A DNA stretch of 64,000 bases from Rhodocyclales bacterium (GTDB lineage Bacteria; Pseudomonadota; Gammaproteobacteria; Burkholderiales; Rhodocyclaceae): the NCBI GenBank assembly GCA_016192435.1, contig JACPUD010000069.1, positions 1-64,000 on the forward strand, in the 5' to 3' direction. Positions 1-64,000 of this stretch are shown here, one piece after another; the first letter of the stretch is position 1, and the number at the start of each line of letters is the position of its first letter. The notes beneath the pieces are model-generated. The model saw only the letters and a program-made list of their open reading frames with translations. It had not been told where the DNA came from and did no database searches. The translations under genes were made by a program, and so were the position numbers.

Positions 1-759
1 CGGCCCGGCGTCGCCTTTCCGCTGGTGCAGAAGCTGCTGGCCTTCAACACGCCCGAGCGCCAGCGCGTCGCCGTGGTGATCCTCTCGCGCAACGACCCGG
101 TCTCGGGCCTGCGCATCTTCCGCTCCGCCAGCGCCGCCGGCATGCAACTCGAGCGCGGCGTATTCACGCGCGGCCGGCCGCCCTTCCACTACCTCAAGCC
201 ACTGGGCGCCAACCTGTTCCTTTCCGCCAATGAGGCCGATGTACGCGCCGCGCTGGAAGGCGGCTTCCCCGCGGCGCGCGTGTATTCGACGACGCTGACC
301 GAAGCCGAGCAGCACCCGCAGGAAGTGCGCATCGCCTTCGACGGCGACGCCGTGCTGTTCTCCGACGAAGCCGAGCGCGTATTCCAGGAACAGGGCCTCG
401 CCGCCTTCCAGGACCACGAAGAGCGCAAGGCACTCAAGCCGCTGCCGCCCGGCCCCTTCCTGCCGCTGCTGGCAGCCCTGCACCGCCTGCGCGCCGACAG
501 CGCCGGCTGCCCGATGAAAATCCGCACCGCGCTGGTCACCGCACGCAGCGCCCCCGCCCACGAACGCGCGATCCGCACCCTGATGGAATGGCAGGTGGAA
601 GTCGACGAAGCGATGTTCCTCGGCGGCCTCGACAAGAGCCACTTCCTGCGCGAATTCGAACCCGACTTCTTCTTCGACGACCAGACAAGGCACTGCGAGC
701 CGGCGTCACGACTGGTGCCGACGGGGCATGTGGTGAGTGGTGTGGCGAATCCGGGGTAG
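1..759 (+). CDS. 5'-nucleotidase, cN-I type (5' end outside window)
   Basis: The reading frame is open from the first base and ends at a TAG at 757-759, so the N-terminus lies outside the window. The protein matches, from memory, the 5-nucleotidase family PF06189 (cytosolic cN-I-like enzymes that dephosphorylate nucleoside monophosphates). Visible motifs are ILSRNDPVSGLRIFRS and FDGDAVLFSDEAERVF, the latter a HAD-like DGD segment; FFDDQTRHCE near the C-terminus is typical of the late catalytic acidic motif. Cytoplasmic, with no signal or membrane segment in the visible part. Bases 441-566 recur as a stray copy downstream at 1609-1734. Confidence 0.8.
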   Translation, partial: RPGVAFPLVQKLLAFNTPERQRVAVVILSRNDPVSGLRIFRSASAAGMQLERGVFTRGRPPFHYLKPLGANLFLSANEADVRAALEGGFPAARVYSTTLTEAEQHPQEVRIAFDGDAVLFSDEAERVFQEQGLAAFQDHEERKALKPLPPGPFLPLLAALHRLRADSAGCPMKIRTALVTARSAPAHERAIRTLMEWQVEVDEAMFLGGLDKSHFLREFEPDFFFDDQTRHCEPASRLVPTGHVVSGVANPG

Positions 760-808
760 CCGGCGGCGACGGCAGCCTTTAATGGAGCCCGTGCAAGCCT
801 CATTCCGC

Positions 809-836
809 TTGACCTCAGTCGACTGGTCGGTATACT
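809..836 (+). promoter_or_regulatory. sigma-70 promoter and likely operator of the first toxin-antitoxin pair
   Basis: A -35 element TTGACC (809-814) and a -10 element TATACT (831-836) are separated by 16 bp, 28 bp before the antitoxin start. The heptamer ACTGGTC occurs at 822-828 and 834-840, overlapping the -10. This fits autorepression by the antitoxin, as is usual for Phd-type systems. Confidence 0.6.
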
Positions 837-864
837 GGTCTAAATCAACAAGGCGGGAGCAAGC

Positions 865-1110
865 ATGAATGTCGAAATCGGCTCATACGAAGCCAAAACC
901 AAACTGCCGGAATTGCTGCGCGAAATCCAGGCGGGAAAACGCTACACCATTACGCTACGCGGCGAGCCGATCGCGGATCTGGTACCTGCCGCGAGCAGCA
1001 AAGGCGGCGATGCCGCCGCCGCGGCCGGACAGATGCGCGAACTGATGCTGAGCGCTGCACCGGTCAAGGGTGTCGACGTAAAGGCGCTGATCGATGAGGG
1101 GCGCGCGTGA
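865..1110 (+). CDS. antitoxin, Phd/YefM family
   Basis: An 81-residue protein starting MNVEIGSYEAKTKLPELLREI, the classic Phd/YefM N-terminal fold that binds DNA as a dimer; the C-terminal tail neutralises the toxin. It overlaps the following PIN toxin by a GTGA junction (toxin GTG at 1107, antitoxin TGA at 1108-1110), so the two are translationally coupled. A good promoter lies just upstream with repeated ACTGGTC heptamers, consistent with autoregulation. The function is established for the family; the pairing is seen directly in the sequence. Confidence 0.85.
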   Translation: MNVEIGSYEAKTKLPELLREIQAGKRYTITLRGEPIADLVPAASSKGGDAAAAAGQMRELMLSAAPVKGVDVKALIDEGRA

Positions 1111-1532
1111 GTTTCGTGCTCGACAACTCCGTTGCCATGTGCTGGCTGCTCAATGACGGCCGGCCTGCGGATCGAGTGTATGCATTGAAAGTTCTGGATG
1201 CACTTCAACAAACCTCAGCCACGGTGCCCAGTCTATGGGCATTGGAGGCAGCAAACGTCGTCGCCAAGGCGGAAGCCAGAGGGCTGGTTACCGAGGCCCG
1301 CACACAAGCATTCGTGGCCACGCTGACGCGTCTGAACATCAGCACCGACACCGCCACGGCCCACCACGCGTTGAGCGAAACCCTCAACCTGGCCCGTCGT
1401 TACAAACTATCGGCCTATGACGCCGCCTACCTCGAGCTAGCGCTGCGCAGGGGCTTGCCCCTGGCAACGCTGGACGCCGACCTGGAGAAGGCTGCCAGGA
1501 AAGCCGGCGTAAAGCGGTTTGCGGCAGCGTGA
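1107..1532 (+). CDS. PIN-domain toxin (VapC-like ribonuclease)
   Basis: A 141-residue PIN domain. Conserved acidic residues for Mg2+-dependent RNA cleavage are visible: D6 in FVLDNSV, a glutamate in WALEAANVV, an aspartate in SAYDAAYLELA and one in LATLDADLEKA. The start is GTG at 1107, inside the antitoxin stop, giving a coupled pair. The expected role is an RNase held inactive by the upstream Phd-type antitoxin. The fragment of the nucleotidase gene lies 77 bp downstream, so this cassette probably arrived by recombination. Confidence 0.85.
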   Translation: MSFVLDNSVAMCWLLNDGRPADRVYALKVLDALQQTSATVPSLWALEAANVVAKAEARGLVTEARTQAFVATLTRLNISTDTATAHHALSETLNLARRYKLSAYDAAYLELALRRGLPLATLDADLEKAARKAGVKRFAAA

Positions 1533-1608
1533 CCACGCGCAAGCCGAGCACGTATTCCGGTTGCACTTGACGGCAATTCGACGCTGACCCTAACTCATTG
1601 CTGCACCC

Positions 1609-1734
1609 GCTGCCGCCCGGCCCCTTCCTGCCCCTGCTGGCAGCCCTGCACCGCCTGCGCGCCGACAGCGCCGGCTGCCCGATGAAAATCCGCATCGCGC
1701 TGGTCATCGCCCGCAGCGCCCCTGCGCATGAACG
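1609..1734 (+). pseudogene. stray 126-bp copy of the internal part of the 5'-nucleotidase gene
   Basis: Bases 1609-1734 align without gaps to bases 441-566 of the upstream nucleotidase gene. I count about seven mismatches in 126 bp. It begins abruptly inside the gene and keeps neither end, so it is non-functional. The copy lies just beyond the first toxin-antitoxin cassette. This is either a duplication left by a recombination event or a remnant of a second, diverged nucleotidase allele. Confidence 0.8.
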
Positions 1735-1769
1735 GAGGCTATTGGGGTCAGCATCAATTTCCGTTGAAC

Positions 1770-1794
1770 AAAAGTCGGCGCTGGCACCACGGCG
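1770..1794 (+). repeat. dispersed 25-bp repeat, copy 1
   Basis: Copy with core AAAAGTCGGCGCTGG followed by CACCACGGCG. The family consensus is GAAAGTTGGCGCTG, then GCG, two variable bases, then ACGGCG. This copy has C for T at the seventh position. Confidence 0.6.
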
Positions 1795-1873
1795 AAGGCT
1801 GGCGTTGGCAGGCCCGGGGCGGAGGAATGTGAAACCCTGACGGAGCCACGGGCCTGCCGACGCCGGCCGGGAC

Positions 1874-1897
1874 GAAAAGTCGGCGCTGGTGATACGG
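1874..1897 (+). repeat. dispersed 25-bp repeat, copy 2 (degenerate)
   Basis: Core GAAAAGTCGGCGCTGG followed by TGATACGG. It shares the T-to-C variant of copy 1, 104 bp away, so the two copies probably have a common origin. Confidence 0.5.
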
Positions 1898-1933
1898 TAA
1901 TCAACCCGACACTTGCAGGCCGGGGGACGGTGC

Positions 1934-2335
1934 TTACCGAAACGGATTCAGCAAGGGGACGTTGAAGCCCTTGAAGTCCCTGACATTTCGTGTCACCACG
2001 GTCAGCTTATGCACCTGCGCGGTGGCCGCGATCATGGCGTCTTCATAGACGGTATCCGATTGCCGGTGCATCAGTTTCGCCCAAAGGCGGAAGGTCGCGG
2101 CGTCCATCGGTAGCACGTTGTAAGCGGCGGCGAGCTGATCGGCCCAGGCTTCGATTTCGGCTGCCTTGGCGGCATCCTGCTCGCGCGTGATTTCGATGCC
2201 GGCCTGGATCGCGCCCAGCGTGACCACGGAAATGTACAGATCGGAGTCGTCGATGCTTTCCAGCCAGGAAATCACGGCCGCCTGCGGACGCGGCTTGCGC
2301 AATTCGGAAACGATGTTGGTGTCGAGCAGATACAT
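1934..2335 (-). CDS. PIN-domain toxin (VapC-like ribonuclease)
   Basis: A 133-residue PIN protein starting MYLLDTNIVSELRKPRP. D5 of LLDTNI is the first metal ligand; further acidic residues are in ISVVTLGAIQAGIEI (here G-A replaces the usual G-E at the second motif), YEDAMIAATA and TRNVRDFKGFNVPLLNPF. It lies 7 bp downstream of its antitoxin gene and is transcribed with it. This is the FitB-like subgroup of VapC toxins. The usual glutamate of the second motif appears to be alanine (TLGAIQ), although other acidic residues follow; activity is therefore not certain. Confidence 0.85.
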   Translation of the reverse strand: MYLLDTNIVSELRKPRPQAAVISWLESIDDSDLYISVVTLGAIQAGIEITREQDAAKAAEIEAWADQLAAAYNVLPMDAATFRLWAKLMHRQSDTVYEDAMIAATAQVHKLTVVTRNVRDFKGFNVPLLNPFR

Positions 2336-2342
2336 CGCGGTG

Positions 2343-2597
2343 TCAAAGCGCGGGCGGGGTGCGGCGCTTTGCCTTGCCGCGTGCCGGCAGCACCAGGTTC
2401 GCCCGGGCGGAGGCGGACAGCAGCAGTTCCTTCAGCGATGGGCGCGCCGCGTCGCGCAGCCGCTTCCATTCAGCGATGGGCACCAGCACCGCCGTTTCCG
2501 CCCCGCGCCGCGTGACGACCTGCGGGCCTTCGCTGACGCAGGCATCCAGCAGTTCGCTGAATCGGGCTTTGGCATCTTGCACGGGCCAAGTATTCAT
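2343..2597 (-). CDS. antitoxin, Phd/YefM family
   Basis: An 84-residue protein, MNTWPVQDAKARFSELLDAC, with the Phd N-terminal fold followed by an Arg/Lys-rich tail that would contact the toxin. It is the first gene of a two-gene operon with the PIN toxin. Upstream on the same strand are a -35 (TTGCAC) and -10 (TAGACT) with 17-bp spacing and an overlapping operator-like sequence that includes ACTGGTC. That heptamer also occurs at the first toxin-antitoxin promoter of this window. Confidence 0.85.
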   Translation of the reverse strand: MNTWPVQDAKARFSELLDACVSEGPQVVTRRGAETAVLVPIAEWKRLRDAARPSLKELLLSASARANLVLPARGKAKRRTPPAL

Positions 2598-2627
2598 GGC
2601 GATTCTCCGATGACCAGTTAGCTGACT

Positions 2628-2656
2628 AGTCTATGCGGACCCGAGCCGGCGTGCAA
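2628..2656 (-). promoter_or_regulatory. promoter of the second toxin-antitoxin pair
   Basis: On the minus strand, TTGCAC (2651-2656) and TAGACT (2628-2633) are spaced by 17 bp. ACTGGTC (2612-2618, minus strand) and the related ACTAGTC (2625-2631) flank the start region, giving an imperfect inverted repeat suited to antitoxin binding. Confidence 0.5.
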
Positions 2657-2748
2657 ATCGTCCGCGGACGAATTGCGCCGTGCCTCTGAAAGTCAGTGCC
2701 GGCGACACGGCAACGCGGCCGGCGCCGGCAACGCTGCGGCGACCGGGT

Positions 2749-3495
<747 letters not shown>

Positions 3496-3662
3496 TCACT
3501 CTAGTCAGTTCGAGCCATAAGTGAAATCAGGTTTTCTTACCGAATGCATAAGCAGCAAACCCAGGTGTCGCTCCCGCCCGGATATCCCGCTTGGCCAACG
3601 CCGCATGCCGCGGACGAGAAGAGGTCCAGGCGACTTGAATTCCCGCGTGCGACAATCCCCGC

Positions 3663-4547
3663 ATGCCCGCCGCCCTTCCCCTGCGCCACTTCCTGCTCGC
3701 TCTCGCCGTGGTCGCCGTCTGGGGCATCAACTTCGTGGTGATCAAGTTCGCGCTCGGGGCTTTGCCGCCGATCCTGATGGCGGCCCTGCGCTTCGGCCTG
3801 GTGCTGCTGCCCGGCCTGTTCTTCCTTGCGCGCCCGGCGGTGCCGCTGGGCAACCTGGCGCTCTACGGCCTTCTGATCGGTGCCGGCCAGTTCGGCCTGC
3901 TCTATGTCGCGATGAACGGCCATATCTCGCCGGGCCTGGCCTCGCTGGTGATCCAGGTCCAGGTGTTCTTCACCATCGGCCTGGCGATGCGCATTTCCGG
4001 CGAGCGCGTGCGCCGCTTCCAGTGGTTCGCCCTGCTGCTCGCCGCGGGCGGCATCGCCGTGATCGTGCTGCATACCGACGGCAGCACCACGCCGCTCGGC
4101 CTGTTCCTGGTGCTGCTGGCGGCGCTGGCCTGGGCCGGCGGCAACATCGCGGCGAAACAGGGCGCGCCGGCCAATATCCTCGCCTACGTGGTGTGGTCCA
4201 GCGCCTTCGCCGTACCGCCGCTGATTGCGCTGTCGCTGCTCGTCGAAGGCTGGGAGGCGATCTCGGCGGCGCTGCGGACGGCCGATGCAGCGGCGTGGGC
4301 GGCGGTGGCCTGGCAGGCCTGGGGCAATTCGCTGTTCGGCTACGCGGCCTGGGGCTGGCTGCTGGCGCGCCACCCGGCGGCCACGATCACGCCGCTGGCG
4401 ATGCTGGTGCCGGTGTTCGGCATGGGCGCCTCGGCGCTGATGCTGGACGAAGCGCTGCCGCCCTGGAAGCTGGGCGCCGCCGCACTGGTGATGGCCGGCC
4501 TGGCGCTCAACCTGCTGTGGCCACGGGTGCGCGCCGCGCTGGCTTGA
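3663..4547 (+). CDS. EamA/DMT-family transporter
   Basis: A 294-residue inner-membrane protein with about ten hydrophobic segments in two homologous halves of five, the EamA (DUF6) architecture of the drug/metabolite transporter superfamily. The N-terminus AVWGINFVVIKFAL is typical, as is the pre-helix AALRFGLVLLPG. The closest remembered relatives include E. coli EamA (export of cysteine-pathway metabolites), but the substrate cannot be read from the sequence. A dispersed repeat lies 13 bp after the stop. Confidence 0.85.
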   Translation: MPAALPLRHFLLALAVVAVWGINFVVIKFALGALPPILMAALRFGLVLLPGLFFLARPAVPLGNLALYGLLIGAGQFGLLYVAMNGHISPGLASLVIQVQVFFTIGLAMRISGERVRRFQWFALLLAAGGIAVIVLHTDGSTTPLGLFLVLLAALAWAGGNIAAKQGAPANILAYVVWSSAFAVPPLIALSLLVEGWEAISAALRTADAAAWAAVAWQAWGNSLFGYAAWGWLLARHPAATITPLAMLVPVFGMGASALMLDEALPPWKLGAAALVMAGLALNLLWPRVRAALA

Positions 4548-4559
4548 AACGGATACCTC

Positions 4560-4584
4560 GAAAGTTGGCGCTGGTACTACGGCG
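4560..4584 (+). repeat. dispersed 25-bp repeat, copy 3
   Basis: Core GAAAGTTGGCGCTGG then TACTACGGCG, immediately downstream of the EamA transporter gene. Confidence 0.7.
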
Positions 4585-4641
4585 ACAAGGTAGGCTACCG
4601 ATGGGATAATCCGCTACCTCGACACTCTGGCCACGCCTGAA

Positions 4642-6759
4642 ATGACGGAAAAAGACGCCACAACGCTGGCGAAGCTGATTGCCGACAGCTGTCGGCAGAT
4701 GGAAAGCGACTTGGCCGAACTGTTCGAGGAACTCGGGCCGGCGCTGATCCAGGAGGCCGGCGAGCGCGACCAGGCCGGCCAGGACCCAAACCGGCGCATC
4801 GCCGCCGACACCCTGAAGCGCTCGCTGCAGGACCACTGGGACAAGGTGACGCCGGCATTGACGGCCGGTCTTGCCGGGCGTAGCCGGCAGGCGGCGAAGC
4901 CGGGCGAGGGCTACGGCGCCGCGCAAGAGCTGAAGATCGTCAACGATGCCGAGGTCGCCCGGCAGTTGGCCGCTCGCGAGATTCTCGAGCGCCTGACCAC
5001 GGCCTGTCGCGAAGAGACCAACCCGCTGGAACGGCGGATTTCCTACCTGGTGCTGCGCAGCGCCATGACGCCGGGCGACCGGACGTTCAAGCTCGCGTCG
5101 CTGTGGTCCTGCATCGAGGCCGCCTGCGCCGAGGTGACCGACGACACGGCGGCAGGCATCCTGCTGCTGCAACGGGTCGGCGAACGCCTCGCCGTGGAAC
5201 TGCCCCGGCTCTATCGCGTGGTCAACGAAGCCCTGATCGACGCCGACATCCTGCCGCGCCTGAAGCGCAACTACCGCGAGATGACGCTGGTCGACCCACA
5301 GGAGCTGGCCGCCGAATCGGCCAAGGTGTCAAGCGCCCTCGACCGGCTGGTAAAGGCGCGCAGCAAGGACGGCGCAGCCACCGCGACCGGCGGCAGCAGC
5401 CTGGAACTCTTCGACTCGATGAAGACGCTGCAGGCAGCGCCGGCGCCGGCGGACCCCGGCACCCACACCAACCTCGTGCGCATGGTGCGCGACAGCGCCG
5501 CCGCGCGCGACGTGCGCCCGCAGGACGCGGTCTCGCTGGACATCGTCGCCGAACTGTTCGACCAGATCTTCAACGACCCGAACATCGCCAACGGCATGAA
5601 GGGGCTGGTGGCCCGCCTGCAATCCACGGTGCTGAAGGCGGCGATGCTCAACCAGCGCTTCTTCGCCGACCGCAGCCATCCGGCGCGGCGCTTCCTGGAC
5701 GGCATTTCGACCATCGCGATCCGCTGGGGCAAGGTGGTCAACGTCGACGACCCCTTCTTCGTCAAGCTGCTGGAGCTGGTCAATAAGGTCCAGGTCACCT
5801 ACAGCGGCGACGTGGGCGTGTTCGAGGCCGCGAACGCGGAGCTGGATGTCTTCCTCGCCGAGCGCGAGAAGATCGAGGAACAGCAGGATCGCGAGCTGGC
5901 CGAAGCCGTGCGCGCCCGCGAGGAGGAAATCCGCCTCGCCCGCGCGGCCCAGATGCGCGCGCAACGGGCGGCGAACCAGTGCATCACGCGGCTGCTGGCG
6001 CCGAACGTGCCGGGCAAGATCGAAGACTTCCTGCGCAGCTATTGGCGCGACGTGGTACAGGGCAGGATTTCGCGGGCCGGCGAGGACGGTGCACCCACCG
6101 TCGAGGCCCTGCAGACTGCCGTCGCGCTGATCTGGGCCGTGACGCCGAAGCACCATCCGTCGGAACGCAAACGGCATGCCGCCGCGCTGCCCGGACTGCT
6201 GAAGAAGCTCAACACCGGCTTCGACGAGATCGGCGCCGCACCCGCCGAACGCAAGTCTTTCATGGACACGCTGGTCGACCTGCAGCTCGCCGCGCTGCGC
6301 GCGGAAGATGAGAAAAGCGCCGCCAAGGCCAAGTCGACGGCGGCGCCGGCGCCGGCGGAAAAGCCGCGCGATCGCAGCGCGGGGCCGACCCTGCAGGTCA
6401 GCCATGCCACCGACCAGGGTGTCCGCGTGCAGGACATCTCGCTGCCCGGCGGCGACGAGCTCGATGCGGAAAGCACGCCGGACCGTGCCGACCTGCGCCG
6501 CGTGCGCCAGTTGGTGCGCGGCGACTGGGTCGATTTCATCACGGCGGGACAAAACCGCCGCGAGCGCCTGACCTGGATCAACAACAGCCGGACGCTGTTC
6601 CTCTTCAGCAACAGCGCCTCGTCCTGCGCCATTTCAATCTCGGCGGACGCCCTGGCGGTGCGCCTGAGGAACCAGAGCGCGCGCATCGTGTTGCCCGATC
6701 GGCCGATGTTCGAGCGCGCCATCCAGGGCGCCATCCGGTTGCTGGACAGGCTCGTCTGA
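4642..6759 (+). CDS. DUF1631 family protein
   Basis: A 705-residue soluble protein of the DUF1631 family, known mainly from beta- and gammaproteobacteria with no assigned activity. It is mostly helical, with a charged coiled-coil-like stretch around residues 400-445 (EREKIEEQQDRELAEAV) and a low-complexity Ala/Pro linker near 560-580. The conserved C-terminal block has VRGDWVDFITAGQNRRERLTW and SISADALAVRL, which looks like a small beta-barrel (PilZ-like) module; that comparison is my inference. There is no signal peptide. The start at the ATG at 4642 is the first methionine consistent with the family. Confidence 0.8.
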   Translation: MTEKDATTLAKLIADSCRQMESDLAELFEELGPALIQEAGERDQAGQDPNRRIAADTLKRSLQDHWDKVTPALTAGLAGRSRQAAKPGEGYGAAQELKIVNDAEVARQLAAREILERLTTACREETNPLERRISYLVLRSAMTPGDRTFKLASLWSCIEAACAEVTDDTAAGILLLQRVGERLAVELPRLYRVVNEALIDADILPRLKRNYREMTLVDPQELAAESAKVSSALDRLVKARSKDGAATATGGSSLELFDSMKTLQAAPAPADPGTHTNLVRMVRDSAAARDVRPQDAVSLDIVAELFDQIFNDPNIANGMKGLVARLQSTVLKAAMLNQRFFADRSHPARRFLDGISTIAIRWGKVVNVDDPFFVKLLELVNKVQVTYSGDVGVFEAANAELDVFLAEREKIEEQQDRELAEAVRAREEEIRLARAAQMRAQRAANQCITRLLAPNVPGKIEDFLRSYWRDVVQGRISRAGEDGAPTVEALQTAVALIWAVTPKHHPSERKRHAAALPGLLKKLNTGFDEIGAAPAERKSFMDTLVDLQLAALRAEDEKSAAKAKSTAAPAPAEKPRDRSAGPTLQVSHATDQGVRVQDISLPGGDELDAESTPDRADLRRVRQLVRGDWVDFITAGQNRRERLTWINNSRTLFLFSNSASSCAISISADALAVRLRNQSARIVLPDRPMFERAIQGAIRLLDRLV

Positions 6760-6762
6760 GGC

Positions 6763-7038
6763 TCACGGGCCGAAAGCGCCCAGGCGGTTTAACAGGAACG
6801 GGAGCGCACGCCGCTCGGCCGCTTCCAGGCGCACCGAGGCCGCCGCCCGCACCGCCTCCACCAACACCCGCCCCGCACGCGGCACGCGATAGCACTCGCC
6901 GGCCGAGAAGAACTGGTCGCCGGCCGCGCCGCCGGTGATCCAGACGATGCCGGACTCCACGTGCAGTTCCGCATGCCGCGCGGCATCCAGGCGCAGCGGC
7001 CGGTCGGGATGCAGCAGCAGGGTTGCGTGGGCGGGCAT
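6763..7038 (-). CDS. DUF2917 domain protein
   Basis: A 91-residue protein, MPAHATLLLHPDRPLRLDAA, with the short beta-rich DUF2917 pattern including GIVWITGGAAGDQFFSAGECY. I chose the ATG at 7038 because AAGGAGG lies 7 bases upstream; a longer frame to 7134 adds 32 residues with no ribosome site. It is divergent from the MocR-type regulator that starts at 7212, an arrangement I recall as common in betaproteobacteria, so it may be a target of that regulator. The function is unknown. Confidence 0.75.
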   Translation of the reverse strand: MPAHATLLLHPDRPLRLDAARHAELHVESGIVWITGGAAGDQFFSAGECYRVPRAGRVLVEAVRAAASVRLEAAERRALPFLLNRLGAFGP

Positions 7039-7211
7039 GGCGTGGCCTCCTTGTTGATGCCACCATGCTAGGCAGCGCCGCGCCGCCGATACAGATGCAC
7101 GGCGGCGAAATTGTGACCGTGACAGTTCTTCCAAAACCCGGCTGTGCCGTTCGATAATGCGGACAACTGTACGGGTCGCCCGGCGGCGGCCGGAGTCACA
7201 ATGCGCCGACG

Positions 7212-8645
7212 ATGCTTTACGAAAACCTCGCCAACGAATTCGCCCGCCTGATCGGCGACGGCCAGATGCGGCCGGGCGACCGCCTGCCTTCCGTGCGCCA
7301 TCTGGCGAGCCAGCGCAAGCTGTCGATCTCGACCGTGGTGCAGGCGCTGCGCACGCTGGAAAGCCGCGGCATGGTCGAGGCGCGGCCGCAGTCCGGCTAT
7401 TACGTGCGGCGCCGGCCGCTGCGCACGATCGAGGCGGCGACCGCGCCCGCAGGCGCGCTTCCGGGGCAGTGCGGGCAGCCGGTGGCGGTGGGCGTCAGCC
7501 GCCGCCTGGTCGATGTGTTGCGCATCAACGAAGCGCCGGAGATGGTGCCCTTCGGCTCGGCGCTGCCGGCACCCGAGCTGCTGCTGGCGCCGCGCCTGAA
7601 CCGGCTCTACGCCAGCATCGCGCGGCGCAAGCCGCAACTGTTGTCGACCAGCAGCCACAGCGGGCTCAACGAAGCGCCGCTGTTGCGGGCGATCACGCGG
7701 CGCGCGCTGGAATGGGGCTGCCCGCTGGCGGCCGAGGAAGTGGTGGTGACCAATTCCTGCACCGAGGCGATGGCGCTGTGCCTGCGCGCGGTGACCAAGC
7801 CCGGCGACACGGTGGCGGTGGAATCGCCGACCTATTACGTGATGCTGCAGCTCCTGGAGGCGATGAGCCTGCGCGCGCTGGAAATCCCGACCCATCCGGT
7901 CAGCGGCGTGTCGGTGGACGCCTTGGAACTGGCGACGCGCCAGCCGCCGGAAGCGGGCGGCGTCGCGGCCTGCCTGTTGATCCCCAACGGCGCCAACCCT
8001 CTGGGCAGCGTGATGCCGGACGCCGCCAAAGCGGCATTGGCCAAGCTGCTGGCGGCGCGCAATGTTCCGCTGATCGAGGACGACATCTACGGCGACATCT
8101 GCTTTTCCGGGGCGCGGCCGCGGCCGATCCACGCCTTCGACGGCAGCGGCAACACCCTGCTGTGTACCTCGTTCTCGAAGACCGTCAGCCCCGGCCTGCG
8201 CGTCGGCTTCATCGCCGCCGGGCGGCGCGCGGCGGACATCGTGCTGCAGAAGACCTTGAACTCCGGCAAGACCAATCCGCTGACCCAGCACGTGATCGCC
8301 GAACTGATGGATACACGCGGCTTCGACGTGCATCTGCGCACGCTGCGGCGGCGCTTTGCCGAGCAGATCGCGCGCACCCGCGACGCCGTGGCGCGCCATT
8401 TCCCGGCGGAAACCCGCGTCACCGATCCGCAGGGCGGCTTCGTGCTCTGGCTGGAGTTGCCGCCCGAGGTGGATTGCGCGGCCCTGCACGCACGCGCCGT
8501 GCAGCAGCGCATCGCCTTCGTGCCGGGCGAAATGTTTTCCGCCAGCGGTCAGTACAAAAACTGCCTGCGCCTGGCCTGCGGCGAGCCATGGAGCGAGACG
8601 CTGGAAGACGGCATGAGGCGGCTCGGGCGCTTGATCGCCGGCTGA
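7212..8645 (+). CDS. MocR-type regulator: GntR HTH fused to an aminotransferase-like domain
   Basis: A 477-residue protein with an N-terminal winged helix (residues 1-70; MRPGDRLPSVRHLASQRKLS is the GntR recognition region) and a fold-type I aminotransferase-like domain (about 95-475). The PLP lysine is in TSFSKTVSPGLRVGF; the supporting motifs NGANPLG and EDDIYGDI are present. MocR proteins sense pyridoxal phosphate or amino compounds and regulate divergent genes. Here the divergent gene encodes DUF2917. A dispersed repeat overlaps the stop codon. Confidence 0.85.
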   Translation: MLYENLANEFARLIGDGQMRPGDRLPSVRHLASQRKLSISTVVQALRTLESRGMVEARPQSGYYVRRRPLRTIEAATAPAGALPGQCGQPVAVGVSRRLVDVLRINEAPEMVPFGSALPAPELLLAPRLNRLYASIARRKPQLLSTSSHSGLNEAPLLRAITRRALEWGCPLAAEEVVVTNSCTEAMALCLRAVTKPGDTVAVESPTYYVMLQLLEAMSLRALEIPTHPVSGVSVDALELATRQPPEAGGVAACLLIPNGANPLGSVMPDAAKAALAKLLAARNVPLIEDDIYGDICFSGARPRPIHAFDGSGNTLLCTSFSKTVSPGLRVGFIAAGRRAADIVLQKTLNSGKTNPLTQHVIAELMDTRGFDVHLRTLRRRFAEQIARTRDAVARHFPAETRVTDPQGGFVLWLELPPEVDCAALHARAVQQRIAFVPGEMFSASGQYKNCLRLACGEPWSETLEDGMRRLGRLIAG

Positions 8646-8668
8646 GAGTTGGCGCTGACGCTACGGCG
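8644..8668 (+). repeat. dispersed 25-bp repeat, copy 4
   Basis: Core GAGAGTTGGCGCTGACG then CTACGGCG. It overlaps the last two bases of the MocR-type gene's stop codon. Confidence 0.7.
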
Positions 8669-8810
8669 ATCGGGCCGGCGCGGCGCAGAAGCGGCGGCGT
8701 TGCGGGCGTACCGGATACCCATATTCAATACATGGAAATCTATGACATCAAAATCGTGGTACCGTTTTGGCGCAGCTCATACAAAGAAATGCCCCCACAG
8801 GAGAAGACAA

Positions 8811-9782
8811 ATGAAAATCCATTCCTTGTTTTCGCTGGCAGCCGCCGGCTGCCTGGCCGCCGCGCTTGCGCAGCCGGCCCTGGCCGCCAACGTCAAAATC
8901 ACCCCGCTCGGCGGTCAGGAGGGCGAGTTCTGCCCGCTCGACCGCGCCATGATCTTCGAGGACCCGAGCGGCACGCGCATCCTTTACGATCCGGGCCGCA
9001 CCGTGGCCGGCGCCGACGATCCGCGCCTGGGCAGGATCGACGTGATCCTGGTCAGCCACATGCACGGCGACCACGTCGGCAACTCGCACAACAAGGCGCC
9101 GAACTCGGGCGCCTGCGACAAGCCCGACATGTCGGTGTCGGCCATGCCGAATTCGAGCGTGGTGAACATCGCGCTGGCGAAGAACGCCAGGATCGTCACC
9201 GGCAGCGAGATGCCGCCCTTCTTCGCCAACAAGCTCAAGGCCAACGGCGGCGACCCGAAGAACTCGGTGCTCGCCCGCTTCGGCGCCAGCGTGAAATTCG
9301 GCGGCGTCACCATCGCCACGGTGCCGGCGATCCACAGCAACGGCCTCGATCCCGACTTTATCGGCGGCGAACTGGGCAAGCACATGAAGGATGCGGGCAT
9401 CGCCGGCTACGTCGGCGAGGCGACCGGCTACGTGCTGAAGTTCAGCAACGGCCTGGTGGCCTATCTCTCCGGCGACACCGGCATCACCGGCGAGCAGGAG
9501 AAGGTGGTGCGCGGCCATTACGCGGCGCAGCTGACCGTGATGAACATCGGCGACACCTTCACCACCGGCCCGACCGAAGCCGCCTACGTCATCAACGAGC
9601 TGGTGCGGCCCGCCGCGGTGATTCCCTCCCACGCCAACGAAGTCGCCACGGTCGGCGGCAAGCTGCGGCCGGGCTCGCGCACCGAGACCTTCATCAAGGC
9701 CGTCAAGGTGCCGGCCCATGTCCCGCTTTCCGGCAGGACCATGGAGTTCGACGGCGGCGGCAAGTGCGTCGCCGGCTGCTGA
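8811..9782 (+). CDS. secreted metallo-beta-lactamase-fold hydrolase
   Basis: A 323-residue protein with a signal peptide (about residues 1-26, cleavage near PALAA-NV) and an MBL fold with the zinc motif SHMHGDHVG (H83, H85, D87, H88). Later ligands fit AIHSN and LSGDTGIT. It resembles the UlaG/L-ascorbate-lactonase-like branch of metal-dependent hydrolases rather than true beta-lactamases. The start at 8811 follows AGGAGAAGACAA; frames extending upstream have no ribosome site. The substrate is unknown and the protein is predicted to be periplasmic. A strong terminator follows at 9807. Confidence 0.8.
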   Translation: MKIHSLFSLAAAGCLAAALAQPALAANVKITPLGGQEGEFCPLDRAMIFEDPSGTRILYDPGRTVAGADDPRLGRIDVILVSHMHGDHVGNSHNKAPNSGACDKPDMSVSAMPNSSVVNIALAKNARIVTGSEMPPFFANKLKANGGDPKNSVLARFGASVKFGGVTIATVPAIHSNGLDPDFIGGELGKHMKDAGIAGYVGEATGYVLKFSNGLVAYLSGDTGITGEQEKVVRGHYAAQLTVMNIGDTFTTGPTEAAYVINELVRPAAVIPSHANEVATVGGKLRPGSRTETFIKAVKVPAHVPLSGRTMEFDGGGKCVAGC

Positions 9783-9806
9783 AGCCGCGCGGATCAAAAC
9801 CGGCGG

Positions 9807-9838
9807 GGGCGCTGCGGGAAATCGCAGCGCCCTTTTTT
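9807..9838 (+). terminator. Rho-independent terminator after the MBL-fold gene
   Basis: The arms GGGCGCTGCG (9807-9816) and CGCAGCGCCC (9823-9832) form a perfect 10-bp stem with a 6-base loop, followed by six T. Confidence 0.9.
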
Positions 9839-10001
9839 CATGAAGCTGACGCAGGCAGGTGGCGGTCGCAAGGTCAAAATATCATGACAAACTTCTGTTT
9901 GTTGAGATTAAGATGTAGTCACTCTGAATACTGTGCATACCACCATCACGGCGGATTGCAAACCGATTTTGAAGTTCCCGCATTGTTTATAAAGGAACAT
10001 C

Positions 10002-11339
10002 ATGAAGCAAGGCAGGGCAAACCCCGTCCTTTCGATCGGAGCACCGCACAAGGGTTCGGCTGTCTCTAGCGGGCTCGATGGCGCCCATGCCTATCGCCGC
10101 TTCCTCCCCAACCAGTTCGCCAGGCTGCTCGGCAAGACCAGCGTTTCCGATATCAGGCGCGGCGACAGCATCGAACTCAACATGACGATTCTGTTCGCGG
10201 ACATTCGCGACTTTACGGCGATGTCCGAGTCCATGACTCCGCGGGAGACTTTCCGGTTCATCAACGCTTTCCTCAAGGAGATGGAACCTGCCCTGTTCCA
10301 GTCGCATGGCTTTATCGACAAATACATCGGTGACGCAATCATGGGCATTTTCCCAGGGAATGCCGATGACGCATTGAACGCGGCATTCTCGATGCTGCAG
10401 CGCCTCAGGGAATTCAATGCGACTCGGCGCAGGAATGGTGCCGCACCGATCCGGATCGGCATCGGACTGAATACCGGATTTGCCATGGCTGGAGCCATTG
10501 GCGGTTCGCACCGGGTGGAAACCACAGTGATCGGCGATGCGGTCAATCTGGCTTCCCGGCTCCAGTCCCTGACCAAGACCTACGGCGCTGCGCTATTGAT
10601 CAGCGAGCACGTCCTCTACAGCCTGAAGGAGCCAGCCTTGCGCGATATCCGTTTCGTTGATCGGGTGCGCGTCAAGGGGAAGGAGCAACCTCAATCAGTG
10701 TATGAAGTGTTCGCCGCCGATCCGTTCAAATTGAAAATGGCGAAGCGGCGCAACAAGTCCATGTTCGAGGAAGCGCTTGCCAATTACCATTGCATGGATA
10801 TCCCGAAGGCACGTTCCCTGCTGCGCAAGTACCTCGCCATTTGTCCCGACGACATGGCCGGGCGTGTTTATGCCGAGCGCTGCGCCCGCTTCGTCAAGAC
10901 AGGCATACATGAAGGAACGGGCGAGATCGGGATGCCGATCGTCTGGGACCGGCACTACAAGATCAATCATCGACAAATCGACGCTCAGCATCGGGAACTG
11001 TTTGCCAGGGCAAATGAGTTCGTCAGCGAAATTCGCGATGCGAAGAAAGGATTCCAGGTCGAGAAATTGACCACGTTTCTCAATAGCTACGTAGTCGAGC
11101 ATTTTGAAACCGAAGAGCAAATCATGCGCGAAGCGAAATATCCGCTGCTCTCGATGCAGGAACAACAGCACGCCCGCTTCAAGAAGGATTTTGCCTTTCT
11201 TGAAGCGGAACTCCGCAAGAAGCTGGATACGCAGAGAACCTTCATGCTGTTCAAGGTTCAGTTGCTGGTCGTGGACTGGCTGGCAAACCACACGATGAAG
11301 CTGGACAGGCATTTCGGTAAATTCCTGTCCAGCGTATGA
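10002..11339 (+). CDS. class III adenylate cyclase fused to a hemerythrin domain
   Basis: A 445-residue soluble protein. Residues about 58-235 form a class III nucleotidyl cyclase: metal aspartates D67 (LFADIRDFT) and D111 (KYIGDAIMG), lysine K107 and threonine T175 at the purine-specifying positions (both favour ATP), and the transition-state arginine R187 in NLASRL. Residues 315-445 are a bacteriohemerythrin: H330, H367 and E371 (EHFETEE), H390, H430 and D435. The usual histidine four residues before H390 is glutamine (Q386). An oxygen- or NO-responsive cAMP synthase is the likely role, by inference. A ferritin-like gene follows 33 bp downstream. Confidence 0.88.
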   Translation: MKQGRANPVLSIGAPHKGSAVSSGLDGAHAYRRFLPNQFARLLGKTSVSDIRRGDSIELNMTILFADIRDFTAMSESMTPRETFRFINAFLKEMEPALFQSHGFIDKYIGDAIMGIFPGNADDALNAAFSMLQRLREFNATRRRNGAAPIRIGIGLNTGFAMAGAIGGSHRVETTVIGDAVNLASRLQSLTKTYGAALLISEHVLYSLKEPALRDIRFVDRVRVKGKEQPQSVYEVFAADPFKLKMAKRRNKSMFEEALANYHCMDIPKARSLLRKYLAICPDDMAGRVYAERCARFVKTGIHEGTGEIGMPIVWDRHYKINHRQIDAQHRELFARANEFVSEIRDAKKGFQVEKLTTFLNSYVVEHFETEEQIMREAKYPLLSMQEQQHARFKKDFAFLEAELRKKLDTQRTFMLFKVQLLVVDWLANHTMKLDRHFGKFLSSV

Positions 11340-11372
11340 GCGTCACCGGGCGACAGCGCGAAAGGATCAATC

Positions 11373-11849
11373 ATGCAAGCAAATGCTCCGAATCTGCAGC
11401 AGCTGATGGCGGATATGGTTGCACTCGAGGAAGCGTTGGCGGCGCTGTATCTCGCATGCAGCGAAAGGTATCCGGAAGATAGCAACTTCTGGCTTGCCAT
11501 ATGCCACCAGGAGGAGGCCCATGCCAGGTACATCACGGAACTTGCCGCCCTCATCGCGTCCCACCCCGGAGAGTTCAAGTGCGGGCGCCAATTCAATGTG
11601 GTGGCGATCAGGAACATCACATCCAGGGTCGACGACTTCGCGGACCAGGTGCGCAAAGCACAGGTCGAAAGGAAACGCGCATTCTTCATGGCCAGGGACA
11701 TCGAGGGATCAGTTCTCGAAGCCAGGTACCACGAGATTGTCAGCACGGACAATATCGAGTTCAAGAAGTCCATCGACCGCATAACGCGAGAAACCGCATC
11801 TCACAAGAGTCTGTTAGCCGCCAAACTTGCGCGGAGTCAGGGCCTCTAG
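11373..11849 (+). CDS. ferritin-like (rubrerythrin-type) four-helix protein
   Basis: A 158-residue helical protein not assigned to a named family. The pattern suggests a diiron ferritin-like fold: an acidic first helix (ALEEALAALY, E19/E20), E47-x2-H50 in the second helix (CHQEEAHARY), acidic residues E111 and E116 in the third, and E140 with H144 in the fourth (RETASHKS). It follows the cyclase-hemerythrin gene on the same strand with a 33-bp gap and the weak ribosome site GAAAGGATCAATC. Co-transcription suggests a link to oxygen, peroxide or iron chemistry. Confidence 0.6.
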   Translation: MQANAPNLQQLMADMVALEEALAALYLACSERYPEDSNFWLAICHQEEAHARYITELAALIASHPGEFKCGRQFNVVAIRNITSRVDDFADQVRKAQVERKRAFFMARDIEGSVLEARYHEIVSTDNIEFKKSIDRITRETASHKSLLAAKLARSQGL

Positions 11850-12068
11850 CATCGGTTCGCCGCAGGACTGTCGTCCGCACCCGCCGAAAAAGTCGCCCCT
11901 CGTGTCGGTCGCAGGCGGACATGTGCCTTCGACGAAGCAACGGTAGGCGGCGAAACTGCGGAAGGGCTGCAGTCGGCAACGACGCCGACAAATGAAGCTT
12001 CAAGGAAATCGCCGCCTCGCGTAGGATATGGCCCGGGCATGTGCCTTCCGCGAAGAAAGGGACCGGCG

Positions 12069-13517
12069 ATGGAACTGCTGAAGCACCGCATCGCGCTGCG
12101 CTGGCGCCGCACCAAGATCGTGGCCACGCTGGGCCCGGCGAGTTCCGAGCGCAAGGTCATCGAGGACCTGCTCAAGGCCGGGGTCGACGTGGTGCGGCTC
12201 AACATGTCGCACGGCACGCACGAGGCGCACCGCGCGGTGTATGCCCGGGTGCGCGCGGCGGCGAAGAAGCTCGACCGCCAGGTGGCGATCTTCGCCGACC
12301 TGTGCGGACCGAAGATACGCTGCGGCAAGTTTCCCGACGGGCCGCTGAAGCTCACGCCCGGCCAGGAAGTGATCATCGATCCGCGCGTGGACAAGGGCGG
12401 GCCGGGCCTGATCGCCTCGCAATACAAGGCCATCGCGCGCGACGTGCAGCCGGGGCATCGCATCCTGCTCGACGACGGCAACTTGGAACTCAAGGCGCTG
12501 GCGATCGAGGGCGAGCGCATCCGCTGCAAGGTGGTGTTCGGCGGCCTGCTCAAGGAGCACAAGGGCATCAACCTGCCCGACTCGAAGGTGTCGGCCTCCT
12601 CGCTGCCGCCCAAGGACATCGCCGATGCCAAGTTCGCCATCGAGCTCGGCGTCGATTACCTGGCGCTGTCCTTCGTGCGCACCGCGAAAGACGTCGCCGG
12701 CCTGCGCCGCCTGATCGCGCGCGCCGGAGCCGACACGCCGATCATCGCCAAGATCGAGACGCCGGAAGCGATGGAGAACATCGAGGCCATCGTCCAGGCG
12801 TCCGACGCGATCATGGTGGCGCGCGGCGACCTCGGCATCGAAATGCCGGCCGAGCAGGTGCCGCTGATCCAGCGCGAACTGATCCGCCTCGGGCGGCGCC
12901 ACAACCGCGCCGTGATCGTGGCGACGCAGATGCTGGAATCGATGATCGACCATTCGCGGCCGACGCGCGCCGAGGTCGGCGACGTGGCCAACGCAGCGCT
13001 GACCGGCGCCGACGCGGTGATGCTCTCGGCCGAAACGGCTAGCGGCAAGTATCCGCTGCGCGCGGTGCAGATGATGGACAGCGTGCTGCGCGAAGTCGAA
13101 GGCTACCAGTGGCAACAGGGCAGCTTCCTCGCTGGCGAGGCGCTGGGCGGCGGCGAGCTGAGCCTGCGCGACGGGGTGGCCAATGCGGCAACCGCGCTGG
13201 CGCACGACCTCAGGCTGCAGGGCATCATCCTGCCCACGCGCAGCGGCACCACGGCGCGCGTGATTTCGTCGCATCGCCCGACCGCGCCGCTGGTGGCGGT
13301 GTCCACCGATGCCGCGGTGTGCCGCCGGCTGTCGCTCAACTGGGGCATCGTGCCGCTGACCGCGAGCAAATCCGAGTACGCCAACTGGGAGACGCTGTGC
13401 CGCCAGATCGCGCGCAAATGCGACCTGACCCGCACCGGTCACAGCGTGCTGCTGGTGGCCGGCTTCAGCGACGACGCGGCGCACAACGCGCCGCTGCTGA
13501 AGATCCTGCGGGTCTGA
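12069..13517 (+). CDS. pyk: pyruvate kinase
   Basis: A 482-residue glycolytic enzyme (phosphoenolpyruvate + ADP to pyruvate + ATP). Signature residues are intact: RRTKIVATLGPAS, VRLNMSHGTHEAH, the active-site lysine in IIAKIETPEAMENIE, and ARGDLGIEMPAEQVPLIQ for metal binding. The C-terminal regulatory domain is complete. The ATG at 12069 is preferred over the in-frame ATG at 12039 because GAAAGGGACC lies just before it and family members start close to RTKIVATLGP. It converges on ctaA, with hairpins between them. Confidence 0.95.
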   Translation: MELLKHRIALRWRRTKIVATLGPASSERKVIEDLLKAGVDVVRLNMSHGTHEAHRAVYARVRAAAKKLDRQVAIFADLCGPKIRCGKFPDGPLKLTPGQEVIIDPRVDKGGPGLIASQYKAIARDVQPGHRILLDDGNLELKALAIEGERIRCKVVFGGLLKEHKGINLPDSKVSASSLPPKDIADAKFAIELGVDYLALSFVRTAKDVAGLRRLIARAGADTPIIAKIETPEAMENIEAIVQASDAIMVARGDLGIEMPAEQVPLIQRELIRLGRRHNRAVIVATQMLESMIDHSRPTRAEVGDVANAALTGADAVMLSAETASGKYPLRAVQMMDSVLREVEGYQWQQGSFLAGEALGGGELSLRDGVANAATALAHDLRLQGIILPTRSGTTARVISSHRPTAPLVAVSTDAAVCRRLSLNWGIVPLTASKSEYANWETLCRQIARKCDLTRTGHSVLLVAGFSDDAAHNAPLLKILRV

Positions 13518-13581
13518 GGCCGGCTGCCCGGGAAATACACAGTGCCCCCTGTGACATTCGAGTGCAACGAGCCAACCAGGA

Positions 13582-13599
13582 CCCCCCTCGCGAGGGGGG
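13582..13599. repeat. perfect 18-bp G/C palindrome between pyk and ctaA
   Basis: CCCCCCTCGCGAGGGGGG is self-complementary, and a further GGGGGG run follows at once. It lies between two convergent genes and could form a very stable hairpin. It may aid termination, but it has no T tract. Confidence 0.7.
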
Positions 13600-13629
13600 C
13601 AAGGGGGGCGGGCGTTTGAGAAGGGCTGA

Positions 13630-13668
13630 TTTTCATGATGCGGAGTGATGTTTTCCGCATCATGAAAA
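13630..13668. terminator. 15-bp perfect hairpin between convergent pyk and ctaA
   Basis: The arms at 13630-13644 and 13654-13668 are exact reverse complements (TTTTCATGATGCGGA and its complement) around a 9-base loop. The stem ends in T or A runs on both strands, so it could act as a bidirectional terminator. The arm also contains GATTTTCATGAT, the core of the motif found upstream of the TonB genes. Confidence 0.55.
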
Positions 13669-13688
13669 TTGACGCTGGCGACCCGGCG
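13664..13688 (+). repeat. dispersed 25-bp repeat, copy 5
   Basis: GAAAATTGACGCTGGCG then ACCCGGCG; it starts inside the right arm of the 13630-13668 hairpin. Confidence 0.55.
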
Positions 13689-13711
13689 ACGCCGGGCAAG
13701 CAGCGACCGCA

Positions 13712-14650
13712 CTAGTCCGACGCAGCCTTGACGCGGACCATCAGTTGCATGCCGGCCGCCAGCAGCAGTGCGGCGCAGACGCTATGGGCGATGGCGAGGC
13801 CGAGGCCGAGTCCGCTCAGCACGGTCAACACGCCGAGCGCGAACTGCAGCAACAGCAGGGCCAGCAGCAGCGCCGCGCTCCGGCGCGCAGCCGGCTGCGC
13901 CAGCGCCCGCAGGCCGCCGAGACCGAGCAACAGCAGAGTCGCGACGGCGCTGTAGCGGTGCAGCAGGTGCAGCGCCACGCCGCCCGCGTCGCCGAGCGAT
14001 GGCGCGACGGCGACGCGGACGAAGGGATTGAGTGCGCTCCAGCCGGCGGCCGCGGGCCAGGAATCCTCGCCGCAAGCGATCAGCATGGGGCAGGCGAGCG
14101 CCGCATAGCGCGCGCCGATCAGGGCGCCCAGCGCCATGGTCAAGGCCAGCGTCCCCAGCCCGGCATGCAGCAGCGCCGCGGGGCGGCGGCGCGGCGCGGG
14201 CGCCTGCCCGCTGTCGGCGGCGAGCACGGTGCGCCAGGAAAGCAGGACCAGGCCGGCGCCGCCCAGGATGTTGATGAAGCTGGCCCACGCCCGATGCGGA
14301 TCGGCGCTCCAGATACCGACCAGGGTAAGCAGGATCATCAGCACCAGCAGTGCCTTGGCATACCGTCCCGGCGGCTCGATCGGGTAGGGGCGCCGGCACT
14401 GCCAGGCGAGGATGAAGCCGAGCAGCAGCGCGGTCGACGCCACCGCCCGGTGCAGGATGCGCGCCGCGTCGCTATGCTGATAAAGCCCGCCGACCAGCAC
14501 CTGTCCGTAGCAGTGGGGCCACGGACTGCAGCCGAGGCCGGCACCGTTGAGGCGGATGTAGGCGCTGACCAGCAGGATCACCAGCGACAGCGCGGTCAGT
14601 ACCAGCGCAAGAGTCCTGATGCGTTTGAGGCGGGCGATGCGGGTTTCCAT
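13712..14650 (-). CDS. ctaA: heme A synthase, COX15/CtaA family
   Basis: A 312-residue inner-membrane protein with eight predicted transmembrane helices in two repeats, the CtaA layout. It oxidises the heme O methyl group to give heme A for aa3 oxidases. Conserved features are YIRLNGAGLGCSPWPHCYG (extracytoplasmic loop with cysteines), RILHRAVASTALLLGF (heme-ligand histidine) and LHLLHRYSAVATLLL. No ctaB or cox structural genes lie in the window. The protein has the usual length. Confidence 0.92.
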   Translation of the reverse strand: METRIARLKRIRTLALVLTALSLVILLVSAYIRLNGAGLGCSPWPHCYGQVLVGGLYQHSDAARILHRAVASTALLLGFILAWQCRRPYPIEPPGRYAKALLVLMILLTLVGIWSADPHRAWASFINILGGAGLVLLSWRTVLAADSGQAPAPRRRPAALLHAGLGTLALTMALGALIGARYAALACPMLIACGEDSWPAAAGWSALNPFVRVAVAPSLGDAGGVALHLLHRYSAVATLLLLGLGGLRALAQPAARRSAALLLALLLLQFALGVLTVLSGLGLGLAIAHSVCAALLLAAGMQLMVRVKAASD

Positions 14651-14707
14651 GGCGGGTTCGGGGCCTGTTGGGGGTCGGTCTGCGGCGACACGCCCTGCCG
14701 CGCCCGC

Positions 14708-14732
14708 CAGAGTTGGGGCTGGCGCTACGGCG
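14708..14732 (+). repeat. dispersed 25-bp repeat, copy 6
   Basis: CAGAGTTGGGGCTGGCG then CTACGGCG, in the ctaA upstream region just before the end of the small cytochrome gene. Confidence 0.65.
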
Positions 14733-14797
14733 GCACGGCGTTGGCGCAGTGGCCGATCATAGCGCCGCCGGCCACCATCAGGCCGCCCGGCAAGGCA

Positions 14798-15187
14798 TTA
14801 CTTTTCCAGCGCGAGTATCCAATCGACGAGCTTGCGCGCGTTGTCTTCCGAGATCGCGACCCCGTTGGGCGGCATCGCCACACCGCTGGATTCGTCCTTC
14901 CAGTGCCGGTTGTACACCGAGGTGCCGCCCATGATGGCCGCGGTCAGACTTTTCCGCGCCCGCTTGTCGCCCTTGTAGCGTGCCGCGACCGCCTTCCAGG
15001 GCGGGCCGACCGGCTTGAGGCCGTCCGGCCCCTTCGCATCCAGTTCGATCGCGTGGCAGATGAAGCAGCCCGACTTGGTGGCCAATTGACGTGCCGCCTC
15101 GTCCTTCCTGGCGTCGGCAAAAGCGGGGCTGCTGACGAGTGCCGCGGCGAGCAGCGGCAGCAGATGGATTGCGGTCATGCGTTTCAT
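14798..15187 (-). CDS. periplasmic class I c-type cytochrome
   Basis: A 129-residue cytochrome with a signal peptide (residues 1-24, cleavage after AFA) and one heme site CFICH. The axial methionine is likely in SGVAMPPNG. The size and the MPP motif resemble c551/c552 electron carriers. The ATG at 15187 has GAGGAGTTGGT before it. It is the last gene in line after aorABCD on the same strand, with a 68-bp gap from aorD. It could carry electrons from the alcohol/aldehyde oxidation system to an oxidase or denitrification enzymes; that role is inferred from position. Confidence 0.85.
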   Translation of the reverse strand: MKRMTAIHLLPLLAAALVSSPAFADARKDEAARQLATKSGCFICHAIELDAKGPDGLKPVGPPWKAVAARYKGDKRARKSLTAAIMGGTSVYNRHWKDESSGVAMPPNGVAISEDNARKLVDWILALEK

Positions 15188-15255
15188 ACCAACTCCTCAA
15201 CAAGAAACCTGTTCAAAGACCCGGCGGGTCGCGATGCGTCGCCAGCTTACTTCCT

Positions 15256-15510
15256 CTAGCCGCCCGCCACCGGCGGCCAGATCGCCAGCGTTTCGCCGTC
15301 CTGCAGTACCCGTGCGGCACGCTCGCCGGGCGGCACGAAGTTGCCGTCAATCAGCACCAGGTGCACCAGCTTCTGCGGCAGGGCGAATCGTTCGACGATC
15401 TGCTGTATGGTCGTCGCCGCGTCCAGTTCCAGCGTCAGCGCATTGGTCTTCTTCGCCTCGGCCGGCAGGTAATCCTGCAAGGTCGCGTAGAGCTTGAATA
15501 TCACTTTCAT
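15256..15510 (-). CDS. aorD: MoaD/ThiS-like sulfur carrier of the aldehyde oxidoreductase operon
   Basis: An 84-residue beta-grasp protein starting MKVIFKLYATLQDYLPAEA and ending in Gly-Gly (PPVAGG). That C-terminus is activated to a thiocarboxylate to donate sulfur to molybdopterin. Its place after the FAD subunit of a tungsten aldehyde oxidoreductase matches, as I recall, aorD of Aromatoleum aromaticum, where it is thought to serve the tungsten cofactor. I see no aorE (activating enzyme) gene next to it. Confidence 0.8.
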   Translation of the reverse strand: MKVIFKLYATLQDYLPAEAKKTNALTLELDAATTIQQIVERFALPQKLVHLVLIDGNFVPPGERAARVLQDGETLAIWPPVAGG

Positions 15511-15528
15511 CCCAACAATCTCAGTTCA

Positions 15529-15603
15529 GTCCGCAGATGACGCAGATTCCGCAGATTAAGCAACGCCCCGATTCATCTGCGTTAATCGGCGAAATCTGCG
15601 GAC
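15529..15603. repeat. 75-bp interspersed sequence with inverted ends
   Basis: GTCCGCAGAT (15529-15538) and ATCTGCGGAC (15594-15603) are exact inverted repeats. CGCAGAT-type words recur between them (CGCAGATTCCGCAGATTAA and ATCTGCGTTAATC). This 'TCTGCG' sequence type is familiar from intergenic regions of many genomes. It lies between aorC and aorD and could form an mRNA hairpin. Confidence 0.6.
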
Positions 15604-15641
15604 CAAATGCTTTTTGCATGTTCATGGGTTATCCGCGGACG

Positions 15642-16955
15642 CTATGCCGCACTCTGGGCGCTGGCCAGGTAGGCCGCCATGAAGCGGTTCGGGTCCTGCA
15701 GCAGCGAGTCCTTCCATGAACCGAGCCGGGTTCGCGTCTGGATCAGGCCGCGCAGGGCGCCGACATGTTCCGTATGGCCGATCGAGGTGGCGCCGATCAG
15801 CACGTCGTCCTTGAACTGCAGCGAAATATAGCGGTGATTGGCGTCGTCCGCGAACTCGACGCCCGAGCCGCCGTTTTGCGCGGTTTCACCCCACCACTGG
15901 CCAAACGAGGTCGACACCAGGCCCAGCGTATCAAGCACGTTGATCGCCAGGACGCCCGGCAGCCGTGCCTCGCGGCCGGCCATGTTGAGCGCGGCGACCC
16001 GCGCCTGATCGGCGGCATTGGGCTGAATTGCCGCAACCAGATGGGCGCCGGTGAACAGGTCGGGGGCTTCGGCCACGTCGCCGGCCGCATAGATGCCTGG
16101 CACCGAGGTCTGCATCCGGTCATCGACCAGCACGCCCTTGGCCACCTGCACTCCGGTATTGTCGAGAAAGCCGACATTCGGTGCCACGCCCGCCGCGACA
16201 ATCACCAGGTCGCAGACAATCTCCTCGCCGTCGGAGAGGGTCACCGTGAGGCCGCCGCCGGCCTTGCCACCGACGCCCACCGCCTGCGCCAGACGGTCGA
16301 GCAAGCCCGGATTGGGTGCTGCCGCGGCGATGCGCTGTACACCCTTGCCGGTCAGCACGCGCACGCCCTTTTGTTCGACCCAGTTGCGGATCAGGTTGCC
16401 GGCCTTGGGCGTCATCATGCGCGGCACCATGCGGTCGCCCATCTCGACCACGGTCAGTTCGACCCCGCGCGCTGCCAATGCTTCCATGATGATGCAGCCG
16501 ATGAAGCCGGCGCCGAGTTGCAGCACGCGCGTGCCCGGCTTGGCCAGTTTGGCGATGGCGCGGGCGTCGGCCAGCGTCCAGCAGGTTTGCACCTGCGGCA
16601 GGTCGATGCCGGGAATCGACGGCCGCACCGGGTGCGAACCGCTGGCGACCAGCAGCCGGTCATAGGTTTCGAATTGCCCGTCGGCGAGCAGCAGCTTGCG
16701 CTGCGCGGTATCCATCGAGACCACCCGGGCCTGCAGTTCGCGAATGCGCAGCCTGGCGAAATGGCCATCCGTCTTGCGCAGATAGGTGCCGCTTTCGTCG
16801 ATGTCGCCTTCCAGCAGGTAGGGAATCGCCATGCGTGAATAGGCGGGTTCCGGCTCGGCGCCGATCAGGACGATTTCGGCCGCGGCATCGGCCTTGCGCA
16901 AGGCTTCCGCGGCGACCACGCCGGCAGGCCCATTACCGATGATGACGTGTTTCAT
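15642..16955 (-). CDS. aorC: FAD-dependent NAD(P)H oxidoreductase subunit of aldehyde oxidoreductase
   Basis: A 437-residue flavoprotein of the disulfide-reductase-like fold without redox-active cysteines. The first Rossmann motif is IIGNGPAGVVAAEAL, the second LQLGAGFIGCIIMEAL (NAD binding), and the FAD end motif is VPGIYAAGDVAEA. In the Aromatoleum enzyme the AorC subunit passes electrons between the iron-sulfur chain of AorA and NAD+. It lies 61 bp after aorB on the same strand and has the ribosome site AAGGAAATGCC. Synteny and the neighbouring genes support the assignment. Confidence 0.88.
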   Translation of the reverse strand: MKHVIIGNGPAGVVAAEALRKADAAAEIVLIGAEPEPAYSRMAIPYLLEGDIDESGTYLRKTDGHFARLRIRELQARVVSMDTAQRKLLLADGQFETYDRLLVASGSHPVRPSIPGIDLPQVQTCWTLADARAIAKLAKPGTRVLQLGAGFIGCIIMEALAARGVELTVVEMGDRMVPRMMTPKAGNLIRNWVEQKGVRVLTGKGVQRIAAAAPNPGLLDRLAQAVGVGGKAGGGLTVTLSDGEEIVCDLVIVAAGVAPNVGFLDNTGVQVAKGVLVDDRMQTSVPGIYAAGDVAEAPDLFTGAHLVAAIQPNAADQARVAALNMAGREARLPGVLAINVLDTLGLVSTSFGQWWGETAQNGGSGVEFADDANHRYISLQFKDDVLIGATSIGHTEHVGALRGLIQTRTRLGSWKDSLLQDPNRFMAAYLASAQSAA

Positions 16956-17016
16956 GGCATTTCCTTAAACGATCAGGGGATCGGCGACGCCGATCCCCTG
17001 AGGGGTGGAGCAGGAA

Positions 17017-18867
17017 TTACAGGCCCAGGCGATCCAGGGTTTCCTTGGTCGGCACGCCTTCCGGCGTCCAGCCGCGGGCCTTGTAATACTCGGGCCGCAT
17101 CTTGTCGATGCCATTCACCAGGCCCTTGGCCGGGCCGGTCTTGGCCGCTTCGGTCTTCAGGCGCGGCGGCAGGTCGTCGTCCTTGGCGGTGAAGCCGGCG
17201 GCGTTGTTGAACAGACGCTCCATGTTCCACACCCGCTCGCCCAGCAGCGACAGCTTCTCCATGGTCCAGTCGCCCTCGCAGGCCGCGTCGAGCTGCGGCT
17301 GCAGGTCGGCCAACGACCAGGCGAAGGTGGTGAAGGCGCAGACGCCGGCCGAGTCGAACACCGAGGTCGCGTCCTGGAAGGCCTTGACCAGGTCGGCCTT
17401 GCCTTCGGTCACCAGCGGATCGGTCTTGACCGGGATGCCCAGCACTTCCGAAGCGACCGTATAGGCGCGCAGATGGCAGGCGCCGCGATTCGAGGTGGCG
17501 TAGCCGAGGCCCATGCCCTGGATGCCGCGCGAGTCGTAGGCGGGGAACTCCTGCTTCTTGACGCCCATCGAGAGTTCGGGGCGACCGTACTTGGCGCACA
17601 GCCGGGCCGAACCCATGCCGAGTTCCTTGCCGAAGCCGATACCCTGCGCGGTCATCTGCGCCAGTTCGACCAGGGCCTGGGCCGAGCCGAAGGGCGCCTC
17701 GATGCCGATCTGCTCCTTGGTCAGTATCCCCAGGTCGTAGAGTTCCATCGCCGCGGCCACGGTGGCGCCGAAGGTGATCGGGTCGAAGCCGTCCTCGTTG
17801 CACAGGACATTGACGTATTGCAGGGCTTCGAGGTCGCCGACGCCGTTGGCGGCACCCAGGGCCCAGGCCGCTTCGTATTCGAGGCCGCCGGAGGCGCCCC
17901 AGTACTCGGGTTTGTTTACCACGCTGAAGTGGCTCTCGTCGATCTTCGAGATGCGACCGCAGGCAATCGTGCAGCCGAAGCAGGCGGCGTTGGTCACCAG
18001 GTGGGTCTTGCCGTCGGTGGGCCGCTTCTCGTGCATGGCTTCGCCGGAGATCTTGCGCGCATCCTCGAACTGCACGTCGCGGTGGTTGCGCGTCGGCAGC
18101 GCGCCCATTTCGTTGATCACGTTCATCAGCACCTGGGTGCCGTACTTGGGCAGGCCCTGTCCGGTGACTGCATTGTCGGCCAGGACTTTCTTCGCGGCCT
18201 TGGTCGCGGCCATGAAGGCCTTGGGGTTCTTGACGCTGCCGCCGCTGCCGTTCTTGCCGCGCACGGCGACGGCCTTGAGGTTCTTCGAGCCCATCACGGT
18301 ACCGACCCCGGAACGTCCGGCGGCGCGGTGCAGGTCATTGACGATGCAGGCGAAGAGCACGCCGTTCTCGCCCGAGCGGCCGATGCTGGAGACGCGGATC
18401 TGCGGGTCCTGGTGGCTGCTTTTGATGATCTCCTCGGTCTGGAACACGGTCTTGCCCCAGAGGTGGGCAGCGTCCTTGAGTTCGGTCTTGTCGTCCTCGA
18501 TCGACAGGTAGACCGGCTTCGGCGACTTGCCTTCGAAGATGATCATGTCCCAGCCGGCGAACTTGAGTTCGGAGCCGAAGTAGCCGCCCGAGTTGGAGCA
18601 GGCAATCGCCCCGGTCAGGGCACCCTTGGTCACCACCGAGTAGCGGCCTCCGGTCGACACCGGGGTGCCGGTGAGCGGGCCGGTAGTCATGATCAGCTTG
18701 TTCTCGGGCGCCAGCGGATCGACCTTGGGGTCGACTTCCTCGACGAAGTACTTGGTGGCGAGTCCCCGCTGTCCCAGGTACTCCTGAGCCCATTCCATGT
18801 TGAGCGCTTCGACTTTGCAGGTACCCTTGGTCAGGTCAACGCGCAGTATTTTTCTGTTCCATGCCAT
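17017..18867 (-). CDS. aorB: tungsten-dependent aldehyde:ferredoxin oxidoreductase, catalytic subunit
   Basis: A 616-residue enzyme of the AOR family. It oxidises aldehydes to carboxylic acids using a tungsten-bis-pterin cofactor and one [4Fe-4S] cluster. Cluster ligands are C296, C299 and C303 (AACFGCTIACG), with the fourth in DSAGVCAFTTF. Cofactor-binding stretches include AAGRSGVGTVMGSKNLKA and SNSGGYFGSELKFAG. The ATG at 18867 is used because AAGGAGACGAAC precedes it; a longer frame to 18960 overlaps aorA. It is second in the operon, 10 bp after aorA. The enzyme is cytoplasmic. Confidence 0.95.
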   Translation of the reverse strand: MAWNRKILRVDLTKGTCKVEALNMEWAQEYLGQRGLATKYFVEEVDPKVDPLAPENKLIMTTGPLTGTPVSTGGRYSVVTKGALTGAIACSNSGGYFGSELKFAGWDMIIFEGKSPKPVYLSIEDDKTELKDAAHLWGKTVFQTEEIIKSSHQDPQIRVSSIGRSGENGVLFACIVNDLHRAAGRSGVGTVMGSKNLKAVAVRGKNGSGGSVKNPKAFMAATKAAKKVLADNAVTGQGLPKYGTQVLMNVINEMGALPTRNHRDVQFEDARKISGEAMHEKRPTDGKTHLVTNAACFGCTIACGRISKIDESHFSVVNKPEYWGASGGLEYEAAWALGAANGVGDLEALQYVNVLCNEDGFDPITFGATVAAAMELYDLGILTKEQIGIEAPFGSAQALVELAQMTAQGIGFGKELGMGSARLCAKYGRPELSMGVKKQEFPAYDSRGIQGMGLGYATSNRGACHLRAYTVASEVLGIPVKTDPLVTEGKADLVKAFQDATSVFDSAGVCAFTTFAWSLADLQPQLDAACEGDWTMEKLSLLGERVWNMERLFNNAAGFTAKDDDLPPRLKTEAAKTGPAKGLVNGIDKMRPEYYKARGWTPEGVPTKETLDRLGL

Positions 18868-18877
18868 GTTCGTCTCC

Positions 18878-19357
18878 TTATGCAGTGGCGCGCGCTTGGG
18901 TGTCGGTCTTGCCGGCCCAGGCCCGCATCTTGTCGAGGCCGGTCCAGTCGGCATCGACATAGGTGATGGCGCCGGTCGGGCAGGCGTCGGCGCAGGCCGG
19001 TTCGCCGCCGCAGAGGTCGCATTTCTGCACCTTGCCGGTCTCGGCCACGTAATTCACGGTGCCGAAGGGGCAGGCAATGGTGCACACCTTGCAGCCGACG
19101 CAGATGTCTTCATGCACGGCCTTGGCGCCGGTCGTCGCGTCGATGCGGATGGCATCGACCGGGCAGGCGTTCATGCACCAGGCTTCGGCGCATTGCGTGC
19201 AGGTGTAGGGCACCTTGCGTCCGGCGTGTTCGAAATTGAAGACCTTGATGCGCGACTTGGCGATGTTGAATACGCCGTGGTTCTCATAGGAACACGCCAT
19301 TTCGCACTGCAGACAGCCAGTGCATTTGTTGGCGTCGATGTGCAACGATTTTTGCAT
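18878..19357 (-). CDS. aorA: four-cluster ferredoxin-like subunit of aldehyde oxidoreductase
   Basis: A 159-residue iron-sulfur protein with sixteen cysteines arranged for four [4Fe-4S] clusters: CTGCLQCEMAC, CTQCAEAWCMNACPVD, CVGCKVCTIACPFG and CDLCGGEPACADACPTG. In Aromatoleum AorA relays electrons between AorB and AorC. The ATG at 19357 sits 6 bases after AGGAGG; a TTG at 19363 would be too close. A sigma-54 type promoter lies about 80 bp upstream. Confidence 0.92.
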   Translation of the reverse strand: MQKSLHIDANKCTGCLQCEMACSYENHGVFNIAKSRIKVFNFEHAGRKVPYTCTQCAEAWCMNACPVDAIRIDATTGAKAVHEDICVGCKVCTIACPFGTVNYVAETGKVQKCDLCGGEPACADACPTGAITYVDADWTGLDKMRAWAGKTDTQARATA

Positions 19358-19436
19358 TTCCAACCTCCTGTTTGACTCGAATATTCTTGGACTGAATCGC
19401 GTTCCTGTTCAGCATGCGACAGGACAATTTCCATTC

Positions 19437-19451
19437 GCAATTCGCATGCCA
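19437..19451 (-). promoter_or_regulatory. sigma-54 promoter of the aor operon
   Basis: On the minus strand the sequence is TGGCATGCGAATTGC, matching the RpoN consensus TGGCAC-N5-TTGC with GG and GC exactly 10 bases apart. Transcription would start near 19425, about 68 bases before the aorA ATG. A sigma-54 activator gene lies 2 kb away. Confidence 0.8.
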
Positions 19452-19487
19452 TGGGTTTAGCCGCAGTAACTTTGTATTTCGGCAGCC

Positions 19488-19537
19488 TGCTGCATAACTG
19501 TTGGAGCAAAACGCAACAACTGTCGCAAAGCGAGACA
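19488..19537. promoter_or_regulatory. possible activator binding sites upstream of the aor promoter
   Basis: Two imperfect inverted repeats lie 40-85 bp upstream of the aor -24 element: TGTTG...CAACA, and TGTCGC-AAA-GCGAGACA. ACTGTCGCAA occurs again upstream of the pedF-like promoter (21403-21412), and GTCGCAA occurs upstream of the PQQ dehydrogenase promoter. The assignment to the AcoR-like activator is inference. Confidence 0.4.
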
Positions 19538-19585
19538 CTCCACCTCAAGACCAAGGAATTACCGGAGCCTGACCGACTCTCCGCT

Positions 19586-20452
19586 TCAAGGCTGGCGATG
19601 CTGCACGCCATGCCGCAGCATGATGGCTTTCAGGGTCCCGTCGGCCATCAGTTGATTGACCGCCGCTTGCAGCGCCTGCGCCAGATCGTCGCTCTGCTTC
19701 TTGACGGCAAGGCCCAGCGGCCATTGGCGTTTCTGCAGGATCGGGTGCGGCGGCAAATCGATGGCCATGCGCGCATCGCCCTTGAGGCCGCCTTCGAGTT
19801 CGCCCTGCTGCGCCAACACCGCGGCGACCACGCCTGCCTTCAAGGCGGCCACCGCCTCGCCGGCGGAACGAAAGGTCTTGATGGTATTGCGATAGCGTCC
19901 GTTATCGGCGGAAAGCATCACGCTGGCCGCCAGGGTGTCGCCCTCGATGCCGAGCGGGAGTTTGTCGAAGGGCTCGAAACCGTCCAGCGTCGGCAGCTTG
20001 TCGAGCTGGCGTGCGATCGCATAGCGTTCCCGGTGATAGGGCGCAAAGAACTTGACCCGGTCAACCTTGGCCATGTAGGCCGGATCGATCGGCGCATGCA
20101 TCATCACGTCGGCCGGTCCGTGGCCCAGATAGTGGCCTTTCCAGACCATGTTGCGCAGGTCGTCCTCCATGTTCTCGTCGGCATCGAACCACAGCGGCGA
20201 CATCTTGACCCCGAGCTTTGCCGCCAGTGCCTCGGCGAGGTCGACATCGACGCCGCGGCCCTCATGCGAGAAGGGCGCGAAATTCTTGTACAGCGCCACC
20301 TTGAGCACGCCGCTCTGGCGAATCTTCTCTAGCGCAGACAAGTCCTCGGCAGGGGCCGGCGCCGCCGCGAGAAAGACCAACATGCCAAGCGCCGCCGCAA
20401 CAGGAATGCCTGTCAGGAAGCGTCGCGACGCCACAGCAAGCCATTGAATCAT
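19586..20452 (-). CDS. periplasmic substrate-binding-like protein, XoxJ/MxaJ type
   Basis: A 288-residue exported protein of the bacterial extracellular solute-binding family 3 fold. Signal peptide about residues 1-35, then LEKIRQSGVLKVALYKNFAPF. No ABC permease or ATPase genes accompany it. The variant pattern and its position after a PedF-like cytochrome fit the quinoprotein-dehydrogenase-associated group (XoxJ, MxaJ), thought to aid PQQ-enzyme activation or electron transfer. The ATG at 20452 follows GAGGAGAGTGTCACC. It shares the sigma-54 promoter at 21294 with the upstream gene. Confidence 0.75.
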   Translation of the reverse strand: MIQWLAVASRRFLTGIPVAAALGMLVFLAAAPAPAEDLSALEKIRQSGVLKVALYKNFAPFSHEGRGVDVDLAEALAAKLGVKMSPLWFDADENMEDDLRNMVWKGHYLGHGPADVMMHAPIDPAYMAKVDRVKFFAPYHRERYAIARQLDKLPTLDGFEPFDKLPLGIEGDTLAASVMLSADNGRYRNTIKTFRSAGEAVAALKAGVVAAVLAQQGELEGGLKGDARMAIDLPPHPILQKRQWPLGLAVKKQSDDLAQALQAAVNQLMADGTLKAIMLRHGVQHRQP

Positions 20453-20526
20453 GGTGACACTCTCCTCGGTTTTTTGCCGCCGGGCGGGCAACGAGCTACG
20501 CCCGGGCTGACGCGCGCACGCCCGCA

Positions 20527-21219
20527 TCAATTCGCGCCGGCCATGATCCACTTGATCAGGGACTTCAGGTCCTGCTCGGGTACGCTGTCCATCGGCGGCA
20601 TCGGCACCTTGCCCCAGCTTCCCGATCCGCCTTTCTTCAACTTGGTCAGCAACCTGGCTTCGGCATTCTTGTCCTTTGCATATTTCTTCGCCACTTCGCG
20701 GTAGGCCGGCCCGACGCCGCGGGTATCGACGGCATGGCAGGACAGGCAGTTCGACTTCTTGGCCAGCGCCGCCATCTCATTCACCGGCCCCGCTTCCTCT
20801 TCATGGCGCGTATCGAGATAGGAACGGATGGCCCAGATCGCCTCCTGCGACAAAATGCCTTCGAAGGGCGGCATGTACACGGCGCCGTTGCGCACCTTGC
20901 CGCGCCACACGGAGTCCCGGAAGTAGATGTCGGTCTCCTTGTCGAGGTCGAGCTTGCGCAGGTCCGGCGCGATGCCGCCGCTGATGGCCTCCAGGCCATG
21001 GCAGCGCGCGCAGTTCTGGTTGTACGCCGAGGTGCCGACGCGGATCGCCTCCTTGTCGCCGCGAAACGGATTTTCGTCGCGCTTCTGTTCGCCCAACGGT
21101 TTCAGGGTGCTGACATCGACCGCCTGTGGCGTTACATCGCCATGGGCCAGTACCATCGGCGAAAATATCGCGCCGGTTGCCAGCGCCAAGCCAATTAGAA
21201 ATCGAATGCTTGCATGCAT
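20527..21219 (-). CDS. diheme cytochrome c, PedF-like N-terminal half
   Basis: A 230-residue periplasmic protein, signal peptide residues 1-25 ending VLA-HGDVTPQ. The first heme site CARCH (C70, C73, H74) lies in a block (HGDVTPQAVD, AYNQNCARCHGLEAIS, MPPFEG) that I recognise as cytochrome c-550 PedF/ExaB, the electron acceptor of quinoprotein ethanol dehydrogenases. A second class I domain follows with CLSCH (C158, C161, H162) and VPMPPMD. PedF homologues normally have only the first half, so this is a fused tandem. The ATG at 21219 follows GGAGGAAACCCTTAC. It is first in a two-gene operon with the XoxJ-like gene. Confidence 0.85.
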   Translation of the reverse strand: MHASIRFLIGLALATGAIFSPMVLAHGDVTPQAVDVSTLKPLGEQKRDENPFRGDKEAIRVGTSAYNQNCARCHGLEAISGGIAPDLRKLDLDKETDIYFRDSVWRGKVRNGAVYMPPFEGILSQEAIWAIRSYLDTRHEEEAGPVNEMAALAKKSNCLSCHAVDTRGVGPAYREVAKKYAKDKNAEARLLTKLKKGGSGSWGKVPMPPMDSVPEQDLKSLIKWIMAGAN

Positions 21220-21293
21220 GTAAGGGTTTCCTCCAGGAAGTAATCGGCTTCGCTTGTGCCGAAACTTGGCCGGCACTGATTTGTTCTGCAAGA

Positions 21294-21308
21294 GCACTTA
21301 GCGTGCCA
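21294..21308 (-). promoter_or_regulatory. sigma-54 promoter of the pedF-like/xoxJ-like operon
   Basis: On the minus strand, TGGCACGCTAAGTGC has a perfect -24 TGGCACG and a -12 GTGC, with GG-N10-GC spacing. The predicted start is near 21282, about 63 bases before the ATG. ACTGTCGCAA lies 95 bp upstream at 21403-21412. Confidence 0.75.
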
Positions 21309-21533
21309 AAGATGGACCGGCTTACGCAAAGTTCTGATTCGAACCCGATCGAAAGCAGCAGGCACGAAACCTGCGATCAGCCTGTTCTGGTTCCTAATAT
21401 GGACTGTCGCAAGTTGAAACATCGGATGTATCATTACCGGGCAAGTAGCACATATGGTGCGTTGCAAGACAACGACACCAAGAGCTTTGCGCGCTCCTGG
21501 AGCGCAGCGGGGCCGGAACGAGGAGATCGGTCC

Positions 21534-23582
21534 ATGAAACAGGCCAATAGTTATGGCGGGCTGGAGTTCGGCGCAGCGGGAAAGGCGCGCGACCTGGTGC
21601 GCAGCGTCGGCACCGTGCCGAGCGGACTGCTGCCCTCGGCCATCGAAATGTCATGGGCGCGCTGCCTCGACTACGGGCTCGACAGCGACCAGTGCAGCGA
21701 GTTCGATCCGCTCGAACGCGTCCTGCTGAGCGAACAGGTTGAAAAAAGCCACCACTTGCTGACTCATGCCCAGCCGGTGATGGATGTGCTCTTCGACCAG
21801 ATCGTCGACACCCAGAACGTGGTGGTGCTGGCCAACAGCGCCGGCTACATCCTGCATAGCTGCGGCGATCCGGAATTCCTGACCCGGGCGGAGAAGGTTG
21901 CGCTGGCGCCGGGCGTCGAATGGTCCGAATCCCATCGCGGAACCAATGCGATAGGCACCGCGCTCGCGATGGGCGTGCCGGTGGTCGTCGATGGCGGCCA
22001 GCACTTTCTTGCGGCGAATCGCTTCCTGACCTGTTCCGCCTCGCCGATCTTCGATCCTCACGGACATCTGAGCGGCGTGCTCGATGTATCCGGCGATCAC
22101 CGCAGTTCGAACCGGCACACCATTGCCCTGGTGCGCATGTCGGTGCAGATGATCGAGAACCGCATGTTCGCGGCGGCCTTCAACGATGTGCTGACCCTGC
22201 GCTTCCATGCCCGGCCGGAGTTCGTCGGCACGCTTTACGAAGGCATGGCGGCCTTTGCCGACGACGGCACCCTGCTCTCGGCGAACCGCAATGCCTGCTT
22301 CCAGTTCGGCCAGAACCTGGAACAGTTGCGCGGCGCCAGCTTCAGCGCGCTGTTCGGGCAACCGATCAGCCGCCTGCTCGACCACCTGCTGGTGCGCCCG
22401 CAGGATTCGATGGCGCTCACCCTGAGCAGCGGCGTTCGCGTCCAGGCGCGCGCCGACTTTCGTCCATCGCACCTGCGCCGCCATTCGCGACTGGCCATCG
22501 ATAGCCAGTCGGCGACTCAAGCCGCCGCGGCCGGTGGGGCTGCCGTGCAATCCGCGGCGAACCTGCGCCGCGACTGCCCGATGGTTCGACTGCAGACCGG
22601 CGACCCGCAGATCGATGCCGTGGTCAGCAAGGTCAAGAAGGTGATCGGCAAGGACATCCCCATCCTGATCCAGGGCGAAACCGGCACCGGCAAGGAACTG
22701 TTGGCGAACGCGATTCACTGCGTCGGACCGCGCGCCGCGAAGGCCTTCGTCGCGGTCAACTGTGCCGCCATCCCCGAGGGCCTGATCGAATCGGAACTGT
22801 TTGGCTACGAGGACGGCGCCTTCACCGGCGCCCGGCGCAAGGGCAGCATAGGCCGCATCCTCCAGGCCGACGGCGGCACCTTGTTTCTCGACGAAATCGG
22901 CGACATGCCCTTGCCTTTGCAGGCGCGCCTGCTGCGCGTGCTGCAGGAGCGTGTCGTCGTGCCGCTGGGCAGCGCGAAGTCCAACCCGGTGAACATCGCC
23001 GTGATCTGCGCCACGCACCGCCGCATCCGCGACAGCGTCGCCAGCGGCCTGTTTCGCGAAGACCTGTATTTCAGGCTCAACGGGCTCACCGTGATGTTGC
23101 CGCCGCTGCGCGCGCGCACCGACCTCGACGCCCTGGTTGCTTCGCTGCTGAGGGAACTCGGCGGCGAACACCCGCCATCGCTCGACCCCGAAGTGCTCGA
23201 ACTGTTTCGCCGCCATCCCTGGCCCGGCAACCTGCGCCAGCTGTCGAATCTGTTGCGCACGGCGGTGGTCATGGCCGAAGGCGAATCGACCATCCGCCGC
23301 GAACATCTGCCCGACGACTTCGTCGAAGACATCGAGCAGATACTGGTCGCCCAGCCTGCGGCGGAGATCAATCCGACGCCGCGCGAGGCAGCGGGCGCCG
23401 TCCCGCCAGCGCCAACTCTTGCGCATCCCGCCCCACCGCCCGAAGCCTCTGTCGGGCGACTGCAGGATCTCGAACTGCAAGCCATCCGCGATGCGCTGGC
23501 GCGCAGCGGCGGCAACATCTCGGGCGCCGCCCGCGAACTCGGCGTCAGCCGCAGCACCCTCTATCGCAAGCTGCACAGCTGA
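21534..23582 (+). CDS. sigma-54-dependent activator, AcoR family
   Basis: A 682-residue regulator. The N-terminal half (about 60-330) carries a GAF-like sensor region as in AcoR (PGVEWSESHRGTNAIGTAL). The AAA+ domain (about 365-600) has Walker A GETGTGKE, the sigma-54 contact loop GAFTGA and LFLDEIGDMPL. The C-terminus is a Fis-type HTH (GNISGAARELGVSRSTLYRKL). The start at 21534 follows AGGAGATCGGTCC. It is divergent from the pedF-like operon and has five candidate sigma-54 promoters in its neighbourhood, so it probably controls the alcohol/aldehyde genes. A dispersed repeat encodes part of the linker before the HTH. Confidence 0.93.
   Translation: MKQANSYGGLEFGAAGKARDLVRSVGTVPSGLLPSAIEMSWARCLDYGLDSDQCSEFDPLERVLLSEQVEKSHHLLTHAQPVMDVLFDQIVDTQNVVVLANSAGYILHSCGDPEFLTRAEKVALAPGVEWSESHRGTNAIGTALAMGVPVVVDGGQHFLAANRFLTCSASPIFDPHGHLSGVLDVSGDHRSSNRHTIALVRMSVQMIENRMFAAAFNDVLTLRFHARPEFVGTLYEGMAAFADDGTLLSANRNACFQFGQNLEQLRGASFSALFGQPISRLLDHLLVRPQDSMALTLSSGVRVQARADFRPSHLRRHSRLAIDSQSATQAAAAGGAAVQSAANLRRDCPMVRLQTGDPQIDAVVSKVKKVIGKDIPILIQGETGTGKELLANAIHCVGPRAAKAFVAVNCAAIPEGLIESELFGYEDGAFTGARRKGSIGRILQADGGTLFLDEIGDMPLPLQARLLRVLQERVVVPLGSAKSNPVNIAVICATHRRIRDSVASGLFREDLYFRLNGLTVMLPPLRARTDLDALVASLLRELGGEHPPSLDPEVLELFRRHPWPGNLRQLSNLLRTAVVMAEGESTIRREHLPDDFVEDIEQILVAQPAAEINPTPREAAGAVPPAPTLAHPAPPPEASVGRLQDLELQAIRDALARSGGNISGAARELGVSRSTLYRKLHS
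23396..23420 (-). repeat. dispersed 25-bp repeat, copy 7, inside the sigma-54 activator gene
   Basis: The minus strand reads AAGAGTTGGCGCTGGCG then GGACGGCG, a full-length copy. On the coding strand it supplies the codons for VPPAPTL in the linker between the AAA+ and HTH domains. Confidence 0.75.
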
Positions 23583-23619
23583 GAGCCCGCCTGACAATGC
23601 CGGGCCGGCATTCCGGCTA

Positions 23620-23634
23620 TGGCATGTTCATTGC
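23620..23634 (+). promoter_or_regulatory. sigma-54 promoter upstream of the DUF1097 gene
   Basis: TGGCATGTTCATTGC has GG-N10-GC spacing and matches the consensus closely. The start would be near 23646, leaving a leader of about 184 bases to the ATG at 23830. Confidence 0.7.
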
Positions 23635-23829
23635 TGAAATCACTGCCAGGGCGATGGCAGGGGCATCAGGTGTCCAACATTGATGCACAAACGCACAGGC
23701 TGTGCGTCATATGCGGACACCTGACCGGCAAGTTCTGATCGGCTGACGGGCCGCTGGCCCGCGCAATCGACCGGCGTCGCTGCTTTGAAAACTCGATCGA
23801 TACGATACCAATACCAAGGAGACGACTAC

Positions 23830-24351
23830 ATGAAGAGTTTGAACGCACTTGCCATAAGCATATCCGTGCTGGGGGCCCTGGCCACTTATCTTGCGCTGGG
23901 CCCGCTGGGCGGCGTGTACCTGATCTGGGCGGCGTTTGTGGCCTGGGGTGCGTTCTATGCCCTCGGCGCCGATGGCGTGGCGCTGCAGAAGCTGGTCATC
24001 TGCGGAATCTTCGGCGCGCTGGTGGCCTGGGTGGTGGCAGTGGTGATCCTGACCGTGCCGCTGGCCGGCTCCCTGGGCCTGCCGCTGTGGGCTGCCCTGG
24101 TGGTCGGCGCAGGCGTCGTGGTCGTGGTTCTCGCCGCCAACTTCCCGGCGCTAGCGACGATTCCCGCCACCGTGTTCGGTTTCGCCTCGTCGTTCGCCTA
24201 CCTGCTGCAAACCCCCGACGTGCTGAAGCCCGAGGTGCTGCTGTCCTTCAGCCTGAAGAATTCACTTGTCGTCATTTCGCTGTCGCTGGTGGCCGGCGGC
24301 GTCTTCGGCCTGCTTTCTGCACGCTGGGGTGCGGCCATGACCAAGGCGTAA
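23830..24351 (+). CDS. DUF1097 family membrane protein
   Basis: A 173-residue integral membrane protein with five to six hydrophobic helices (first helix ALAISISVLGALATYLAL). It fits the DUF1097 family, whose function is not established; some members sit next to small-molecule transport genes. The ATG at 23830 has CCAAGGAGACGACTAC upstream. A sigma-54 promoter and a terminator flank it, so it is a monocistronic member of the predicted regulon. It might help alcohol or aldehyde entry, but nothing in the sequence proves this. Confidence 0.8.
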   Translation: MKSLNALAISISVLGALATYLALGPLGGVYLIWAAFVAWGAFYALGADGVALQKLVICGIFGALVAWVVAVVILTVPLAGSLGLPLWAALVVGAGVVVVVLAANFPALATIPATVFGFASSFAYLLQTPDVLKPEVLLSFSLKNSLVVISLSLVAGGVFGLLSARWGAAMTKA

Positions 24352-24374
24352 GTTTTCGCTGCTGTTCAGGGAAA

Positions 24375-24404
24375 GGAAAGGCCGAGGCAAACCCCGGCCT
24401 TTCC
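24375..24404 (+). terminator. terminator after the DUF1097 gene
   Basis: GGAAAGGCCG (24375-24384) and CGGCCTTTCC (24395-24404) form a perfect 10-bp stem with a 10-base loop. There is only a short T run inside the right arm. Confidence 0.65.
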
Positions 24405-24405
24405 G

Positions 24406-24422
24406 TCATGATTTTCATGATT
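24406..24422. promoter_or_regulatory. shared TonB-gene motif, site upstream of the first receptor
   Basis: TCATGATTTTCATGATT lies about 100 bp before the receptor start at 24523. The same core ATGATTTTCATGA occurs before the PqqU-like receptor and before tonB. It is AT-rich and partly palindromic; a Fur-type or response-regulator site is possible. Confidence 0.5.
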
Positions 24423-24522
24423 CGCTTTGCGGCGACTCTCATCCCGGCGCAACGGGCTCAGGATTTGCTCGGATCCAGGCACCATCAATCCTGAATGCAC
24501 GCCTTGCGCGAAAGCCGCCGTA

Positions 24523-26871
24523 ATGTCCTCATCGTCCGCAAAATCCAAACCTCTTGCCGGCCTGAGCCTGATCGCCCTGCTGTCGATGACACTGCCGGCG
24601 CTGGCCGCGGCCGACATCGAAGCGCCGACGGTCGAGGTGGTCGGCCTCTCGCCGATCAAGGGCCTCGAACAGGCCCGCGACGAAGTGCCGGCCCATGTCC
24701 AGTCGCTGGGCAGGCGGGTGCTGGGCGAGAACAGGCTGCAAGCCTTGCCCGAGCTGTTGGGTAGCCGCATCGCGGGCATCAATGTCAATGAGATACAGGG
24801 CAATCCCTATCAGGCCGACGTGAACTTCCGCGGCTTCAGCGCCAGTCCGCTACTCGGAACGCCGCAGGGGATATCGGTGTATCAGGACGGGGTGCGCATC
24901 AACGAACCCTTCGGCGATTCCGTGAACTGGGATCTGGTGCCGCGCGCAGCGCTCAGTTCGATCGACCTGATTCCGGGCTCGAACCCGCTGTTCGGCCTCA
25001 ATACCCTGGGCGGCGCGCTGTCGATCCGCACCAAGGACGGCTTTGCCCATCCCGGTGCCTCGCTCGAAGCCGGTGGCGGCAGCTTCGGCCGGCGCGAAGT
25101 CGAGGCTGAGTTCGGCGGCAGGCAGGGCGATCTCGGCCTCTTCGCCGCCGGCTCGAGCTTCCGCGAGGATGGCTGGCGCGACTTCTCCCCTTCCCGTGTC
25201 GACCAGTGGTTCCTCAAGCTGTCGCAGCAACGCGGTCCACTGGAATGGAACCTCGCCTACACCCATGCCGACACCGACCTGGTCGGCAACGGCCTGTTGC
25301 CCGATTCCATGCTGCAGGCGCGGCGCCGGAGCGTCTTCACCAAGCCCGACAACACGCGCCACCGCCTGCACATGCTGAATCTCGACCTCAGCTATTGGCT
25401 CGACGACAAGGCGCGCATTACCGGCACGCTCTACCATCGCAGCAACCGGGTGCGAACCCTCAACGGCGACGCCAATGACGCCTTCGAAGGCGACGCCGCG
25501 CTGGACGGCGATGCAGGCGCCAACGGCGGCCTCGGCTTCAACACCGACACCGCCGCCAGCAACCGCAGCGCCACCGACCAGCGCGGTTGGGGCGGCGCCC
25601 TGCAGTGGTCGCGGATCGACGACAACAATCACATCGCCTTTGGCCTGACCGGCGATTTCAGCAGATCGACCTTCCAGCAGACCACCGAGCTCGGCATTTT
25701 CGACGGCCAGCGCGGCGTGAGCGCAGCCGGCGCGGGCGAGGCGCTGAACAACCGCCTGAGCGGAACATCGCGCAGTTGGAGCCTGTTCGCCACCGACACT
25801 TACAAGCCGTGGGCAGGCCTGACCATCACGACTTCGCTGCGCCTGAACCAGACCCGCGTCACCACGCGCGACGAACTCCGCGCCACGGCACCCAATCTCG
25901 ACGGCGACCAGCTCTACACCAAGCTCAATCCGGCCATCGGTGCCAACTGGACGCTCGCGCCGGGCTTTTCGGTATTTGCCAATGCGGCCCAGGGCAACCG
26001 CGCGCCGAGCCCGATCGAACTGGGTTGCGCCGATCGCGCCAACCCCTGCTCGCTGCCCAATGCCATGCAGGCCGATCCCTTCCTCGCCCAGGTGGTGACG
26101 CAGACTTTCGAAACCGGAATGCGCGGCAAGGCCGGCAAGCTGCGCTGGAACGCGACGCTGTTCCGCGCCGACAACCGCGACGACATCCTCTTCGTCGGCA
26201 CCTCGACCAGCCAGGGCTACTTCAGCAACTTCGGCCGCACCCGGCGCGAGGGCGTCGAGCTCGGCGCGGCCGCCGAGCTCGGTGCCTTCTCCCTGCGCGC
26301 CGACTACGGCTACGTCAAGGCCAGCTACCAGTCGGCGGCCTGCCTGCTGGCGGAGAACAACAGCACGCGCGGACAGACCGCGGCCTGCACGGCCGGCGGT
26401 CAGGACGACGAAATCCTGGTGCAGGCCGGCAACCGGATTCCCGGCATTCCGCTGCACAGCCTCAAGCTCGGCGCCGACTGGCGCGCCGGCGCGAGCTGGA
26501 CCCTGTCGGCCGACCTGGTGGCCTATTCGAGCCAGTACCTGCGCGGCAACGAGAACAACGCGCATCAGCCCGGCAGCTTCGCCGACATCCTCGGCGGCGG
26601 GCCGCGCAGCTTCCTCGGTGCCGGCACCGCACCAGGCTATGCCGTGCTGAATCTTGCGGCCCGGGTCAAGCTCGACCCGCGCTGGCAGCTCTCGGCGCGG
26701 ATCAACAATCTGCTCGACCGGCGCTACGCCACGGCAGGCGCCCTGGCCGAGAATCCCTTCAATGCCACCGGCGTATTCCAGACCAACTCGGGCAACTGGA
26801 CGCGGGAAAGCTTCTACGCCCCCGGTGCGCCGCGGAGTATATTTATTGCACTCAATCTCAGCCTCGACTGA
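24523..26871 (+). CDS. TonB-dependent outer-membrane receptor
   Basis: A 782-residue receptor with a signal peptide (about 1-29), a TonB-box-like stretch APTVEVVGLSP, a plug domain (PELLGSRIAGINVNEIQGN, VYQDGVRINEPFGD) and a 22-strand-type barrel ending in aromatic-rich strands (APRSIFIALNLSLD). The ATG at 24523 gives a proper signal peptide; an upstream in-frame ATG at 24427 would put a long non-signal stretch in front. It is first in an operon with YceI and YVTN genes. Its ligand is unknown. Since the locus centres on a PQQ enzyme with a lanthanide-type site, a metal chelate or cofactor is a reasonable guess. Confidence 0.88.
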   Translation: MSSSSAKSKPLAGLSLIALLSMTLPALAAADIEAPTVEVVGLSPIKGLEQARDEVPAHVQSLGRRVLGENRLQALPELLGSRIAGINVNEIQGNPYQADVNFRGFSASPLLGTPQGISVYQDGVRINEPFGDSVNWDLVPRAALSSIDLIPGSNPLFGLNTLGGALSIRTKDGFAHPGASLEAGGGSFGRREVEAEFGGRQGDLGLFAAGSSFREDGWRDFSPSRVDQWFLKLSQQRGPLEWNLAYTHADTDLVGNGLLPDSMLQARRRSVFTKPDNTRHRLHMLNLDLSYWLDDKARITGTLYHRSNRVRTLNGDANDAFEGDAALDGDAGANGGLGFNTDTAASNRSATDQRGWGGALQWSRIDDNNHIAFGLTGDFSRSTFQQTTELGIFDGQRGVSAAGAGEALNNRLSGTSRSWSLFATDTYKPWAGLTITTSLRLNQTRVTTRDELRATAPNLDGDQLYTKLNPAIGANWTLAPGFSVFANAAQGNRAPSPIELGCADRANPCSLPNAMQADPFLAQVVTQTFETGMRGKAGKLRWNATLFRADNRDDILFVGTSTSQGYFSNFGRTRREGVELGAAAELGAFSLRADYGYVKASYQSAACLLAENNSTRGQTAACTAGGQDDEILVQAGNRIPGIPLHSLKLGADWRAGASWTLSADLVAYSSQYLRGNENNAHQPGSFADILGGGPRSFLGAGTAPGYAVLNLAARVKLDPRWQLSARINNLLDRRYATAGALAENPFNATGVFQTNSGNWTRESFYAPGAPRSIFIALNLSLD

Positions 26872-26889
26872 GCCCACCAAGGAGCCCGA

Positions 26890-27456
26890 ATGACTATTCG
26901 CCATTTCACTGCCCTGCTGTCGATGCTCACCGTAACGGCCGCCAGCGCCGAGAGTTACAACATCGACCCGCGCCACACTTTCCCGGTGTTCGAGGTCAGC
27001 CACTACGGCTTTTCGCTGCAGCGCGGACGCTTCAACAAGCTCGCCGGCAAGCTCGAACTGGACCCCGGCGCGAAGAAAGGCTCGGTCGACATCAGCATCG
27101 ACATGGCATCGGTGGACATGGGTTTCGAGGACTGGAACAAGCAGATGCGCGGCGAGCGCTTCTTCCAGACCGACAAGTTTCCGCAGGCGCGCTTCGTCGC
27201 CCGCGACTTCGCCTTCGACGCCGCCCAGCCGGGCCCGGTCAATGGCGAGCTGACCCTGCTCGGCGTGACCCGCCCGGTGCAGCTCAAGGTCAGCCAGTGG
27301 CGCTGCGCCAAGCATCCGATCCTGCCGCGCCAACTTTGCGGCGCCGATCTGGAGACCACCATCAAACGCTCCGATTTCGGCATCAATGCGCTCCTCCCCG
27401 GCGTCGGCGACGACGTCCGGATTTCGATTCCGGTCGAAGCAATCAAGGACTCCTGA
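26890..27456 (+). CDS. periplasmic YceI family protein
   Basis: A 188-residue protein with a signal peptide (1-20) and the YceI lipocalin-like fold: YNIDPRHTFPVFEVSHYGFS, LELDPGAKKGSVDISIDMASVDMG (broken here only in description), and a late RSDFGINALLPGVGD. YceI proteins bind long isoprenoid or lipid-like ligands. It lies 18 bp after the receptor gene and its stop overlaps the next start (TGATG), so the three genes are one operon. Its task in this operon is unknown. Confidence 0.85.
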   Translation: MTIRHFTALLSMLTVTAASAESYNIDPRHTFPVFEVSHYGFSLQRGRFNKLAGKLELDPGAKKGSVDISIDMASVDMGFEDWNKQMRGERFFQTDKFPQARFVARDFAFDAAQPGPVNGELTLLGVTRPVQLKVSQWRCAKHPILPRQLCGADLETTIKRSDFGINALLPGVGDDVRISIPVEAIKDS

Positions 27457-28529
27457 TGAAACGCCATCCGCTTCCCCCCTCCCGCCTGCTGCTCGCTGCT
27501 TGCGGACTGGCCCTCGCCCTGCCGGCCATTGCCGCCGGAGGCGTCGCCTATGTCAGCAACCAGAAGGGCAATGTCACCACCATCGATCTGGACACATTCG
27601 AGACTGTGGGCGAAATCGACATCGGCGGCGGCGCGCCGCGCGGCCTGGGCGTCACCGCCGACGGCAAGCTGCTGGTGGTCGCCTCGCGCGACAAGGGCGA
27701 CCTCGCCGTGATCGAGCTCGCGAGCCGCAAAGTGGTCAGGCGCATCCCGATCGGCAAGAACCCCGAGTTCGTCCGCGTGCGCGGCAACCAGGCCTTCGTC
27801 TCCTTCGAACCGGCCTCCGCCGGCGGTCCCCCGCCCAAACCCGGTTCGACGGAAGCTGCGGAACTCAAGCAGAAGCGCGTCGAGGACAAGGAACAGCCGG
27901 CACGGATTGCGATGGTCGATCTCGCCGCCGGCAGGAAGACTGCCGAGATCACCGGCGGCATGGAAACCGAGGGCATAGAGTTCTCCGCCGATGGCAGCAA
28001 GATCATCGTCACCAACGAGGACGACAACACCCTCACGGTGCATGACATCGCCAGCGGCAAGCTGCTCAAGACGATCGACACCAGGCCTTACGGCACCCGG
28101 CCGCGCGGCATCAAGATGGCCCCCGACGGCAAGTCCTACGTCGCCACCATCGAGTTCGGCAACAAGCTGGTGGTGCTCGATGCGGGCTTCGCGGTGGTGA
28201 AGGTGGTGGCAACCGGCGACACCCCTTACGGCGTGGCTTTCGATCGCGGCGGCAGCCGCCTCTATGTCGCGCTGGCCAAGGGCAAGACCCTGCAGGTGTT
28301 CGACGCCGCGAGCTTCGCCCGCATTGCCGAATACCCGATTGGCGAACGCTGCTGGCATTTCAGCTTCACGCCCGACGACAAGCACATTCTGGTCGCCTGC
28401 GGCCGCTCGGACGACGTGGTGGTGCTCGACGCCGCCAGCGGCAAGATCGTCAAGCGCATCGCCGACAAGCAGATGCCCTGGGGCATCGTCACTTATCCGA
28501 AATCTTTCGGCAGCCTCGATACGCCCTGA
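27456..28529 (+). CDS. YVTN beta-propeller protein (PQQ-catabolism-associated type)
   Basis: A 357-residue exported beta-propeller. Signal peptide about 1-27; then repeated blades of the YVTN type (VAYVSNQKGNVTTIDLDT, IIVTNEDDNTLTVHDIASG, ILVACGRSDDVVVLDAASG). Proteins like this are often encoded next to PQQ-dependent alcohol dehydrogenases and are annotated as PQQ-dependent-catabolism-associated. An insertion of about 35 residues rich in Pro and charged residues (GGPPPKPGSTEAAELKQKR) lies between blades. The start overlaps the YceI stop. The biochemical role is not established. Confidence 0.82.
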   Translation: MKRHPLPPSRLLLAACGLALALPAIAAGGVAYVSNQKGNVTTIDLDTFETVGEIDIGGGAPRGLGVTADGKLLVVASRDKGDLAVIELASRKVVRRIPIGKNPEFVRVRGNQAFVSFEPASAGGPPPKPGSTEAAELKQKRVEDKEQPARIAMVDLAAGRKTAEITGGMETEGIEFSADGSKIIVTNEDDNTLTVHDIASGKLLKTIDTRPYGTRPRGIKMAPDGKSYVATIEFGNKLVVLDAGFAVVKVVATGDTPYGVAFDRGGSRLYVALAKGKTLQVFDAASFARIAEYPIGERCWHFSFTPDDKHILVACGRSDDVVVLDAASGKIVKRIADKQMPWGIVTYPKSFGSLDTP

Positions 28530-28554
28530 TCCCCGCGTCGCCGATAGGCGGCCC

Positions 28555-28579
28555 AAGAGTTGGCGCTGACGACACGGCG
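28555..28579 (+). repeat. dispersed 25-bp repeat, copy 8
   Basis: AAGAGTTGGCGCTGACG then ACACGGCG, 26 bp after the YVTN gene stop. Its last 21 bases are the same as those of copy 9 inside the PqqU-like gene. Confidence 0.75.
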
Positions 28580-28599
28580 CCACTCATCCTCGGCAGAAA

Positions 28600-28633
28600 A
28601 AAGACCGGCGGCAAACGCGTTGCGCCGGTCTTT
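28600..28633. terminator. bidirectional terminator between the YVTN gene and the PQQ dehydrogenase
   Basis: AAAGACCGGCG (28600-28610) and CGCCGGTCTTT (28623-28633) form an 11-bp stem. A-rich sequence precedes and TTT follows, so it can stop transcription from both convergent genes. Confidence 0.75.
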
Positions 28634-28688
28634 GAATGAGGCGATCCGCATTCTCGAACGGATCACATCAGGAGGAGCCCACCCTGCC

Positions 28689-30446
28689 CTACTTGCCGCT
28701 CTTGTGCAGCTTGAAGACCCACATCGAACCGCCCTGGTTCAGGTAGTTGACTCTCTTCGCCACGTCGCCGCCCCACAGCGGCACCGCACCGCCCCAGCCC
28801 GAAGCCACGCCGATGTACTGCTCACCGTCCTGCTCCCAGCTGATCGGCGGCGCGACCACGCCCGACCCGGTCTGGAAGGACCAGACTTCCTTGCCGGTCT
28901 TGGCGTCGGCCGCCTTGAGGAAACCTTCCGGCGTGCCCCAGAACACCAGGCCGCCCTTGGTCGTCAACACGCCGCCCCAGAGCGGGGCGTTGTTCCTGAC
29001 TTCCCAGACGATCTTGCCGGTGGCCGGATCGACCGCGCGCATGGCGCCGATGTAGTCGCCGCCGATGTCCTTCGAGTCCAGCGTGCGGATGGTGAAGCCG
29101 GCACCGAGGTAGGCCGCGCCCTTCTTGTAGCTGACCGGCTCGTTCCAGATCTCCATGCCCCATTCGTTGGCCGGCACATAGAAGTAGCCGGTATCCGGGC
29201 TGTAGGCCATCGGCATCTGGTTCTTGCCGCCGAGGAAGGACGGCGCCGAGAATACGGACGTGCCCTTCTTGCCGTCGGCGCTCTTGGCCGGATCGCCGGG
29301 GCGATTGGCCGCATCGAACTTGGGCCGGCCGTCCGCGTCGAGGCCGGTGGCCCAGGTGATCTTCTTGACGAAGGGGAAGCCCTTCTGGAACTTGCCGGTC
29401 TTGGCATCGAGCACATAGAAGAAACCGTTGCGGTCGGCCTTGCCGCCGAGCTGCTTGCCGTCCTTGCCCTTGAAGGTGACGAACTCGTTGACGCCGTCAT
29501 AATCCCAGCCGTCGTTCGGCGTGCCCTGGAAGTGCCACACGATCTGGCCCGTGGCGACGTCGATGGCCACCGTGGAGCAGGAATACAGGTTGTCGCCGGG
29601 ACGCAGCGCGCTGTTCCACGGTGCCGGGTTGCCGGTGCCGAAATAGGCCAGGCCGGTCTCGGGATCGTAGGTGCCGCCGAGCCAGGTGGCGGCGCCGCCG
29701 GTCTTCCACAGGTCGCCGGGCCAGGTCGCGTTGGTGGTGCCGGAGATGCCGTTGTCTTTGCCGTCCTTCATGCCCATGTGGCCTTCGACCGTCGGCCGTA
29801 CCCAGACCAGCTTGCCGGTCTTGGCGTCGCGCGCTTCGACACGGCCAATGACGCCGAACTCGCCGCCGGAGACGCCGGTGAGCACCAGACCCTTGGCAAT
29901 GATCGGCGCCGCGGTGGCGGAGTAGCCGGCCGAGTACTCGTCGATCTTTTCCTTCCACACCACCTTGCCGCTGTCCTGGTTCAGCGCCACCAGTTGCGCG
30001 TCGAGCGTGGCGAAAATCACCAGGTTGTCATACAGCGCCGCGCCGCGGTTGACCACGTCGCAGCAGGGCATGATGCCGTCGGGCAGCCGGTGTTCGTATT
30101 GCCACAGTTTCTTGCCGGTCCTCGCATCGAGGGCGAACAGCCGGGAGTAGGAACCCGTCACGAACATCTTGCCGTTGTGGATCACCGGCTGCGATTCCTG
30201 GCCGCGCTGCTTCTCGCCGCCGAAGGAGAAGGACCACACCGGCACCAGATCCTTGACCGTCTTGGTGTTGATCTTGGCCAGCGGGCTGTAGCGCTGGCCC
30301 TGGGTGCCGAGGCCCCAGGACAGAACGTCGCCCGGGGTCTTGGCATCGCTTTCAATATCCTTGTCGGTGACCGCGGCCATGCCGGATGAGGCCGCCAGGG
30401 TCATCAAGGCGCTGGCAACCAGCACCGACGTCAGGGTACGTTTCAT
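28689..30446 (-). CDS. PQQ-dependent alcohol dehydrogenase, lanthanide-type active site
   Basis: A 585-residue periplasmic quinoprotein with a signal peptide (1-24). The adjacent-cysteine ring C128-C129 ([10 protein letters not shown]) is that of methanol/ethanol dehydrogenases. Metal ligands fit E196 (SGGEFGVIG) and N273 (GTGNPAPWN). The catalytic base D315 is followed by D317 in [10 protein letters not shown]; the second Asp marks lanthanide-using XoxF/ExaF/PedH enzymes, whereas calcium enzymes have Ala or Ser there. There is no C-terminal heme domain, so it needs a separate cytochrome c. The ATG at 30446 has AGGAGG at proper spacing. A sigma-54 promoter lies upstream. Confidence 0.92.
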
Positions 30447-30517
30447 CAAATCTACCTCCTGCCAAGTGTTTTATGGATCATCGGACACGCCCTCGCGTAT
30501 CCGTACGGACTTGGTCA

Positions 30518-30532
30518 GCAAGTAGGATGCCA
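30518..30532 (-). promoter_or_regulatory. sigma-54 promoter of the PQQ alcohol dehydrogenase gene
   Basis: The minus strand reads TGGCATCCTACTTGC with GG-N10-GC spacing. The start would be near 30506, 60 bases before the ATG. GTCGCAA (minus strand, 30560-30566) lies about 30 bp further upstream. Confidence 0.75.
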
Positions 30533-30593
30533 GCGCATCTGCACAGATGAAAAGCCGCATTGCGACGGCTTCGGGGTGATCGAAGCGCCGCCT

Positions 30594-30625
30594 GCGGGTC
30601 GACCCGCCTGCTGCAAAAGCAGGCA
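30594..30625. repeat. two adjacent palindromes downstream of the PqqU-like gene
   Basis: GCGGGTCGACCCGC (30594-30607) is a perfect 14-bp palindrome. It is followed by GCCTGCT and AGCAGGC arms around a short loop (30606-30624). They lie between the PqqU-like gene end and the dehydrogenase promoter and may end transcription, although no T tract follows. Confidence 0.5.
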
Positions 30626-30654
30626 GGTGTTGCAGAATGAGACGGCCGCGTGTT

Positions 30655-32784
30655 TCAGAAGCCGTAGCTTGCGGTCATCCCCAGCAAGTAGTTGCGGCCC
30701 GGGGCGGGTTCGAAGAAGTTGCTGTTGCCCTCATTCACGATGACCGAGCCGGAATATTTGCGGTCGCCGAGATTGTCGATGCGCAGGAACTCCTTGAGCT
30801 TCCAGCCGTCCCGCGTCTGCTCGAAACCCAGCCGCAGGTTGGCGACCGCATACGCCGCGGCGGCGTCGGAGTTGCGGTCATCGACATACACCTTCGACAC
30901 GGCGCGCGCTTCCAGCGCCGCGAGAAAGCCGCTCGCCGGATGGCGCCAGGACAGCTCGGCAAAGGCCGTGGTCGCTGGCACTCCCGGTATCTGGTTGCCC
31001 GCATTGACCAGGGTCGTCGGCACCAGGCAGGGCGTGCCGGTACAGGTCAGAAAGGCCTGGTCATACACGGCACGCAGCGCCGTGAAGGCACCATAGGCGC
31101 GGAAGTTCCCCGGCAGGCCCAGATCCGCGCTCAACTCGGCGCCTTCGCGCTTGGTGCCGGCGACGTTCTGGAACACGGCACGCCCGCCGCTGTTGGACAG
31201 CGTCACCAGTTCATCGCGGGTCTTGATCTGGAAAATCGCCGCGCTCAGCAGGGCATCGCTGCCCAGCGCCGCCTTGACGCCGAGTTCGAGGTTGTCGCTC
31301 TTGCTCGGACGCAAACCGAAATTGAGTCCGGCGCCGCCGGCGCGGTAGGACAGCTCGTTCAAGGTCGGCGTCTCGAAGCCGCGACCCCAGGCCGCATAGA
31401 GATTCACCGCATCGCTGACGCGGAAGGTGGCACCCAGCGATCCGGTCACGGCGGCGAAGTCGGTGCGGCCGCTGTCGTCGCCGTTGCCGGTGATGACGAA
31501 ATGGTCCTTCGAGGCCACCTTCACCACGCTGTTGCGCAGGCCGGCCATCAGGCGCCAGCGCGGCGTCGGCTCCCATTGCGTCTGCAGGTACTGGTCGAAG
31601 TTGAATATCTCGTTGGCCTCATCGCGCTTGGTGCGGCCCAGCACCCCCAACTGCGCGCCGATGAAGTTCTGGAAGCCGCGGCGGGTTTCGTTGAGCATGT
31701 CGTAATTGATCCCGGCGCTGGTCGTGACCGGAGCGCCGGCCAATTGGCCGCGATGCGTCCAGCGCAGATCGACGCCCCAGTAGTCGCGCACCAGGTCGAT
31801 CACGCCGCCGGCCTGCCCGGCCGGCGTTTGCGCGCCGACGGTAATCGCCTGGAACTGGATCGTGTCGCGATGGCCGCGATAGAACATCACATGCGCCGTG
31901 TCGTCAGCGCCAACTTTCAGTTCGTAGTTGAGACCAAGCTGCTGCTGGCTGACGCTCTTGCGCACATCGAAGTCATAAGCGGCCTGGCGCGCCTGCTTCG
32001 GGTTGGCGTCATAGTCGGCGCGGTTGAGTCCCAGCGGATCCTGGATGTCGGGCATGTCCACGCTGTTTACGATCAGCGTCAGCCTGGCATCGGGCGTCGG
32101 CGCCCAGCGCAGCTTGGCATTCAGGTTTTCGCGCTTGGCCGCGCTGTGGTCGCGATAGCCCTCGGTGCGGAAAGTCGAGGCATCGACCACGTAGTTGAGG
32201 CCACTGCGCTCGCCCGAGAGCTTCGCGCCGATGCGCTGGGTGCCATAGCTGCCCAAGGCGATGCCGGGTTCGAGGCGCATCCCGGGCGCGCCGTCTTCGG
32301 TGAACACGCTGATCACTCCTCCCGATGAATTCCCGTAGAGCGAGGAAAACGGCCCGCGCAGGACTTCGATGCGCGCCGCCGAACCGAGGTCGATGTGCGA
32401 GACCTGGCCCTGGCCGTCGGGCATCGTCGCAGCAATGCCATCGGCGTAGATGCGCAGGCCGCGCACGCCGAAGCTGGCGCGCGCGCCAAAGCCGCGCGAG
32501 GAGATCTGCAGGTCCTGCGCATAGTTCTGCCGGTTCTGCGCGACGATGCCGGGAATCCGCGCAAGCGATTCGGAGAGATTGATCTGCAGCTGGCCGTCCT
32601 GGATCTGTGCCTGGTTCAGGCTGTCGATCGAGACCGGCAGGTCGAAGCCCGATTGCTCGACGCGGGTGGCGGTGACGACCACGGGGCTCGTGGTCAGGGC
32701 GGGCGGTGCGGCGAACGCGCCGGCGGCATGAATGCCGCCTATCAGGGCTGGCAGCAGCAGGCGGGCGGTAGAGGGCAGGGACAT
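30655..32784 (-). CDS. pqqU: TonB-dependent receptor closely resembling PQQ importer PqqU (YncD)
   Basis: A 709-residue receptor: signal peptide 1-26, TonB-box region SPVVVTATRVE, plug domain, beta barrel ending in aromatic residues (TASYGF). It shares long near-identical plug stretches with my memory of E. coli YncD/PqqU, the PQQ uptake receptor: INLSESLARIPGI, QNRQNYAQDLQIS, ATMPDGQGQ, LRGPFSSLYGNSSGGV, also GYRDHSGA-like GYRDHSAA and GRGFETPTLNELSYRA. It lies beside a PQQ dehydrogenase and near tonB. The start at 32784 gives a proper signal peptide. Copy 9 of the dispersed repeat encodes KVGADDTAH. Confidence 0.85.
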   Translation of the reverse strand: MSLPSTARLLLPALIGGIHAAGAFAAPPALTTSPVVVTATRVEQSGFDLPVSIDSLNQAQIQDGQLQINLSESLARIPGIVAQNRQNYAQDLQISSRGFGARASFGVRGLRIYADGIAATMPDGQGQVSHIDLGSAARIEVLRGPFSSLYGNSSGGVISVFTEDGAPGMRLEPGIALGSYGTQRIGAKLSGERSGLNYVVDASTFRTEGYRDHSAAKRENLNAKLRWAPTPDARLTLIVNSVDMPDIQDPLGLNRADYDANPKQARQAAYDFDVRKSVSQQQLGLNYELKVGADDTAHVMFYRGHRDTIQFQAITVGAQTPAGQAGGVIDLVRDYWGVDLRWTHRGQLAGAPVTTSAGINYDMLNETRRGFQNFIGAQLGVLGRTKRDEANEIFNFDQYLQTQWEPTPRWRLMAGLRNSVVKVASKDHFVITGNGDDSGRTDFAAVTGSLGATFRVSDAVNLYAAWGRGFETPTLNELSYRAGGAGLNFGLRPSKSDNLELGVKAALGSDALLSAAIFQIKTRDELVTLSNSGGRAVFQNVAGTKREGAELSADLGLPGNFRAYGAFTALRAVYDQAFLTCTGTPCLVPTTLVNAGNQIPGVPATTAFAELSWRHPASGFLAALEARAVSKVYVDDRNSDAAAAYAVANLRLGFEQTRDGWKLKEFLRIDNLGDRKYSGSVIVNEGNSNFFEPAPGRNYLLGMTASYGF
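31894..31918 (-). repeat. dispersed 25-bp repeat, copy 9, inside the PqqU-like gene
   Basis: The minus strand reads GAAAGTTGGCGCTGACG then ACACGGCG. It lies in frame in a barrel loop region of the receptor gene and encodes the residues KVGADDTAH. Confidence 0.75.
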
Positions 32785-32863
32785 GGCTTTTCCAGGGAAA
32801 TCGGGAGAAGCGGCATTGTTGCCGGCTTCGCCCGGAAACGCCCGCGTCGAATCGCGCGTCTGC

Positions 32864-32884
32864 GGCTCATGATTTTCATGAGCC
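32864..32884. promoter_or_regulatory. shared TonB-gene motif, site upstream of the PqqU-like receptor
   Basis: Arms GGCTCATGA and TCATGAGCC around TTT form a perfect 9-bp inverted repeat containing the core ATGATTTTCATGA. It lies 80 bp upstream of the receptor start and 8 bp beyond the response-regulator stop codon. It could be an operator or, less likely, a terminator (no T run on the minus strand). Confidence 0.55.
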
Positions 32885-32891
32885 GGTTCTT

Positions 32892-33533
32892 TTAGGCGTC
32901 GATCAGCCCGTTGCGGATTGCGATCAAGGTCAGCTCGGCGGAATTTCCGGCGCCGAGTTTCTGCTTGATGTTGTACAAATGCGTGCCCACGGTGCGCGGG
33001 CTGAGGAACAGCACTTCGGCAATCTCGGCCACCGACTTGCCGCGCGCGAGCATCACGAACACCTCGAATTCGCGCGCCGACAGGGCCTCCAGCGGATTGC
33101 CCTGGCTGCCGACCTGCTCCACGCCGATTTCCTGCGCCAGCGCCGGTTCGAGAAACAGCTTGCCGGCGGCCACCTGGCGAATCGCCTCGATCAGGGCATC
33201 GGCCGCGCTGCGCTTGGTCAGGTAGCCGAGCGCCCCGGCCGCCAGCGCACGCCGCGGATGCGCGGTGTCCTCGTGGGCCGAGAGCACCAGCACGCGCACC
33301 GCGGGCCACTTCGCCAGCAGCCTGGAGAGCGTTTCCAGACCGCCCATGCCGCCCATCGAAAGATCGAGCACGACCAGGTCGGGATTGACCTCGGCAAAGC
33401 ACTTCAGCGCCTCTTCGCCGCTGCCGCATTCGGCCACCACGCGCAGGTCGCTGGTGGTATCGAGCAGCAGGCGAAAGCCCATGCGCACCACGGCGTGATC
33501 GTCGACCAGCATGATGCGCAAGGTCTGGCTCAC
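32892..33533 (-). CDS. LuxR/NarL-family response regulator
   Basis: A 213-residue two-component regulator. The receiver domain (1-120) has the phosphoacceptor aspartate in DLVVLDLSMGG and the acidic pair in MLVDDHAVV. The C-terminal LuxR-type HTH (about 150-210) includes LSAREFEVFVMLARGKSVAEI (split here: LSAREFEVFV, MLARGKSVAEI) and SPRTVGTHL. Its start codon overlaps the end of the histidine kinase gene, so the pair is co-translated. It lies in line after tonB and before the PqqU-like receptor; its targets are probably within this locus. Confidence 0.9.
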   Translation of the reverse strand: MSQTLRIMLVDDHAVVRMGFRLLLDTTSDLRVVAECGSGEEALKCFAEVNPDLVVLDLSMGGMGGLETLSRLLAKWPAVRVLVLSAHEDTAHPRRALAAGALGYLTKRSAADALIEAIRQVAAGKLFLEPALAQEIGVEQVGSQGNPLEALSAREFEVFVMLARGKSVAEIAEVLFLSPRTVGTHLYNIKQKLGAGNSAELTLIAIRNGLIDA

Positions 33534-34786
33534 TCGGAATCTCCTGGCAACGGAAGCACCATGCTAACGCGGAACCCGCCCTCCGCTCCGGCCGCCGTCT
33601 CCAGGCTGCCACCGAGCGCCACGACCCGCTCGCGCATGCCGATCAGGCCGTGGCCCGAGGCTGTCACCCCAGCGACGCCGCCGCCTGCCGCGCCACCCGC
33701 CACTCCTTCCGCCGCGAAACCCCGGCCGTTGTCTTCGATGCTGGCTTCCAGGCGGCCGTCACGTCGGCTCACCGCGAGCTGAATGCGGCTCGCCTGCGCG
33801 TGTTTGAGCACGTTCGTCAGCGCCTCCTGGACGCAGCGAAAGGCAGCCAGGGTCACGGCCTCGCCGAGGTCGCCGAGATCGCCTTCGAGTTCGAGCGCCA
33901 GTTCGACTTGCGGATGCCGAACCCGCCATTCGCGCCCGAGGTCGGCCAGGGCCGCAGCGAGATCCGGCTGTTCGAGCACCGCAGGGCGCAACTCGCGCAC
34001 GATGCGATGCACGCTGTCGTAAAGGCCGGCCGCAATCTCGTTGATCTTCGCCGTGCCCTGCACCGCACCGTCCGATTCGGTGCTGCGTGCGATCGACGCC
34101 GCGATCAGGCGGATCGCGGTCACCGACTGGCCCAGTTCGTCATGCAGCTCGCGTGCCAGGCGCTTGCGCTCCTCCTCGACGCCGGCCTGGATCAATCGCG
34201 TCACCTCGCGGTTTTCCGCCAGTTGCAGCGTGGTCGCCACCAGCCGCCGCGCATCGGCCTCGGTCGGACGCAGCAGGCGGCGCAGGAACAAGAGCAGCGC
34301 CCCATGCAGCACGGCGACGAAACCCAGGCCGAGCAGGAAAATCGCGCTCATGCTGTCCCAGGCATCGAGCACCGAACGCGAGGCATCGGGCACGATCTCG
34401 ATGCGCGCTCCAGGCAAGCCGATCACGGTCGCCTGCAGCCGCGGCTGCATGCGCGCCTCGAACCAGTCGGGGGCGCGGTGCCCGGCCTTGTAAGTGGCCG
34501 GTGGCGACTCGTAGCGCAACACGCCGTCGTTGGAGTAAAGCCGAATCACGTTGGCGCGCACCCGCTTCAGGCTTTGCAGGTAATCCACCATCACCATCGG
34601 CGCCGAGCCGAACATGCGGCTGGTCTGCGCCGCGGTGCCGAGCATCTGCACCGTGACGCGGTGCGCGGCCTCGACTTCTTCCTGTATCGAGCGGCGATGG
34701 TTGTCCACCAGCAGCCAGGTCAGGGCCACCAGGAAACCCAGATTGAGGCCGGCCACCAGCAGGTTCAGCCGCAGGCGCAGGCTCAT
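33530..34786 (-). CDS. sensor histidine kinase, NarX/UhpB type
   Basis: A 418-residue membrane sensor. A first helix (about 7-27), a periplasmic region of about 115 residues without a recognisable domain, and a second helix (about 145-170) precede the HisKA_3 dimerisation motif RLARELHDELGQSVTAIRLI (phospho-His in ELHDELGQ) and an HATPase domain (EALTNVLKHAQAS, EDNGRGF, GHGLIGMRERV). There is no HAMP domain. It pairs with the overlapping LuxR-type regulator. The stimulus may be periplasmic, for example an alcohol, a metal or PQQ; that is inference from location. Confidence 0.9.
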   Translation of the reverse strand: MSLRLRLNLLVAGLNLGFLVALTWLLVDNHRRSIQEEVEAAHRVTVQMLGTAAQTSRMFGSAPMVMVDYLQSLKRVRANVIRLYSNDGVLRYESPPATYKAGHRAPDWFEARMQPRLQATVIGLPGARIEIVPDASRSVLDAWDSMSAIFLLGLGFVAVLHGALLLFLRRLLRPTEADARRLVATTLQLAENREVTRLIQAGVEEERKRLARELHDELGQSVTAIRLIAASIARSTESDGAVQGTAKINEIAAGLYDSVHRIVRELRPAVLEQPDLAAALADLGREWRVRHPQVELALELEGDLGDLGEAVTLAAFRCVQEALTNVLKHAQASRIQLAVSRRDGRLEASIEDNGRGFAAEGVAGGAAGGGVAGVTASGHGLIGMRERVVALGGSLETAAGAEGGFRVSMVLPLPGDSE

Positions 34787-34825
34787 CGATGCATCACTCG
34801 GGCGGCAGGCAGATGTCCAGGGTGT

Positions 34826-35602
34826 CTAGGACGTGATGCGGAACACCACGGGCACATCGACGGTGAGCGGCCGGCCGGCCAGGGCCGCGGGCAGGGATGG
34901 CAGGGGGAAGGCCTGGCGCACCATTTCCAGCGCCTGCCGATCGAGTGTGTCATGGCCGCTTGAGCTTAGCACGCTGACCCCGAGCAGGCGGCCGTCCGCC
35001 GCGAGTTCCAGTTGCAGCACGGCCGTGCCCTGCCACTGGCGCAGCAAGGCGATACGCGGGTAGCGCTGGTGCTGGGCGATCGCGCCGGCCAGCTCGCGGC
35101 CATAGGCGGCCAGCGTCCCCGCGTCGACTGCAGTCGGGCGCGACGGCGCGGGGGGCGGGCCGGCGCGTGGCACTTCGATCGGCGGCGCGGCAGTCGGAGT
35201 CGGCTCGCCCTGGCGCAGGACCGGGGCGTCCCGCCCCGCTTCCGGGACCGGGCTGGCAAGCACAGGCGAGCTTCGCTGCGGTGCGGGCGCGCGGCGGCCC
35301 GGAGGCTGCGCCGCTGCAGCGGCGAAAGTTGGCGCTGGCGGCACGGCGAGCGCCTGGGGTCCGGGCGCAGGTGGCACGGCGAACCTCGCGGGTTCAGGCG
35401 CGGGCGCGATCAAGCGGGCCTGCAGGGCTTGTCGCGGCTCCGGCTCGTCCCTGCGGCCTTCCAGTCCGGGCAGCCAGCCCAGGGTAAAGCTGTGGATCAG
35501 CACGGAGGCGAGCACGGCCGCGCCGAAGTGCCAGTCGGCCCTGGCGCTGGGTCGGGTCATGGCTGGAAAGCTGAAGGGATATCCGAGTACGGCGGTATTC
35601 AT
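34826..35602 (-). CDS. tonB: TonB energy-transducing protein
   Basis: A 258-residue protein with one N-terminal membrane anchor (about residues 27-45, AAVLASVLIHSFTLGWL), a long Pro/Ala-rich periplasmic linker (about 60-155) and a C-terminal TonB domain (RYPRIALLRQWQGTAVLQLE, split as RYPRIALLRQ and WQGTAVLQLELAADG; SGHDTLDRQALEMV). There are no exbB or exbD genes nearby, so it must use partners encoded elsewhere. It lies 39 bp upstream of the histidine kinase gene on the same strand. A dispersed repeat inside the linker encodes VPPAPTF. Confidence 0.88.
   Translation of the reverse strand: MNTAVLGYPFSFPAMTRPSARADWHFGAAVLASVLIHSFTLGWLPGLEGRRDEPEPRQALQARLIAPAPEPARFAVPPAPGPQALAVPPAPTFAAAAAQPPGRRAPAPQRSSPVLASPVPEAGRDAPVLRQGEPTPTAAPPIEVPRAGPPPAPSRPTAVDAGTLAAYGRELAGAIAQHQRYPRIALLRQWQGTAVLQLELAADGRLLGVSVLSSSGHDTLDRQALEMVRQAFPLPSLPAALAGRPLTVDVPVVFRITS
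35324..35348 (+). repeat. dispersed 25-bp repeat, copy 10, inside tonB
   Basis: GAAAGTTGGCGCTGGCG then GCACGGCG, a close match to the consensus. On the tonB coding strand it encodes VPPAPTF in the proline-rich linker. Confidence 0.75.
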
Positions 35603-35650
35603 GCCCCAAAGCTAGCGCATCCGGCGGCCGGATTCCATTCCCGGACGGCA

Positions 35651-35666
35651 AATCATGAAAATCATT
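35651..35666. promoter_or_regulatory. shared TonB-gene motif, site upstream of tonB
   Basis: AATCATGAAAATCATT, whose reverse complement is AATGATTTTCATGATT, lies 49 bp before the tonB start and about 150 bp before the small open frame at 35803. The core is the same as at 24406 and 32864. Confidence 0.5.
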
Positions 35667-35715
35667 ACCGCGGCGAACCCGGCCGCTGCACCCGGCACGA
35701 CAATGAAATACTCCT

Positions 35716-35730
35716 TGGCCTCATCCTTGC
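35716..35730 (+). promoter_or_regulatory. possible sigma-54 promoter of the NosR-like gene
   Basis: TGGCCTCATCCTTGC has GG-N10-GC spacing and a perfect TTGC. The predicted start near 35742 lies about 60 bases before the small open frame at 35803. The -24 element is less perfect than the other four. Confidence 0.6.
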
Positions 35731-35802
35731 TTTGGGTTTCCGATTGATCTCGAAGCCGGCGCGGTAACAAATCCGACGCGGGCCGCAAACTGAGGAGATG
35801 CA

Positions 35803-35874
35803 GTGGCACTTGAAGAAGCACGCCTGACCAAGCCGGCGCCGGCGCGCGCCACCCCTGCCGATGTGCGCGCCTAG
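35803..35874 (+). CDS. possible 23-residue leader peptide
   Basis: A GTG at 35803 with GAGGAG a few bases upstream opens a frame reading MALEEARLTKPAPARATPAD-VRA and ending at TAG 35872-35874, overlapping the start of the NosR-like gene by 14 bases. This suggests translational coupling. It does not resemble PqqA (no Glu-x3-Tyr core) and I know no homologue. It may also be chance. Confidence 0.35.
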   Translation: MALEEARLTKPAPARATPADVRA

Positions 35875-37981
35875 GCTCATCCGCGCCGCCAGGGCAGGCG
35901 CAGGATTGCTGGCGGGCCTGCTGCTGTGCTACCTGCCGGCGGCGGCCGGCGACTTGACCCGGGCCGATATCGAGCGACGCTTTGCGCGGCCGCTGCATGT
36001 CGGCGAAAAGCTGCGCGAGATCGCCGCCTGGCCGCTGAGCAGCGAACTCCAGCCCGATGCCGGACCCGTCGGCTATGTCTTCGAATCGATCGACCTGGCG
36101 CCGATACCGGGCTTCGAGGGCACGCCGCTGAACCTGCTGGTGGCGATCGACGCCGACGGCAAGTTCATCGATGTCGAAGTCCTGCGCCAGCACGAGCCGG
36201 TGTTTCTCGGCGGCCTCGGCCCGCTGCCGCTCCAGGAGTTCGTCAAGCAGTACCAGGGCAAGAACCTCAAGCAGGACATCACGGTCGCCAGCACTTACGG
36301 CGCCACCCGCGCCGGCGGAGGCAAGCGTGTCGTGCTCGACGGCGTGGCCAAGGCCACCGCCTCGGTGCGCATCGTCAATCAGTCGGTGCTCGCCGCGTCC
36401 CTCGCGGTCGCCCGCGCCCGCCTCGGCTTTGCCGATCCCGGCAGCGGCGCGCCGCCAGCCGTGGTCAAGCCGCTGCCCTTCGAGGCCATGGACTTCGCCA
36501 CCCTGGTCCAGCGCGGCTACGTGCAGCGCCTGTCCCTGAGCAATGCCGATGTCGAGCAGCTGTTCGCCGGCAGCGAAGGCGCCGGCAGCGACGAACAGGC
36601 GCTGAGCAAGCCGGAAGAACTCTTCGTCGAAGTCTATGTGGCCTATCTCAATGCGCCCAGCATCGGCCGCAATCTGCTCGGCGATGCCGCCTGGGCGAAG
36701 TTCCAGGCCTATCTGGTGGACGAGCGCCCGGCGTTCTGGATCGCCACCCGCGGCCGCTATGCGCTGGTCGACGAGGCCTTCGTGCCGGGCACGCCGCCGC
36801 CGCGCCTGGCGCTGGTGCAAAGCGAACTGCCGATCGAGCTGCGCGATGCCAACCGCGACTACGCGCGCCTGCCAGCACTCGGCGAATTGACCAGCGCCCT
36901 GATCCTGACCGCACCGGCCCATGCCGGACTCGATCCGGGACGGCCCATGGAGTTTCGCTTCAGCGTCAGCCGCGCCCGCGGCATGATCCTGCCGGTCCTG
37001 ACGCAGCAGCAGATCAGCCTGCGCTATACGCCGCCCGCGGAACTCTTCGACTACCCGCCGCGGCCGCTGCCGGAATGGCTGCAGGCCTGGCAGGGGCGGC
37101 TGCCCGACCTGTTGGTGATCGGCGCCGCGCTGCTGCTGCTGTGCGCCGTGCTGCTGCGCCCGCGCTGGTTCGCGGTGAAGCCGCGCCGCCTGTTCTGGTT
37201 CCGCAGCGGCTTCCTCGCCTTCACCCTGGGCTACATCGGCTGGTATGCGCAGGGCCAGCTTTCGATCGTGCAGATCACCGGTGCGATCAAATCCCTGGTT
37301 GCCGGCGGCGGACTCAAGAGCTTTCTCTACGACCCGGTTTCGCTCCTGCTGATCGCCTTCACCCTGGTCAGCCTAGGCGTCTGGGGCCGCGGCACTTTCT
37401 GCGGCTGGCTCTGTCCCTTCGGCGCCCTGCAGGAGTTCGTGGCGCGGCTCGCCGGCGCGCTGCGCCTGCCGCAGTGGCGCCTGCCGGCGTCTGTGTCGCG
37501 CCTGCTGGCACGCAGCCGCTATGCGATCCTCGCCCTGCTGGTCGGCGCCGCCGCCTTTGCCCCGGCCGCCGCCGAGAGGCTGGTGGAGATCGAACCCTTC
37601 AAGACCGCCATCACGGTCGGTTTCCAGCGCGAATGGCCCTTCCTGCTCTGGGCCGGCGGCCTGCTGCTGGCCGGCGCCTTCGTGTACAAGTTCTTCTGCC
37701 GCTTCATCTGCCCGCTCGGCGCGGCGCTGACGCTGGGCGGCAGGCTGCGGCGCTGGAACTGGCTGCCGCGCATCGAGGCCTGCGGCCAGCCCTGCCAGAA
37801 GTGTCGCAACACCTGCCGCTACGAGGCTATCCTGCCCGGCGGCGCCATCGCCTATGACGAATGTTTCGAGTGCCTCGACTGCGTCGGCATCTACCACGAC
37901 AGCAGGCGTTGCGGACCGCAACGCCTGCAGGCGGCCAGGGGCAAGCACATCGTCTTCCCGCTGCGCCGGAAAAATCCCTGA
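35861..37981 (+). CDS. NosR/NirI-like flavin and iron-sulfur membrane protein
   Basis: A 706-residue protein with the NosR plan: signal/first helix (about 8-28), a periplasmic FMN-binding domain (about 60-190, with STYGATRAGGG as the likely covalent flavin site), several membrane helices (about 415-605), two CxxxCP motifs (FCGWLCPFGALQEF and FCRFICPLGA) and a C-terminal ferredoxin-like part (CGQPCQKCRNTC, CFECLDC). NosR supplies electrons to nitrous oxide reductase, but no nosZ or other nos gene is nearby. A possible sigma-54 promoter lies upstream. It may serve electron transfer across the membrane for this oxidation locus. No good ribosome site precedes the ATG. Confidence 0.85.
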   Translation: MCAPRLIRAARAGAGLLAGLLLCYLPAAAGDLTRADIERRFARPLHVGEKLREIAAWPLSSELQPDAGPVGYVFESIDLAPIPGFEGTPLNLLVAIDADGKFIDVEVLRQHEPVFLGGLGPLPLQEFVKQYQGKNLKQDITVASTYGATRAGGGKRVVLDGVAKATASVRIVNQSVLAASLAVARARLGFADPGSGAPPAVVKPLPFEAMDFATLVQRGYVQRLSLSNADVEQLFAGSEGAGSDEQALSKPEELFVEVYVAYLNAPSIGRNLLGDAAWAKFQAYLVDERPAFWIATRGRYALVDEAFVPGTPPPRLALVQSELPIELRDANRDYARLPALGELTSALILTAPAHAGLDPGRPMEFRFSVSRARGMILPVLTQQQISLRYTPPAELFDYPPRPLPEWLQAWQGRLPDLLVIGAALLLLCAVLLRPRWFAVKPRRLFWFRSGFLAFTLGYIGWYAQGQLSIVQITGAIKSLVAGGGLKSFLYDPVSLLLIAFTLVSLGVWGRGTFCGWLCPFGALQEFVARLAGALRLPQWRLPASVSRLLARSRYAILALLVGAAAFAPAAAERLVEIEPFKTAITVGFQREWPFLLWAGGLLLAGAFVYKFFCRFICPLGAALTLGGRLRRWNWLPRIEACGQPCQKCRNTCRYEAILPGGAIAYDECFECLDCVGIYHDSRRCGPQRLQAARGKHIVFPLRRKNP

Positions 37982-38003
37982 GCGCCAGGCCTGAGCCTTG
38001 ACG

Positions 38004-38633
38004 TCAGGGATTGGTGCCCGGGGTCCAGCGCGGCAGCGAGAGGCCGCGAATGATCCCGGCGACGCCGCGCCAGAGTTTTGGCAGCAGCCAGACGATCAGC
38101 GCCACCAGCACCAGCAGCAGCGCCAGCATCAGCCACGGGTGGGCGAACATCAGCCACAGCACGGCGAGCACCGCGACGTCTTCGCCGGCCGAGGCGGCGA
38201 TGTTGGTGAAGGGTTCCGGCGAGGCGTTGATCAGGGCGCGCGTGCCGGCCTTGGTGAAGTGCGTGCCGGCCGCCAGCGTGCCGCCCAGCAGCGCCATCGC
38301 GGTCTGCCATTCGACGCCCTGGCCGCCGAAGGCCAGCGCGGCAAGCGCGGCGCCGGCGGGAATGCGGATGAAGGTATGCACGGTGTCCCAGATTGAATCC
38401 AGCAGCGGGATCTTGTCGGCGAAAAACTCGATGGTCAGCATCAGGGCGGCGGCGCCCAGCAGCCAGGTGTGTTCGAGCAGTTGCAGGCCCGGCGGCAGCG
38501 CTATCCAGCCCAGCCTGCCGGCCAGGCCGACGACGAACAGCGCGGTGTAGAGCCGCAGGCCCGAGGCCCAGCCAAGCCCGGCGGCCAGTGCCAGGAGGCC
38601 GGCAAGGTCGAGCGGCAGATGGGCCAGGTCCAT
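38004..38633 (-). CDS. DUF4126 family membrane protein
   Basis: A 209-residue inner-membrane protein with about five helices and a characteristic GLGWASGLRLYTALFVVGLA, fitting DUF4126. Segments AGTHFTKAGTRALINASPEP and SAGEDVAVLAVLWLM are family-like. The ATG at 38633 follows GGAGCATCGATC; an in-frame ATG ten codons upstream is possible. It is convergent with the NosR-like gene, 22 bp apart. The function is unknown. Confidence 0.75.
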   Translation of the reverse strand: MDLAHLPLDLAGLLALAAGLGWASGLRLYTALFVVGLAGRLGWIALPPGLQLLEHTWLLGAAALMLTIEFFADKIPLLDSIWDTVHTFIRIPAGAALAALAFGGQGVEWQTAMALLGGTLAAGTHFTKAGTRALINASPEPFTNIAASAGEDVAVLAVLWLMFAHPWLMLALLLVLVALIVWLLPKLWRGVAGIIRGLSLPRWTPGTNP

Positions 38634-38824
38634 GATCGATGCTCCGTGCTGAGGAAAGCTCACGTCGCCACTATAGCTCCTGGCCGCAATTCCTCAAGTC
38701 GAGTCCGCAGCGAACCGTGCAAACTGCCACATGTGTCGACAATTTGCGGCAGGCCTTTTTCGGGCACACTTGTAAGCAATCGCGGCTTTGGCCGACCAAG
38801 CCAGACCATCTCCGGAGACACGGC

Positions 38825-39823
38825 ATGCATGACACGCTGCACCTGCTGACCCAGACCGACTTTCCCGCCATCAGGCGACGCGGGATCGAAACCCTGCAAC
38901 TCAACCTCGGCTACCGCTGCAACCAGAGCTGCCTGCACTGCCACGTCAATGCCGGGCCCAAGCGCACCGAGGAAATGACGGCTGAAACCATCGATGCGGT
39001 GCTTGCCTTCATTGCCGCCAGCCCCGGCATCCGGACCATCGACCTCACCGGCGGCGCGCCGGAACTCAACCCGCAGTTCCGTCGCCTGGTGATCGCGGCG
39101 CGCGCGCGCGGCCTGCGCGTGATCGACCGCTGCAACCTGACCATACTCGAAGAGCCGGGTTTCGCCGACCTGGCCGATTTTCTCGCCGGCCACCGGGTCG
39201 AGATCGTCGCCTCGCTGCCCTGCTACCTCGAAGAGAACGTCGACCGGCAGCGCGGCAAGGGCGTGTTCGAAGCCAGCCTGCGCGCGCTGAAGAAACTCAA
39301 TGCGCTGGGTTACGGCCAGGAGGGCAGCGGTCTCGGCCTCAACCTGGTCTACAACCCGCAGGGGCCCAGCCTGCCGCCGCCGCAGGCCGCGCTGCAGGCC
39401 GACTACAAGCGGCATCTCGGCGAAAATTACGGCATCGTCTTCAACGAGTTGTTCACCCTGGCCAACATGCCGATCCAGCGCTTCGGCAGCACGCTGATTT
39501 CCAGGGGCCAGTTCAATGCCTACATGGAGCTGCTGCGCACGGCACACCATGACGACAACCTGGACCAGGTGATGTGCCGCAGCCTGGTCAGCATCGACTG
39601 GCAGGGCTATCTCTACGACTGCGACTTCAATCAGCAACTGGGCCTGGCGATTCCCGGCGTGCGCAGCGGCCGCCTGCATATCACCGAGGCCGCCGCGATC
39701 GGCCTGGACGGTCAGCCGATCCGCATCGCCGATCACTGCTATGGCTGCACCGCCGGCCAGGGTTCGAGTTGCGGCGGCGCGCTGGGCCACGAGACGGCCC
39801 CGGCGCCCGGCTGCGGCCGTTGA
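38825..39823 (+). CDS. arsS: arsenosugar biosynthesis radical SAM protein
   Basis: A 332-residue radical SAM enzyme. The iron-sulfur motif is CNQSCLHCH (C32, C36, C39), followed by TGGAPELNPQFR as in ArsS. The C-terminal cysteine block DHCYGCTAGQGSSCGG is diagnostic of this family. ArsS transfers the 5'-deoxyadenosyl group of SAM to dimethylated arsenic on the way to arsenosugars. The ATG at 38825 has GGAG 7 bases upstream. The companion methyltransferase gene arsM lies 16 kb away at 55480, so the pathway is split in this genome. Confidence 0.9.
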   Translation: MHDTLHLLTQTDFPAIRRRGIETLQLNLGYRCNQSCLHCHVNAGPKRTEEMTAETIDAVLAFIAASPGIRTIDLTGGAPELNPQFRRLVIAARARGLRVIDRCNLTILEEPGFADLADFLAGHRVEIVASLPCYLEENVDRQRGKGVFEASLRALKKLNALGYGQEGSGLGLNLVYNPQGPSLPPPQAALQADYKRHLGENYGIVFNELFTLANMPIQRFGSTLISRGQFNAYMELLRTAHHDDNLDQVMCRSLVSIDWQGYLYDCDFNQQLGLAIPGVRSGRLHITEAAAIGLDGQPIRIADHCYGCTAGQGSSCGGALGHETAPAPGCGR

Positions 39824-39872
39824 AGACCCCGCCCGCCGACAGGAAATCTGAAACGTCTGGAAAGAATCCGCG

Positions 39873-40556
39873 ATGACTCCACTGCACGACATCGACGCCT
39901 GCGTGTTCGACGCCTACGGCACGCTGTTCGACTTCAACAGCGCCGCGAGCGCCGCCAGGGATGAACTGGGCGAGGACTGGCAGCGCCTGTCCGAGCTGTG
40001 GCGCCTGAAGCAGTTGCAATACACCTGGCTGCGCGGACTGGCGGAACATCATGCCGATTTCTGGCAGGTCACCGGCGACGCGCTGGACTTCGCGCTGGCC
40101 ACGCTCAACATCGAGCGGCCCGGCCTGCGCGCGCGCCTGATGAATCTCTACCTCCAGCTCAGCACCTATCCGGAAGTGCCGGCCATGCTGCAGGAATTGA
40201 AGCAACGCGGCATCAAGCTCGCCATCCTGTCCAACGGCAACCCGCCGATGCTGGCCGCGGTGGTGAGCAATTCCGGACTGGAGGGCGTATTCGATGCCGT
40301 GCTGTCGGTCGAGGAAGTCGGCGTGTACAAGCCGCATCCGCTGGTCTATGGGCTGGCCGCGCAGCGCCTGGCGATCACGCCGTCGCGCATCTGCTTCCTT
40401 TCGTCGAACGGCTGGGACGCCTATTCGGCCAAGGCCTTCGGCTTTCGCGTGATCTGGTGCAACCGCTTCGGCCAGGCCCCGGAACGGATCCCGGCGACGC
40501 CGGACGGCGAGATCGACAACCTCGGCGCGCTGCCGGCCCTGCTCGAGCAGGCCTAG
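39873..40556 (+). CDS. haloacid dehalogenase, type II (HAD superfamily)
   Basis: A 227-residue cytoplasmic HAD hydrolase. The nucleophile D13 is in ACVFDAYGTLFD; then LSNGNPPML (motif II) and KPHPLVYGLA with SSNGWDAYSAKAFG (motifs III-IV). The pattern and length match L-2-haloacid dehalogenases, which convert 2-haloacids to 2-hydroxyacids, but the family also contains other phosphatases. It follows arsS by 49 bp on the same strand and may be co-transcribed. Confidence 0.82.
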   Translation: MTPLHDIDACVFDAYGTLFDFNSAASAARDELGEDWQRLSELWRLKQLQYTWLRGLAEHHADFWQVTGDALDFALATLNIERPGLRARLMNLYLQLSTYPEVPAMLQELKQRGIKLAILSNGNPPMLAAVVSNSGLEGVFDAVLSVEEVGVYKPHPLVYGLAAQRLAITPSRICFLSSNGWDAYSAKAFGFRVIWCNRFGQAPERIPATPDGEIDNLGALPALLEQA

Positions 40557-40583
40557 CCCGCGCCCACAGGCCGGCTTGCCGCG

Positions 40584-40608
40584 CAGAGTTGGCGCTTGCC
40601 GGCGCGCG
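40584..40608 (+). repeat. dispersed 25-bp repeat, copy 11 (degenerate)
   Basis: CAGAGTTGGCGCTTGCC then GGCGCGCG, 28 bp after the dehalogenase stop. The second half is eroded. Confidence 0.45.
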
Positions 40609-40786
40609 AAGCGCTTTCCCCGGCAGACAGAGTCCGACCCGGCGACGGCAAGGCGAGGTGGACGCCCGATTGCCAAATGCGTATGCTGATCCAGGAAGTT
40701 GGCGGCGGGCTGCCGCAATCCGCAGCCGCCCACCCCGACCTGCAAGCCTAGCCCACCAATGTCCGACTAAAACTCGAAGCAAGATC

Positions 40787-42058
40787 ATGGCGGCATCTGC
40801 GATAGCAAGCATCAACTTCAAGGCGGCAGCACTTGAGTTGCTGCCCGAGGGCGCCAACTTCGAGGCCTGCCTGAGCTGCGGGCTTTGCTCTTCGGGCTGC
40901 CCGGCCGCGGGGATGGAGAACATGGATCCCCGCAAGTTCATCCGCATGGCGCTGCTGGGCATGGACGAGGAGCTGTCGACCACGCCCTGGATCTGGTGCT
41001 GCACGATGTGCAAGCGCTGCCAGTACGTGTGCCCGATGAGCATCGACGTCTCGCAACTGGTGTTCCTCGCCCGCGGCAACTGGCCCGAAGACCGGAAGCC
41101 CGCGGGAATCGTGCGCTCCTGCCAGCTCGCCACGTCCAGCGATTCGACCAGCGCGATGGGCATGCCGCCGGCCGACTTCGTCGCCGTGGTCGAGGAAGTG
41201 CTGGAGGAAGTCCGCGCCGCGCAGCCGGATTTTCGCCACCTGCAGGCGCCGATCGACAGGCGTGGTGCCCACTTCTTCGTCAACCAGAACTCGCGCGAGC
41301 CGATGAACGAGCCGGAAGAAATGGTTCCGCTGTGGAAGATCTTCGACGTGGTCGGCGCCGACTGGACCTATGCCTCGAAAGGCTGGGCGGCGGAGAACTT
41401 CTGCATGTTCTCGGGCAACGAAGACGCCTGGCGCGAAGTCGTCCGCAAACGCGTCGACGCGGTCAATCAACTCGGCTGCGAAGTCTGGCTCAACACCGAG
41501 TGCGGCCACAGCTACTACTCGATGTGGCAGGGCATCGAACGCTTCGGCCTGGAGGCGAACTTCCGCCTCGAAAGCATCGTCACCTACTACGCCCAGTGGA
41601 TACGCGACGGCAAGCTGCCGGTCGATGCGCGCTGGAATTCCCAGGGCATCAAGTTCACCGTGCAGGACCCCTGCATGATCGTGCGCAAGGCCTACGGCGA
41701 CGCCATCGCCGAGGACATGCGCTTCGTCGTCAGGACCCTGGTCGGCGAGGAGAACTTCGTCGACATGCAGCCCAACCGCAGCGCCAACTATTGCTGCGGC
41801 GGCGGCGGCGGTTTCCTCCAGGCCGGCATGACCGAGCAGCGGCGGACCTACGGCAAGCGCAAGTTCGACCAGATCGCTGCCACCGGCGCCGCCTACGTGC
41901 TGACGCCCTGCCACAACTGCCATTCGCAGATGCACGACATCGGCCGCTTTTACGGCGGGCACTACGGCGTGGTGCATCTGTGGACGCTGATCTGCCTCTC
42001 GCTGGGGATACTCGGCAAGAACGAGCGCATCTACCTGGGGCCGGAGCTGCGCGGCTGA
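40787..42058 (+). CDS. GlpC/HdrB-like iron-sulfur protein with CCG domain
   Basis: A 423-residue protein. The N-terminal ferredoxin part has two [4Fe-4S] motifs, CLSCGLCSSGCP and CCTMCKRCQYVCP. A cysteine-rich CCG domain follows (DPCMIVRK ... NYCCGGGGGF ... TPCHNCH); the first CCG half is degenerate (NTECGHSYY). It lies 3 bp before glpA, so it most likely fills the place of GlpC, the membrane-linked electron acceptor of anaerobic glycerol-3-phosphate dehydrogenase, but it is closer to HdrB-type proteins. The ribosome site is weak (AAGCAAGATC). Confidence 0.8.
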   Translation: MAASAIASINFKAAALELLPEGANFEACLSCGLCSSGCPAAGMENMDPRKFIRMALLGMDEELSTTPWIWCCTMCKRCQYVCPMSIDVSQLVFLARGNWPEDRKPAGIVRSCQLATSSDSTSAMGMPPADFVAVVEEVLEEVRAAQPDFRHLQAPIDRRGAHFFVNQNSREPMNEPEEMVPLWKIFDVVGADWTYASKGWAAENFCMFSGNEDAWREVVRKRVDAVNQLGCEVWLNTECGHSYYSMWQGIERFGLEANFRLESIVTYYAQWIRDGKLPVDARWNSQGIKFTVQDPCMIVRKAYGDAIAEDMRFVVRTLVGEENFVDMQPNRSANYCCGGGGGFLQAGMTEQRRTYGKRKFDQIAATGAAYVLTPCHNCHSQMHDIGRFYGGHYGVVHLWTLICLSLGILGKNERIYLGPELRG

Positions 42059-42061
42059 ACC

Positions 42062-43639
42062 ATGTCCTCCGACGCAACGACACTGGAGACCGAGGTACTG
42101 ATCATCGGCGGCGGCGTGACCGGCGCCGGGATCATGCGCGACCTGGCGCTGCGCGGCATCCAGAGCCTGCTGATCGACAAGCGCGACCTCTGCGCCGGCG
42201 CCTCGGGCGGCAACCACGGCCTGCTGCATTCCGGCGCCCGCTATGTCTCCACCGATCCCGGCGCGGCGATCGAATGCCGCAAGGAAAACGCGTTGCTCAA
42301 GCGGCTTGCGCCGCAGTGCATCGAGACCGCCGGCGGCCTGTTCGTCGCAGTCCAAGGCGATGATCCGGAATTTGCCGATCGGTTTCCGGCCCTGTGCCAG
42401 CATGCCGGCATCGACTGCGGGGAACTGACTCCCGCCGAAGCGAGACGGCTGGAACCCGTGCTTTCGGAAAAGCTGTTCAAGGCCTATCGGGTGCCGGACG
42501 CCACCATCGATCCCTTTCACCTCGCCATGCTGAATGTCGATCACGCCCGCCTGCTCAACGGCAGTCTCTATCGCCCGCATACGGAGGTTCTGCGTTTCGA
42601 AGTCGCGGCAGGGGAAATCCGCGCCGCCATCTGCCACGACCATCTGCACAACCGCCGCCTGACGATCCGCGCCAGGCAGTTCGTCAATGCCGGCGGCGCC
42701 TGGGCCATGAACATCGCGCGGCTGGCGGCATGTACCGACGTGCACCTGCTCTACGCCAAAGGCACCATCCTGGTCAGCAACGACCGCCTGGCGCAACGCG
42801 TCATCAACCGTCTGCGACCTCCCGGCGACGGCGACATCCTGGTGCCGGGCGGCACGGTTTCCCTGCTCGGCACCACCTCGACCCGGGTCGAGGACCTGGA
42901 ACAGGTCTCCCCCACGGCGGAGGAAATCGACCGCAACATCCGCGAGGGCGCGGCAATGATCCCGGCGCTGGCCGGTGCCCGCTACATCCGGGCCTTTTCC
43001 CGGGTGCGGCCGCTGCTGCAGCCCAGCGGAACCACGGACCGCGCCGCGACGCGCGGCTTCGCCCTGCTCGATCACGCGTCGCAGGGGGTGGACAATTTCT
43101 GCACCATCACCGGCGGAAAACTGACGACCTTCCGCCTGATGGCGGAAAGGACCGCCGACCTCGTCGCCCGTCGCCTCGGCAACGACCGGGCCGGCCTGAC
43201 CGCGACCGTGCCGCTGCCCGACAACGAAGCCAGCAGCTGGGCCGATCCCGCCGCCGCACCGAAACGCTGGCATCACGACCGCGACCCTGACGACATGATT
43301 CTCTGCGAATGCGAAATGGTGCCGCAGTCGGCGATCGAACAGGTCTTCGCCAACTCGCCGGACATCGAAAAGGAGCGCACCATAGACTTGATCGCGCTCC
43401 GCACCCGGGCCGGCAAAGGCCCCTGCCAGGGTTCCTTCTGCGGCATCCGCATCGGCTCCTATCTCTACGACCGGGGCTACTACCGCGACGCGACCGGTCT
43501 TGCCCACTTGCGCGACTTTCTCGACGAACGCTTCAAGGGCCAGCGCAGCGTGATCTGGGGACCGCAGGCGGCGCAGATGGAACTGGCGGAAGCCCTGCAC
43601 TGCGGACTGCTCGGCCTCGACACGCTGGAGGACGAATGA
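42062..43639 (+). CDS. glpA: anaerobic glycerol-3-phosphate dehydrogenase, subunit A
   Basis: A 525-residue FAD enzyme. FAD motif LIIGGGVTGAGIMRDLALRG at residues 13-32, substrate region HGLLHSGARYVSTDP, and TGGKLTTFRLMAE. A C-terminal BFD-like [2Fe-2S] domain is present (ILCECEMV ... GKGPCQGSFC), as in E. coli GlpA. It oxidises sn-glycerol 3-phosphate to dihydroxyacetone phosphate under low oxygen. It overlaps glpB by an ATGA junction. Confidence 0.93.
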   Translation: MSSDATTLETEVLIIGGGVTGAGIMRDLALRGIQSLLIDKRDLCAGASGGNHGLLHSGARYVSTDPGAAIECRKENALLKRLAPQCIETAGGLFVAVQGDDPEFADRFPALCQHAGIDCGELTPAEARRLEPVLSEKLFKAYRVPDATIDPFHLAMLNVDHARLLNGSLYRPHTEVLRFEVAAGEIRAAICHDHLHNRRLTIRARQFVNAGGAWAMNIARLAACTDVHLLYAKGTILVSNDRLAQRVINRLRPPGDGDILVPGGTVSLLGTTSTRVEDLEQVSPTAEEIDRNIREGAAMIPALAGARYIRAFSRVRPLLQPSGTTDRAATRGFALLDHASQGVDNFCTITGGKLTTFRLMAERTADLVARRLGNDRAGLTATVPLPDNEASSWADPAAAPKRWHHDRDPDDMILCECEMVPQSAIEQVFANSPDIEKERTIDLIALRTRAGKGPCQGSFCGIRIGSYLYDRGYYRDATGLAHLRDFLDERFKGQRSVIWGPQAAQMELAEALHCGLLGLDTLEDE

Positions 43640-44964
43640 TGCGCGGCAGCGGCACAGCGCGGCAGTTCAGCACCCAACTGGCCGTGATCGGCTCGGGGAT
43701 CGCCGGTTTTGCCGCGTCGATCTTTGCCGTGAACCGCCAAATCGCCACGGCGCAGGTCGGCAACACCGGGGCGCTGGCCTATACCACGGGCTACCTGGAT
43801 CTGATCGGCAAGCGCGGGGGCGCGGTGGTCGTCGATCCGTGGCAGGCCCTGGCCAGCCTGCGCGAATCGGAGCCGAAGCATCCGCTGAGTCGGCTCGACA
43901 CCGGCGACATCCGGCAGGCCTTCACCGAATTCACCGATTTTCTGGGTGCCTGCGGGCTGGCCTACAGCGCGCCGGGGACCGGCAATCTCACGGCGCTGAC
44001 CCCGGCCGGCACCCTGAAACAGACGCTCTGCGTGCCGGCCACCATGGCCGCCGGAGCGCGCGCCCTGGCCGCCGACGCCCCCTGCGTGATCGTCGACTTC
44101 AAGGGCCTGAAGGGATTCAGCGGTGCCGAGCTGGCGGCCAATCTGCGCCAGCGCTGGCCGCGGGTGACGACGCAGCGCATCGTTTTTCCCGGCATGGAAC
44201 GCGGCGAGATCTATCCCGAAGTCATGGCGCGGGCGCTGGAAGTTGCCGCGACCCGGGAACAGCTCGCCGCGGCATTGCGCGCCGTTGCCGGAACGGCCGA
44301 GCTCATCGGCCTGCCGGCGATCCTCGGCATGCACCGTCCGGACCAGGTGCGGGCGGAACTGGAACGACTCACCGGCCGCGAAATCTTCGAGATTCCCACC
44401 ATGCCGCCTTCGGTGCCGGGCATCCGCCTGCGCGAGCTGATGCAACAGGTGCTGCCGCAAAAAGGCGTGACCCTGATTCCCCAGCAGAGGGTCACCGCGC
44501 TGAGCTTCGAGGGCGACGGCGCGACCCTCGCCCTCTGCGACGCCTTCGGCCCGATCCGGGTGCACGCGCAGGCGGTGATCCTGGCCACCGGCCGTTTCCT
44601 GAGCGGCGGCCTCGAAGCGCATCCGGCGGGAATCCGCGAGCACCTGCTGGACCTGCCGGTGACCCAACCGGCGGACCGGGCCGACTGGTACCGCGCCCGC
44701 TACACCGATCCGCGCGGCCATCCGATCAATAGTGCCGGCATCGAGATCGATGATTCATTCCGGCCATTGACCGGCGAGGGCCGCCGCTACCATGAGCGCC
44801 TGTTTGCCGCCGGAGTCATCCTGGCCCACCAGGACTGGATTCGGGGCCGCAGCGGAGCCGGCATCGCCATCGCCACGGCCTTCAAGGCAGTGACGGAAGC
44901 GGAACGGTTTCTGGCAGGCCGGCAAGCCATGGCCCCCGGCGCCCCACCGCTCCAATGCCATTAA
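43636..44964 (+). CDS. glpB: anaerobic glycerol-3-phosphate dehydrogenase, subunit B
   Basis: A 442-residue FAD-dependent protein: LAVIGSGIAGFAASIFAV (FAD-binding), TTGYLDLIG, ATMAAGARAL, GMERGEIYPEVMA, and LATGRFLSGGL near the end. The family role is to link GlpA to the iron-sulfur subunit. The start ATG at 43636 overlaps the glpA stop; ATG at 43639 is an alternative one codon later. It ends 118 bp before ugpB, with an operator-like palindrome in the gap. Confidence 0.9.
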   Translation: MMRGSGTARQFSTQLAVIGSGIAGFAASIFAVNRQIATAQVGNTGALAYTTGYLDLIGKRGGAVVVDPWQALASLRESEPKHPLSRLDTGDIRQAFTEFTDFLGACGLAYSAPGTGNLTALTPAGTLKQTLCVPATMAAGARALAADAPCVIVDFKGLKGFSGAELAANLRQRWPRVTTQRIVFPGMERGEIYPEVMARALEVAATREQLAAALRAVAGTAELIGLPAILGMHRPDQVRAELERLTGREIFEIPTMPPSVPGIRLRELMQQVLPQKGVTLIPQQRVTALSFEGDGATLALCDAFGPIRVHAQAVILATGRFLSGGLEAHPAGIREHLLDLPVTQPADRADWYRARYTDPRGHPINSAGIEIDDSFRPLTGEGRRYHERLFAAGVILAHQDWIRGRSGAGIAIATAFKAVTEAERFLAGRQAMAPGAPPLQCH

Positions 44965-44998
44965 CATTGCCGCCCACTTGCCCCGCATGATGCCAATT

Positions 44999-45022
44999 GT
45001 GAATATCATTAATGGTATTCAC
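44999..45022. promoter_or_regulatory. 24-bp near-perfect palindromic operator before ugpB
   Basis: Half-sites GTGAATATCATT (44999-45010) and AATGGTATTCAC (45011-45022) match as inverted repeats in 11 of 12 positions. A -10 element TATATT (45025-45030) follows at once, so a protein bound here would block or touch RNA polymerase. It is probably the control site for glycerol-3-phosphate uptake (a DeoR/GlpR- or LacI-type repressor); the regulator is not in the window. Confidence 0.65.
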
Positions 45023-45082
45023 GTTATATTGATACAACTTCCCCAGCGAAAATCGGAATTCAGGCAACCAAAGGAGAGCACC

Positions 45083-46393
45083 ATGCGATTCAAAGCACTC
45101 ACCGCCACCTTGTTCGCCGCCGGCCTTCTCGGCAGCGCCACGGCCCAGGCCCAGACCGAGATTCAGTGGTGGCATTCGATGGGGGGCGCGCTCGGCGAGG
45201 CGCTCAACGGGCTGGCCACCAAGTTCAACGCCAGCCAGCAGGAATACAAGGTGGTCCCCGTCTACAAGGGCCAGTACCCCGAATCGATGACGGCGGCGAT
45301 CGCCGCGTTCCGCGCCGGCAACGCGCCGCACATTCTGCAGGTGTTCGAGGTCGGCACCGCAACCATGATGGCGGCCAAGGGCGCCATCGTTCCGGTGGCC
45401 AAGGTGATGACGGACGCCAAGGAACCCTTCGACCCGAAGGCCTACCTACCCACCGTGGCGGGCTACTACTCGGACATCCAGGGCAACATGCTGTCCCTCC
45501 CCTTCAACAGCTCTACCGCGCTTTTCTACATCGACCGCAACAAGTTCAAGGCGGCCGGCTTGCCGCCGGTGCCGCCCAAGACCTGGAAAGAGCTGATCTC
45601 CGTGGCGGAGAAGCTGAAGGCTGCCGGGCAGGACTGCGTTTATACGTCCGGCTGGCCAGCCTGGGTTCACGTCGAGAACTTCAGCGCCTGGCACAACGTG
45701 CCGATCGGCACCAAGCAGAACGGCATGGGCGGCGTCGACACCGAGTTCAAGATCAACTCGCCGCTGCATGTGCGCCATGTGACAATGCTCGGCGACATGG
45801 TGAAGAAGGGCCTGTTCACCTACGCCGGGCGCACCAACCAGGCGGACTCCAAGTTCCAGTCCGGGGAGTGCGCGATGGCCACCATCAGCGCCGGCGCGCT
45901 GGCAGGTACCATCAAGGCGGGCAAGACGGATTGGGAACTGAGCTTCCTGCCCTACCACGACGATGTGAAAGGCGCGCCGCAGAACTCGATCATCGGCGGC
46001 GCTTCGCTGTGGGTGATGGGCGGCAAGAAACCGGCCGAGTACAAGGGTGTGGCGAAGTTCCTGTCCTTCCTCTCGCAACCCGAAATCCAGATGGAATGGC
46101 ACACCACCACGGGCTACGTGCCGATCACCAAGGCCGCCTACGAACTGACGCGCAAGTCGGGTTTCTACGACAAGAATCCTGGGCGGGACATGGCCGTCAG
46201 GCAACTGACCTTGAACGCGCCGACCGAGAACTCGAAGGGTCTGCGCTTCGGCAACTACGTGCAGGGCCGCGAGGTGATCGAGGAAGAGATGGAGGCCGTG
46301 TTCGCGGGCAAGAAGGACGCCAAGACGGCAATGAACGACGCGGTAACGCGGGGCAACCTGATCCTGCGCAAGTTCCAGGCAGCGAACAAGTAA
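45083..46393 (+). CDS. ugpB: glycerol-3-phosphate ABC transporter, substrate-binding protein
   Basis: A 436-residue periplasmic binding protein. Signal peptide 1-24 ([21 protein letters not shown] follows, split as [10 protein letters not shown] and MGGALGEAL). IQWWHSMGG and [17 protein letters not shown] are characteristic of UgpB. It delivers sn-glycerol 3-phosphate or glycerophosphodiesters to UgpAE. The ATG at 45083 follows AAGGAGAGCACC. First gene of ugpBAEC, directly downstream of glpAB and the operator at 44999. Confidence 0.92.
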
Positions 46394-46415
46394 GCGCGGT
46401 CCGCAGGCACGCCGA

Positions 46416-47297
46416 ATGGAAAAGCGCGTAGTCTTCCGCTCGGCGTGGCTGCCCTATCTGCTGCTGGCGCCGCAGCTCGCCATCACCATCGTCTTCTTCT
46501 TCTGGCCGGCGGGCCAGGCGGTCTGGTACTCGTTCCAATTGCAGGACGCCTTCGGCCTGCACAGCGAGTTCGTCGGCTTCGACAACTTCACGGCGCTGTT
46601 CAAGGATCCGCACTATCTTGAGTCATTCAAGACCACGGCCGTGTTCAGCGTCTCCGTGGCAGGCCTCGGCATCGCAATCTCGCTGCTCCTCGCCACCATG
46701 GCCGACCGCGTGGTGCGCGGTGCGCTGGCCTACAAGACGGTCCTGATCTGGCCTTACGCGGTCGCGGCGGCGGTCGCCGGCGTGCTGTGGGCGTTCATGT
46801 TCGCGCCGTCCATCGGCATCGTCACCTACGTGCTGAAGGGCCTCGGCGTCGACTGGAACTGGATCATCAAGGGCGACCAGGCGATGCTGCTGATCATCAT
46901 CGCTTCGGTGTGGAAGCAGATCAGCTACAACTTCCTGTTCTTCCTCGCCGGGCTGCAGTCGATTCCGAAGTCGCTGATCGAGGCGGCGGCGATCGACGGC
47001 GCAGGGCCGGCGCGACGTTTCTGGACCATCGTGCTGCCGCTGCTGTCACCGACCGCCTTCTTCCTGCTGGTGGTCAACATCGTCTACGCGTTTTTCGAGA
47101 CCTTCGGCGTGATCGACGCGACCACACAAGGCGGACCGGCACAGGCGACCCAGATACTCGTCTATAAGGTCTATCACGACGGGGTGAAATCGGCCGACAT
47201 CGGCGGTTCGTCGGCGCAATCGGTGATCCTGATGATCATCGTCATCGCGCTGACCGTGGTCCAGTTCCGCTTCATCGAGCGCAAGGTGCAGTACTGA
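46416..47297 (+). CDS. ugpA: glycerol-3-phosphate ABC transporter, permease
   Basis: A 293-residue inner-membrane permease with six helices. The EAA loop that contacts the ATPase is [21 protein letters not shown]-terminus [20 protein letters not shown] matches UgpA. It lies 22 bp after ugpB and 10 bp before ugpE, in one operon. Confidence 0.92.
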
Positions 47298-47307
47298 TGG
47301 GTGTCCG

Positions 47308-48156
47308 ATGGTAGAGAAACGGCCGTTGCTCGACTTCATCACGCACGCCGTCCTGATCGTCGGCGCCTTGGTGATCGCGTTCCCGCTCTACGTCACCTTC
47401 GTCGCGTCCACGCTGTCGCTCGAAGAGATCATGACGGTGCCGATGCCGCTGCTGCCGGGCGGCCATTTCATCGAAAACTATTCCCAGGTGCTGTTGGGCG
47501 GGTCGACCACGGGCTCCAAGGCGGCGGTGCTGGACATGCTGATCAACAGCACGGTGATGGCCCTGGCGGTGCCGCTGGGCAAGACCACCATTTCGATCCT
47601 GTCGTCGTTCGCCATCGTCTATTTCCGCTTCCCGCTGCGCAATTTCTTCTTCTGGATGATCTTCGTCACGCTGATGCTGCCGGTCGAGGTGCGCATCATC
47701 CCGACCTTCAAGGTGATGGCCGACCTCGGCCTGCTCAATACCTATGCCGGCCTGACGCTGCCGCTGATCGCCTCGGCCACCGCCACTTTCCTGTTCCGCC
47801 AGTTCTTCATGACCATCCCGGACGAACTGGCCGAGGCGGCCCGCATCGACGGCGCCGGGCCGATGCGCTTCTTCTGGGACGTGGTGCTGCCGCTGTCGAA
47901 GACCACCATGGCGGCGCTCTTCGTCATCCAGTTCATCTACGGCTGGAACCAGTACCTGTGGCCGCTCTTGATCACCAGCGACGAGTCGATGTACACCGTG
48001 GTGATCGGCATCAAGCGCATGATCGTCGGCGGCGACTCGGCCAACGAATGGAACTTGATCATGGCCACCGCGATGCTGGCCATGCTGCCGCCCGCGGCGG
48101 TGGTGCTGCTGATGCAGAAGTGGTTCGTCAAGGGGCTCGTGGAAACCGAAAAATGA
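47308..48156 (+). CDS. ugpE: glycerol-3-phosphate ABC transporter, permease
   Basis: A 282-residue six-helix permease, partner of UgpA. The EAA loop is [20 protein letters not shown]. The periplasmic loop [20 protein letters not shown] resembles UgpE. It lies between ugpA and ugpC with short gaps. Confidence 0.92.
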
Positions 48157-48166
48157 GAAAGCGATA

Positions 48167-49180
48167 ATGGCCAGCGTATCGATCCGCAACGTGCACAAAT
48201 CCTTCGGTACGGTCAAGGTGATCCAGGGCATCGACGTCGACATCGGCGACGGCGAGTTCGTGGTGATGGTCGGGCCTTCGGGCTGCGGCAAGTCGACGCT
48301 GCTGCGCATGGTGGCGGGGCTGGAGACCATCACCTCGGGCGAGATCGCGATCGGCGAGCGCGTGGTGAACGACATCGAGCCCAAGGACCGCAACATTGCC
48401 ATGGTGTTCCAGAACTATGCGCTCTACCCGCACATGTCGGTGCGCCAGAACATGGCCTATGGCCTCAAGATCCGCCGCATGGCTCCGGCCGACATCGAGG
48501 CGCACGTCAAGCGGGCGGCGGAGATCCTGGAACTCGGGCCCTATCTCGATCGCAAGCCGCGCGAGCTTTCCGGCGGCCAGCGCCAGCGCGTCGCCATGGG
48601 CCGCGCCATCGTGCGCGAACCCGCGGTATTCCTGTTCGACGAGCCCCTATCGAATCTCGACGCAAAGCTGCGGGTGCAGATGCGCGCCGAACTGCAGGCA
48701 CTGCATCGCCGGCTGGCGACCACCAGCCTCTACGTAACGCATGACCAGGTCGAGGCCATGACCCTGGCGCAACGCATGATCGTGATCAACGCCGGGCGTG
48801 CCGAGCAGATCGGGGCGCCGCTCGATGTGTACGAGAAGCCGGCCACCACCTTTGTCGCCGGCTTCATCGGTTCGCCGCCGATGAACCTGATTCCGACCCG
48901 GCGCAAGGACCGGGACATCCTGCTCGGCCTGCGCCCGGAGCATCTCGAACCCTGCGCGCCGGGCGAGGCGATGCTGACGGTCGACGTCGATCTGGTGGAG
49001 CCTCTGGGCAGCGACACGCTGGTCTACGGCCATCTCGCCGGGGACACCAACGGCACCCGGGTCACCGTGCGCCTGCATCAGTCGTTCGCGGCGCACGTCG
49101 GCAAGCTGCCGCTACGCTACGCGCCGGAGCACGAACACTATTTCGATGCGGCCAGCGGACTGCGCATCGACGAGATCTGA
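48167..49180 (+). CDS. ugpC: glycerol-3-phosphate ABC transporter, ATP-binding protein
   Basis: A 337-residue ATPase of the MalK/UgpC type: Walker [11 protein letters not shown]-loop [10 protein letters not shown], signature [14 protein letters not shown], Walker [16 protein letters not shown], and a C-terminal TOBE domain (about 240-337). It is shorter than E. coli UgpC by about twenty residues, from the TOBE part. Last gene of ugpBAEC; the next gene is convergent. Confidence 0.93.
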
Positions 49181-49217
49181 GGCAAGGTTTCGCGCCTCCG
49201 GCCGGGCCTACCTTGCC
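49181..49217. terminator. possible bidirectional terminator between ugpC and the HAD phosphatase
   Basis: GGCAAGGT (49181-49188) and ACCTTGCC (49210-49217) are exact inverted repeats enclosing another G/C-rich palindromic stretch. It straddles the ends of two convergent genes. No clear T tract. Confidence 0.4.
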
Positions 49218-50020
49218 GCCAGCAGCGCCTCGGCAAGTTCGACGAATCCGGCGCCGGCACGCGCGGCGGTGACCCAGGCCGGTTTGTGCTCCAGACGGCC
49301 GGCACAATCGAGCACGTTGGCGACGCCCACTGCATTCGGAAAGAAACCGAACATCGGCGCGTCGTTGGGCGAATCGCCGACGAATATCCAGCGCTGCCGA
49401 TCCGCCTCGGACTCCAAGGAAATTCCGAATTCTTCGGCCAGCATGCGGCGCGTCGTGCTCAGTTTGTCGTAGTCGCCGAACCAGCCGTTGACGTGGATGG
49501 AACTTACCTTTGCGCGCATGCCGGCCGCTTCCATGCACCGCACGATGGCGTCGATTGCGGCCGGTGGCAGGGGCGCGACATCCTCGCAAAAATCGATCGC
49601 CAGATCGGCGACGCGGCAGAACTGGTCCGAGGCCAGCGCGGAGCCCGGCACGGCGGCGAGTATTTCGGCAGCGAGGGCGTCGATCCGCCTTTGCCGGTCG
49701 GCCGGCGGCTGCCCGACAAAGACGGTCCTGAGCCGCCTGGCGCCGGCCTCGTAGCGCATCCAGAAGGCGCCATTCTCGCCCACCACGGCATCGACCGGCC
49801 ACATGCGGGCGATGTGGTCGCACCAGCCGGCGGGCCGGCCGGTCACCGGAATCACCTTGATGCCGGCGCTTTGCAGGCGTTCCAGCGCAGCGTAAGCGGC
49901 GGCGGTGAGGCGCCCTGTGGTGGTGATCGTGTCGTCGATATCGGCCAGTACGCCGACCGTCCGCGCGCGCGCCGCCAGGGAAAATCCTGCCAGCGGCTGC
50001 ATCCTGTCCGCGGCGCTCAT
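49208..50020 (-). CDS. HAD-superfamily IIB phosphatase
   Basis: A 270-residue HAD enzyme of the sucrose-6-phosphate/mannosyl-3-phosphoglycerate phosphatase branch. Motif I is LADIDDTITTTG, motif II VIPVTGRPAGW, and motif IV FVGDSPNDAPMFGFF. The ATG at 50020 follows a GGGGCGGGG stretch; an upstream ATG at 50089 is possible. It is convergent with the ugp operon, which may hint at a glycosyl-glycerol or glycosyl-phosphate substrate, but the substrate cannot be read from the sequence. Confidence 0.78.
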   Translation of the reverse strand: MSAADRMQPLAGFSLAARARTVGVLADIDDTITTTGRLTAAAYAALERLQSAGIKVIPVTGRPAGWCDHIARMWPVDAVVGENGAFWMRYEAGARRLRTVFVGQPPADRQRRIDALAAEILAAVPGSALASDQFCRVADLAIDFCEDVAPLPPAAIDAIVRCMEAAGMRAKVSSIHVNGWFGDYDKLSTTRRMLAEEFGISLESEADRQRWIFVGDSPNDAPMFGFFPNAVGVANVLDCAGRLEHKPAWVTAARAGAGFVELAEALLAAR

Positions 50021-50211
50021 CGCCCCGCCCCGGCGCAGTCGATCGCCGGCAGGTCGGATTCCGTGGCTTGGCTGTTCATCGATCGGCACTCGCGGGATGG
50101 TGGCGGGATCAGCCTATTATCATCCAATGACCGCCCGCGCAATCGGGCCGGCAAGGCCGGCGACTTCGCTTTGCGGCGGTCGTGGCGCCCGTCGCCGGGC
50201 GACGGCCCGCG

Positions 50212-51030
50212 TCAGTACTGCTGGCTGCGCAGGCGCTGGGCCTCGTTGTAATTGCCCCGCGCGATGGCATCCTGGATCGCCTGCTGGCGGATGGCGCGGG
50301 TCTGGTTGGCGGCGTCCTGGTCGCGACGACGCGCCTCGGCCAGCAGCCGGGACTGTTCCATCTGCTGGCGGCGTTGCTCCGCCTGCGCCGCCTGCTGCTC
50401 CTGGCGGTAGGCGGAATCGAGGCGGGCCTTGTCGTCGCGCATGCGCGCCTCCGTGAGTTGCAGGTCGCGCAATTCGGCGGCGCGCTCCTGGGCCGCGATC
50501 GATGCCTCCAGGGCGATCTTCTGGTTGTCGACCACCCGGTCGCTGATCTCGGCCTTGCGCCGGATCTCCTCGCTGCGGATTTCAGCTTCCTTCAGGCGCA
50601 GTTCGCGCTCGGATTTGTCCTTCATGTAGCCCAGCCCGAGATAGCCCGCGCCGAGCAGCACGATTGCAACCAGCAACACCTTCATGCCACCGCCGGCCTG
50701 CGCGGCATAGGCCGGTGCCAGGGCCTGGTCCATGGGTGCGGAGGTGGCCGGCCGGCTCTTGATCTGTTCCATCAGGCGCCGGTCGAACTGCTCGCGCGCA
50801 ACCGCATCGCCCAGGGTTTCCACGGCATAGCGGGTCTCGGCATCGAGCGGCTGAGCGGATTTCCTGAGGCCGCCGATGAGCTCGGCCAGTTCGGCGTCGC
50901 TGCAGTCGGCGGGCACGCCGAGTACCGAATACAGGGAGTTCTTGCGCCGCAGCGCAAGCTGCCCGCGCAAGTCGACGCGCAGACGCTGCAGATCGTATTC
51001 GGCCTGCCGGTAGCCATCTTCGGATGTCAT
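50212..51030 (-). CDS. membrane-anchored coiled-coil protein with J-like N-terminus
   Basis: A 272-residue protein I do not recognise as a named family. Residues about 30-90 (LYSVLGVPADCSDAELAELI ... YAVETLGDAVAREQFDRRL) resemble a J-domain in pattern, but the HPD tripeptide needed to stimulate DnaK is absent. A single membrane helix follows (about 115-133, KVLLVAIVLLGAGYLGLGY), then a long charged coiled coil (about 135-270) rich in Ala, Arg, Gln and Glu. Topology suggests cytoplasmic N-terminus and periplasmic coiled coil. The function is unknown. Confidence 0.6.
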   Translation of the reverse strand: MTSEDGYRQAEYDLQRLRVDLRGQLALRRKNSLYSVLGVPADCSDAELAELIGGLRKSAQPLDAETRYAVETLGDAVAREQFDRRLMEQIKSRPATSAPMDQALAPAYAAQAGGGMKVLLVAIVLLGAGYLGLGYMKDKSERELRLKEAEIRSEEIRRKAEISDRVVDNQKIALEASIAAQERAAELRDLQLTEARMRDDKARLDSAYRQEQQAAQAEQRRQQMEQSRLLAEARRRDQDAANQTRAIRQQAIQDAIARGNYNEAQRLRSQQY

Positions 51031-51115
51031 GACGCCCCCTTGATATCCATTATTCCAGTAGGGAAATATAACCCAAGCTCATGACGCTGGCAATATCCGG
51101 AAGCCATACGACAGG

Positions 51116-52975
51116 TCAATAGCTGGCGCCGGCGTCCCACATCGCGGGCGCGAAACGCACCACGCGATTGCGACCGCTCGATTTGGCCTGGTACAGGGCC
51201 ACGTCGGCGAACTTGACCACCTGCCAGAAGGTGTCCGAATCCGTCGGAAATTCGGCGACGCCGATCGAAATGGTCTTTTGCAGTATGCCGCCGGCCAACG
51301 GAATCTTGGTCGCCTCGACCTTGGCGCGGATCTTTTCCGCGACGTCCATCGCCGCGGCGGCATCCGTATCGTTCAGCACCAGGAGGAATTCCTCGCCGCC
51401 GTAGCGCACGGCGATGTCCGAAGCGCGCACGCTGCGCACCAGGATCTCGGCCAGGGTCTTCAGCACCTTGTCGCCGACCTCGTGGCCGTGGGTATCGTTG
51501 ACCTGCTTGAAGAAATCCAGGTCGAGCATCAGCACCGAGAACGCGCTCTTGCGCCGCTGGCTGCCGGCCACCAGCGCGGCCACGTATTCTTCGAGGAAGC
51601 GGCGGTTGTAGAGGCCGGTCATGGCGTCGCGCAGGGCATTTTCGCGCAGGTGCTCCATGAGTCGCCTGGCCTCCAGCACCGGTCCGGCTTCGCGCAGATA
51701 GACGGCGACAAACGGCATCATCAGGCGCGCCAGCGCGCCTTCGTCGGCGGCGACGACGACTTGCACCACGCAGATGGCCGAACCGGACTGGGTGATCGGC
51801 AGGCAGATGTGGGTGTCGCCGGCGGATCCGGGACGGAACATGGTGCATAGCCCGGGGTAATCCACGGCATTGACTTCGTGGCCGGTGCGGTGGGCGCGAC
51901 AGAAGCTGGCATCGACCACCACCTGCGGATCGCAATGGCGGCAGGCGGCGCCGGCTTCGCCGTCGACCACGATCGGCGTCATGCGGTTCTTGCTCGCCGC
52001 AACTTCATAAATCGAGAAGCGCTTGAAGTCGTATTTGCGCCGCAGCATGTCGGACAGCCGCTGGTAGATTTCGAGCTTGGTCTGGTCTTCCTCGATCGCC
52101 TGCTTGAACTGCGAGGCTTCGACCAGGCTTTCCACCAGCTCCGTGGTGTGCACCAACTGGTTGCCGCCTTCGCGCACCACCTGGTGGCCCATCAACTGGC
52201 CGACGCGGGTGCGGATGGTGCTTACCTCGCGTTCGAGGAAGGCCATCAGTTGATTGATGTTGAGGGCGATCTCGCCCACTTCGTCGTTGCTGCGCTGGCG
52301 AATGCGCCCGGAGAAATTGCCGCCCACCGCCTGCGAGGTGACTTCCTGCACGCTTTGCGCGGCTTCCGCCAGCGGATTCATCATGCGCCGCAGCAGCCCC
52401 AGGGCCAGCAGCGCGGCCGCCAGCACCGCCAGGCTGACCAGGGCCACGGCGATGATGCCCTGGCGCCGCACTTCGGCCAGGGAGATGTCGATGCTGATCG
52501 CGCCCAGCACCGTGCCGGCGCTCACCGTGTGGCATTGCAGGCAATTGGGCACGCCGTCGTTGCCGGCAACGTAGGGAATCACCGCGCGAAACATCAGCTC
52601 GCCGTCGGCGTCGGCCACCTCGAAGGTTTCCCTGCCGGTGCGCAGAACCTCGGTGACATCCTGGCTGTCGGCACCTTCGCTGGACAGGCCCGGTCCGAAC
52701 TGCTTGACCACGGCCGGGCCGCGCGCCACGCGCACCCGATGCACGCCGGGAACGCCGGCCAGCCGCGTCAGAAACTGCTCGCGCTTGCCTATGCTGCCGT
52801 TGATCATGCTCTCGGTCAGGCCGACCTTGACCGTCTCGGCCACCGAGCGCGCATGGCGTTCCGCGGTATAGATCGAGAAGCGGCGAAAGCTCAATGCGGA
52901 CAGCACGGTCAGCACCACGACCAGCACGGCGAGGATGCCGACGAAGAACACCTGGGTTTTGTCTTTGAGTTTCAT
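51116..52975 (-). CDS. diguanylate cyclase with a periplasmic heme-c-type sensor domain
   Basis: A 619-residue membrane protein. A first helix (about 9-29), a periplasmic domain carrying a covalent-heme motif CLQCH (C145, C148, H149), a second helix (about 173-195) with HAMP region, a GAF-like segment with a cysteine cluster (ACRHCD ... SFCRAH ... GLCTMF), and a C-terminal GGDEF domain with the active motif YGGEEF. It makes cyclic di-GMP. The heme motif suggests sensing of redox state, oxygen or NO in the periplasm. The start at 52975 leaves a suitable membrane N-terminus; an in-frame ATG at 53014 is possible. Confidence 0.88.
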   Translation of the reverse strand: MKLKDKTQVFFVGILAVLVVVLTVLSALSFRRFSIYTAERHARSVAETVKVGLTESMINGSIGKREQFLTRLAGVPGVHRVRVARGPAVVKQFGPGLSSEGADSQDVTEVLRTGRETFEVADADGELMFRAVIPYVAGNDGVPNCLQCHTVSAGTVLGAISIDISLAEVRRQGIIAVALVSLAVLAAALLALGLLRRMMNPLAEAAQSVQEVTSQAVGGNFSGRIRQRSNDEVGEIALNINQLMAFLEREVSTIRTRVGQLMGHQVVREGGNQLVHTTELVESLVEASQFKQAIEEDQTKLEIYQRLSDMLRRKYDFKRFSIYEVAASKNRMTPIVVDGEAGAACRHCDPQVVVDASFCRAHRTGHEVNAVDYPGLCTMFRPGSAGDTHICLPITQSGSAICVVQVVVAADEGALARLMMPFVAVYLREAGPVLEARRLMEHLRENALRDAMTGLYNRRFLEEYVAALVAGSQRRKSAFSVLMLDLDFFKQVNDTHGHEVGDKVLKTLAEILVRSVRASDIAVRYGGEEFLLVLNDTDAAAAMDVAEKIRAKVEATKIPLAGGILQKTISIGVAEFPTDSDTFWQVVKFADVALYQAKSSGRNRVVRFAPAMWDAGASY

Positions 52976-53109
52976 GGGTTCAGGTAGCCGCGTCCCTATG
53001 CTGTTTGCCTGCACGAAAAAAGTCGCATGCTAGCAAATAACCATGCCCGGGGGATGGCAAATCGAGCCGCGACATGCCGTGCGGCGCCGAATGCCGCGAT
53101 CAACGGTGC

Positions 53110-53325
53110 TCACGTCGCGCCGGGCGCAAACAGCTTTTGCTTGAGGCAGGCCGGACAGAGGCAAGTCGCCGGCGCTGCGGCATCGGCCGGCGCCGGCAGC
53201 GGCAGCAGGGGCGGCAGACTGGCGCACCAGCACTGCGCATCGCCGGCTTCCATGCCGCAGCGAAATTGTGCACCGCATTGCGCACAAACACCGGTCGGCG
53301 CATCGGTCGCCGAAGCCGCACTCAC
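53110..53325 (-). CDS. small cysteine-rich CWC-family protein
   Basis: A 71-residue protein beginning (GTG) SAASATDAPTGVCAQCGAQF and containing CWC (DAQCWCASLPPLL) and CLCPACL. This is the cysteine-rich CWC family, probably zinc-binding, of unknown function. The GTG at 53325 overlaps the stop of the anti-sigma gene (GTGA), so it is translationally coupled and the third gene of the ECF sigma operon. Confidence 0.75.
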   Translation of the reverse strand: MSAASATDAPTGVCAQCGAQFRCGMEAGDAQCWCASLPPLLPLPAPADAAAPATCLCPACLKQKLFAPGAT

Positions 53326-53504
53326 GGCGTGCCGCCGCTGCCGAAGCGGCGGCACGCCGCGCGCAGCACGTCCATCTGCCGGCGGTAGTTGCTGCAGCCG
53401 GCGCAGATCCAGACATGCAGGCGCAGCCCCGCCCGCTCGGCCAGGCTCAGCGGACGGTCCTGTTCCTGCGACATCAATTCGGTCGCCTGTTTGCAAGTCA
53501 GCAT
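53322..53504 (-). CDS. zinc-finger anti-sigma factor
   Basis: A 60-residue zf-HC2 protein, MLTCKQATELMSQEQDRPLS, with the metal motif H-x3-C-x2-C in LRLHVWICAGCSNY. Zinc anti-sigma factors (ZAS) bind an ECF sigma factor and release it on thiol oxidation. It starts 1 bp after the sigma factor stop. There is no membrane helix, so it acts in the cytoplasm. The arrangement recalls the sigma-E/MseR pair that controls MsrAB in Neisseria, as I remember it. Confidence 0.85.
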   Translation of the reverse strand: MLTCKQATELMSQEQDRPLSLAERAGLRLHVWICAGCSNYRRQMDVLRAACRRFGSGGTP

Positions 53505-53505
53505 T

Positions 53506-54084
53506 TCAGGTTTTCGCTCCGGCAAACCAACTGTCTTCGAGGCAAGCGCGCAAGCCCGTGCGGGCGCGATGCAGCACCACCCAGCAATTGGACGCGCTGA
53601 TGCCGGTTTCCTTACAGATTTCCCCGGCCTCGAAGCCGAGGAATTCCCGCATCATGAAGACGCGTGCGGTCTTTTCCGGCAGGTGATCGAGGCAGGCCTC
53701 GAACACGCGCCAGAACTGCTGCTGCTCGAATGAAGCCTCCGGATCGGCCCAGCGTCCCGGCCGCGCAGACTCCTGCCAATGGCCGCGCCGATCGAACAGC
53801 GACTCGTTGAGCAGCTCGTCGGCAGCCTCGTCCTCGGCCAGCGAGGTCGCGGAGATTTCGCGGCTCTGGGCACGGATGATGTCGATGATCTTGTTGCGCA
53901 GGATGGAAATCAGCCAGGTCTTGTAGGACGAGCGGCTTTCGAAGCGATGGCCGCCCGTCAGCGCCGCGAGCAGGGTTTCCTGCACCGCATCCTCGGCGGC
54001 GCCCGCGTCGCGCAACTGCAGGCGCGCGAAGCGCAGCAGGTCGGGGCGCAGGGCGTTCAGCTCGCTTTGACGATCCAGTTCCAT
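53506..54084 (-). CDS. ECF-family RNA polymerase sigma factor
   Basis: A 192-residue sigma-70 family factor. Region 2 includes DLLRFARLQLRDAGAAEDAVQ and YKTWLISILRNKIIDIIR; region 4 includes LPEKTARVFMMREFLGFEAG and the HTH ISASNCWVVLHRAR. The ATG at 54084 gives the family length; the longer frame to 54348 is a shadow of msrB. Divergent from msrB-msrA, which are probable targets. Followed at once by its zinc anti-sigma gene. Confidence 0.9.
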   Translation of the reverse strand: MELDRQSELNALRPDLLRFARLQLRDAGAAEDAVQETLLAALTGGHRFESRSSYKTWLISILRNKIIDIIRAQSREISATSLAEDEAADELLNESLFDRRGHWQESARPGRWADPEASFEQQQFWRVFEACLDHLPEKTARVFMMREFLGFEAGEICKETGISASNCWVVLHRARTGLRACLEDSWFAGAKT

Positions 54085-54247
54085 GGGGCGCGCAGGGCTA
54101 TCGGAGGGAACGCATTTTGACCCAGGATGACTAAGATGGGCAAACCTTCCGATTCTGTAAGGAATCCGCAGGCCACCACGACCACAGCCCATCGCAGGCA
54201 AGCAGCCAGGCGCATCCCCGACAGCGCCCCGACCACAGGAGAGCCAC

Positions 54248-54748
54248 ATGAACCGTCGCCACTGGATTTTCCGGATATCCGGCCTCGCCGCCGCCACCGC
54301 GCTGCCCTGGGGCAGCGCCGGCGCCGCCAGCAGCTTTGCACTGACCAAGCCGAAGCAGGAATGGAAAAAGCTGCTGAGCCCCGACGCCTACCGCGTGCTG
54401 TTCGAGGAAGGCACCGAGCCCGCCGGCAGCAGCCCGCTGAATGCGGAAAAGCGCGCGGGCAGCTTCATCTGCGCCGCCTGCAACCTGCCGCTGTTCGACA
54501 GCGCCCACAAGTACGAAAGCGGCACCGGCTGGCCCAGCTTCTGGCAGCCGCTGGCCGGCGCCGTCGGCACTTCGACCGACTTCAAGCTGATCCTCCCGCG
54601 CACCGAGTACCACTGCTCGCGCTGCGGCGGGCATCAGGGCCATGTCTTCAACGACGGCCCGCAGCCCACCGGCAAGCGCTACTGCAACAACGGCGTGGCG
54701 CTCGCCTTCGTGCCCAAGGGTGCGCCTTTGCCGGCGCTGCGGACATGA
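54248..54748 (+). CDS. msrB: exported methionine-(R)-sulfoxide reductase
   Basis: A 166-residue MsrB with an N-terminal signal (MNRRHWIFRISGLAAATALP; the Arg pair suggests a Tat signal). Two CxxC pairs (CAAC and CSRC) bind zinc, and the catalytic cysteine is in RYCNNGVALAF. It reduces methionine-R-sulfoxide in periplasmic proteins. The gene overlaps msrA by an ATGA junction. Regulation by the divergent ECF sigma factor is probable. Confidence 0.93.
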   Translation: MNRRHWIFRISGLAAATALPWGSAGAASSFALTKPKQEWKKLLSPDAYRVLFEEGTEPAGSSPLNAEKRAGSFICAACNLPLFDSAHKYESGTGWPSFWQPLAGAVGTSTDFKLILPRTEYHCSRCGGHQGHVFNDGPQPTGKRYCNNGVALAFVPKGAPLPALRT

Positions 54749-55362
54749 GGCCGGCTTGCTTGGCCCGGGCGATGGCGCTCTGCGCCCTCCTCGCAGGGGC
54801 CGCCCAGGCCGCGACGCCGCCGGCGCCCGCCGCGGCTCCGGGCCGCGCCACGGCGATCTTCGCCGGCGGCTGCTTCTGGTGCATCGAAAAGGACTTCGAG
54901 AAACTCGCCGGGGTCATCGAAGTGGAATCCGGCTATACCGCAGGCAAGACGCCGAACCCGAGCTACGAACAGGTCAGCGCCGGCAGCACCGGCCACGCCG
55001 AGGCGGTGCGGGTGATCTACGACCCGCAGAAAGTCAGCTACCCGCAACTGGTCGATTATTTCTGGCGGCATATCGATCCGACGGTCAAGGACCGGCAGTT
55101 CTGCGACGTCGGCACCCAGTATCGCAGCGGCATCTACTGGCAGAACGAGACCGAGCGCAAGGCCGCCGAAGCCAGCCGCGACGCGCTGCTGAAGGGCGGC
55201 AAGTTCAAGACCATACACACCGAACTGGCGCCGGCGACGACCTTCTGGCTGGCCGAGGCATACCATCAGGACTATTACAAGAAGAACCCGATCCGCTACA
55301 ACTACTACCGCAAGTCCTGCGGCCGCGACGCGCGGGTGGAAGAAGTCTGGAGCGGCAAGTAG
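54745..55362 (+). CDS. msrA: exported methionine-(S)-sulfoxide reductase
   Basis: A 205-residue MsrA with a signal peptide (1-22). The catalytic cysteine is in IFAGGCFWCIEKDF; other family motifs are SGYTAGKTPNPSYEQV, GHAEAVRVIYDP and GTQYRSGIYW. Paired with msrB it would repair both sulfoxide stereoisomers in the periplasm. A dispersed repeat in reverse orientation lies 13 bp after the stop. Confidence 0.94.
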   Translation: MRPACLARAMALCALLAGAAQAATPPAPAAAPGRATAIFAGGCFWCIEKDFEKLAGVIEVESGYTAGKTPNPSYEQVSAGSTGHAEAVRVIYDPQKVSYPQLVDYFWRHIDPTVKDRQFCDVGTQYRSGIYWQNETERKAAEASRDALLKGGKFKTIHTELAPATTFWLAEAYHQDYYKKNPIRYNYYRKSCGRDARVEEVWSGK

Positions 55363-55374
55363 GCTGCCATACTC

Positions 55375-55399
55375 CGCCGTCCCGCCAGCGCCAACTTTC
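55375..55399 (-). repeat. dispersed 25-bp repeat, copy 12
   Basis: The minus strand reads GAAAGTTGGCGCTGGCG then GGACGGCG, a perfect consensus copy between msrA and arsM. Confidence 0.8.
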
Positions 55400-55479
55400 G
55401 GGGCGCCGGCAGGGATTCGTCGGCACGCACCGGGCGGCGTTCTCGCGCTCGGCGCCATCACCATGAACAAGGAACAGAC

Positions 55480-56538
55480 ATGCACGAACTGGTCAAGGAC
55501 TACTACGGCAGACAGTTGAGCAAATCGGACGACTTGAAGACCTCGGCCTGTTGCGACGCATCGAGCGTGCCGGGCTGGCTCAAGCCGCTCCTGGCGCGGA
55601 TCCACCCCGAGGTGCTGGAACGCTATTACGGCTGCGGCCTGGTGGCGCCGCCGCTCCTGGCCGGCTGCCGCGTGCTCGACCTGGGCAGCGGGTCCGGGCG
55701 CGACGTGTATGCGCTGGCGCAGCTCGCCGGACCGACCGGCGAAGTCGTCGGCGTGGACATGACCGACGAGCAGCTCGCCGTGGCGCAACGCCATCGCGAA
55801 CATCACCGCATCGCTTTCGGCTTCGAGCGCGACAACGTGCGCTTCCTGCACGGCTACATCGAGCGCCTCGACGAACTCGACCTGGCGCCGGGCAGCTTCG
55901 ACGTCATCGTCTCCAACTGCGTGGTCAATCTGTCGCCCGACAAGGAGGCCGTGCTGCGCGGCGTGCAGCGCCTGCTCAAGCCCGGCGGCGAGTTCTACTT
56001 CTCCGACGTGTATGCCGACCGGCGCGTGCCCGATGCCGTGAGGAACGATCCGGTGCTCTACGGCGAATGCCTCGGCGGTGCGCTGTACTGGAACGACTTC
56101 CTCGGCTTGGCGCGGCAGGCGGGTTTCAACGACCCACGCCTGGTCGAAGACCGGCCGCTGGCGATCACCGATGCGGAATTGGCGCCGCGCACCGCCGGCG
56201 TGAACTTCTTCTCCGCCACCTACCGCCTGTTCAAGCTCGACGGACTCGAAGCCGACTGCGAGGATTACGGCCAGGCCGTGGTCTATCGCGGCAGCATCCC
56301 GCAGCAAGCCCAGGCCTTCGTCCTCGACCGCCATCACCGCATCGAAGCCGGCCGCGTCTTCCCGGTCTGCGGCAACACCTTCCGCATGCTCAAGGAAAGC
56401 CGGCTGGCGCCGCATTTCGATTTCATCGGCGACTTCACGCGCCACTACGGCATCTTCGAAGGTTGCGGCAAGGCGCTGCCCTTCGGCGGCAATGCGGGCG
56501 GCGGCGAGGCCGACGCAGAAAGCTGCGGCTGCTGCTAG
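55480..56538 (+). CDS. arsM: arsenite S-adenosylmethionine methyltransferase
   Basis: A 352-residue methyltransferase. The SAM motif is VLDLGSGSGRDVYAL. Conserved cysteines for As(III) are C24-C25 (TSACCDAS), one in VIVSNCVVNLSP and one in YGECLGGALYWNDF, plus a Cys-rich tail (ESCGCC). It methylates arsenite stepwise. Together with ArsS (38825) and the glycosyltransferase at 62557 it would feed arsenosugar synthesis. The start at 55480 follows AAGGAACAGAC. Confidence 0.92.
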   Translation: MHELVKDYYGRQLSKSDDLKTSACCDASSVPGWLKPLLARIHPEVLERYYGCGLVAPPLLAGCRVLDLGSGSGRDVYALAQLAGPTGEVVGVDMTDEQLAVAQRHREHHRIAFGFERDNVRFLHGYIERLDELDLAPGSFDVIVSNCVVNLSPDKEAVLRGVQRLLKPGGEFYFSDVYADRRVPDAVRNDPVLYGECLGGALYWNDFLGLARQAGFNDPRLVEDRPLAITDAELAPRTAGVNFFSATYRLFKLDGLEADCEDYGQAVVYRGSIPQQAQAFVLDRHHRIEAGRVFPVCGNTFRMLKESRLAPHFDFIGDFTRHYGIFEGCGKALPFGGNAGGGEADAESCGCC

Positions 56539-56550
56539 GCGGTTCGCGCC

Positions 56551-56768
56551 ATGGAAATCTTACTGCTCGGCGTCACCCTGTTGCTCGCCTTCGGCAACGG
56601 CGCCAACGACAACTCCAAGGGCTTCGCCACCGTCTGAGGTTCGACCGTCCTCCGCTACCGGCGCACCCTGGCCCTGGCGACGCTGGCCACGCTGGCCGAC
56701 AGCCTGCTTTCACTGGCCCTGGCGCAGACGCTGGTCGCGCAATGCGCCGGCCGGGGCCTGGTGCCTGT
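56551..56768 (+). pseudogene. truncated phosphate permease (PiT family) remnant
   Basis: An ATG at 56551 begins MEILLLGVTLLLAFGNGAND, the hallmark of PiT phosphate transporters, which often accompany arsM/arsS clusters. A TGA at 56635-56637 stops the frame after 28 codons; reading on gives GSTVLRYRRTLALATLATLA, which still fits the family, and then homology ends near 56768. The rest of the gene is missing. It is therefore an inactivated 5' fragment. Confidence 0.8.
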
Positions 56769-56780
56769 AATTTGCGTCCC

Positions 56781-57184
56781 TCAACGATTGTTAGTATCGG
56801 CGCCAGAATCCTGCCAATTCTCCGTAACCACTCCCGGATAAGTGGCAAAGTCCTTGAGTTTGTTTGTCACCACGGCACGCCAAGCGACACGGCATGAGCC
56901 GCAACCATCTTGTCGAGATGATCATTCTTACTGTCGCGGCTTGCCATTCGAATCGGCCCACAGGCCACGCCTACCGGAACATCGCAGGACACAACCTGAA
57001 TGTCATCAACCAACGCTGCGAGATTGACCCGCTCGTGCTCCGGTTCAGCGGATATGGCGACGCCGTATTCCAGTTCAGCATAGGTGATCGCCGACATCGC
57101 CACATCGCCGACGTAATATTGAGCGAAGCGCCGAGCCGGGCGAATCCTGATTTCGTCGCCTTCGCGCTCGATCTCAAGCGCCAT
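56781..57184 (-). pseudogene. decayed vapBC toxin-antitoxin remnant
   Basis: On the minus strand a VapB-like C-terminal piece (MALEIEREGDEIRIRPARR) runs straight into the middle of a VapC-like PIN protein (FAQYYVGDVAMSAITYAELE and NDHLDKMVAAHAVSLG). The VapC N-terminus with its first metal-binding motif is missing. Near 56875 a frame change separates a further VapC-like end (VVTNKLKDFATYP). This is a deletion plus frameshift product and should be inactive. Confidence 0.7.
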
Positions 57185-57473
57185 GAGTGGAATAAGTATG
57201 CGCGTTCCAAGCTGTGTCCAAATGACATTCCGGGAAAACCAGAAGGTGCCTACGAGACAACCGGCTGGGTCGGAATGGGTGACTGGCTTGGCACGCGGGT
57301 GATAGCTACCAGGCACAGGAAATATCGTTCTCCAAGCAAAGTATCGTGTCAGCGGCGGCAACCCGTACTAAGCCGGCCTTTCGCTTGAGCAATCACCGAC
57401 AGCAACTCAGGCCGACAATCAGACCTGTTCCACGCCATGGCGATTCGCACCGAAAGTTGGCGCTGGCGCGACG
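57185..57473. other. 289-bp stretch with no supported gene
   Basis: I see no convincing coding sequence here. The region contains the outer end of the vapBC remnant and, from 57452, a dispersed repeat that leads into the AhpD-like frame. Confidence 0.5.
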
Positions 57474-57476
57474 GTG
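57452..57476 (+). repeat. dispersed 25-bp repeat, copy 13
   Basis: GAAAGTTGGCGCTGGCG then CGACGGTG, immediately upstream of the chimeric AraC/AhpD junction. Confidence 0.7.
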
Positions 57477-58040
57477 CGTATTTCTTCACGCGACGCTCGC
57501 CTTGAGCGTCTTCACCCAGGCCGAAGGACTCATGCCGGTCTCGCGGATGAAGGCGCGCTGAAAGCCGTCGGCTTCATTCCCAACATGTACGCCAACATGG
57601 TCAACGTGCCCGGCGTGCTGAGCACCTACCTGCACGGCTACGCGGCCTTTCGCCAGAACTCGGGCCTGACGCCGGCCGAGCAGGAAGTGGTTTTTCTGGC
57701 CATCAGCCAGCAGAACGGCTGCAACTACTGCACCGCAGCGCACAGCATGCTGGCGGACAAGCTGTCGGGCGTACCGGCGCCAGTGCTGGCCGCGATCCGT
57801 TGCGGCCAGCCAATCCCGGATGCGAAGCTGGCGGCGCTCTACGGCTATGCGCAGGAACTGGTGAAGACGTCCGGCAAGCCCGGCCAGGCAGTCGCCGACG
57901 CCTTTCTTGCCGCCGGCTATACCGAAACCACAGCGCTGCAGGTGATTCTGGCCTCGGCGGTGAAAACGCTGTCGAACTACAGCAACCATCTGTTCCAGAC
58001 CGAGGTCGACGACAGGTTTGCGGCCTACAAGGTGGCCTGA
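57474..58040 (+). CDS. AhpD-like peroxidase/carboxymuconolactone decarboxylase domain protein, 5' end altered
   Basis: From about residue 28 (ALKAVGFIPNMYANM) the protein is a normal AhpD-like protein with the redox motif CNYCTAAH in QQNGCNYCTAAHSML. The first 27 residues are unlike the family. The same DNA on the opposite strand encodes the tail of an AraC-type regulator, so the gene probably lost its true start by deletion. It may still be translated from GTG 57474 or from an internal ATG such as 57584. I rate it a possible pseudogene. Confidence 0.6.
   Translation: MRISSRDARLERLHPGRRTHAGLADEGALKAVGFIPNMYANMVNVPGVLSTYLHGYAAFRQNSGLTPAEQEVVFLAISQQNGCNYCTAAHSMLADKLSGVPAPVLAAIRCGQPIPDAKLAALYGYAQELVKTSGKPGQAVADAFLAAGYTETTALQVILASAVKTLSNYSNHLFQTEVDDRFAAYKVA
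57486..57566 (-). pseudogene. 3' fragment of an AraC-family regulator gene
   Basis: The minus-strand frame reads FQRAFIRETGMSPSAWVKTL and ends LKASVA-stop. FxRAFxxETGMSPSAW is the end of the AraC-type DNA-binding domain. The rest of the gene is absent; upstream coding is replaced by the AhpD-like gene on the other strand. Confidence 0.65.
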
Positions 58041-58151
58041 GTGTAAGTAATTCGCAGCGAATCCGACGACGTGGGTAGCAGGTGCGCAAGCGCGCCTCGG
58101 GCGTCTGCCACCCACGGCAGCGTCCAGGCAACCATTACCGGGAGATCGACC

Positions 58152-58235
58152 ATGGACCAGATGCTGGACAAGCAAAAGTGCCACGACGTTGCCGTGAAGG
58201 GCAAGAACGACCGCGAGGCCGGCGCCAGAGCTTAA
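58152..58235 (+). CDS. possible 27-residue open frame
   Basis: ATG at 58152 with GGGAGATCGACC before it, reading MDQMLDKQKCHDVAVKGKND and ending at TAA 58233-58235. I find no known homologue. It could be a remnant or chance; the ribosome site is the only support. Confidence 0.25.
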   Translation: MDQMLDKQKCHDVAVKGKNDREAGARA

Positions 58236-58260
58236 AACTGAGCTTAAAACTGAGCTGAAG
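58228..58260. repeat. short tandem repeat before the GGDEF-EAL gene
   Basis: GAGCTTAAAACT occurs twice in tandem (58228-58239 and 58240-58251) followed by a partial unit GAGCTGAAG. It ends 14 bp before the ATG at 58274 and may affect its translation or arise from slippage. Confidence 0.7.
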
Positions 58261-58273
58261 CCTGGGCTGAACC

Positions 58274-60346
58274 ATGTCCATCCGCGCTCGCTTGGCCATC
58301 GGCTTCGCGCTCCTGCTCGGACTGCTGTTCGCGGTCGCGGCCTTGCCGCTGCAGCGACTGGAGGCTTTGACCGCCAGAACCGCGGACATTGTCGACCGTC
58401 AGGCGCGGCTGGCGATCCTGTCGCAGCGCGCCAACCAGCACGCCCAGGCCGCGGCGATCGGCCTGCTCAACCTGATGCAGACCGGCGAGCGCGCAGCGCG
58501 CGTGCCGCTCTATGCCGCGATGGATGCCGACATCGCGGCGGCCGACATGGCCGTCGCCGATATTGAAATGGCGCTGCTGAATCCGGCGACGCGCGCCAAC
58601 ATCGAGCGCATCGCCGATCTGCGCCAGCGCTACGGCGATTTGTTCCAGCAAACCGTGGAGCTGATCGAGATCGAAGGCGCAGCGGCCGCGCGCCGGCATT
58701 TCGAGGACCGGACGCAGAAGGTCCTGAATACCCTGCTGTTCGAAACCCAGGCGCTGGAGACCCGATTGCTGGAAACCATGCAGGCCGAACTGGAGCAGCT
58801 CGGGGCAGCGGCGCTGCATGCGCGGCGGCTGGTGATCTTCCTTGCCGCCGGCGCCCTCGTCGCCGGCATCGCCATGGCCTGGACGATTGCGCGCAGCATC
58901 GTGGTGCCGGTGCGCGAAGCCGTGGCGGTCGCCGAACGCATCGCCGGCGGCGACTACCTAACCGCAGTCGCGAACGGCAGGCGCGACGAGGTCGGCGCCC
59001 TGCTCGCTTCGCTCGCCACCATGCGCGACAGCATTGCCAGCCGCGAGGAAAGGATCTCGCGCCTGGCCTATGTCGATCCGCTCACCGGCCTGCCCAACCG
59101 CACGCGCTTTCTGGAAATTCTCGGCATGCCGCCGGCCGGCAGCCGGGGCGCGCTGGTGATGCTGGGCATCGACCGCTTCGCGCCGATCAACAACGCGCTG
59201 GGCCATGCGGTCGGGGACCGCCTGCTGTGCCAGATCGCCGCGCGGCTGTGCGAAGTCCAGGGCAAGGGCTGCACGCTCGCCCGCCTCTGGGGCGACGAGT
59301 TCGCCTTGCTGCTGGCGGATGTCGACTGCACCGCCGCCGCGCGCCATGCCGAACGGATACTGGCGGCGCTGCGCGCACCGATGATGGTCGATGGCCAGCG
59401 TCTCGACATCGATGCCAGCCTCGGCATCGTCATGTATCCGCGCGATGGCGACGACGGAGCCACGCTGATGCGGCGCGCGCAGCGGGCGATGGCCCTGGCC
59501 AAGCGACGGCGCGCGGGCTATGGCTTCGGCGACGGTGACGAAGGCGAACCCGCCCACGAGGAGCTGTCCCTGATCGGCGAGATGCGCGAGGCGCTGGCGC
59601 GCGGCGATTTCCTGCTGCACTACCAGCCCAAGCTGGATTTGGCCGGGCAGCGCATCGCCGGCGCCGAAGCCTTGCTGCGCTGGCGGCATCCGGAACAGGG
59701 AATGATTGCGCCGGGACGCTTTATTCCCTTTGCCGAACAGACCGGCTTCATCCGCGAGATCACGCCCTGGGTGCTGGCGCGGGTGATCGCGGACGCCGCG
59801 CAGTGGCGGCGGGACGGCATCGCGGTGGTCGTTTCGGCCAATCTTTCCGCGCTCGATTTGCTGAATCGCGATCTCGTCGGCCTGGTGCGCCGCCTGCTCG
59901 ACGAGTCCTCGCTGCCGGCCGACCGGCTCTGCCTGGAAATCACCGAGAGCGCGCTGATGGACGAGCCGGAACTGGCCCTGCAACACCTGAACGAGCTGGC
60001 GGCGCTCGGCGTCAAACTGTCGATCGACGACTACGGATCGGGCCAGGCATCGCTGGCCTACGTCAAGACCCTGCCGGTGCATGAACTGAAAATCGACCGC
60101 GCCTTCGTCGATGGCGTGGATACCGATGCGAAGAACGCCGCGATCGTGCGCTCGACCCTGCTGCTGTGCCGCGAACTCGGCCTGACGGTCGTTGCCGAGG
60201 GCGCGGAAACGCCGGCGGAACTGGCCTGGCTGGCAGACAATGACTGCGACCTGGTACAGGGCTACGTCGTGGCGCGACCGCTGCCGCTGGACGACTTCCT
60301 GGCCTGGATCGAAGCGGTCGCCCCCGATCCCGCCGTGTTAGCGTAA
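58274..60346 (+). CDS. membrane GGDEF-EAL protein with degenerate GGDEF motif
   Basis: A 690-residue membrane protein: helix 1 (about 7-27), a helical periplasmic region, helix 2 (about 184-206), HAMP, GGDEF (about 260-420) and EAL (about 435-680). The GGDEF motif is WGDEF (residues 339-343), so cyclase activity is doubtful, though a GTP-sensing role is possible. The EAL part keeps AEALLRW, SANLSAL, EITESALM, DDYGSGQ and LKIDRAFV, so cyclic di-GMP hydrolysis is likely. Confidence 0.9.
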   Translation: MSIRARLAIGFALLLGLLFAVAALPLQRLEALTARTADIVDRQARLAILSQRANQHAQAAAIGLLNLMQTGERAARVPLYAAMDADIAAADMAVADIEMALLNPATRANIERIADLRQRYGDLFQQTVELIEIEGAAAARRHFEDRTQKVLNTLLFETQALETRLLETMQAELEQLGAAALHARRLVIFLAAGALVAGIAMAWTIARSIVVPVREAVAVAERIAGGDYLTAVANGRRDEVGALLASLATMRDSIASREERISRLAYVDPLTGLPNRTRFLEILGMPPAGSRGALVMLGIDRFAPINNALGHAVGDRLLCQIAARLCEVQGKGCTLARLWGDEFALLLADVDCTAAARHAERILAALRAPMMVDGQRLDIDASLGIVMYPRDGDDGATLMRRAQRAMALAKRRRAGYGFGDGDEGEPAHEELSLIGEMREALARGDFLLHYQPKLDLAGQRIAGAEALLRWRHPEQGMIAPGRFIPFAEQTGFIREITPWVLARVIADAAQWRRDGIAVVVSANLSALDLLNRDLVGLVRRLLDESSLPADRLCLEITESALMDEPELALQHLNELAALGVKLSIDDYGSGQASLAYVKTLPVHELKIDRAFVDGVDTDAKNAAIVRSTLLLCRELGLTVVAEGAETPAELAWLADNDCDLVQGYVVARPLPLDDFLAWIEAVAPDPAVLA

Positions 60347-60412
60347 CGCCTGGCTCCGGGCGCCGATCATGCCTCTACGCGGCGCCCGCGGCGCGCATTC
60401 CTGGAGACTCAT

Positions 60413-62557
60413 TTGTCACTACGCAAACTGTTGGTCCTGGTCGCCGTTGCCGTCGTCGTGGGTCTCTATTTCGCCCTCGATCTCGGCCGCCATTTCAGCC
60501 TCGATGCGCTGAAGGCACAGCAGGCGGCGATCGAAAGCTATCGCCAGGCCGACCCCTGGCTGGCCGCCGGGATTTTCTTCATCGTGTATGTGGCGGTGAC
60601 GGCCCTGTCCCTGCCCGGCGCGGCGGCGATGACCCTGGTCGGCGGCGCCGTGTTCGGCCTGCTGGGGGGCACAGTGCTGGTCTCCTTCGCCTCCAGCATC
60701 GGCGCCACACTGGCTTTCCTCGCCGCGCGCTTCGTGCTGCGCGACTGGGTGCAGGAGCGCTTCGGCGAGCGCCTGCGCACGATCAACCGGGGCGTCGAAC
60801 AGGACGGCGGCTTTTATCTGTTCACGCTGCGCCTGGTGCCGGCCTTCCCTTTCTTCATGATCAACCTGCTGATGGGCCTGACGCCGATCCGCACCACGAC
60901 CTTCTACTGGGTCAGCCAGGTCGGCATGCTGGCCGGCACCGTGGTCTATGTGAATGCGGGCACCCAGCTTGCCGGTCTCGAATCGCTGTCCGGAATCGTC
61001 TCGCCCGGCCTGCTGGCCTCCTTCGCCCTGCTCGGCATCTTTCCGCTGCTGGCGAAGAAGCTGCTCGAGACGGTCAAGGCGCGCCAGGTCTATGCACGCT
61101 GGACCAGGCCGCCACGCTTCGAGCGCAACCTGATCGTCATCGGCGGCGGCAGCGCCGGCCTGGTCACGGCCTACATCGCCGCCGCGGTGAAGGCCAAGGT
61201 CACCCTGATCGAACGGGACAAGCTCGGCGGCGACTGCCTCAACACCGGCTGCGTGCCGTCCAAGGCGCTGCTCCGCTCGGCGAAGTTCCTCTCCCATGTT
61301 TCGCGCGCAAATGAGTTCGGTTGCCGCAGCGCCAGCGTCAACTTTTCATTCGGCGAGGCCATGGAGCGGGTGCAGCGCATCATTCGCCAGGTCGAACCGC
61401 ACGATTCGGCCGAGCGCTACCGCGGCCTCGGCGTCGATGTGGTCGCAGGCGCGGCCCGGATCGTCTCGCCCTGGGAAGTCGAAGTCACGCGCGAGGACGG
61501 CAGCAAACAGCGGCTGAGCACGCGCAGCATCGTCATCGCCGCCGGGGCGCGGCCCTTCGTGCCGCCGATTCCGGGCATCGAGGAAGTCGGCTATCTGACT
61601 TCCGACACGGTCTGGGCCCTGCGCGAGCTGCCGCGCCGCCTGGTGGTGCTGGGCGGCGGGCCGATCGGCTGCGAGCTGACGCAGGCCTTCGCCCGCTTCG
61701 GCAGCCAGGTCACGCAAGTGGAAATGCTGCCGCGCCTGATGCTGCGCGAAGATGTGGAGGTCTCGGCGCTGGTCGCCGCGCGCTTCCGCGCCGAGGGCAT
61801 AGACGTACTGCTGAAGCACCAGGCCAAACAGTTCGTCATCGACAACGGCGAGAAGATCCTGATCGCCGAACATGAGGGCGGCGACCTGCGGATTCCCTTC
61901 GATGCCGTGCTGGTTGCGGTGGGCCGCGTCGCCAACCTCAAGGGTTACGGCCTCGAAGACATCGGCGTCACCGCCGGCCGCACCGTCGACACCAACGATT
62001 TCCTGCAAACCAATTACCCCAACATCTACGCCGCGGGCGACGTCGCCGGCCCCTACCAATTCACCCATACCGCCGCGCACCAGGCCTGGTATGCCGCCGT
62101 CAATGCGCTGTTCGATCCCTTCAGGAAGTTCAAGGCCGACTACTCGGTGATTCCCTGGGCCACCTTCGTCGAACCCGAGGTGGCGCGCGTCGGACTCAAC
62201 GAACTGGAGGCGAAGGAGAAAGGCATCGCGTTTGAAGTCAGCCGCTACGACATCGACGAGCTCGACCGGGCGATTGCCGACGGCGAGGCGCACGGCTTCG
62301 TCAAGGTGCTGACGGTGCCGGGCAAGGACCGGATACTCGGCGTGACCATCGTCGGCGAGCATGCCGCCGACCTGATCGCCGAATACGTGCTGGCGATGAA
62401 GCACGGCATCGGGCTCAACCGGATCCTCGGCACCATCCACATCTACCCGACCCTGGCCGAGGCCAACAAGTATGTCGCCGGGGTCTGGAAAAAGGCCCAT
62501 GCGCCGCAGCGCTTGCTGGCCTGGGTCGAACGCTTTCATTCCTGGCGGCGCGGCTAG
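60413..62557 (+). CDS. TVP38/TMEM64 membrane domain fused to a disulfide-reductase-like flavoprotein
   Basis: A 714-residue protein starting at TTG 60413 after GGAGACTCAT. Residues 1-220 are a TVP38/TMEM64 (SNARE-associated, VTT) membrane domain with several helices (ALSLPGAAAMTLVGGAVFGL). From about 235 it is a pyridine nucleotide-disulfide oxidoreductase: FAD motif IVIGGGSAGLVTAYIAA, redox cysteines LGGDCLNTGCVPSKAL, a second Rossmann motif and a dimerisation domain with an HIYPTLAEA ending. Such a fusion is seen in some bacteria near arsenic genes. It lies 1 bp before the glycosyltransferase fusion. The substrate is not known. Confidence 0.9.
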   Translation: MSLRKLLVLVAVAVVVGLYFALDLGRHFSLDALKAQQAAIESYRQADPWLAAGIFFIVYVAVTALSLPGAAAMTLVGGAVFGLLGGTVLVSFASSIGATLAFLAARFVLRDWVQERFGERLRTINRGVEQDGGFYLFTLRLVPAFPFFMINLLMGLTPIRTTTFYWVSQVGMLAGTVVYVNAGTQLAGLESLSGIVSPGLLASFALLGIFPLLAKKLLETVKARQVYARWTRPPRFERNLIVIGGGSAGLVTAYIAAAVKAKVTLIERDKLGGDCLNTGCVPSKALLRSAKFLSHVSRANEFGCRSASVNFSFGEAMERVQRIIRQVEPHDSAERYRGLGVDVVAGAARIVSPWEVEVTREDGSKQRLSTRSIVIAAGARPFVPPIPGIEEVGYLTSDTVWALRELPRRLVVLGGGPIGCELTQAFARFGSQVTQVEMLPRLMLREDVEVSALVAARFRAEGIDVLLKHQAKQFVIDNGEKILIAEHEGGDLRIPFDAVLVAVGRVANLKGYGLEDIGVTAGRTVDTNDFLQTNYPNIYAAGDVAGPYQFTHTAAHQAWYAAVNALFDPFRKFKADYSVIPWATFVEPEVARVGLNELEAKEKGIAFEVSRYDIDELDRAIADGEAHGFVKVLTVPGKDRILGVTIVGEHAADLIAEYVLAMKHGIGLNRILGTIHIYPTLAEANKYVAGVWKKAHAPQRLLAWVERFHSWRRG
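61322..61346 (-). repeat. dispersed 25-bp repeat, copy 14 (variant), inside the reductase fusion gene
   Basis: The minus strand reads AAAAGTTGACGCTGGCG then CTGCGGCA. On the coding strand it encodes CRSASVNF in the flavoprotein domain. It differs from the consensus at three or four bases and may be fortuitous. Confidence 0.4.
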
Positions 62558-63904
62558 ATGCAGCGGCCGGAGCTTTCCATCATCATGCCGGTGCTCGACG
62601 AAGCGCCGCAGATCGTGGCCCGCCTGCGGGCGCTGCAACCTTTGCGCGCAGCAGGCGCGGAACTCGTCGTGGCCGATGGCGGCAGCAACGACGGCACGGC
62701 GCAACTGGCCGCGCCGCTGGCCGACCGGGTGCTGATCGCGCGGCGCGGCCGCGCCGCGCAGATGAATGCCGGCGCCGCCGCCAGCCGGGGCCGGACCCTG
62801 CTGTTCCTGCATGCCGACACCACGCTGCCGGCGGCGGCCCTGCCGGCGCTGCACGCCGCGGTCGTTGGCGGCGCGTCGTGGGGGCGCTTCGACGTGCACA
62901 TAGCCGGGCGCCATCCGCTGCTGCGCGTCGTCGAACGCATGATGAACTGGCGTTCGCGCCTGACCGGCATCGCCACCGGCGACCAGGCGATATTCGTGCG
63001 GCGCGAGGTCTTCGAAAGTCTCGGCGGCTACCCCGAACTGCCGCTGATGGAAGACATCGCGCTGTGCGCCGCGCTCAAGCGGCAGGCTGCGCCGGCCTGC
63101 CTGCGCGCAACCGTCACCACCTCGGCGCGGCGCTGGGAACAGCACGGCGTGCTGCGCACCATCCTGCTGATGTGGCGGCTGCGCGCGGCCTGGTTTCTCG
63201 GCGCCGACCCCGCGCGCCTGGCGCGCCGCTATGGCTACCGGCCGCATGCCGCCGGCGCGGAATCCGCGCCGATCGGGATCGCCGTGATGGCCAAGGCGCC
63301 GCTTGCCGGCTACAGCAAGACGCGCCTGATCCCGGCCCTGGGCGCCCAGGCCGCGGCGCGCCTGCAGCGCCGGCTGACCCTGCGCACCCTGGCCACGGCG
63401 CACGCCGCCGGCATCGGCCCGATCACGCTGTGGTGCGCCCCCGATGCGCGCCAGCGCTTTTTCTGCGCCCTGCAGCGGCGCTGCGGCGTCGAACTGCGCG
63501 TGCAGCCCGAGCTCGATCTCGGCGCGCGCATGGCGCAGATCTTCGAGGCCAACGGCGAACGGCCGCTGCTGCTGATCGGCACCGACTGTCCGGCCCTGAC
63601 TCCCGCACACCTCGCGCAGGCGGCGCAGGCGCTGCGCGACGGCGCCGATGCCGCCTTCATCACCACCGAGGACGGCGGCTATTTCCTGGTCGGCCTGCAA
63701 AGGCCGCAGCCCGAACTGTTCGCCGGCATAGCCTGGAGCACCGAGCGCGTCATGGCGCAGACCCGCAGCCGTTTGTCGCAACTGAATCTGCGCTGGCAGG
63801 AGACGGCCAGGCTGTGGGACGTCGATCGCGCCGAGGATGTGGCGCGCTGGCAGGCGCTGCAGCAGGCCGAAGCCGGCCGGCCCGCGATCGGTGCCGGGGC
63901 ATGA
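62557..63904 (+). CDS. fused arsenosugar glycosyltransferase pair (TIGR04283 + TIGR04282 types)
   Basis: A 448-residue fusion. Residues 1-225 form a GT2 glycosyltransferase (LSIIMPVLDEA, VVADGGSNDGT, LLFLHADTTLP), like the TIGR04283 family. Residues about 235-440 are a second nucleotidyl/glycosyl transferase (IAVMAKAPLAGYSKTRL, LLLIGTDCPALTPAHLAQA, EDGGYFLVGL), like TIGR04282. Both are named for arsenosugar biosynthesis and are usually separate genes. The start overlaps the last base of the preceding gene; the next start overlaps this stop (ATGA). One operon with the TVP38-reductase fusion. Confidence 0.9.
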
Positions 63905-64000
63905 GGCGCCTGCTGCTGGTCGGCGGCGGCCATGCCCATGTGCATGTGCTGGCGGCGCTTGCCGCAAGTCGGCTGGCCGCAACGGAAGTGGTGCTGCTGT
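63901..64000 (+). CDS. FAD-dependent oxidoreductase, 3' end outside window
   Basis: The first 33 codons of a gene that runs off the window: RRLLLVGGGHAHVHVLAALA. This is the N-terminus of NDH-2-like or SelD-N-like FAD proteins (GGGHAHVHVL). Its ATG overlaps the stop of the glycosyltransferase fusion, so it belongs to that operon. Confidence 0.75.
   Translation, partial: MRRLLLVGGGHAHVHVLAALAASRLAATEVVLL

Follow-up and report, generated by a model that had tools for sequence, protein, structure and literature searches.

A gene island in the window, the 64 kb stretch of DNA analysed here, quite probably serves PQQ salvage together with alcohol oxidation, an explanation that takes in the regulon and the role for a second TonB-dependent receptor (TBDR2) argued below. 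Gene identities, the PQQ-site residues of a PqqU-type receptor, a lanthanide-type Asp in a dehydrogenase, the lack of detectable pqqB, pqqC and pqqE and three operator copies are all read directly from the DNA. In the mechanism that we propose, PqqU, powered by TonB, would bring outside PQQ into the periplasm, where it would load the PedH-like dehydrogenase. This enzyme, most likely working with a lanthanide and PQQ, would hand electrons to cytochrome c-550 PedF, and TBDR2 may import the second cofactor, either the lanthanide itself or a chelate of it. The island's two-component system would act on the operators at pqqU, TBDR2 and the tonB/nosR-like genes.

The preliminary description of this DNA placed a receptor beside a PQQ dehydrogenase, a two-component system and tonB at 28689-35602. 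The positions of all five genes were borne out, on the minus strand. The genes given for that span are right; the span itself is too narrow, with co-recurring genes in relatives covering about 20.5-38 kb, and the island also includes TBDR2, the beta-propeller and cytochrome PedF. What the description missed was that the enzyme belongs to the PedH lanthanide-type group, along with the second TonB receptor and further island genes. The features are:

15642-16955: FAD subunit accompanying the aldehyde:ferredoxin oxidoreductase
17017-19363, minus strand: aldehyde:ferredoxin oxidoreductase and ferredoxin-like subunit (PF01314/PF02730)
19586-20551, minus strand: periplasmic substrate-binding-like protein (SBP_bac_3)
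20527-21297, minus strand: cytochrome c-550 PedF (TIGR04494 equivalog, 222.7 bits, cut-off 122)
21126-23582, plus strand: GAF/sigma-54 activator (PF00158)
24523-26871, plus strand: TBDR2, second TonB-dependent receptor (ATG at 24523, ORF opens at 24427; PF00593/PF07715)
26890-27456, plus strand: YceI-family periplasmic protein (PF04264)
27456-28529, plus strand: YVTN beta-propeller, PedA2-like (TIGR03866, 155.1 bits, under the cut-off of 287.3)
28689-30446, minus strand: PQQ alcohol dehydrogenase, PedH-like, periplasmic (TIGR03075, 743.6 bits, cut-off 480)
30655-32784, minus strand: PqqU-type TonB-dependent PQQ receptor, 709 aa (NF041535, 719.5 bits, under the cut-off of 1200)
32892-33533, minus strand: NarL/LuxR-type response regulator (PF00072 and PF00196)
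33530-34786, minus strand: sensor histidine kinase (HisKA_3/HATPase_c)
34826-35602, minus strand: island-encoded TonB (TIGR01352, 65.3 bits, cut-off 27.1)
35861-37981, plus strand: NosR-like membrane flavoprotein/4Fe-4S protein, transcribed divergently from tonB (Fer4_5, weak FMN_bind)

TBDR2, the YceI protein and the PedA2-like propeller apparently form one operon. The kinase has an outer segment of ~118 residues flanked by two membrane spans (hydropathy). The NosR-like protein is so named because its NF046105 score (508.7 bits) is below the cut-off of 1000; it is 45-47% identical to 4Fe-4S proteins encoded by three plasmid-borne PedH clusters from other genera.

The island recurs in relatives. 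Specifically, a response regulator 78-96% identical to that of the window lies beside PqqU in six distinct relatives, and the nosR-like gene, tonB, kinase, regulator and PqqU occur together in six other congeners (21 genus genomes plus fetched regions). These six rule out a locus unique to the species within its genus, as five congeners without PqqU had suggested. A misbinned contig was likewise ruled out by nosR-like homologues (72-90%) in nine other genus genomes and by an even GC of 0.64-0.66. Sulfuritalea is a relative of the source bacterium; our literature search found nothing on Sulfuritalea with PQQ and, judged by title, nothing on-subject for a Rhodocycl- PQQ-dependent lanthanide alcohol dehydrogenase.

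Several comparisons support placing the receptor in the PqqU clade, with PQQ import as its predicted function. The plug-domain motifs reported earlier as shared with E. coli YncD/PqqU are reflected in phmmer matches to 6v81 (E=3.5e-174) and 9c4o (E=2.8e-173); among other receptors of solved structure the best reaches E=2.8e-13. Identity between the window receptor and E. coli PqqU is 45%. All 11 published PQQ contacts are kept (Q84, Y99 (as F), Q121, K274, R304, Q308, Q310, R365, N477, Y481, R536). Phenylalanine is allowed at position 99, and an aromatic residue there plus Arg304 and Arg365 is the defining PqqU signature (Munder et al. 2025, PMC12124388), which in the alignment appears as F105, R306 and R368 of the window receptor. 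This signature is present in 48 of 48 PqqU rows versus 0 of 6 others (E. coli BtuB, CirA, FhuA and FepA and two TBDR2 rows). A tree puts the window receptor and E. coli PqqU on the same side of a branch (SH-aLRT 100, one change); its ingroup had been picked for resemblance to the window receptor, and long branches were flagged. An AlphaFold model (pLDDT 80) has the PqqU-PQQ structure 9c4o as its best PDB match (TM 0.89/0.95), and the best non-PqqU match is FecA (TM 0.77/0.84). The NF041535 cut-off of 1200 bits, an equivalog naming threshold separate from the published defining residues, is reached in none of 199 host-family (Rhodocyclaceae) genomes, though 80 match the model. A Glu274 variant of PqqU is associated with metal co-binding (PMC12124388); K274 is kept in the window receptor and there is therefore no sign of that variant, so that metal co-transport by this PqqU was ruled out.

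The bacterium probably cannot make PQQ and appears to import it. The absence of pqqA-E genes noted earlier holds for pqqB, pqqC and pqqE across the whole assembled genome (3.52 Mb in 148 contigs, 83% complete), where pqqB and pqqC have no match at E<=0.001 and pqqE has only matches far under cut-off (best 78.5 versus 381 bits). A radical-SAM gene at 38639-39823 was ruled out as PqqE; it scores 454.9 bits as ArsS (cut-off 300). Across the 199 host-family genomes PqqU is found in 80, the dehydrogenase in 81 and both in 75 (Fisher 6e-41, computed on related genomes that are not independent). The pqqC count of 54 excludes two weak matches below cut-off (G076, 38.7 bits; G123, 34.7 bits) and keeps G089, though it is truncated and below cut-off. 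It is quite unlikely that the cell makes PQQ from genes in the missing ~17% of its genome and uses PqqU only to recapture leaked cofactor. A pqq cluster could have been missed, given the 83% completeness and the 148 contigs, and pqqC is present in 49 of the 80 PqqU genomes, where PqqU is therefore often a means of recapture rather than the sole supply. Within the genus, pqqB does occur in G212 (1 of 21 genomes), which carries the island as well. Set against this are the joint absence of pqqB, pqqC and pqqE from the assembled genome, the lack of pqqC in the nearest island-bearing genome (L046, completeness not given), the absence of pqqB from all 12 genus genomes that are >=90% complete, and 26 host-family genomes with PqqU and the dehydrogenase and no pqqC. 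PQQ salvage by the window locus is thus supported, as is the earlier reading of cofactor import for a periplasmic dehydrogenase: neither the genome search for pqqB, pqqC and pqqE nor the placement of the receptor refuted it.

The dehydrogenase, the only one in the source genome over the TIGR03075 cut-off, is a member of the PQQ methanol/ethanol dehydrogenase subfamily that scores 848 bits against PedH (6zcv) versus 654 against ExaA. It has an adjacent Cys pair at 128 and a WDYDG motif in which residue reading gives D315 and the lanthanide-type D317. This extra Asp is described as a lanthanide-type marker of PQQ alcohol dehydrogenases (PMC11845868), and its presence suggests that the enzyme probably uses a lanthanide with PQQ. 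PedF is the likely electron acceptor.

We infer from its gene neighbours and its distribution that TBDR2 is a candidate lanthanide receptor. At least 60 of the 61 host-family genomes with TBDR2 have a dehydrogenase, such linkage counts being lower bounds among the matches listed; 53 of the 61 were used for TBDR2 distances, and dehydrogenases elsewhere in TBDR2 genomes lie at 75 places, part of them read. A PedH-like homologue (69-88% identical) is encoded in each of the 33 regions adjacent to TBDR2, with the lanthanide Asp seen in 32; the remaining gene (L184, genome G095) is cut by a contig end before the Asp position and is counted as PedH-like on 74% identity alone. Quinoproteins that are more distant (35-41%) were also read in TBDR2-bearing regions, and 7 of 7 have the same Asp. 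Among 75 host-family genomes whose dehydrogenases were read, TBDR2 occurs in 56 of the 67 with a PedH-like enzyme (11 are without it) versus none of the 8 lacking such an enzyme. Five TBDR2 genomes fall outside this set; the nearby quinoprotein, read for two of them (G006 and G148), is not PedH-like, yet carries the lanthanide Asp. Outside the host family, pedA1/pedA2-type genes (lanthanide-transporter genes) adjoin TBDR2 in 6 of 20 regions, and plasmids of Sphingobium, Novosphingobium and Variovorax carry TBDR2 together with PedH-like enzymes. In 12 of the 20 regions neither a PQQ nor a lanthanide gene was found, and for that reason the idea that every homologue of TBDR2 works for a PQQ enzyme was dropped. 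The AlphaFold model of TBDR2 is poor (pLDDT 60), resembles many receptors and is uninformative on the ligand, and we met no naming of this receptor family for a lanthanide role in the literature.

These data bear on what TBDR2 carries. Tentatively, and with slightly less than an even chance of being right, we favour a regulon for acquiring two cofactors, in which PqqU would fetch PQQ and TBDR2 a lanthanide, the island TonB would power both and the two-component system would switch both. A possible but rather doubtful alternative is that TBDR2 imports some other compound of alcohol metabolism or electron transfer, the alcohol substrate or a copper chelate for instance. Its best plasmid homologue (44%) does have the copper genes MbnP and MbnM in its vicinity, along with a cytochrome c peroxidase, and most outside-family homologues have no quinoprotein neighbour; against this stand the 56/67 versus 0/8 distribution, the Asp-bearing quinoproteins of G006 and G148, the PedA1/PedA2-type neighbours and the pairing with PedH-like enzymes on plasmids of three genera.

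The near-palindrome TCATGANAATCATKA occurs in three copies in the 64 kb, versus 0.03 expected, and its exact matches in the assembled genome lie only at these three places:

24406-24422, minus strand: operator copy 1, AATCATGAAAATCATGA, upstream of TBDR2
32867-32883, minus strand: operator copy 2, core TCATGAAAATCATGA, upstream of pqqU
35651-35667, plus strand: operator copy 3, core TCATGAAAATCATTA, between tonB and the nosR-like gene

We infer that pqqU, TBDR2 and the tonB/nosR-like genes form one cofactor-acquisition regulon, whose operators the island's own two-component system would bind. Specifically, all 16 loci with the response regulator (12 of 12 distinct loci) have the site upstream of pqqU, versus 10 of 100 in which the regulator was not seen, the latter including duplicates and short contigs where it could be out of sight. 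Counting against one regulon, in loci with the regulator the operator lies before TBDR2 in only 3/6, at nosR-like/tonB in 9/15 and at the dehydrogenase in 3/13; a search of the window locus found none at its dehydrogenase. The operator could also be a Fur box, with pqqU, TBDR2 and tonB merely iron-regulated TonB-system genes and TBDR2 a siderophore receptor. TonB receptors are often Fur-regulated, the core ATGAAAATCAT presumably resembles part of a Fur box, and the best score of TBDR2 is to a general siderophore-receptor model (104 bits, under the cut-off of 223.5). Even so, this is unlikely: Fur would be expected at many iron genes, yet the exact sequence occurs at three places only in 3.52 Mb, none of the three sites with one mismatch adjoins a recognisable iron gene (short ORFs read by eye), and the site before pqqU tracks the island response regulator. 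The literature search found nothing joining the half-site TCATGA to a response regulator, an alcohol dehydrogenase and PQQ.

Pseudomonas putida makes PQQ, which the source bacterium probably does not. The ped cluster of strain KT2440 (PedH, PedS2/PedR2, PedA1A2BC; PMC12997753, PMC6839425) shares with the island a PedH-like enzyme that carries the extra Asp, PedF (over cut-off here), a PedA2-like propeller and a two-component system, the window pair being known by domain layout alone. In contrast, the island clusters PqqU, tonB and TBDR2, and no PedB-type ATPase over cut-off was found in the source genome. The Methylorubrum extorquens lut cluster (LutH TonB receptor, LutAEF) groups a TonB receptor with periplasmic proteins, as the island does, and serves lanthanide-dependent alcohol oxidation (PMC7391723); unlike that cluster, the island showed no recognisable ABC transporter of the lanthanide type. 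E. coli PqqU (YncD; 6v81/9c4o; PMC12124388) shares its clade and the 11 contacts with the window receptor. However, the island around the window pqqU supplies a tonB, a two-component system and a PQQ enzyme, whereas E. coli pqqU lies beside yncE, with none of these annotated in the 15 kb around it.

PqqU without pqq genes was already published in 2025 (PMC12124388), and the window locus is a new member of that system, PqqU salvage being known and common. What is new is the operator common to pqqU, a second TonB receptor and tonB, the association of TBDR2 with lanthanide-type alcohol dehydrogenases across the host family, and the PedH-like enzyme with its lanthanide Asp in a larger island with TBDR2, propeller and PedF. 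The 2026 ped-cluster paper reports P. putida to be without a LutH homologue and calls its outer-membrane lanthanide route unresolved (PMC12997753). If our reading is true, TBDR2 would supply the type of receptor that the account of PedH still lacks and be a concrete candidate for this route in other bacteria, and the operator would be a starting point for learning how the uptake of the two cofactors might be induced jointly.

Finally, in regards to the left flank of the island, PedF has a second c-type haem motif (two CXXCH), and the listed ORF probably begins too far upstream. The aldehyde:ferredoxin oxidoreductase could possibly act as the step after alcohol oxidation and is a candidate island member only. 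The substrate-binding-like protein is 34-35% identical to Sphingobium and Methylorubrum counterparts in PedH clusters (beside pedF/PedH), and homologues of the GAF/sigma-54 activator lie close to the dehydrogenase or TBDR2 in several relatives.

The preliminary description, made from sequence alone, predicted a PQQ salvage locus at 28689-35602. These coordinates are correct, and five genes lie there on the reverse strand in the order tonB, histidine kinase, response regulator, TonB-dependent receptor and PQQ alcohol dehydrogenase when read from 35602 to 28689. The kinase and regulator genes overlap by 4 bases. The window (66% GC) spans the initial 64 kb of a contig 99 kb long, in an assembly of 3.52 Mb, 148 contigs and 83% completeness. 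The features discussed are as follows.

15642-19363 (-), aldehyde:ferredoxin oxidoreductase set, including a ferredoxin-like and a PadH-like FAD subunit
20527-21297, cytochrome c-550 PedF
24406, predicted operator site upstream of TBDR2
24523-26871 (+), TBDR2, the second TonB-dependent receptor
28689-30446 (-), PedH-like PQQ alcohol dehydrogenase
30655-32784 (-), TonB-dependent receptor, PqqU
32867, predicted operator site upstream of pqqU
32892-33533 (-), response regulator
35651, predicted operator site between tonB and the nosR-like gene
35861-37981 (+), nosR-like membrane flavoprotein/4Fe-4S gene, divergent from tonB

Among solved structures, the top matches of the receptor at 30655-32784 are E. 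coli YncD/PqqU (E 3.5e-174 and 2.8e-173), with all remaining chains at E 2.8e-13 or weaker. The text of Munder et al. (PMC12124388) takes Arg304, Arg365 and an aromatic residue at position 99 as the criteria for PqqU, accepts Phe in place of Tyr99, and mentions 12 PQQ contacts, 11 of which it allows to be named. One contact appears there both as N477 and N447, and we took position 477 because the residue of E. coli PqqU is Asn there and Trp at 447. Aligned to E. coli PqqU, the window receptor retains all 11 named contacts, with Phe for Tyr99. The three-residue signature is present in 48/48 PqqU rows and absent from the printed rows of E. coli BtuB, CirA, FhuA and FepA and of two TBDR2 proteins. 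An AlphaFold model (pLDDT 80) fits the PqqU-PQQ structure 9c4o best (TM 0.89/0.95), then YncD 6v81 (0.87/0.95), the next fold being FecA (0.77/0.84). In a tree of 57 receptors, built by a quick method with an ingroup picked by similarity and with long outgroup branches flagged, a branch with support 100 separates the PqqU rows, that of E. coli included, from the other receptors. The placement in the PqqU clade proposed earlier is thus borne out by tree, binding residues and fold, and by its sequence the window receptor is a PqqU. It scores 719.5 bits against the NCBIfam PqqU model, under the 1200-bit cut-off, which is passed by none of 199 Rhodocyclaceae genomes although 80 match, and among the controls by E. 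coli alone.

The closest solved relative of the dehydrogenase is 6zcv, PedH of P. putida, at 848 bits versus 654 for ExaA-type 1flg and 382 for XoxF. The 6zcv and 6zcw chains are titled ethanol dehydrogenase, and their PedH identity comes via the text of PMC11845868, which lists 6ZCW. The same text gives an extra Asp as the mark of XoxF and PedH, with Ser or Thr in ExaA types. The window enzyme reads NDGWDYDG, Asp315 being followed by Asp317, and judged by this motif it is of the lanthanide type. PedF (222.7 bits against a cut-off of 122, with a second haem motif) is likely its electron acceptor. The oxidoreductase set at 15642-19363, which resembles a tungsten AOR set, AorABC, is a candidate for oxidising the aldehyde that the dehydrogenase would produce. 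At 28584-28640, where the propeller and dehydrogenase genes converge, an inverted repeat rich in GC and bearing A and T tracts was seen by eye; it looks like a putative shared terminator. The gap between the PqqU and dehydrogenase genes is only 208 bases in the window; in the genus member L275 (3576-5362, (-)) it is occupied by a SoxYZ-like carrier (TIGR04557, 214 bits) and a quinoprotein-relay zinc hydrolase (TIGR04558, 415 bits).

For pqqB, pqqC and pqqE, the absence first described for the window extends to the assembled genome (83% complete), in which pqqB and pqqC have no match and the hits for pqqE are confined to remote radical-SAM proteins (78.5 bits at most, where the cut-off is 381). 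A single TIGR03075 dehydrogenase exceeds its cut-off there. Because 17% of this genome is missing, relatives were examined. pqqC is absent in 7 of the 8 PqqU-bearing relatives searched, in assemblies of unstated completeness; the closest of these, the Sulfuritalea MAG with locus L046 (PqqU 94% identical), has the same island without pqqC. Only one of 21 genus genomes, the island-bearing G212, contains pqqB. Its dehydrogenase (L281:4011-5756, (-)) is spread over two reading frames, through sequencing error or decay. Across the 199 family genomes, PqqU occurs in 80, a TIGR03075 dehydrogenase in 81 and both in 75, while pqqC occurs in 54, in 49 of them with PqqU; 26 have PqqU and dehydrogenase without pqqC. 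In this family PqqU therefore goes with the enzyme whether or not PQQ is synthesised. The text of PMC12124388 already reports, across 22 bacterial phyla, PqqU in the absence of pqq genes, synthesis genes in only 23% of PqqU bacteria, and pqqU adjoining a pqq operon in four Burkholderiales genomes. The window is a further member of this published finding.

The five core genes are flanked by TBDR2, YceI, a YVTN propeller, DUF1097, a sigma-54 activator and the NosR-like protein. The propeller is PedA2-like (155 bits, below the cut-off of 287), and its gene overlaps that of YceI at ATGA. The 12 kb L046 locus keeps nine island genes in order at 84-96% identity, its sigma-54 gene being partial, and subsets occur in L050, L051, L109/L277 and L166. 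The gene order nosR-like, tonB, kinase, regulator, PqqU is kept in six genus members (L275, L277, L279, L280, L281 and L282); the L278 locus stops at a contig end, and in L283 PqqU is missing from that place. Relative to the window, PqqU of L277, L280 and L281 is 46-47% identical versus 90-92% for the adjacent regulator, so that PqqU seems to have been exchanged in an island that is itself conserved; escape from phages may, speculatively, be one reason. PedH clusters on plasmids of Variovorax, Aquabacterium and Methylorubrum also contain NosR-like kin (45-47%).

A near-palindrome may tie these genes together. With AATCATGAAAATCATGA at up to 3 mismatches, the window has 3 sites (0.03 expected; 3 reached in 0/100 shuffles), a count that is circular because the pattern was chosen from the same three sites after they were sighted by eye in promoter stretches. 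Genome-wide and cross-genome counts are non-circular. Exact TCATGANAATCATKA matches in the assembled genome fall only at the three window places, one-mismatch sites elsewhere number three, none at recognisable iron genes as judged by eye from short open reading frames, and the reversed control pattern gave one match. This genome-wide scarcity disfavours the main alternative, a Fur box. Scored as present at 11 or more of the 12 fixed bases of TCATGANNNTCATGA, the pqqU-upstream site occurs in 16/16 loci whose regulator shares 75% or more identity with that of the window (12 once four duplicates are set aside) and in 10/100 other loci, of which five have a 57-67% identical regulator and several are too short for one to show. 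The Fisher value for 12/12 versus 10/100, 1.5e-10, is a guide only because the genomes are related. In regulator-bearing loci the site also stands, less regularly, at nosR-like/tonB (9/15), at TBDR2 (3/6) and at the dehydrogenase (3/13, two distinct), although not at the window's dehydrogenase. This distribution points to one regulon, with the island's response regulator as the leading candidate for binding the predicted operator.

Within the family TBDR2 goes with the enzyme. Its homologues (E<=1e-60) occur in 61/199 family genomes, 60 of these 61 also encode a TIGR03075 dehydrogenase, and the two genes start within 10 kb of each other in at least 31 of the 53 genomes measured. Of the fetched regions, 33 contain both, and every one of them has a PedH-like enzyme (69-88% identity to that of the window). 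The lanthanide Asp is visible in 32 of these enzymes, while in one a contig end removes it; 13 regions additionally have an ExaA type. Less similar quinoproteins (35-41%) in other TBDR2 regions (L048, L049, L086, L313, L318, L319, L335) have the Asp in 7/7. Among 75 genomes whose dehydrogenases were read, TBDR2 is present in 56/67 with a PedH-like enzyme, 11 lacking it, and in 0/8 without.

A class-level search found TBDR2 matches in 34/369 genomes, the window's included. Outside the family its context is mixed. Among 20 fetched regions from 19 genomes, some on short contigs, six have it beside a two-component system and genes of the pedA1/pedA2 type. In one region pqqB and ABC genes are close by, in another a PqqU and a dehydrogenase; the remaining 12 show no such genes, one of the 12 having a 33% PqqU-like receptor. 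The propeller exceeds the PedA2-family cut-off in 4/4 regions tested; pqqB, PedC and a PedA1-type binding protein exceed theirs in L311, that binding protein falling below in L303 and L314. Besides its TBDR2 homologue, L311:400-17794, from another family, carries pqqB, a two-component system, an aldehyde dehydrogenase and transporter genes of the PedA1/A2/C type. According to the text of PMC6839425, P. putida needs PedA1A2BC for La-dependent growth at low La.

Eight plasmid regions with TBDR2 homologues were read, of 24 records. Four have a dehydrogenase within 10 kb, with the Asp in 4/4; three are PedH-like and one (Burkholderia multivorans) is 39% identical. Of the other four, the closest homologue (L341, Ideonella dechloratans) is found close to MbnP/MbnM copper genes and a further TonB receptor; one, 28% identical, has an EF-hand, a response regulator and a YncE-family protein as neighbours; and in two no link was seen. 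Taking all evidence together, our best single guess, with about an even chance of being right, is that TBDR2 is a receptor for lanthanide or a lanthanide chelate. The text of PMC12997753 describes P. putida as without a LutH homologue and calls its outer-membrane lanthanide route unresolved. TBDR2 may be a branch of a known receptor group, since LanA and LutH-like receptors of methanotrophs are described in the text of PMC12482762. In the literature searched, covering few subscription papers and PMC12124388 without supplements, no report was found of the operator, the TBDR2-PedH link or pqqU in a PedH island. Separately, at 38639-39823 (+) the window encodes the arsenosugar-synthesis radical-SAM protein ArsS (454.9 bits, over its cut-off of 300), adjoining a DUF4126 protein.
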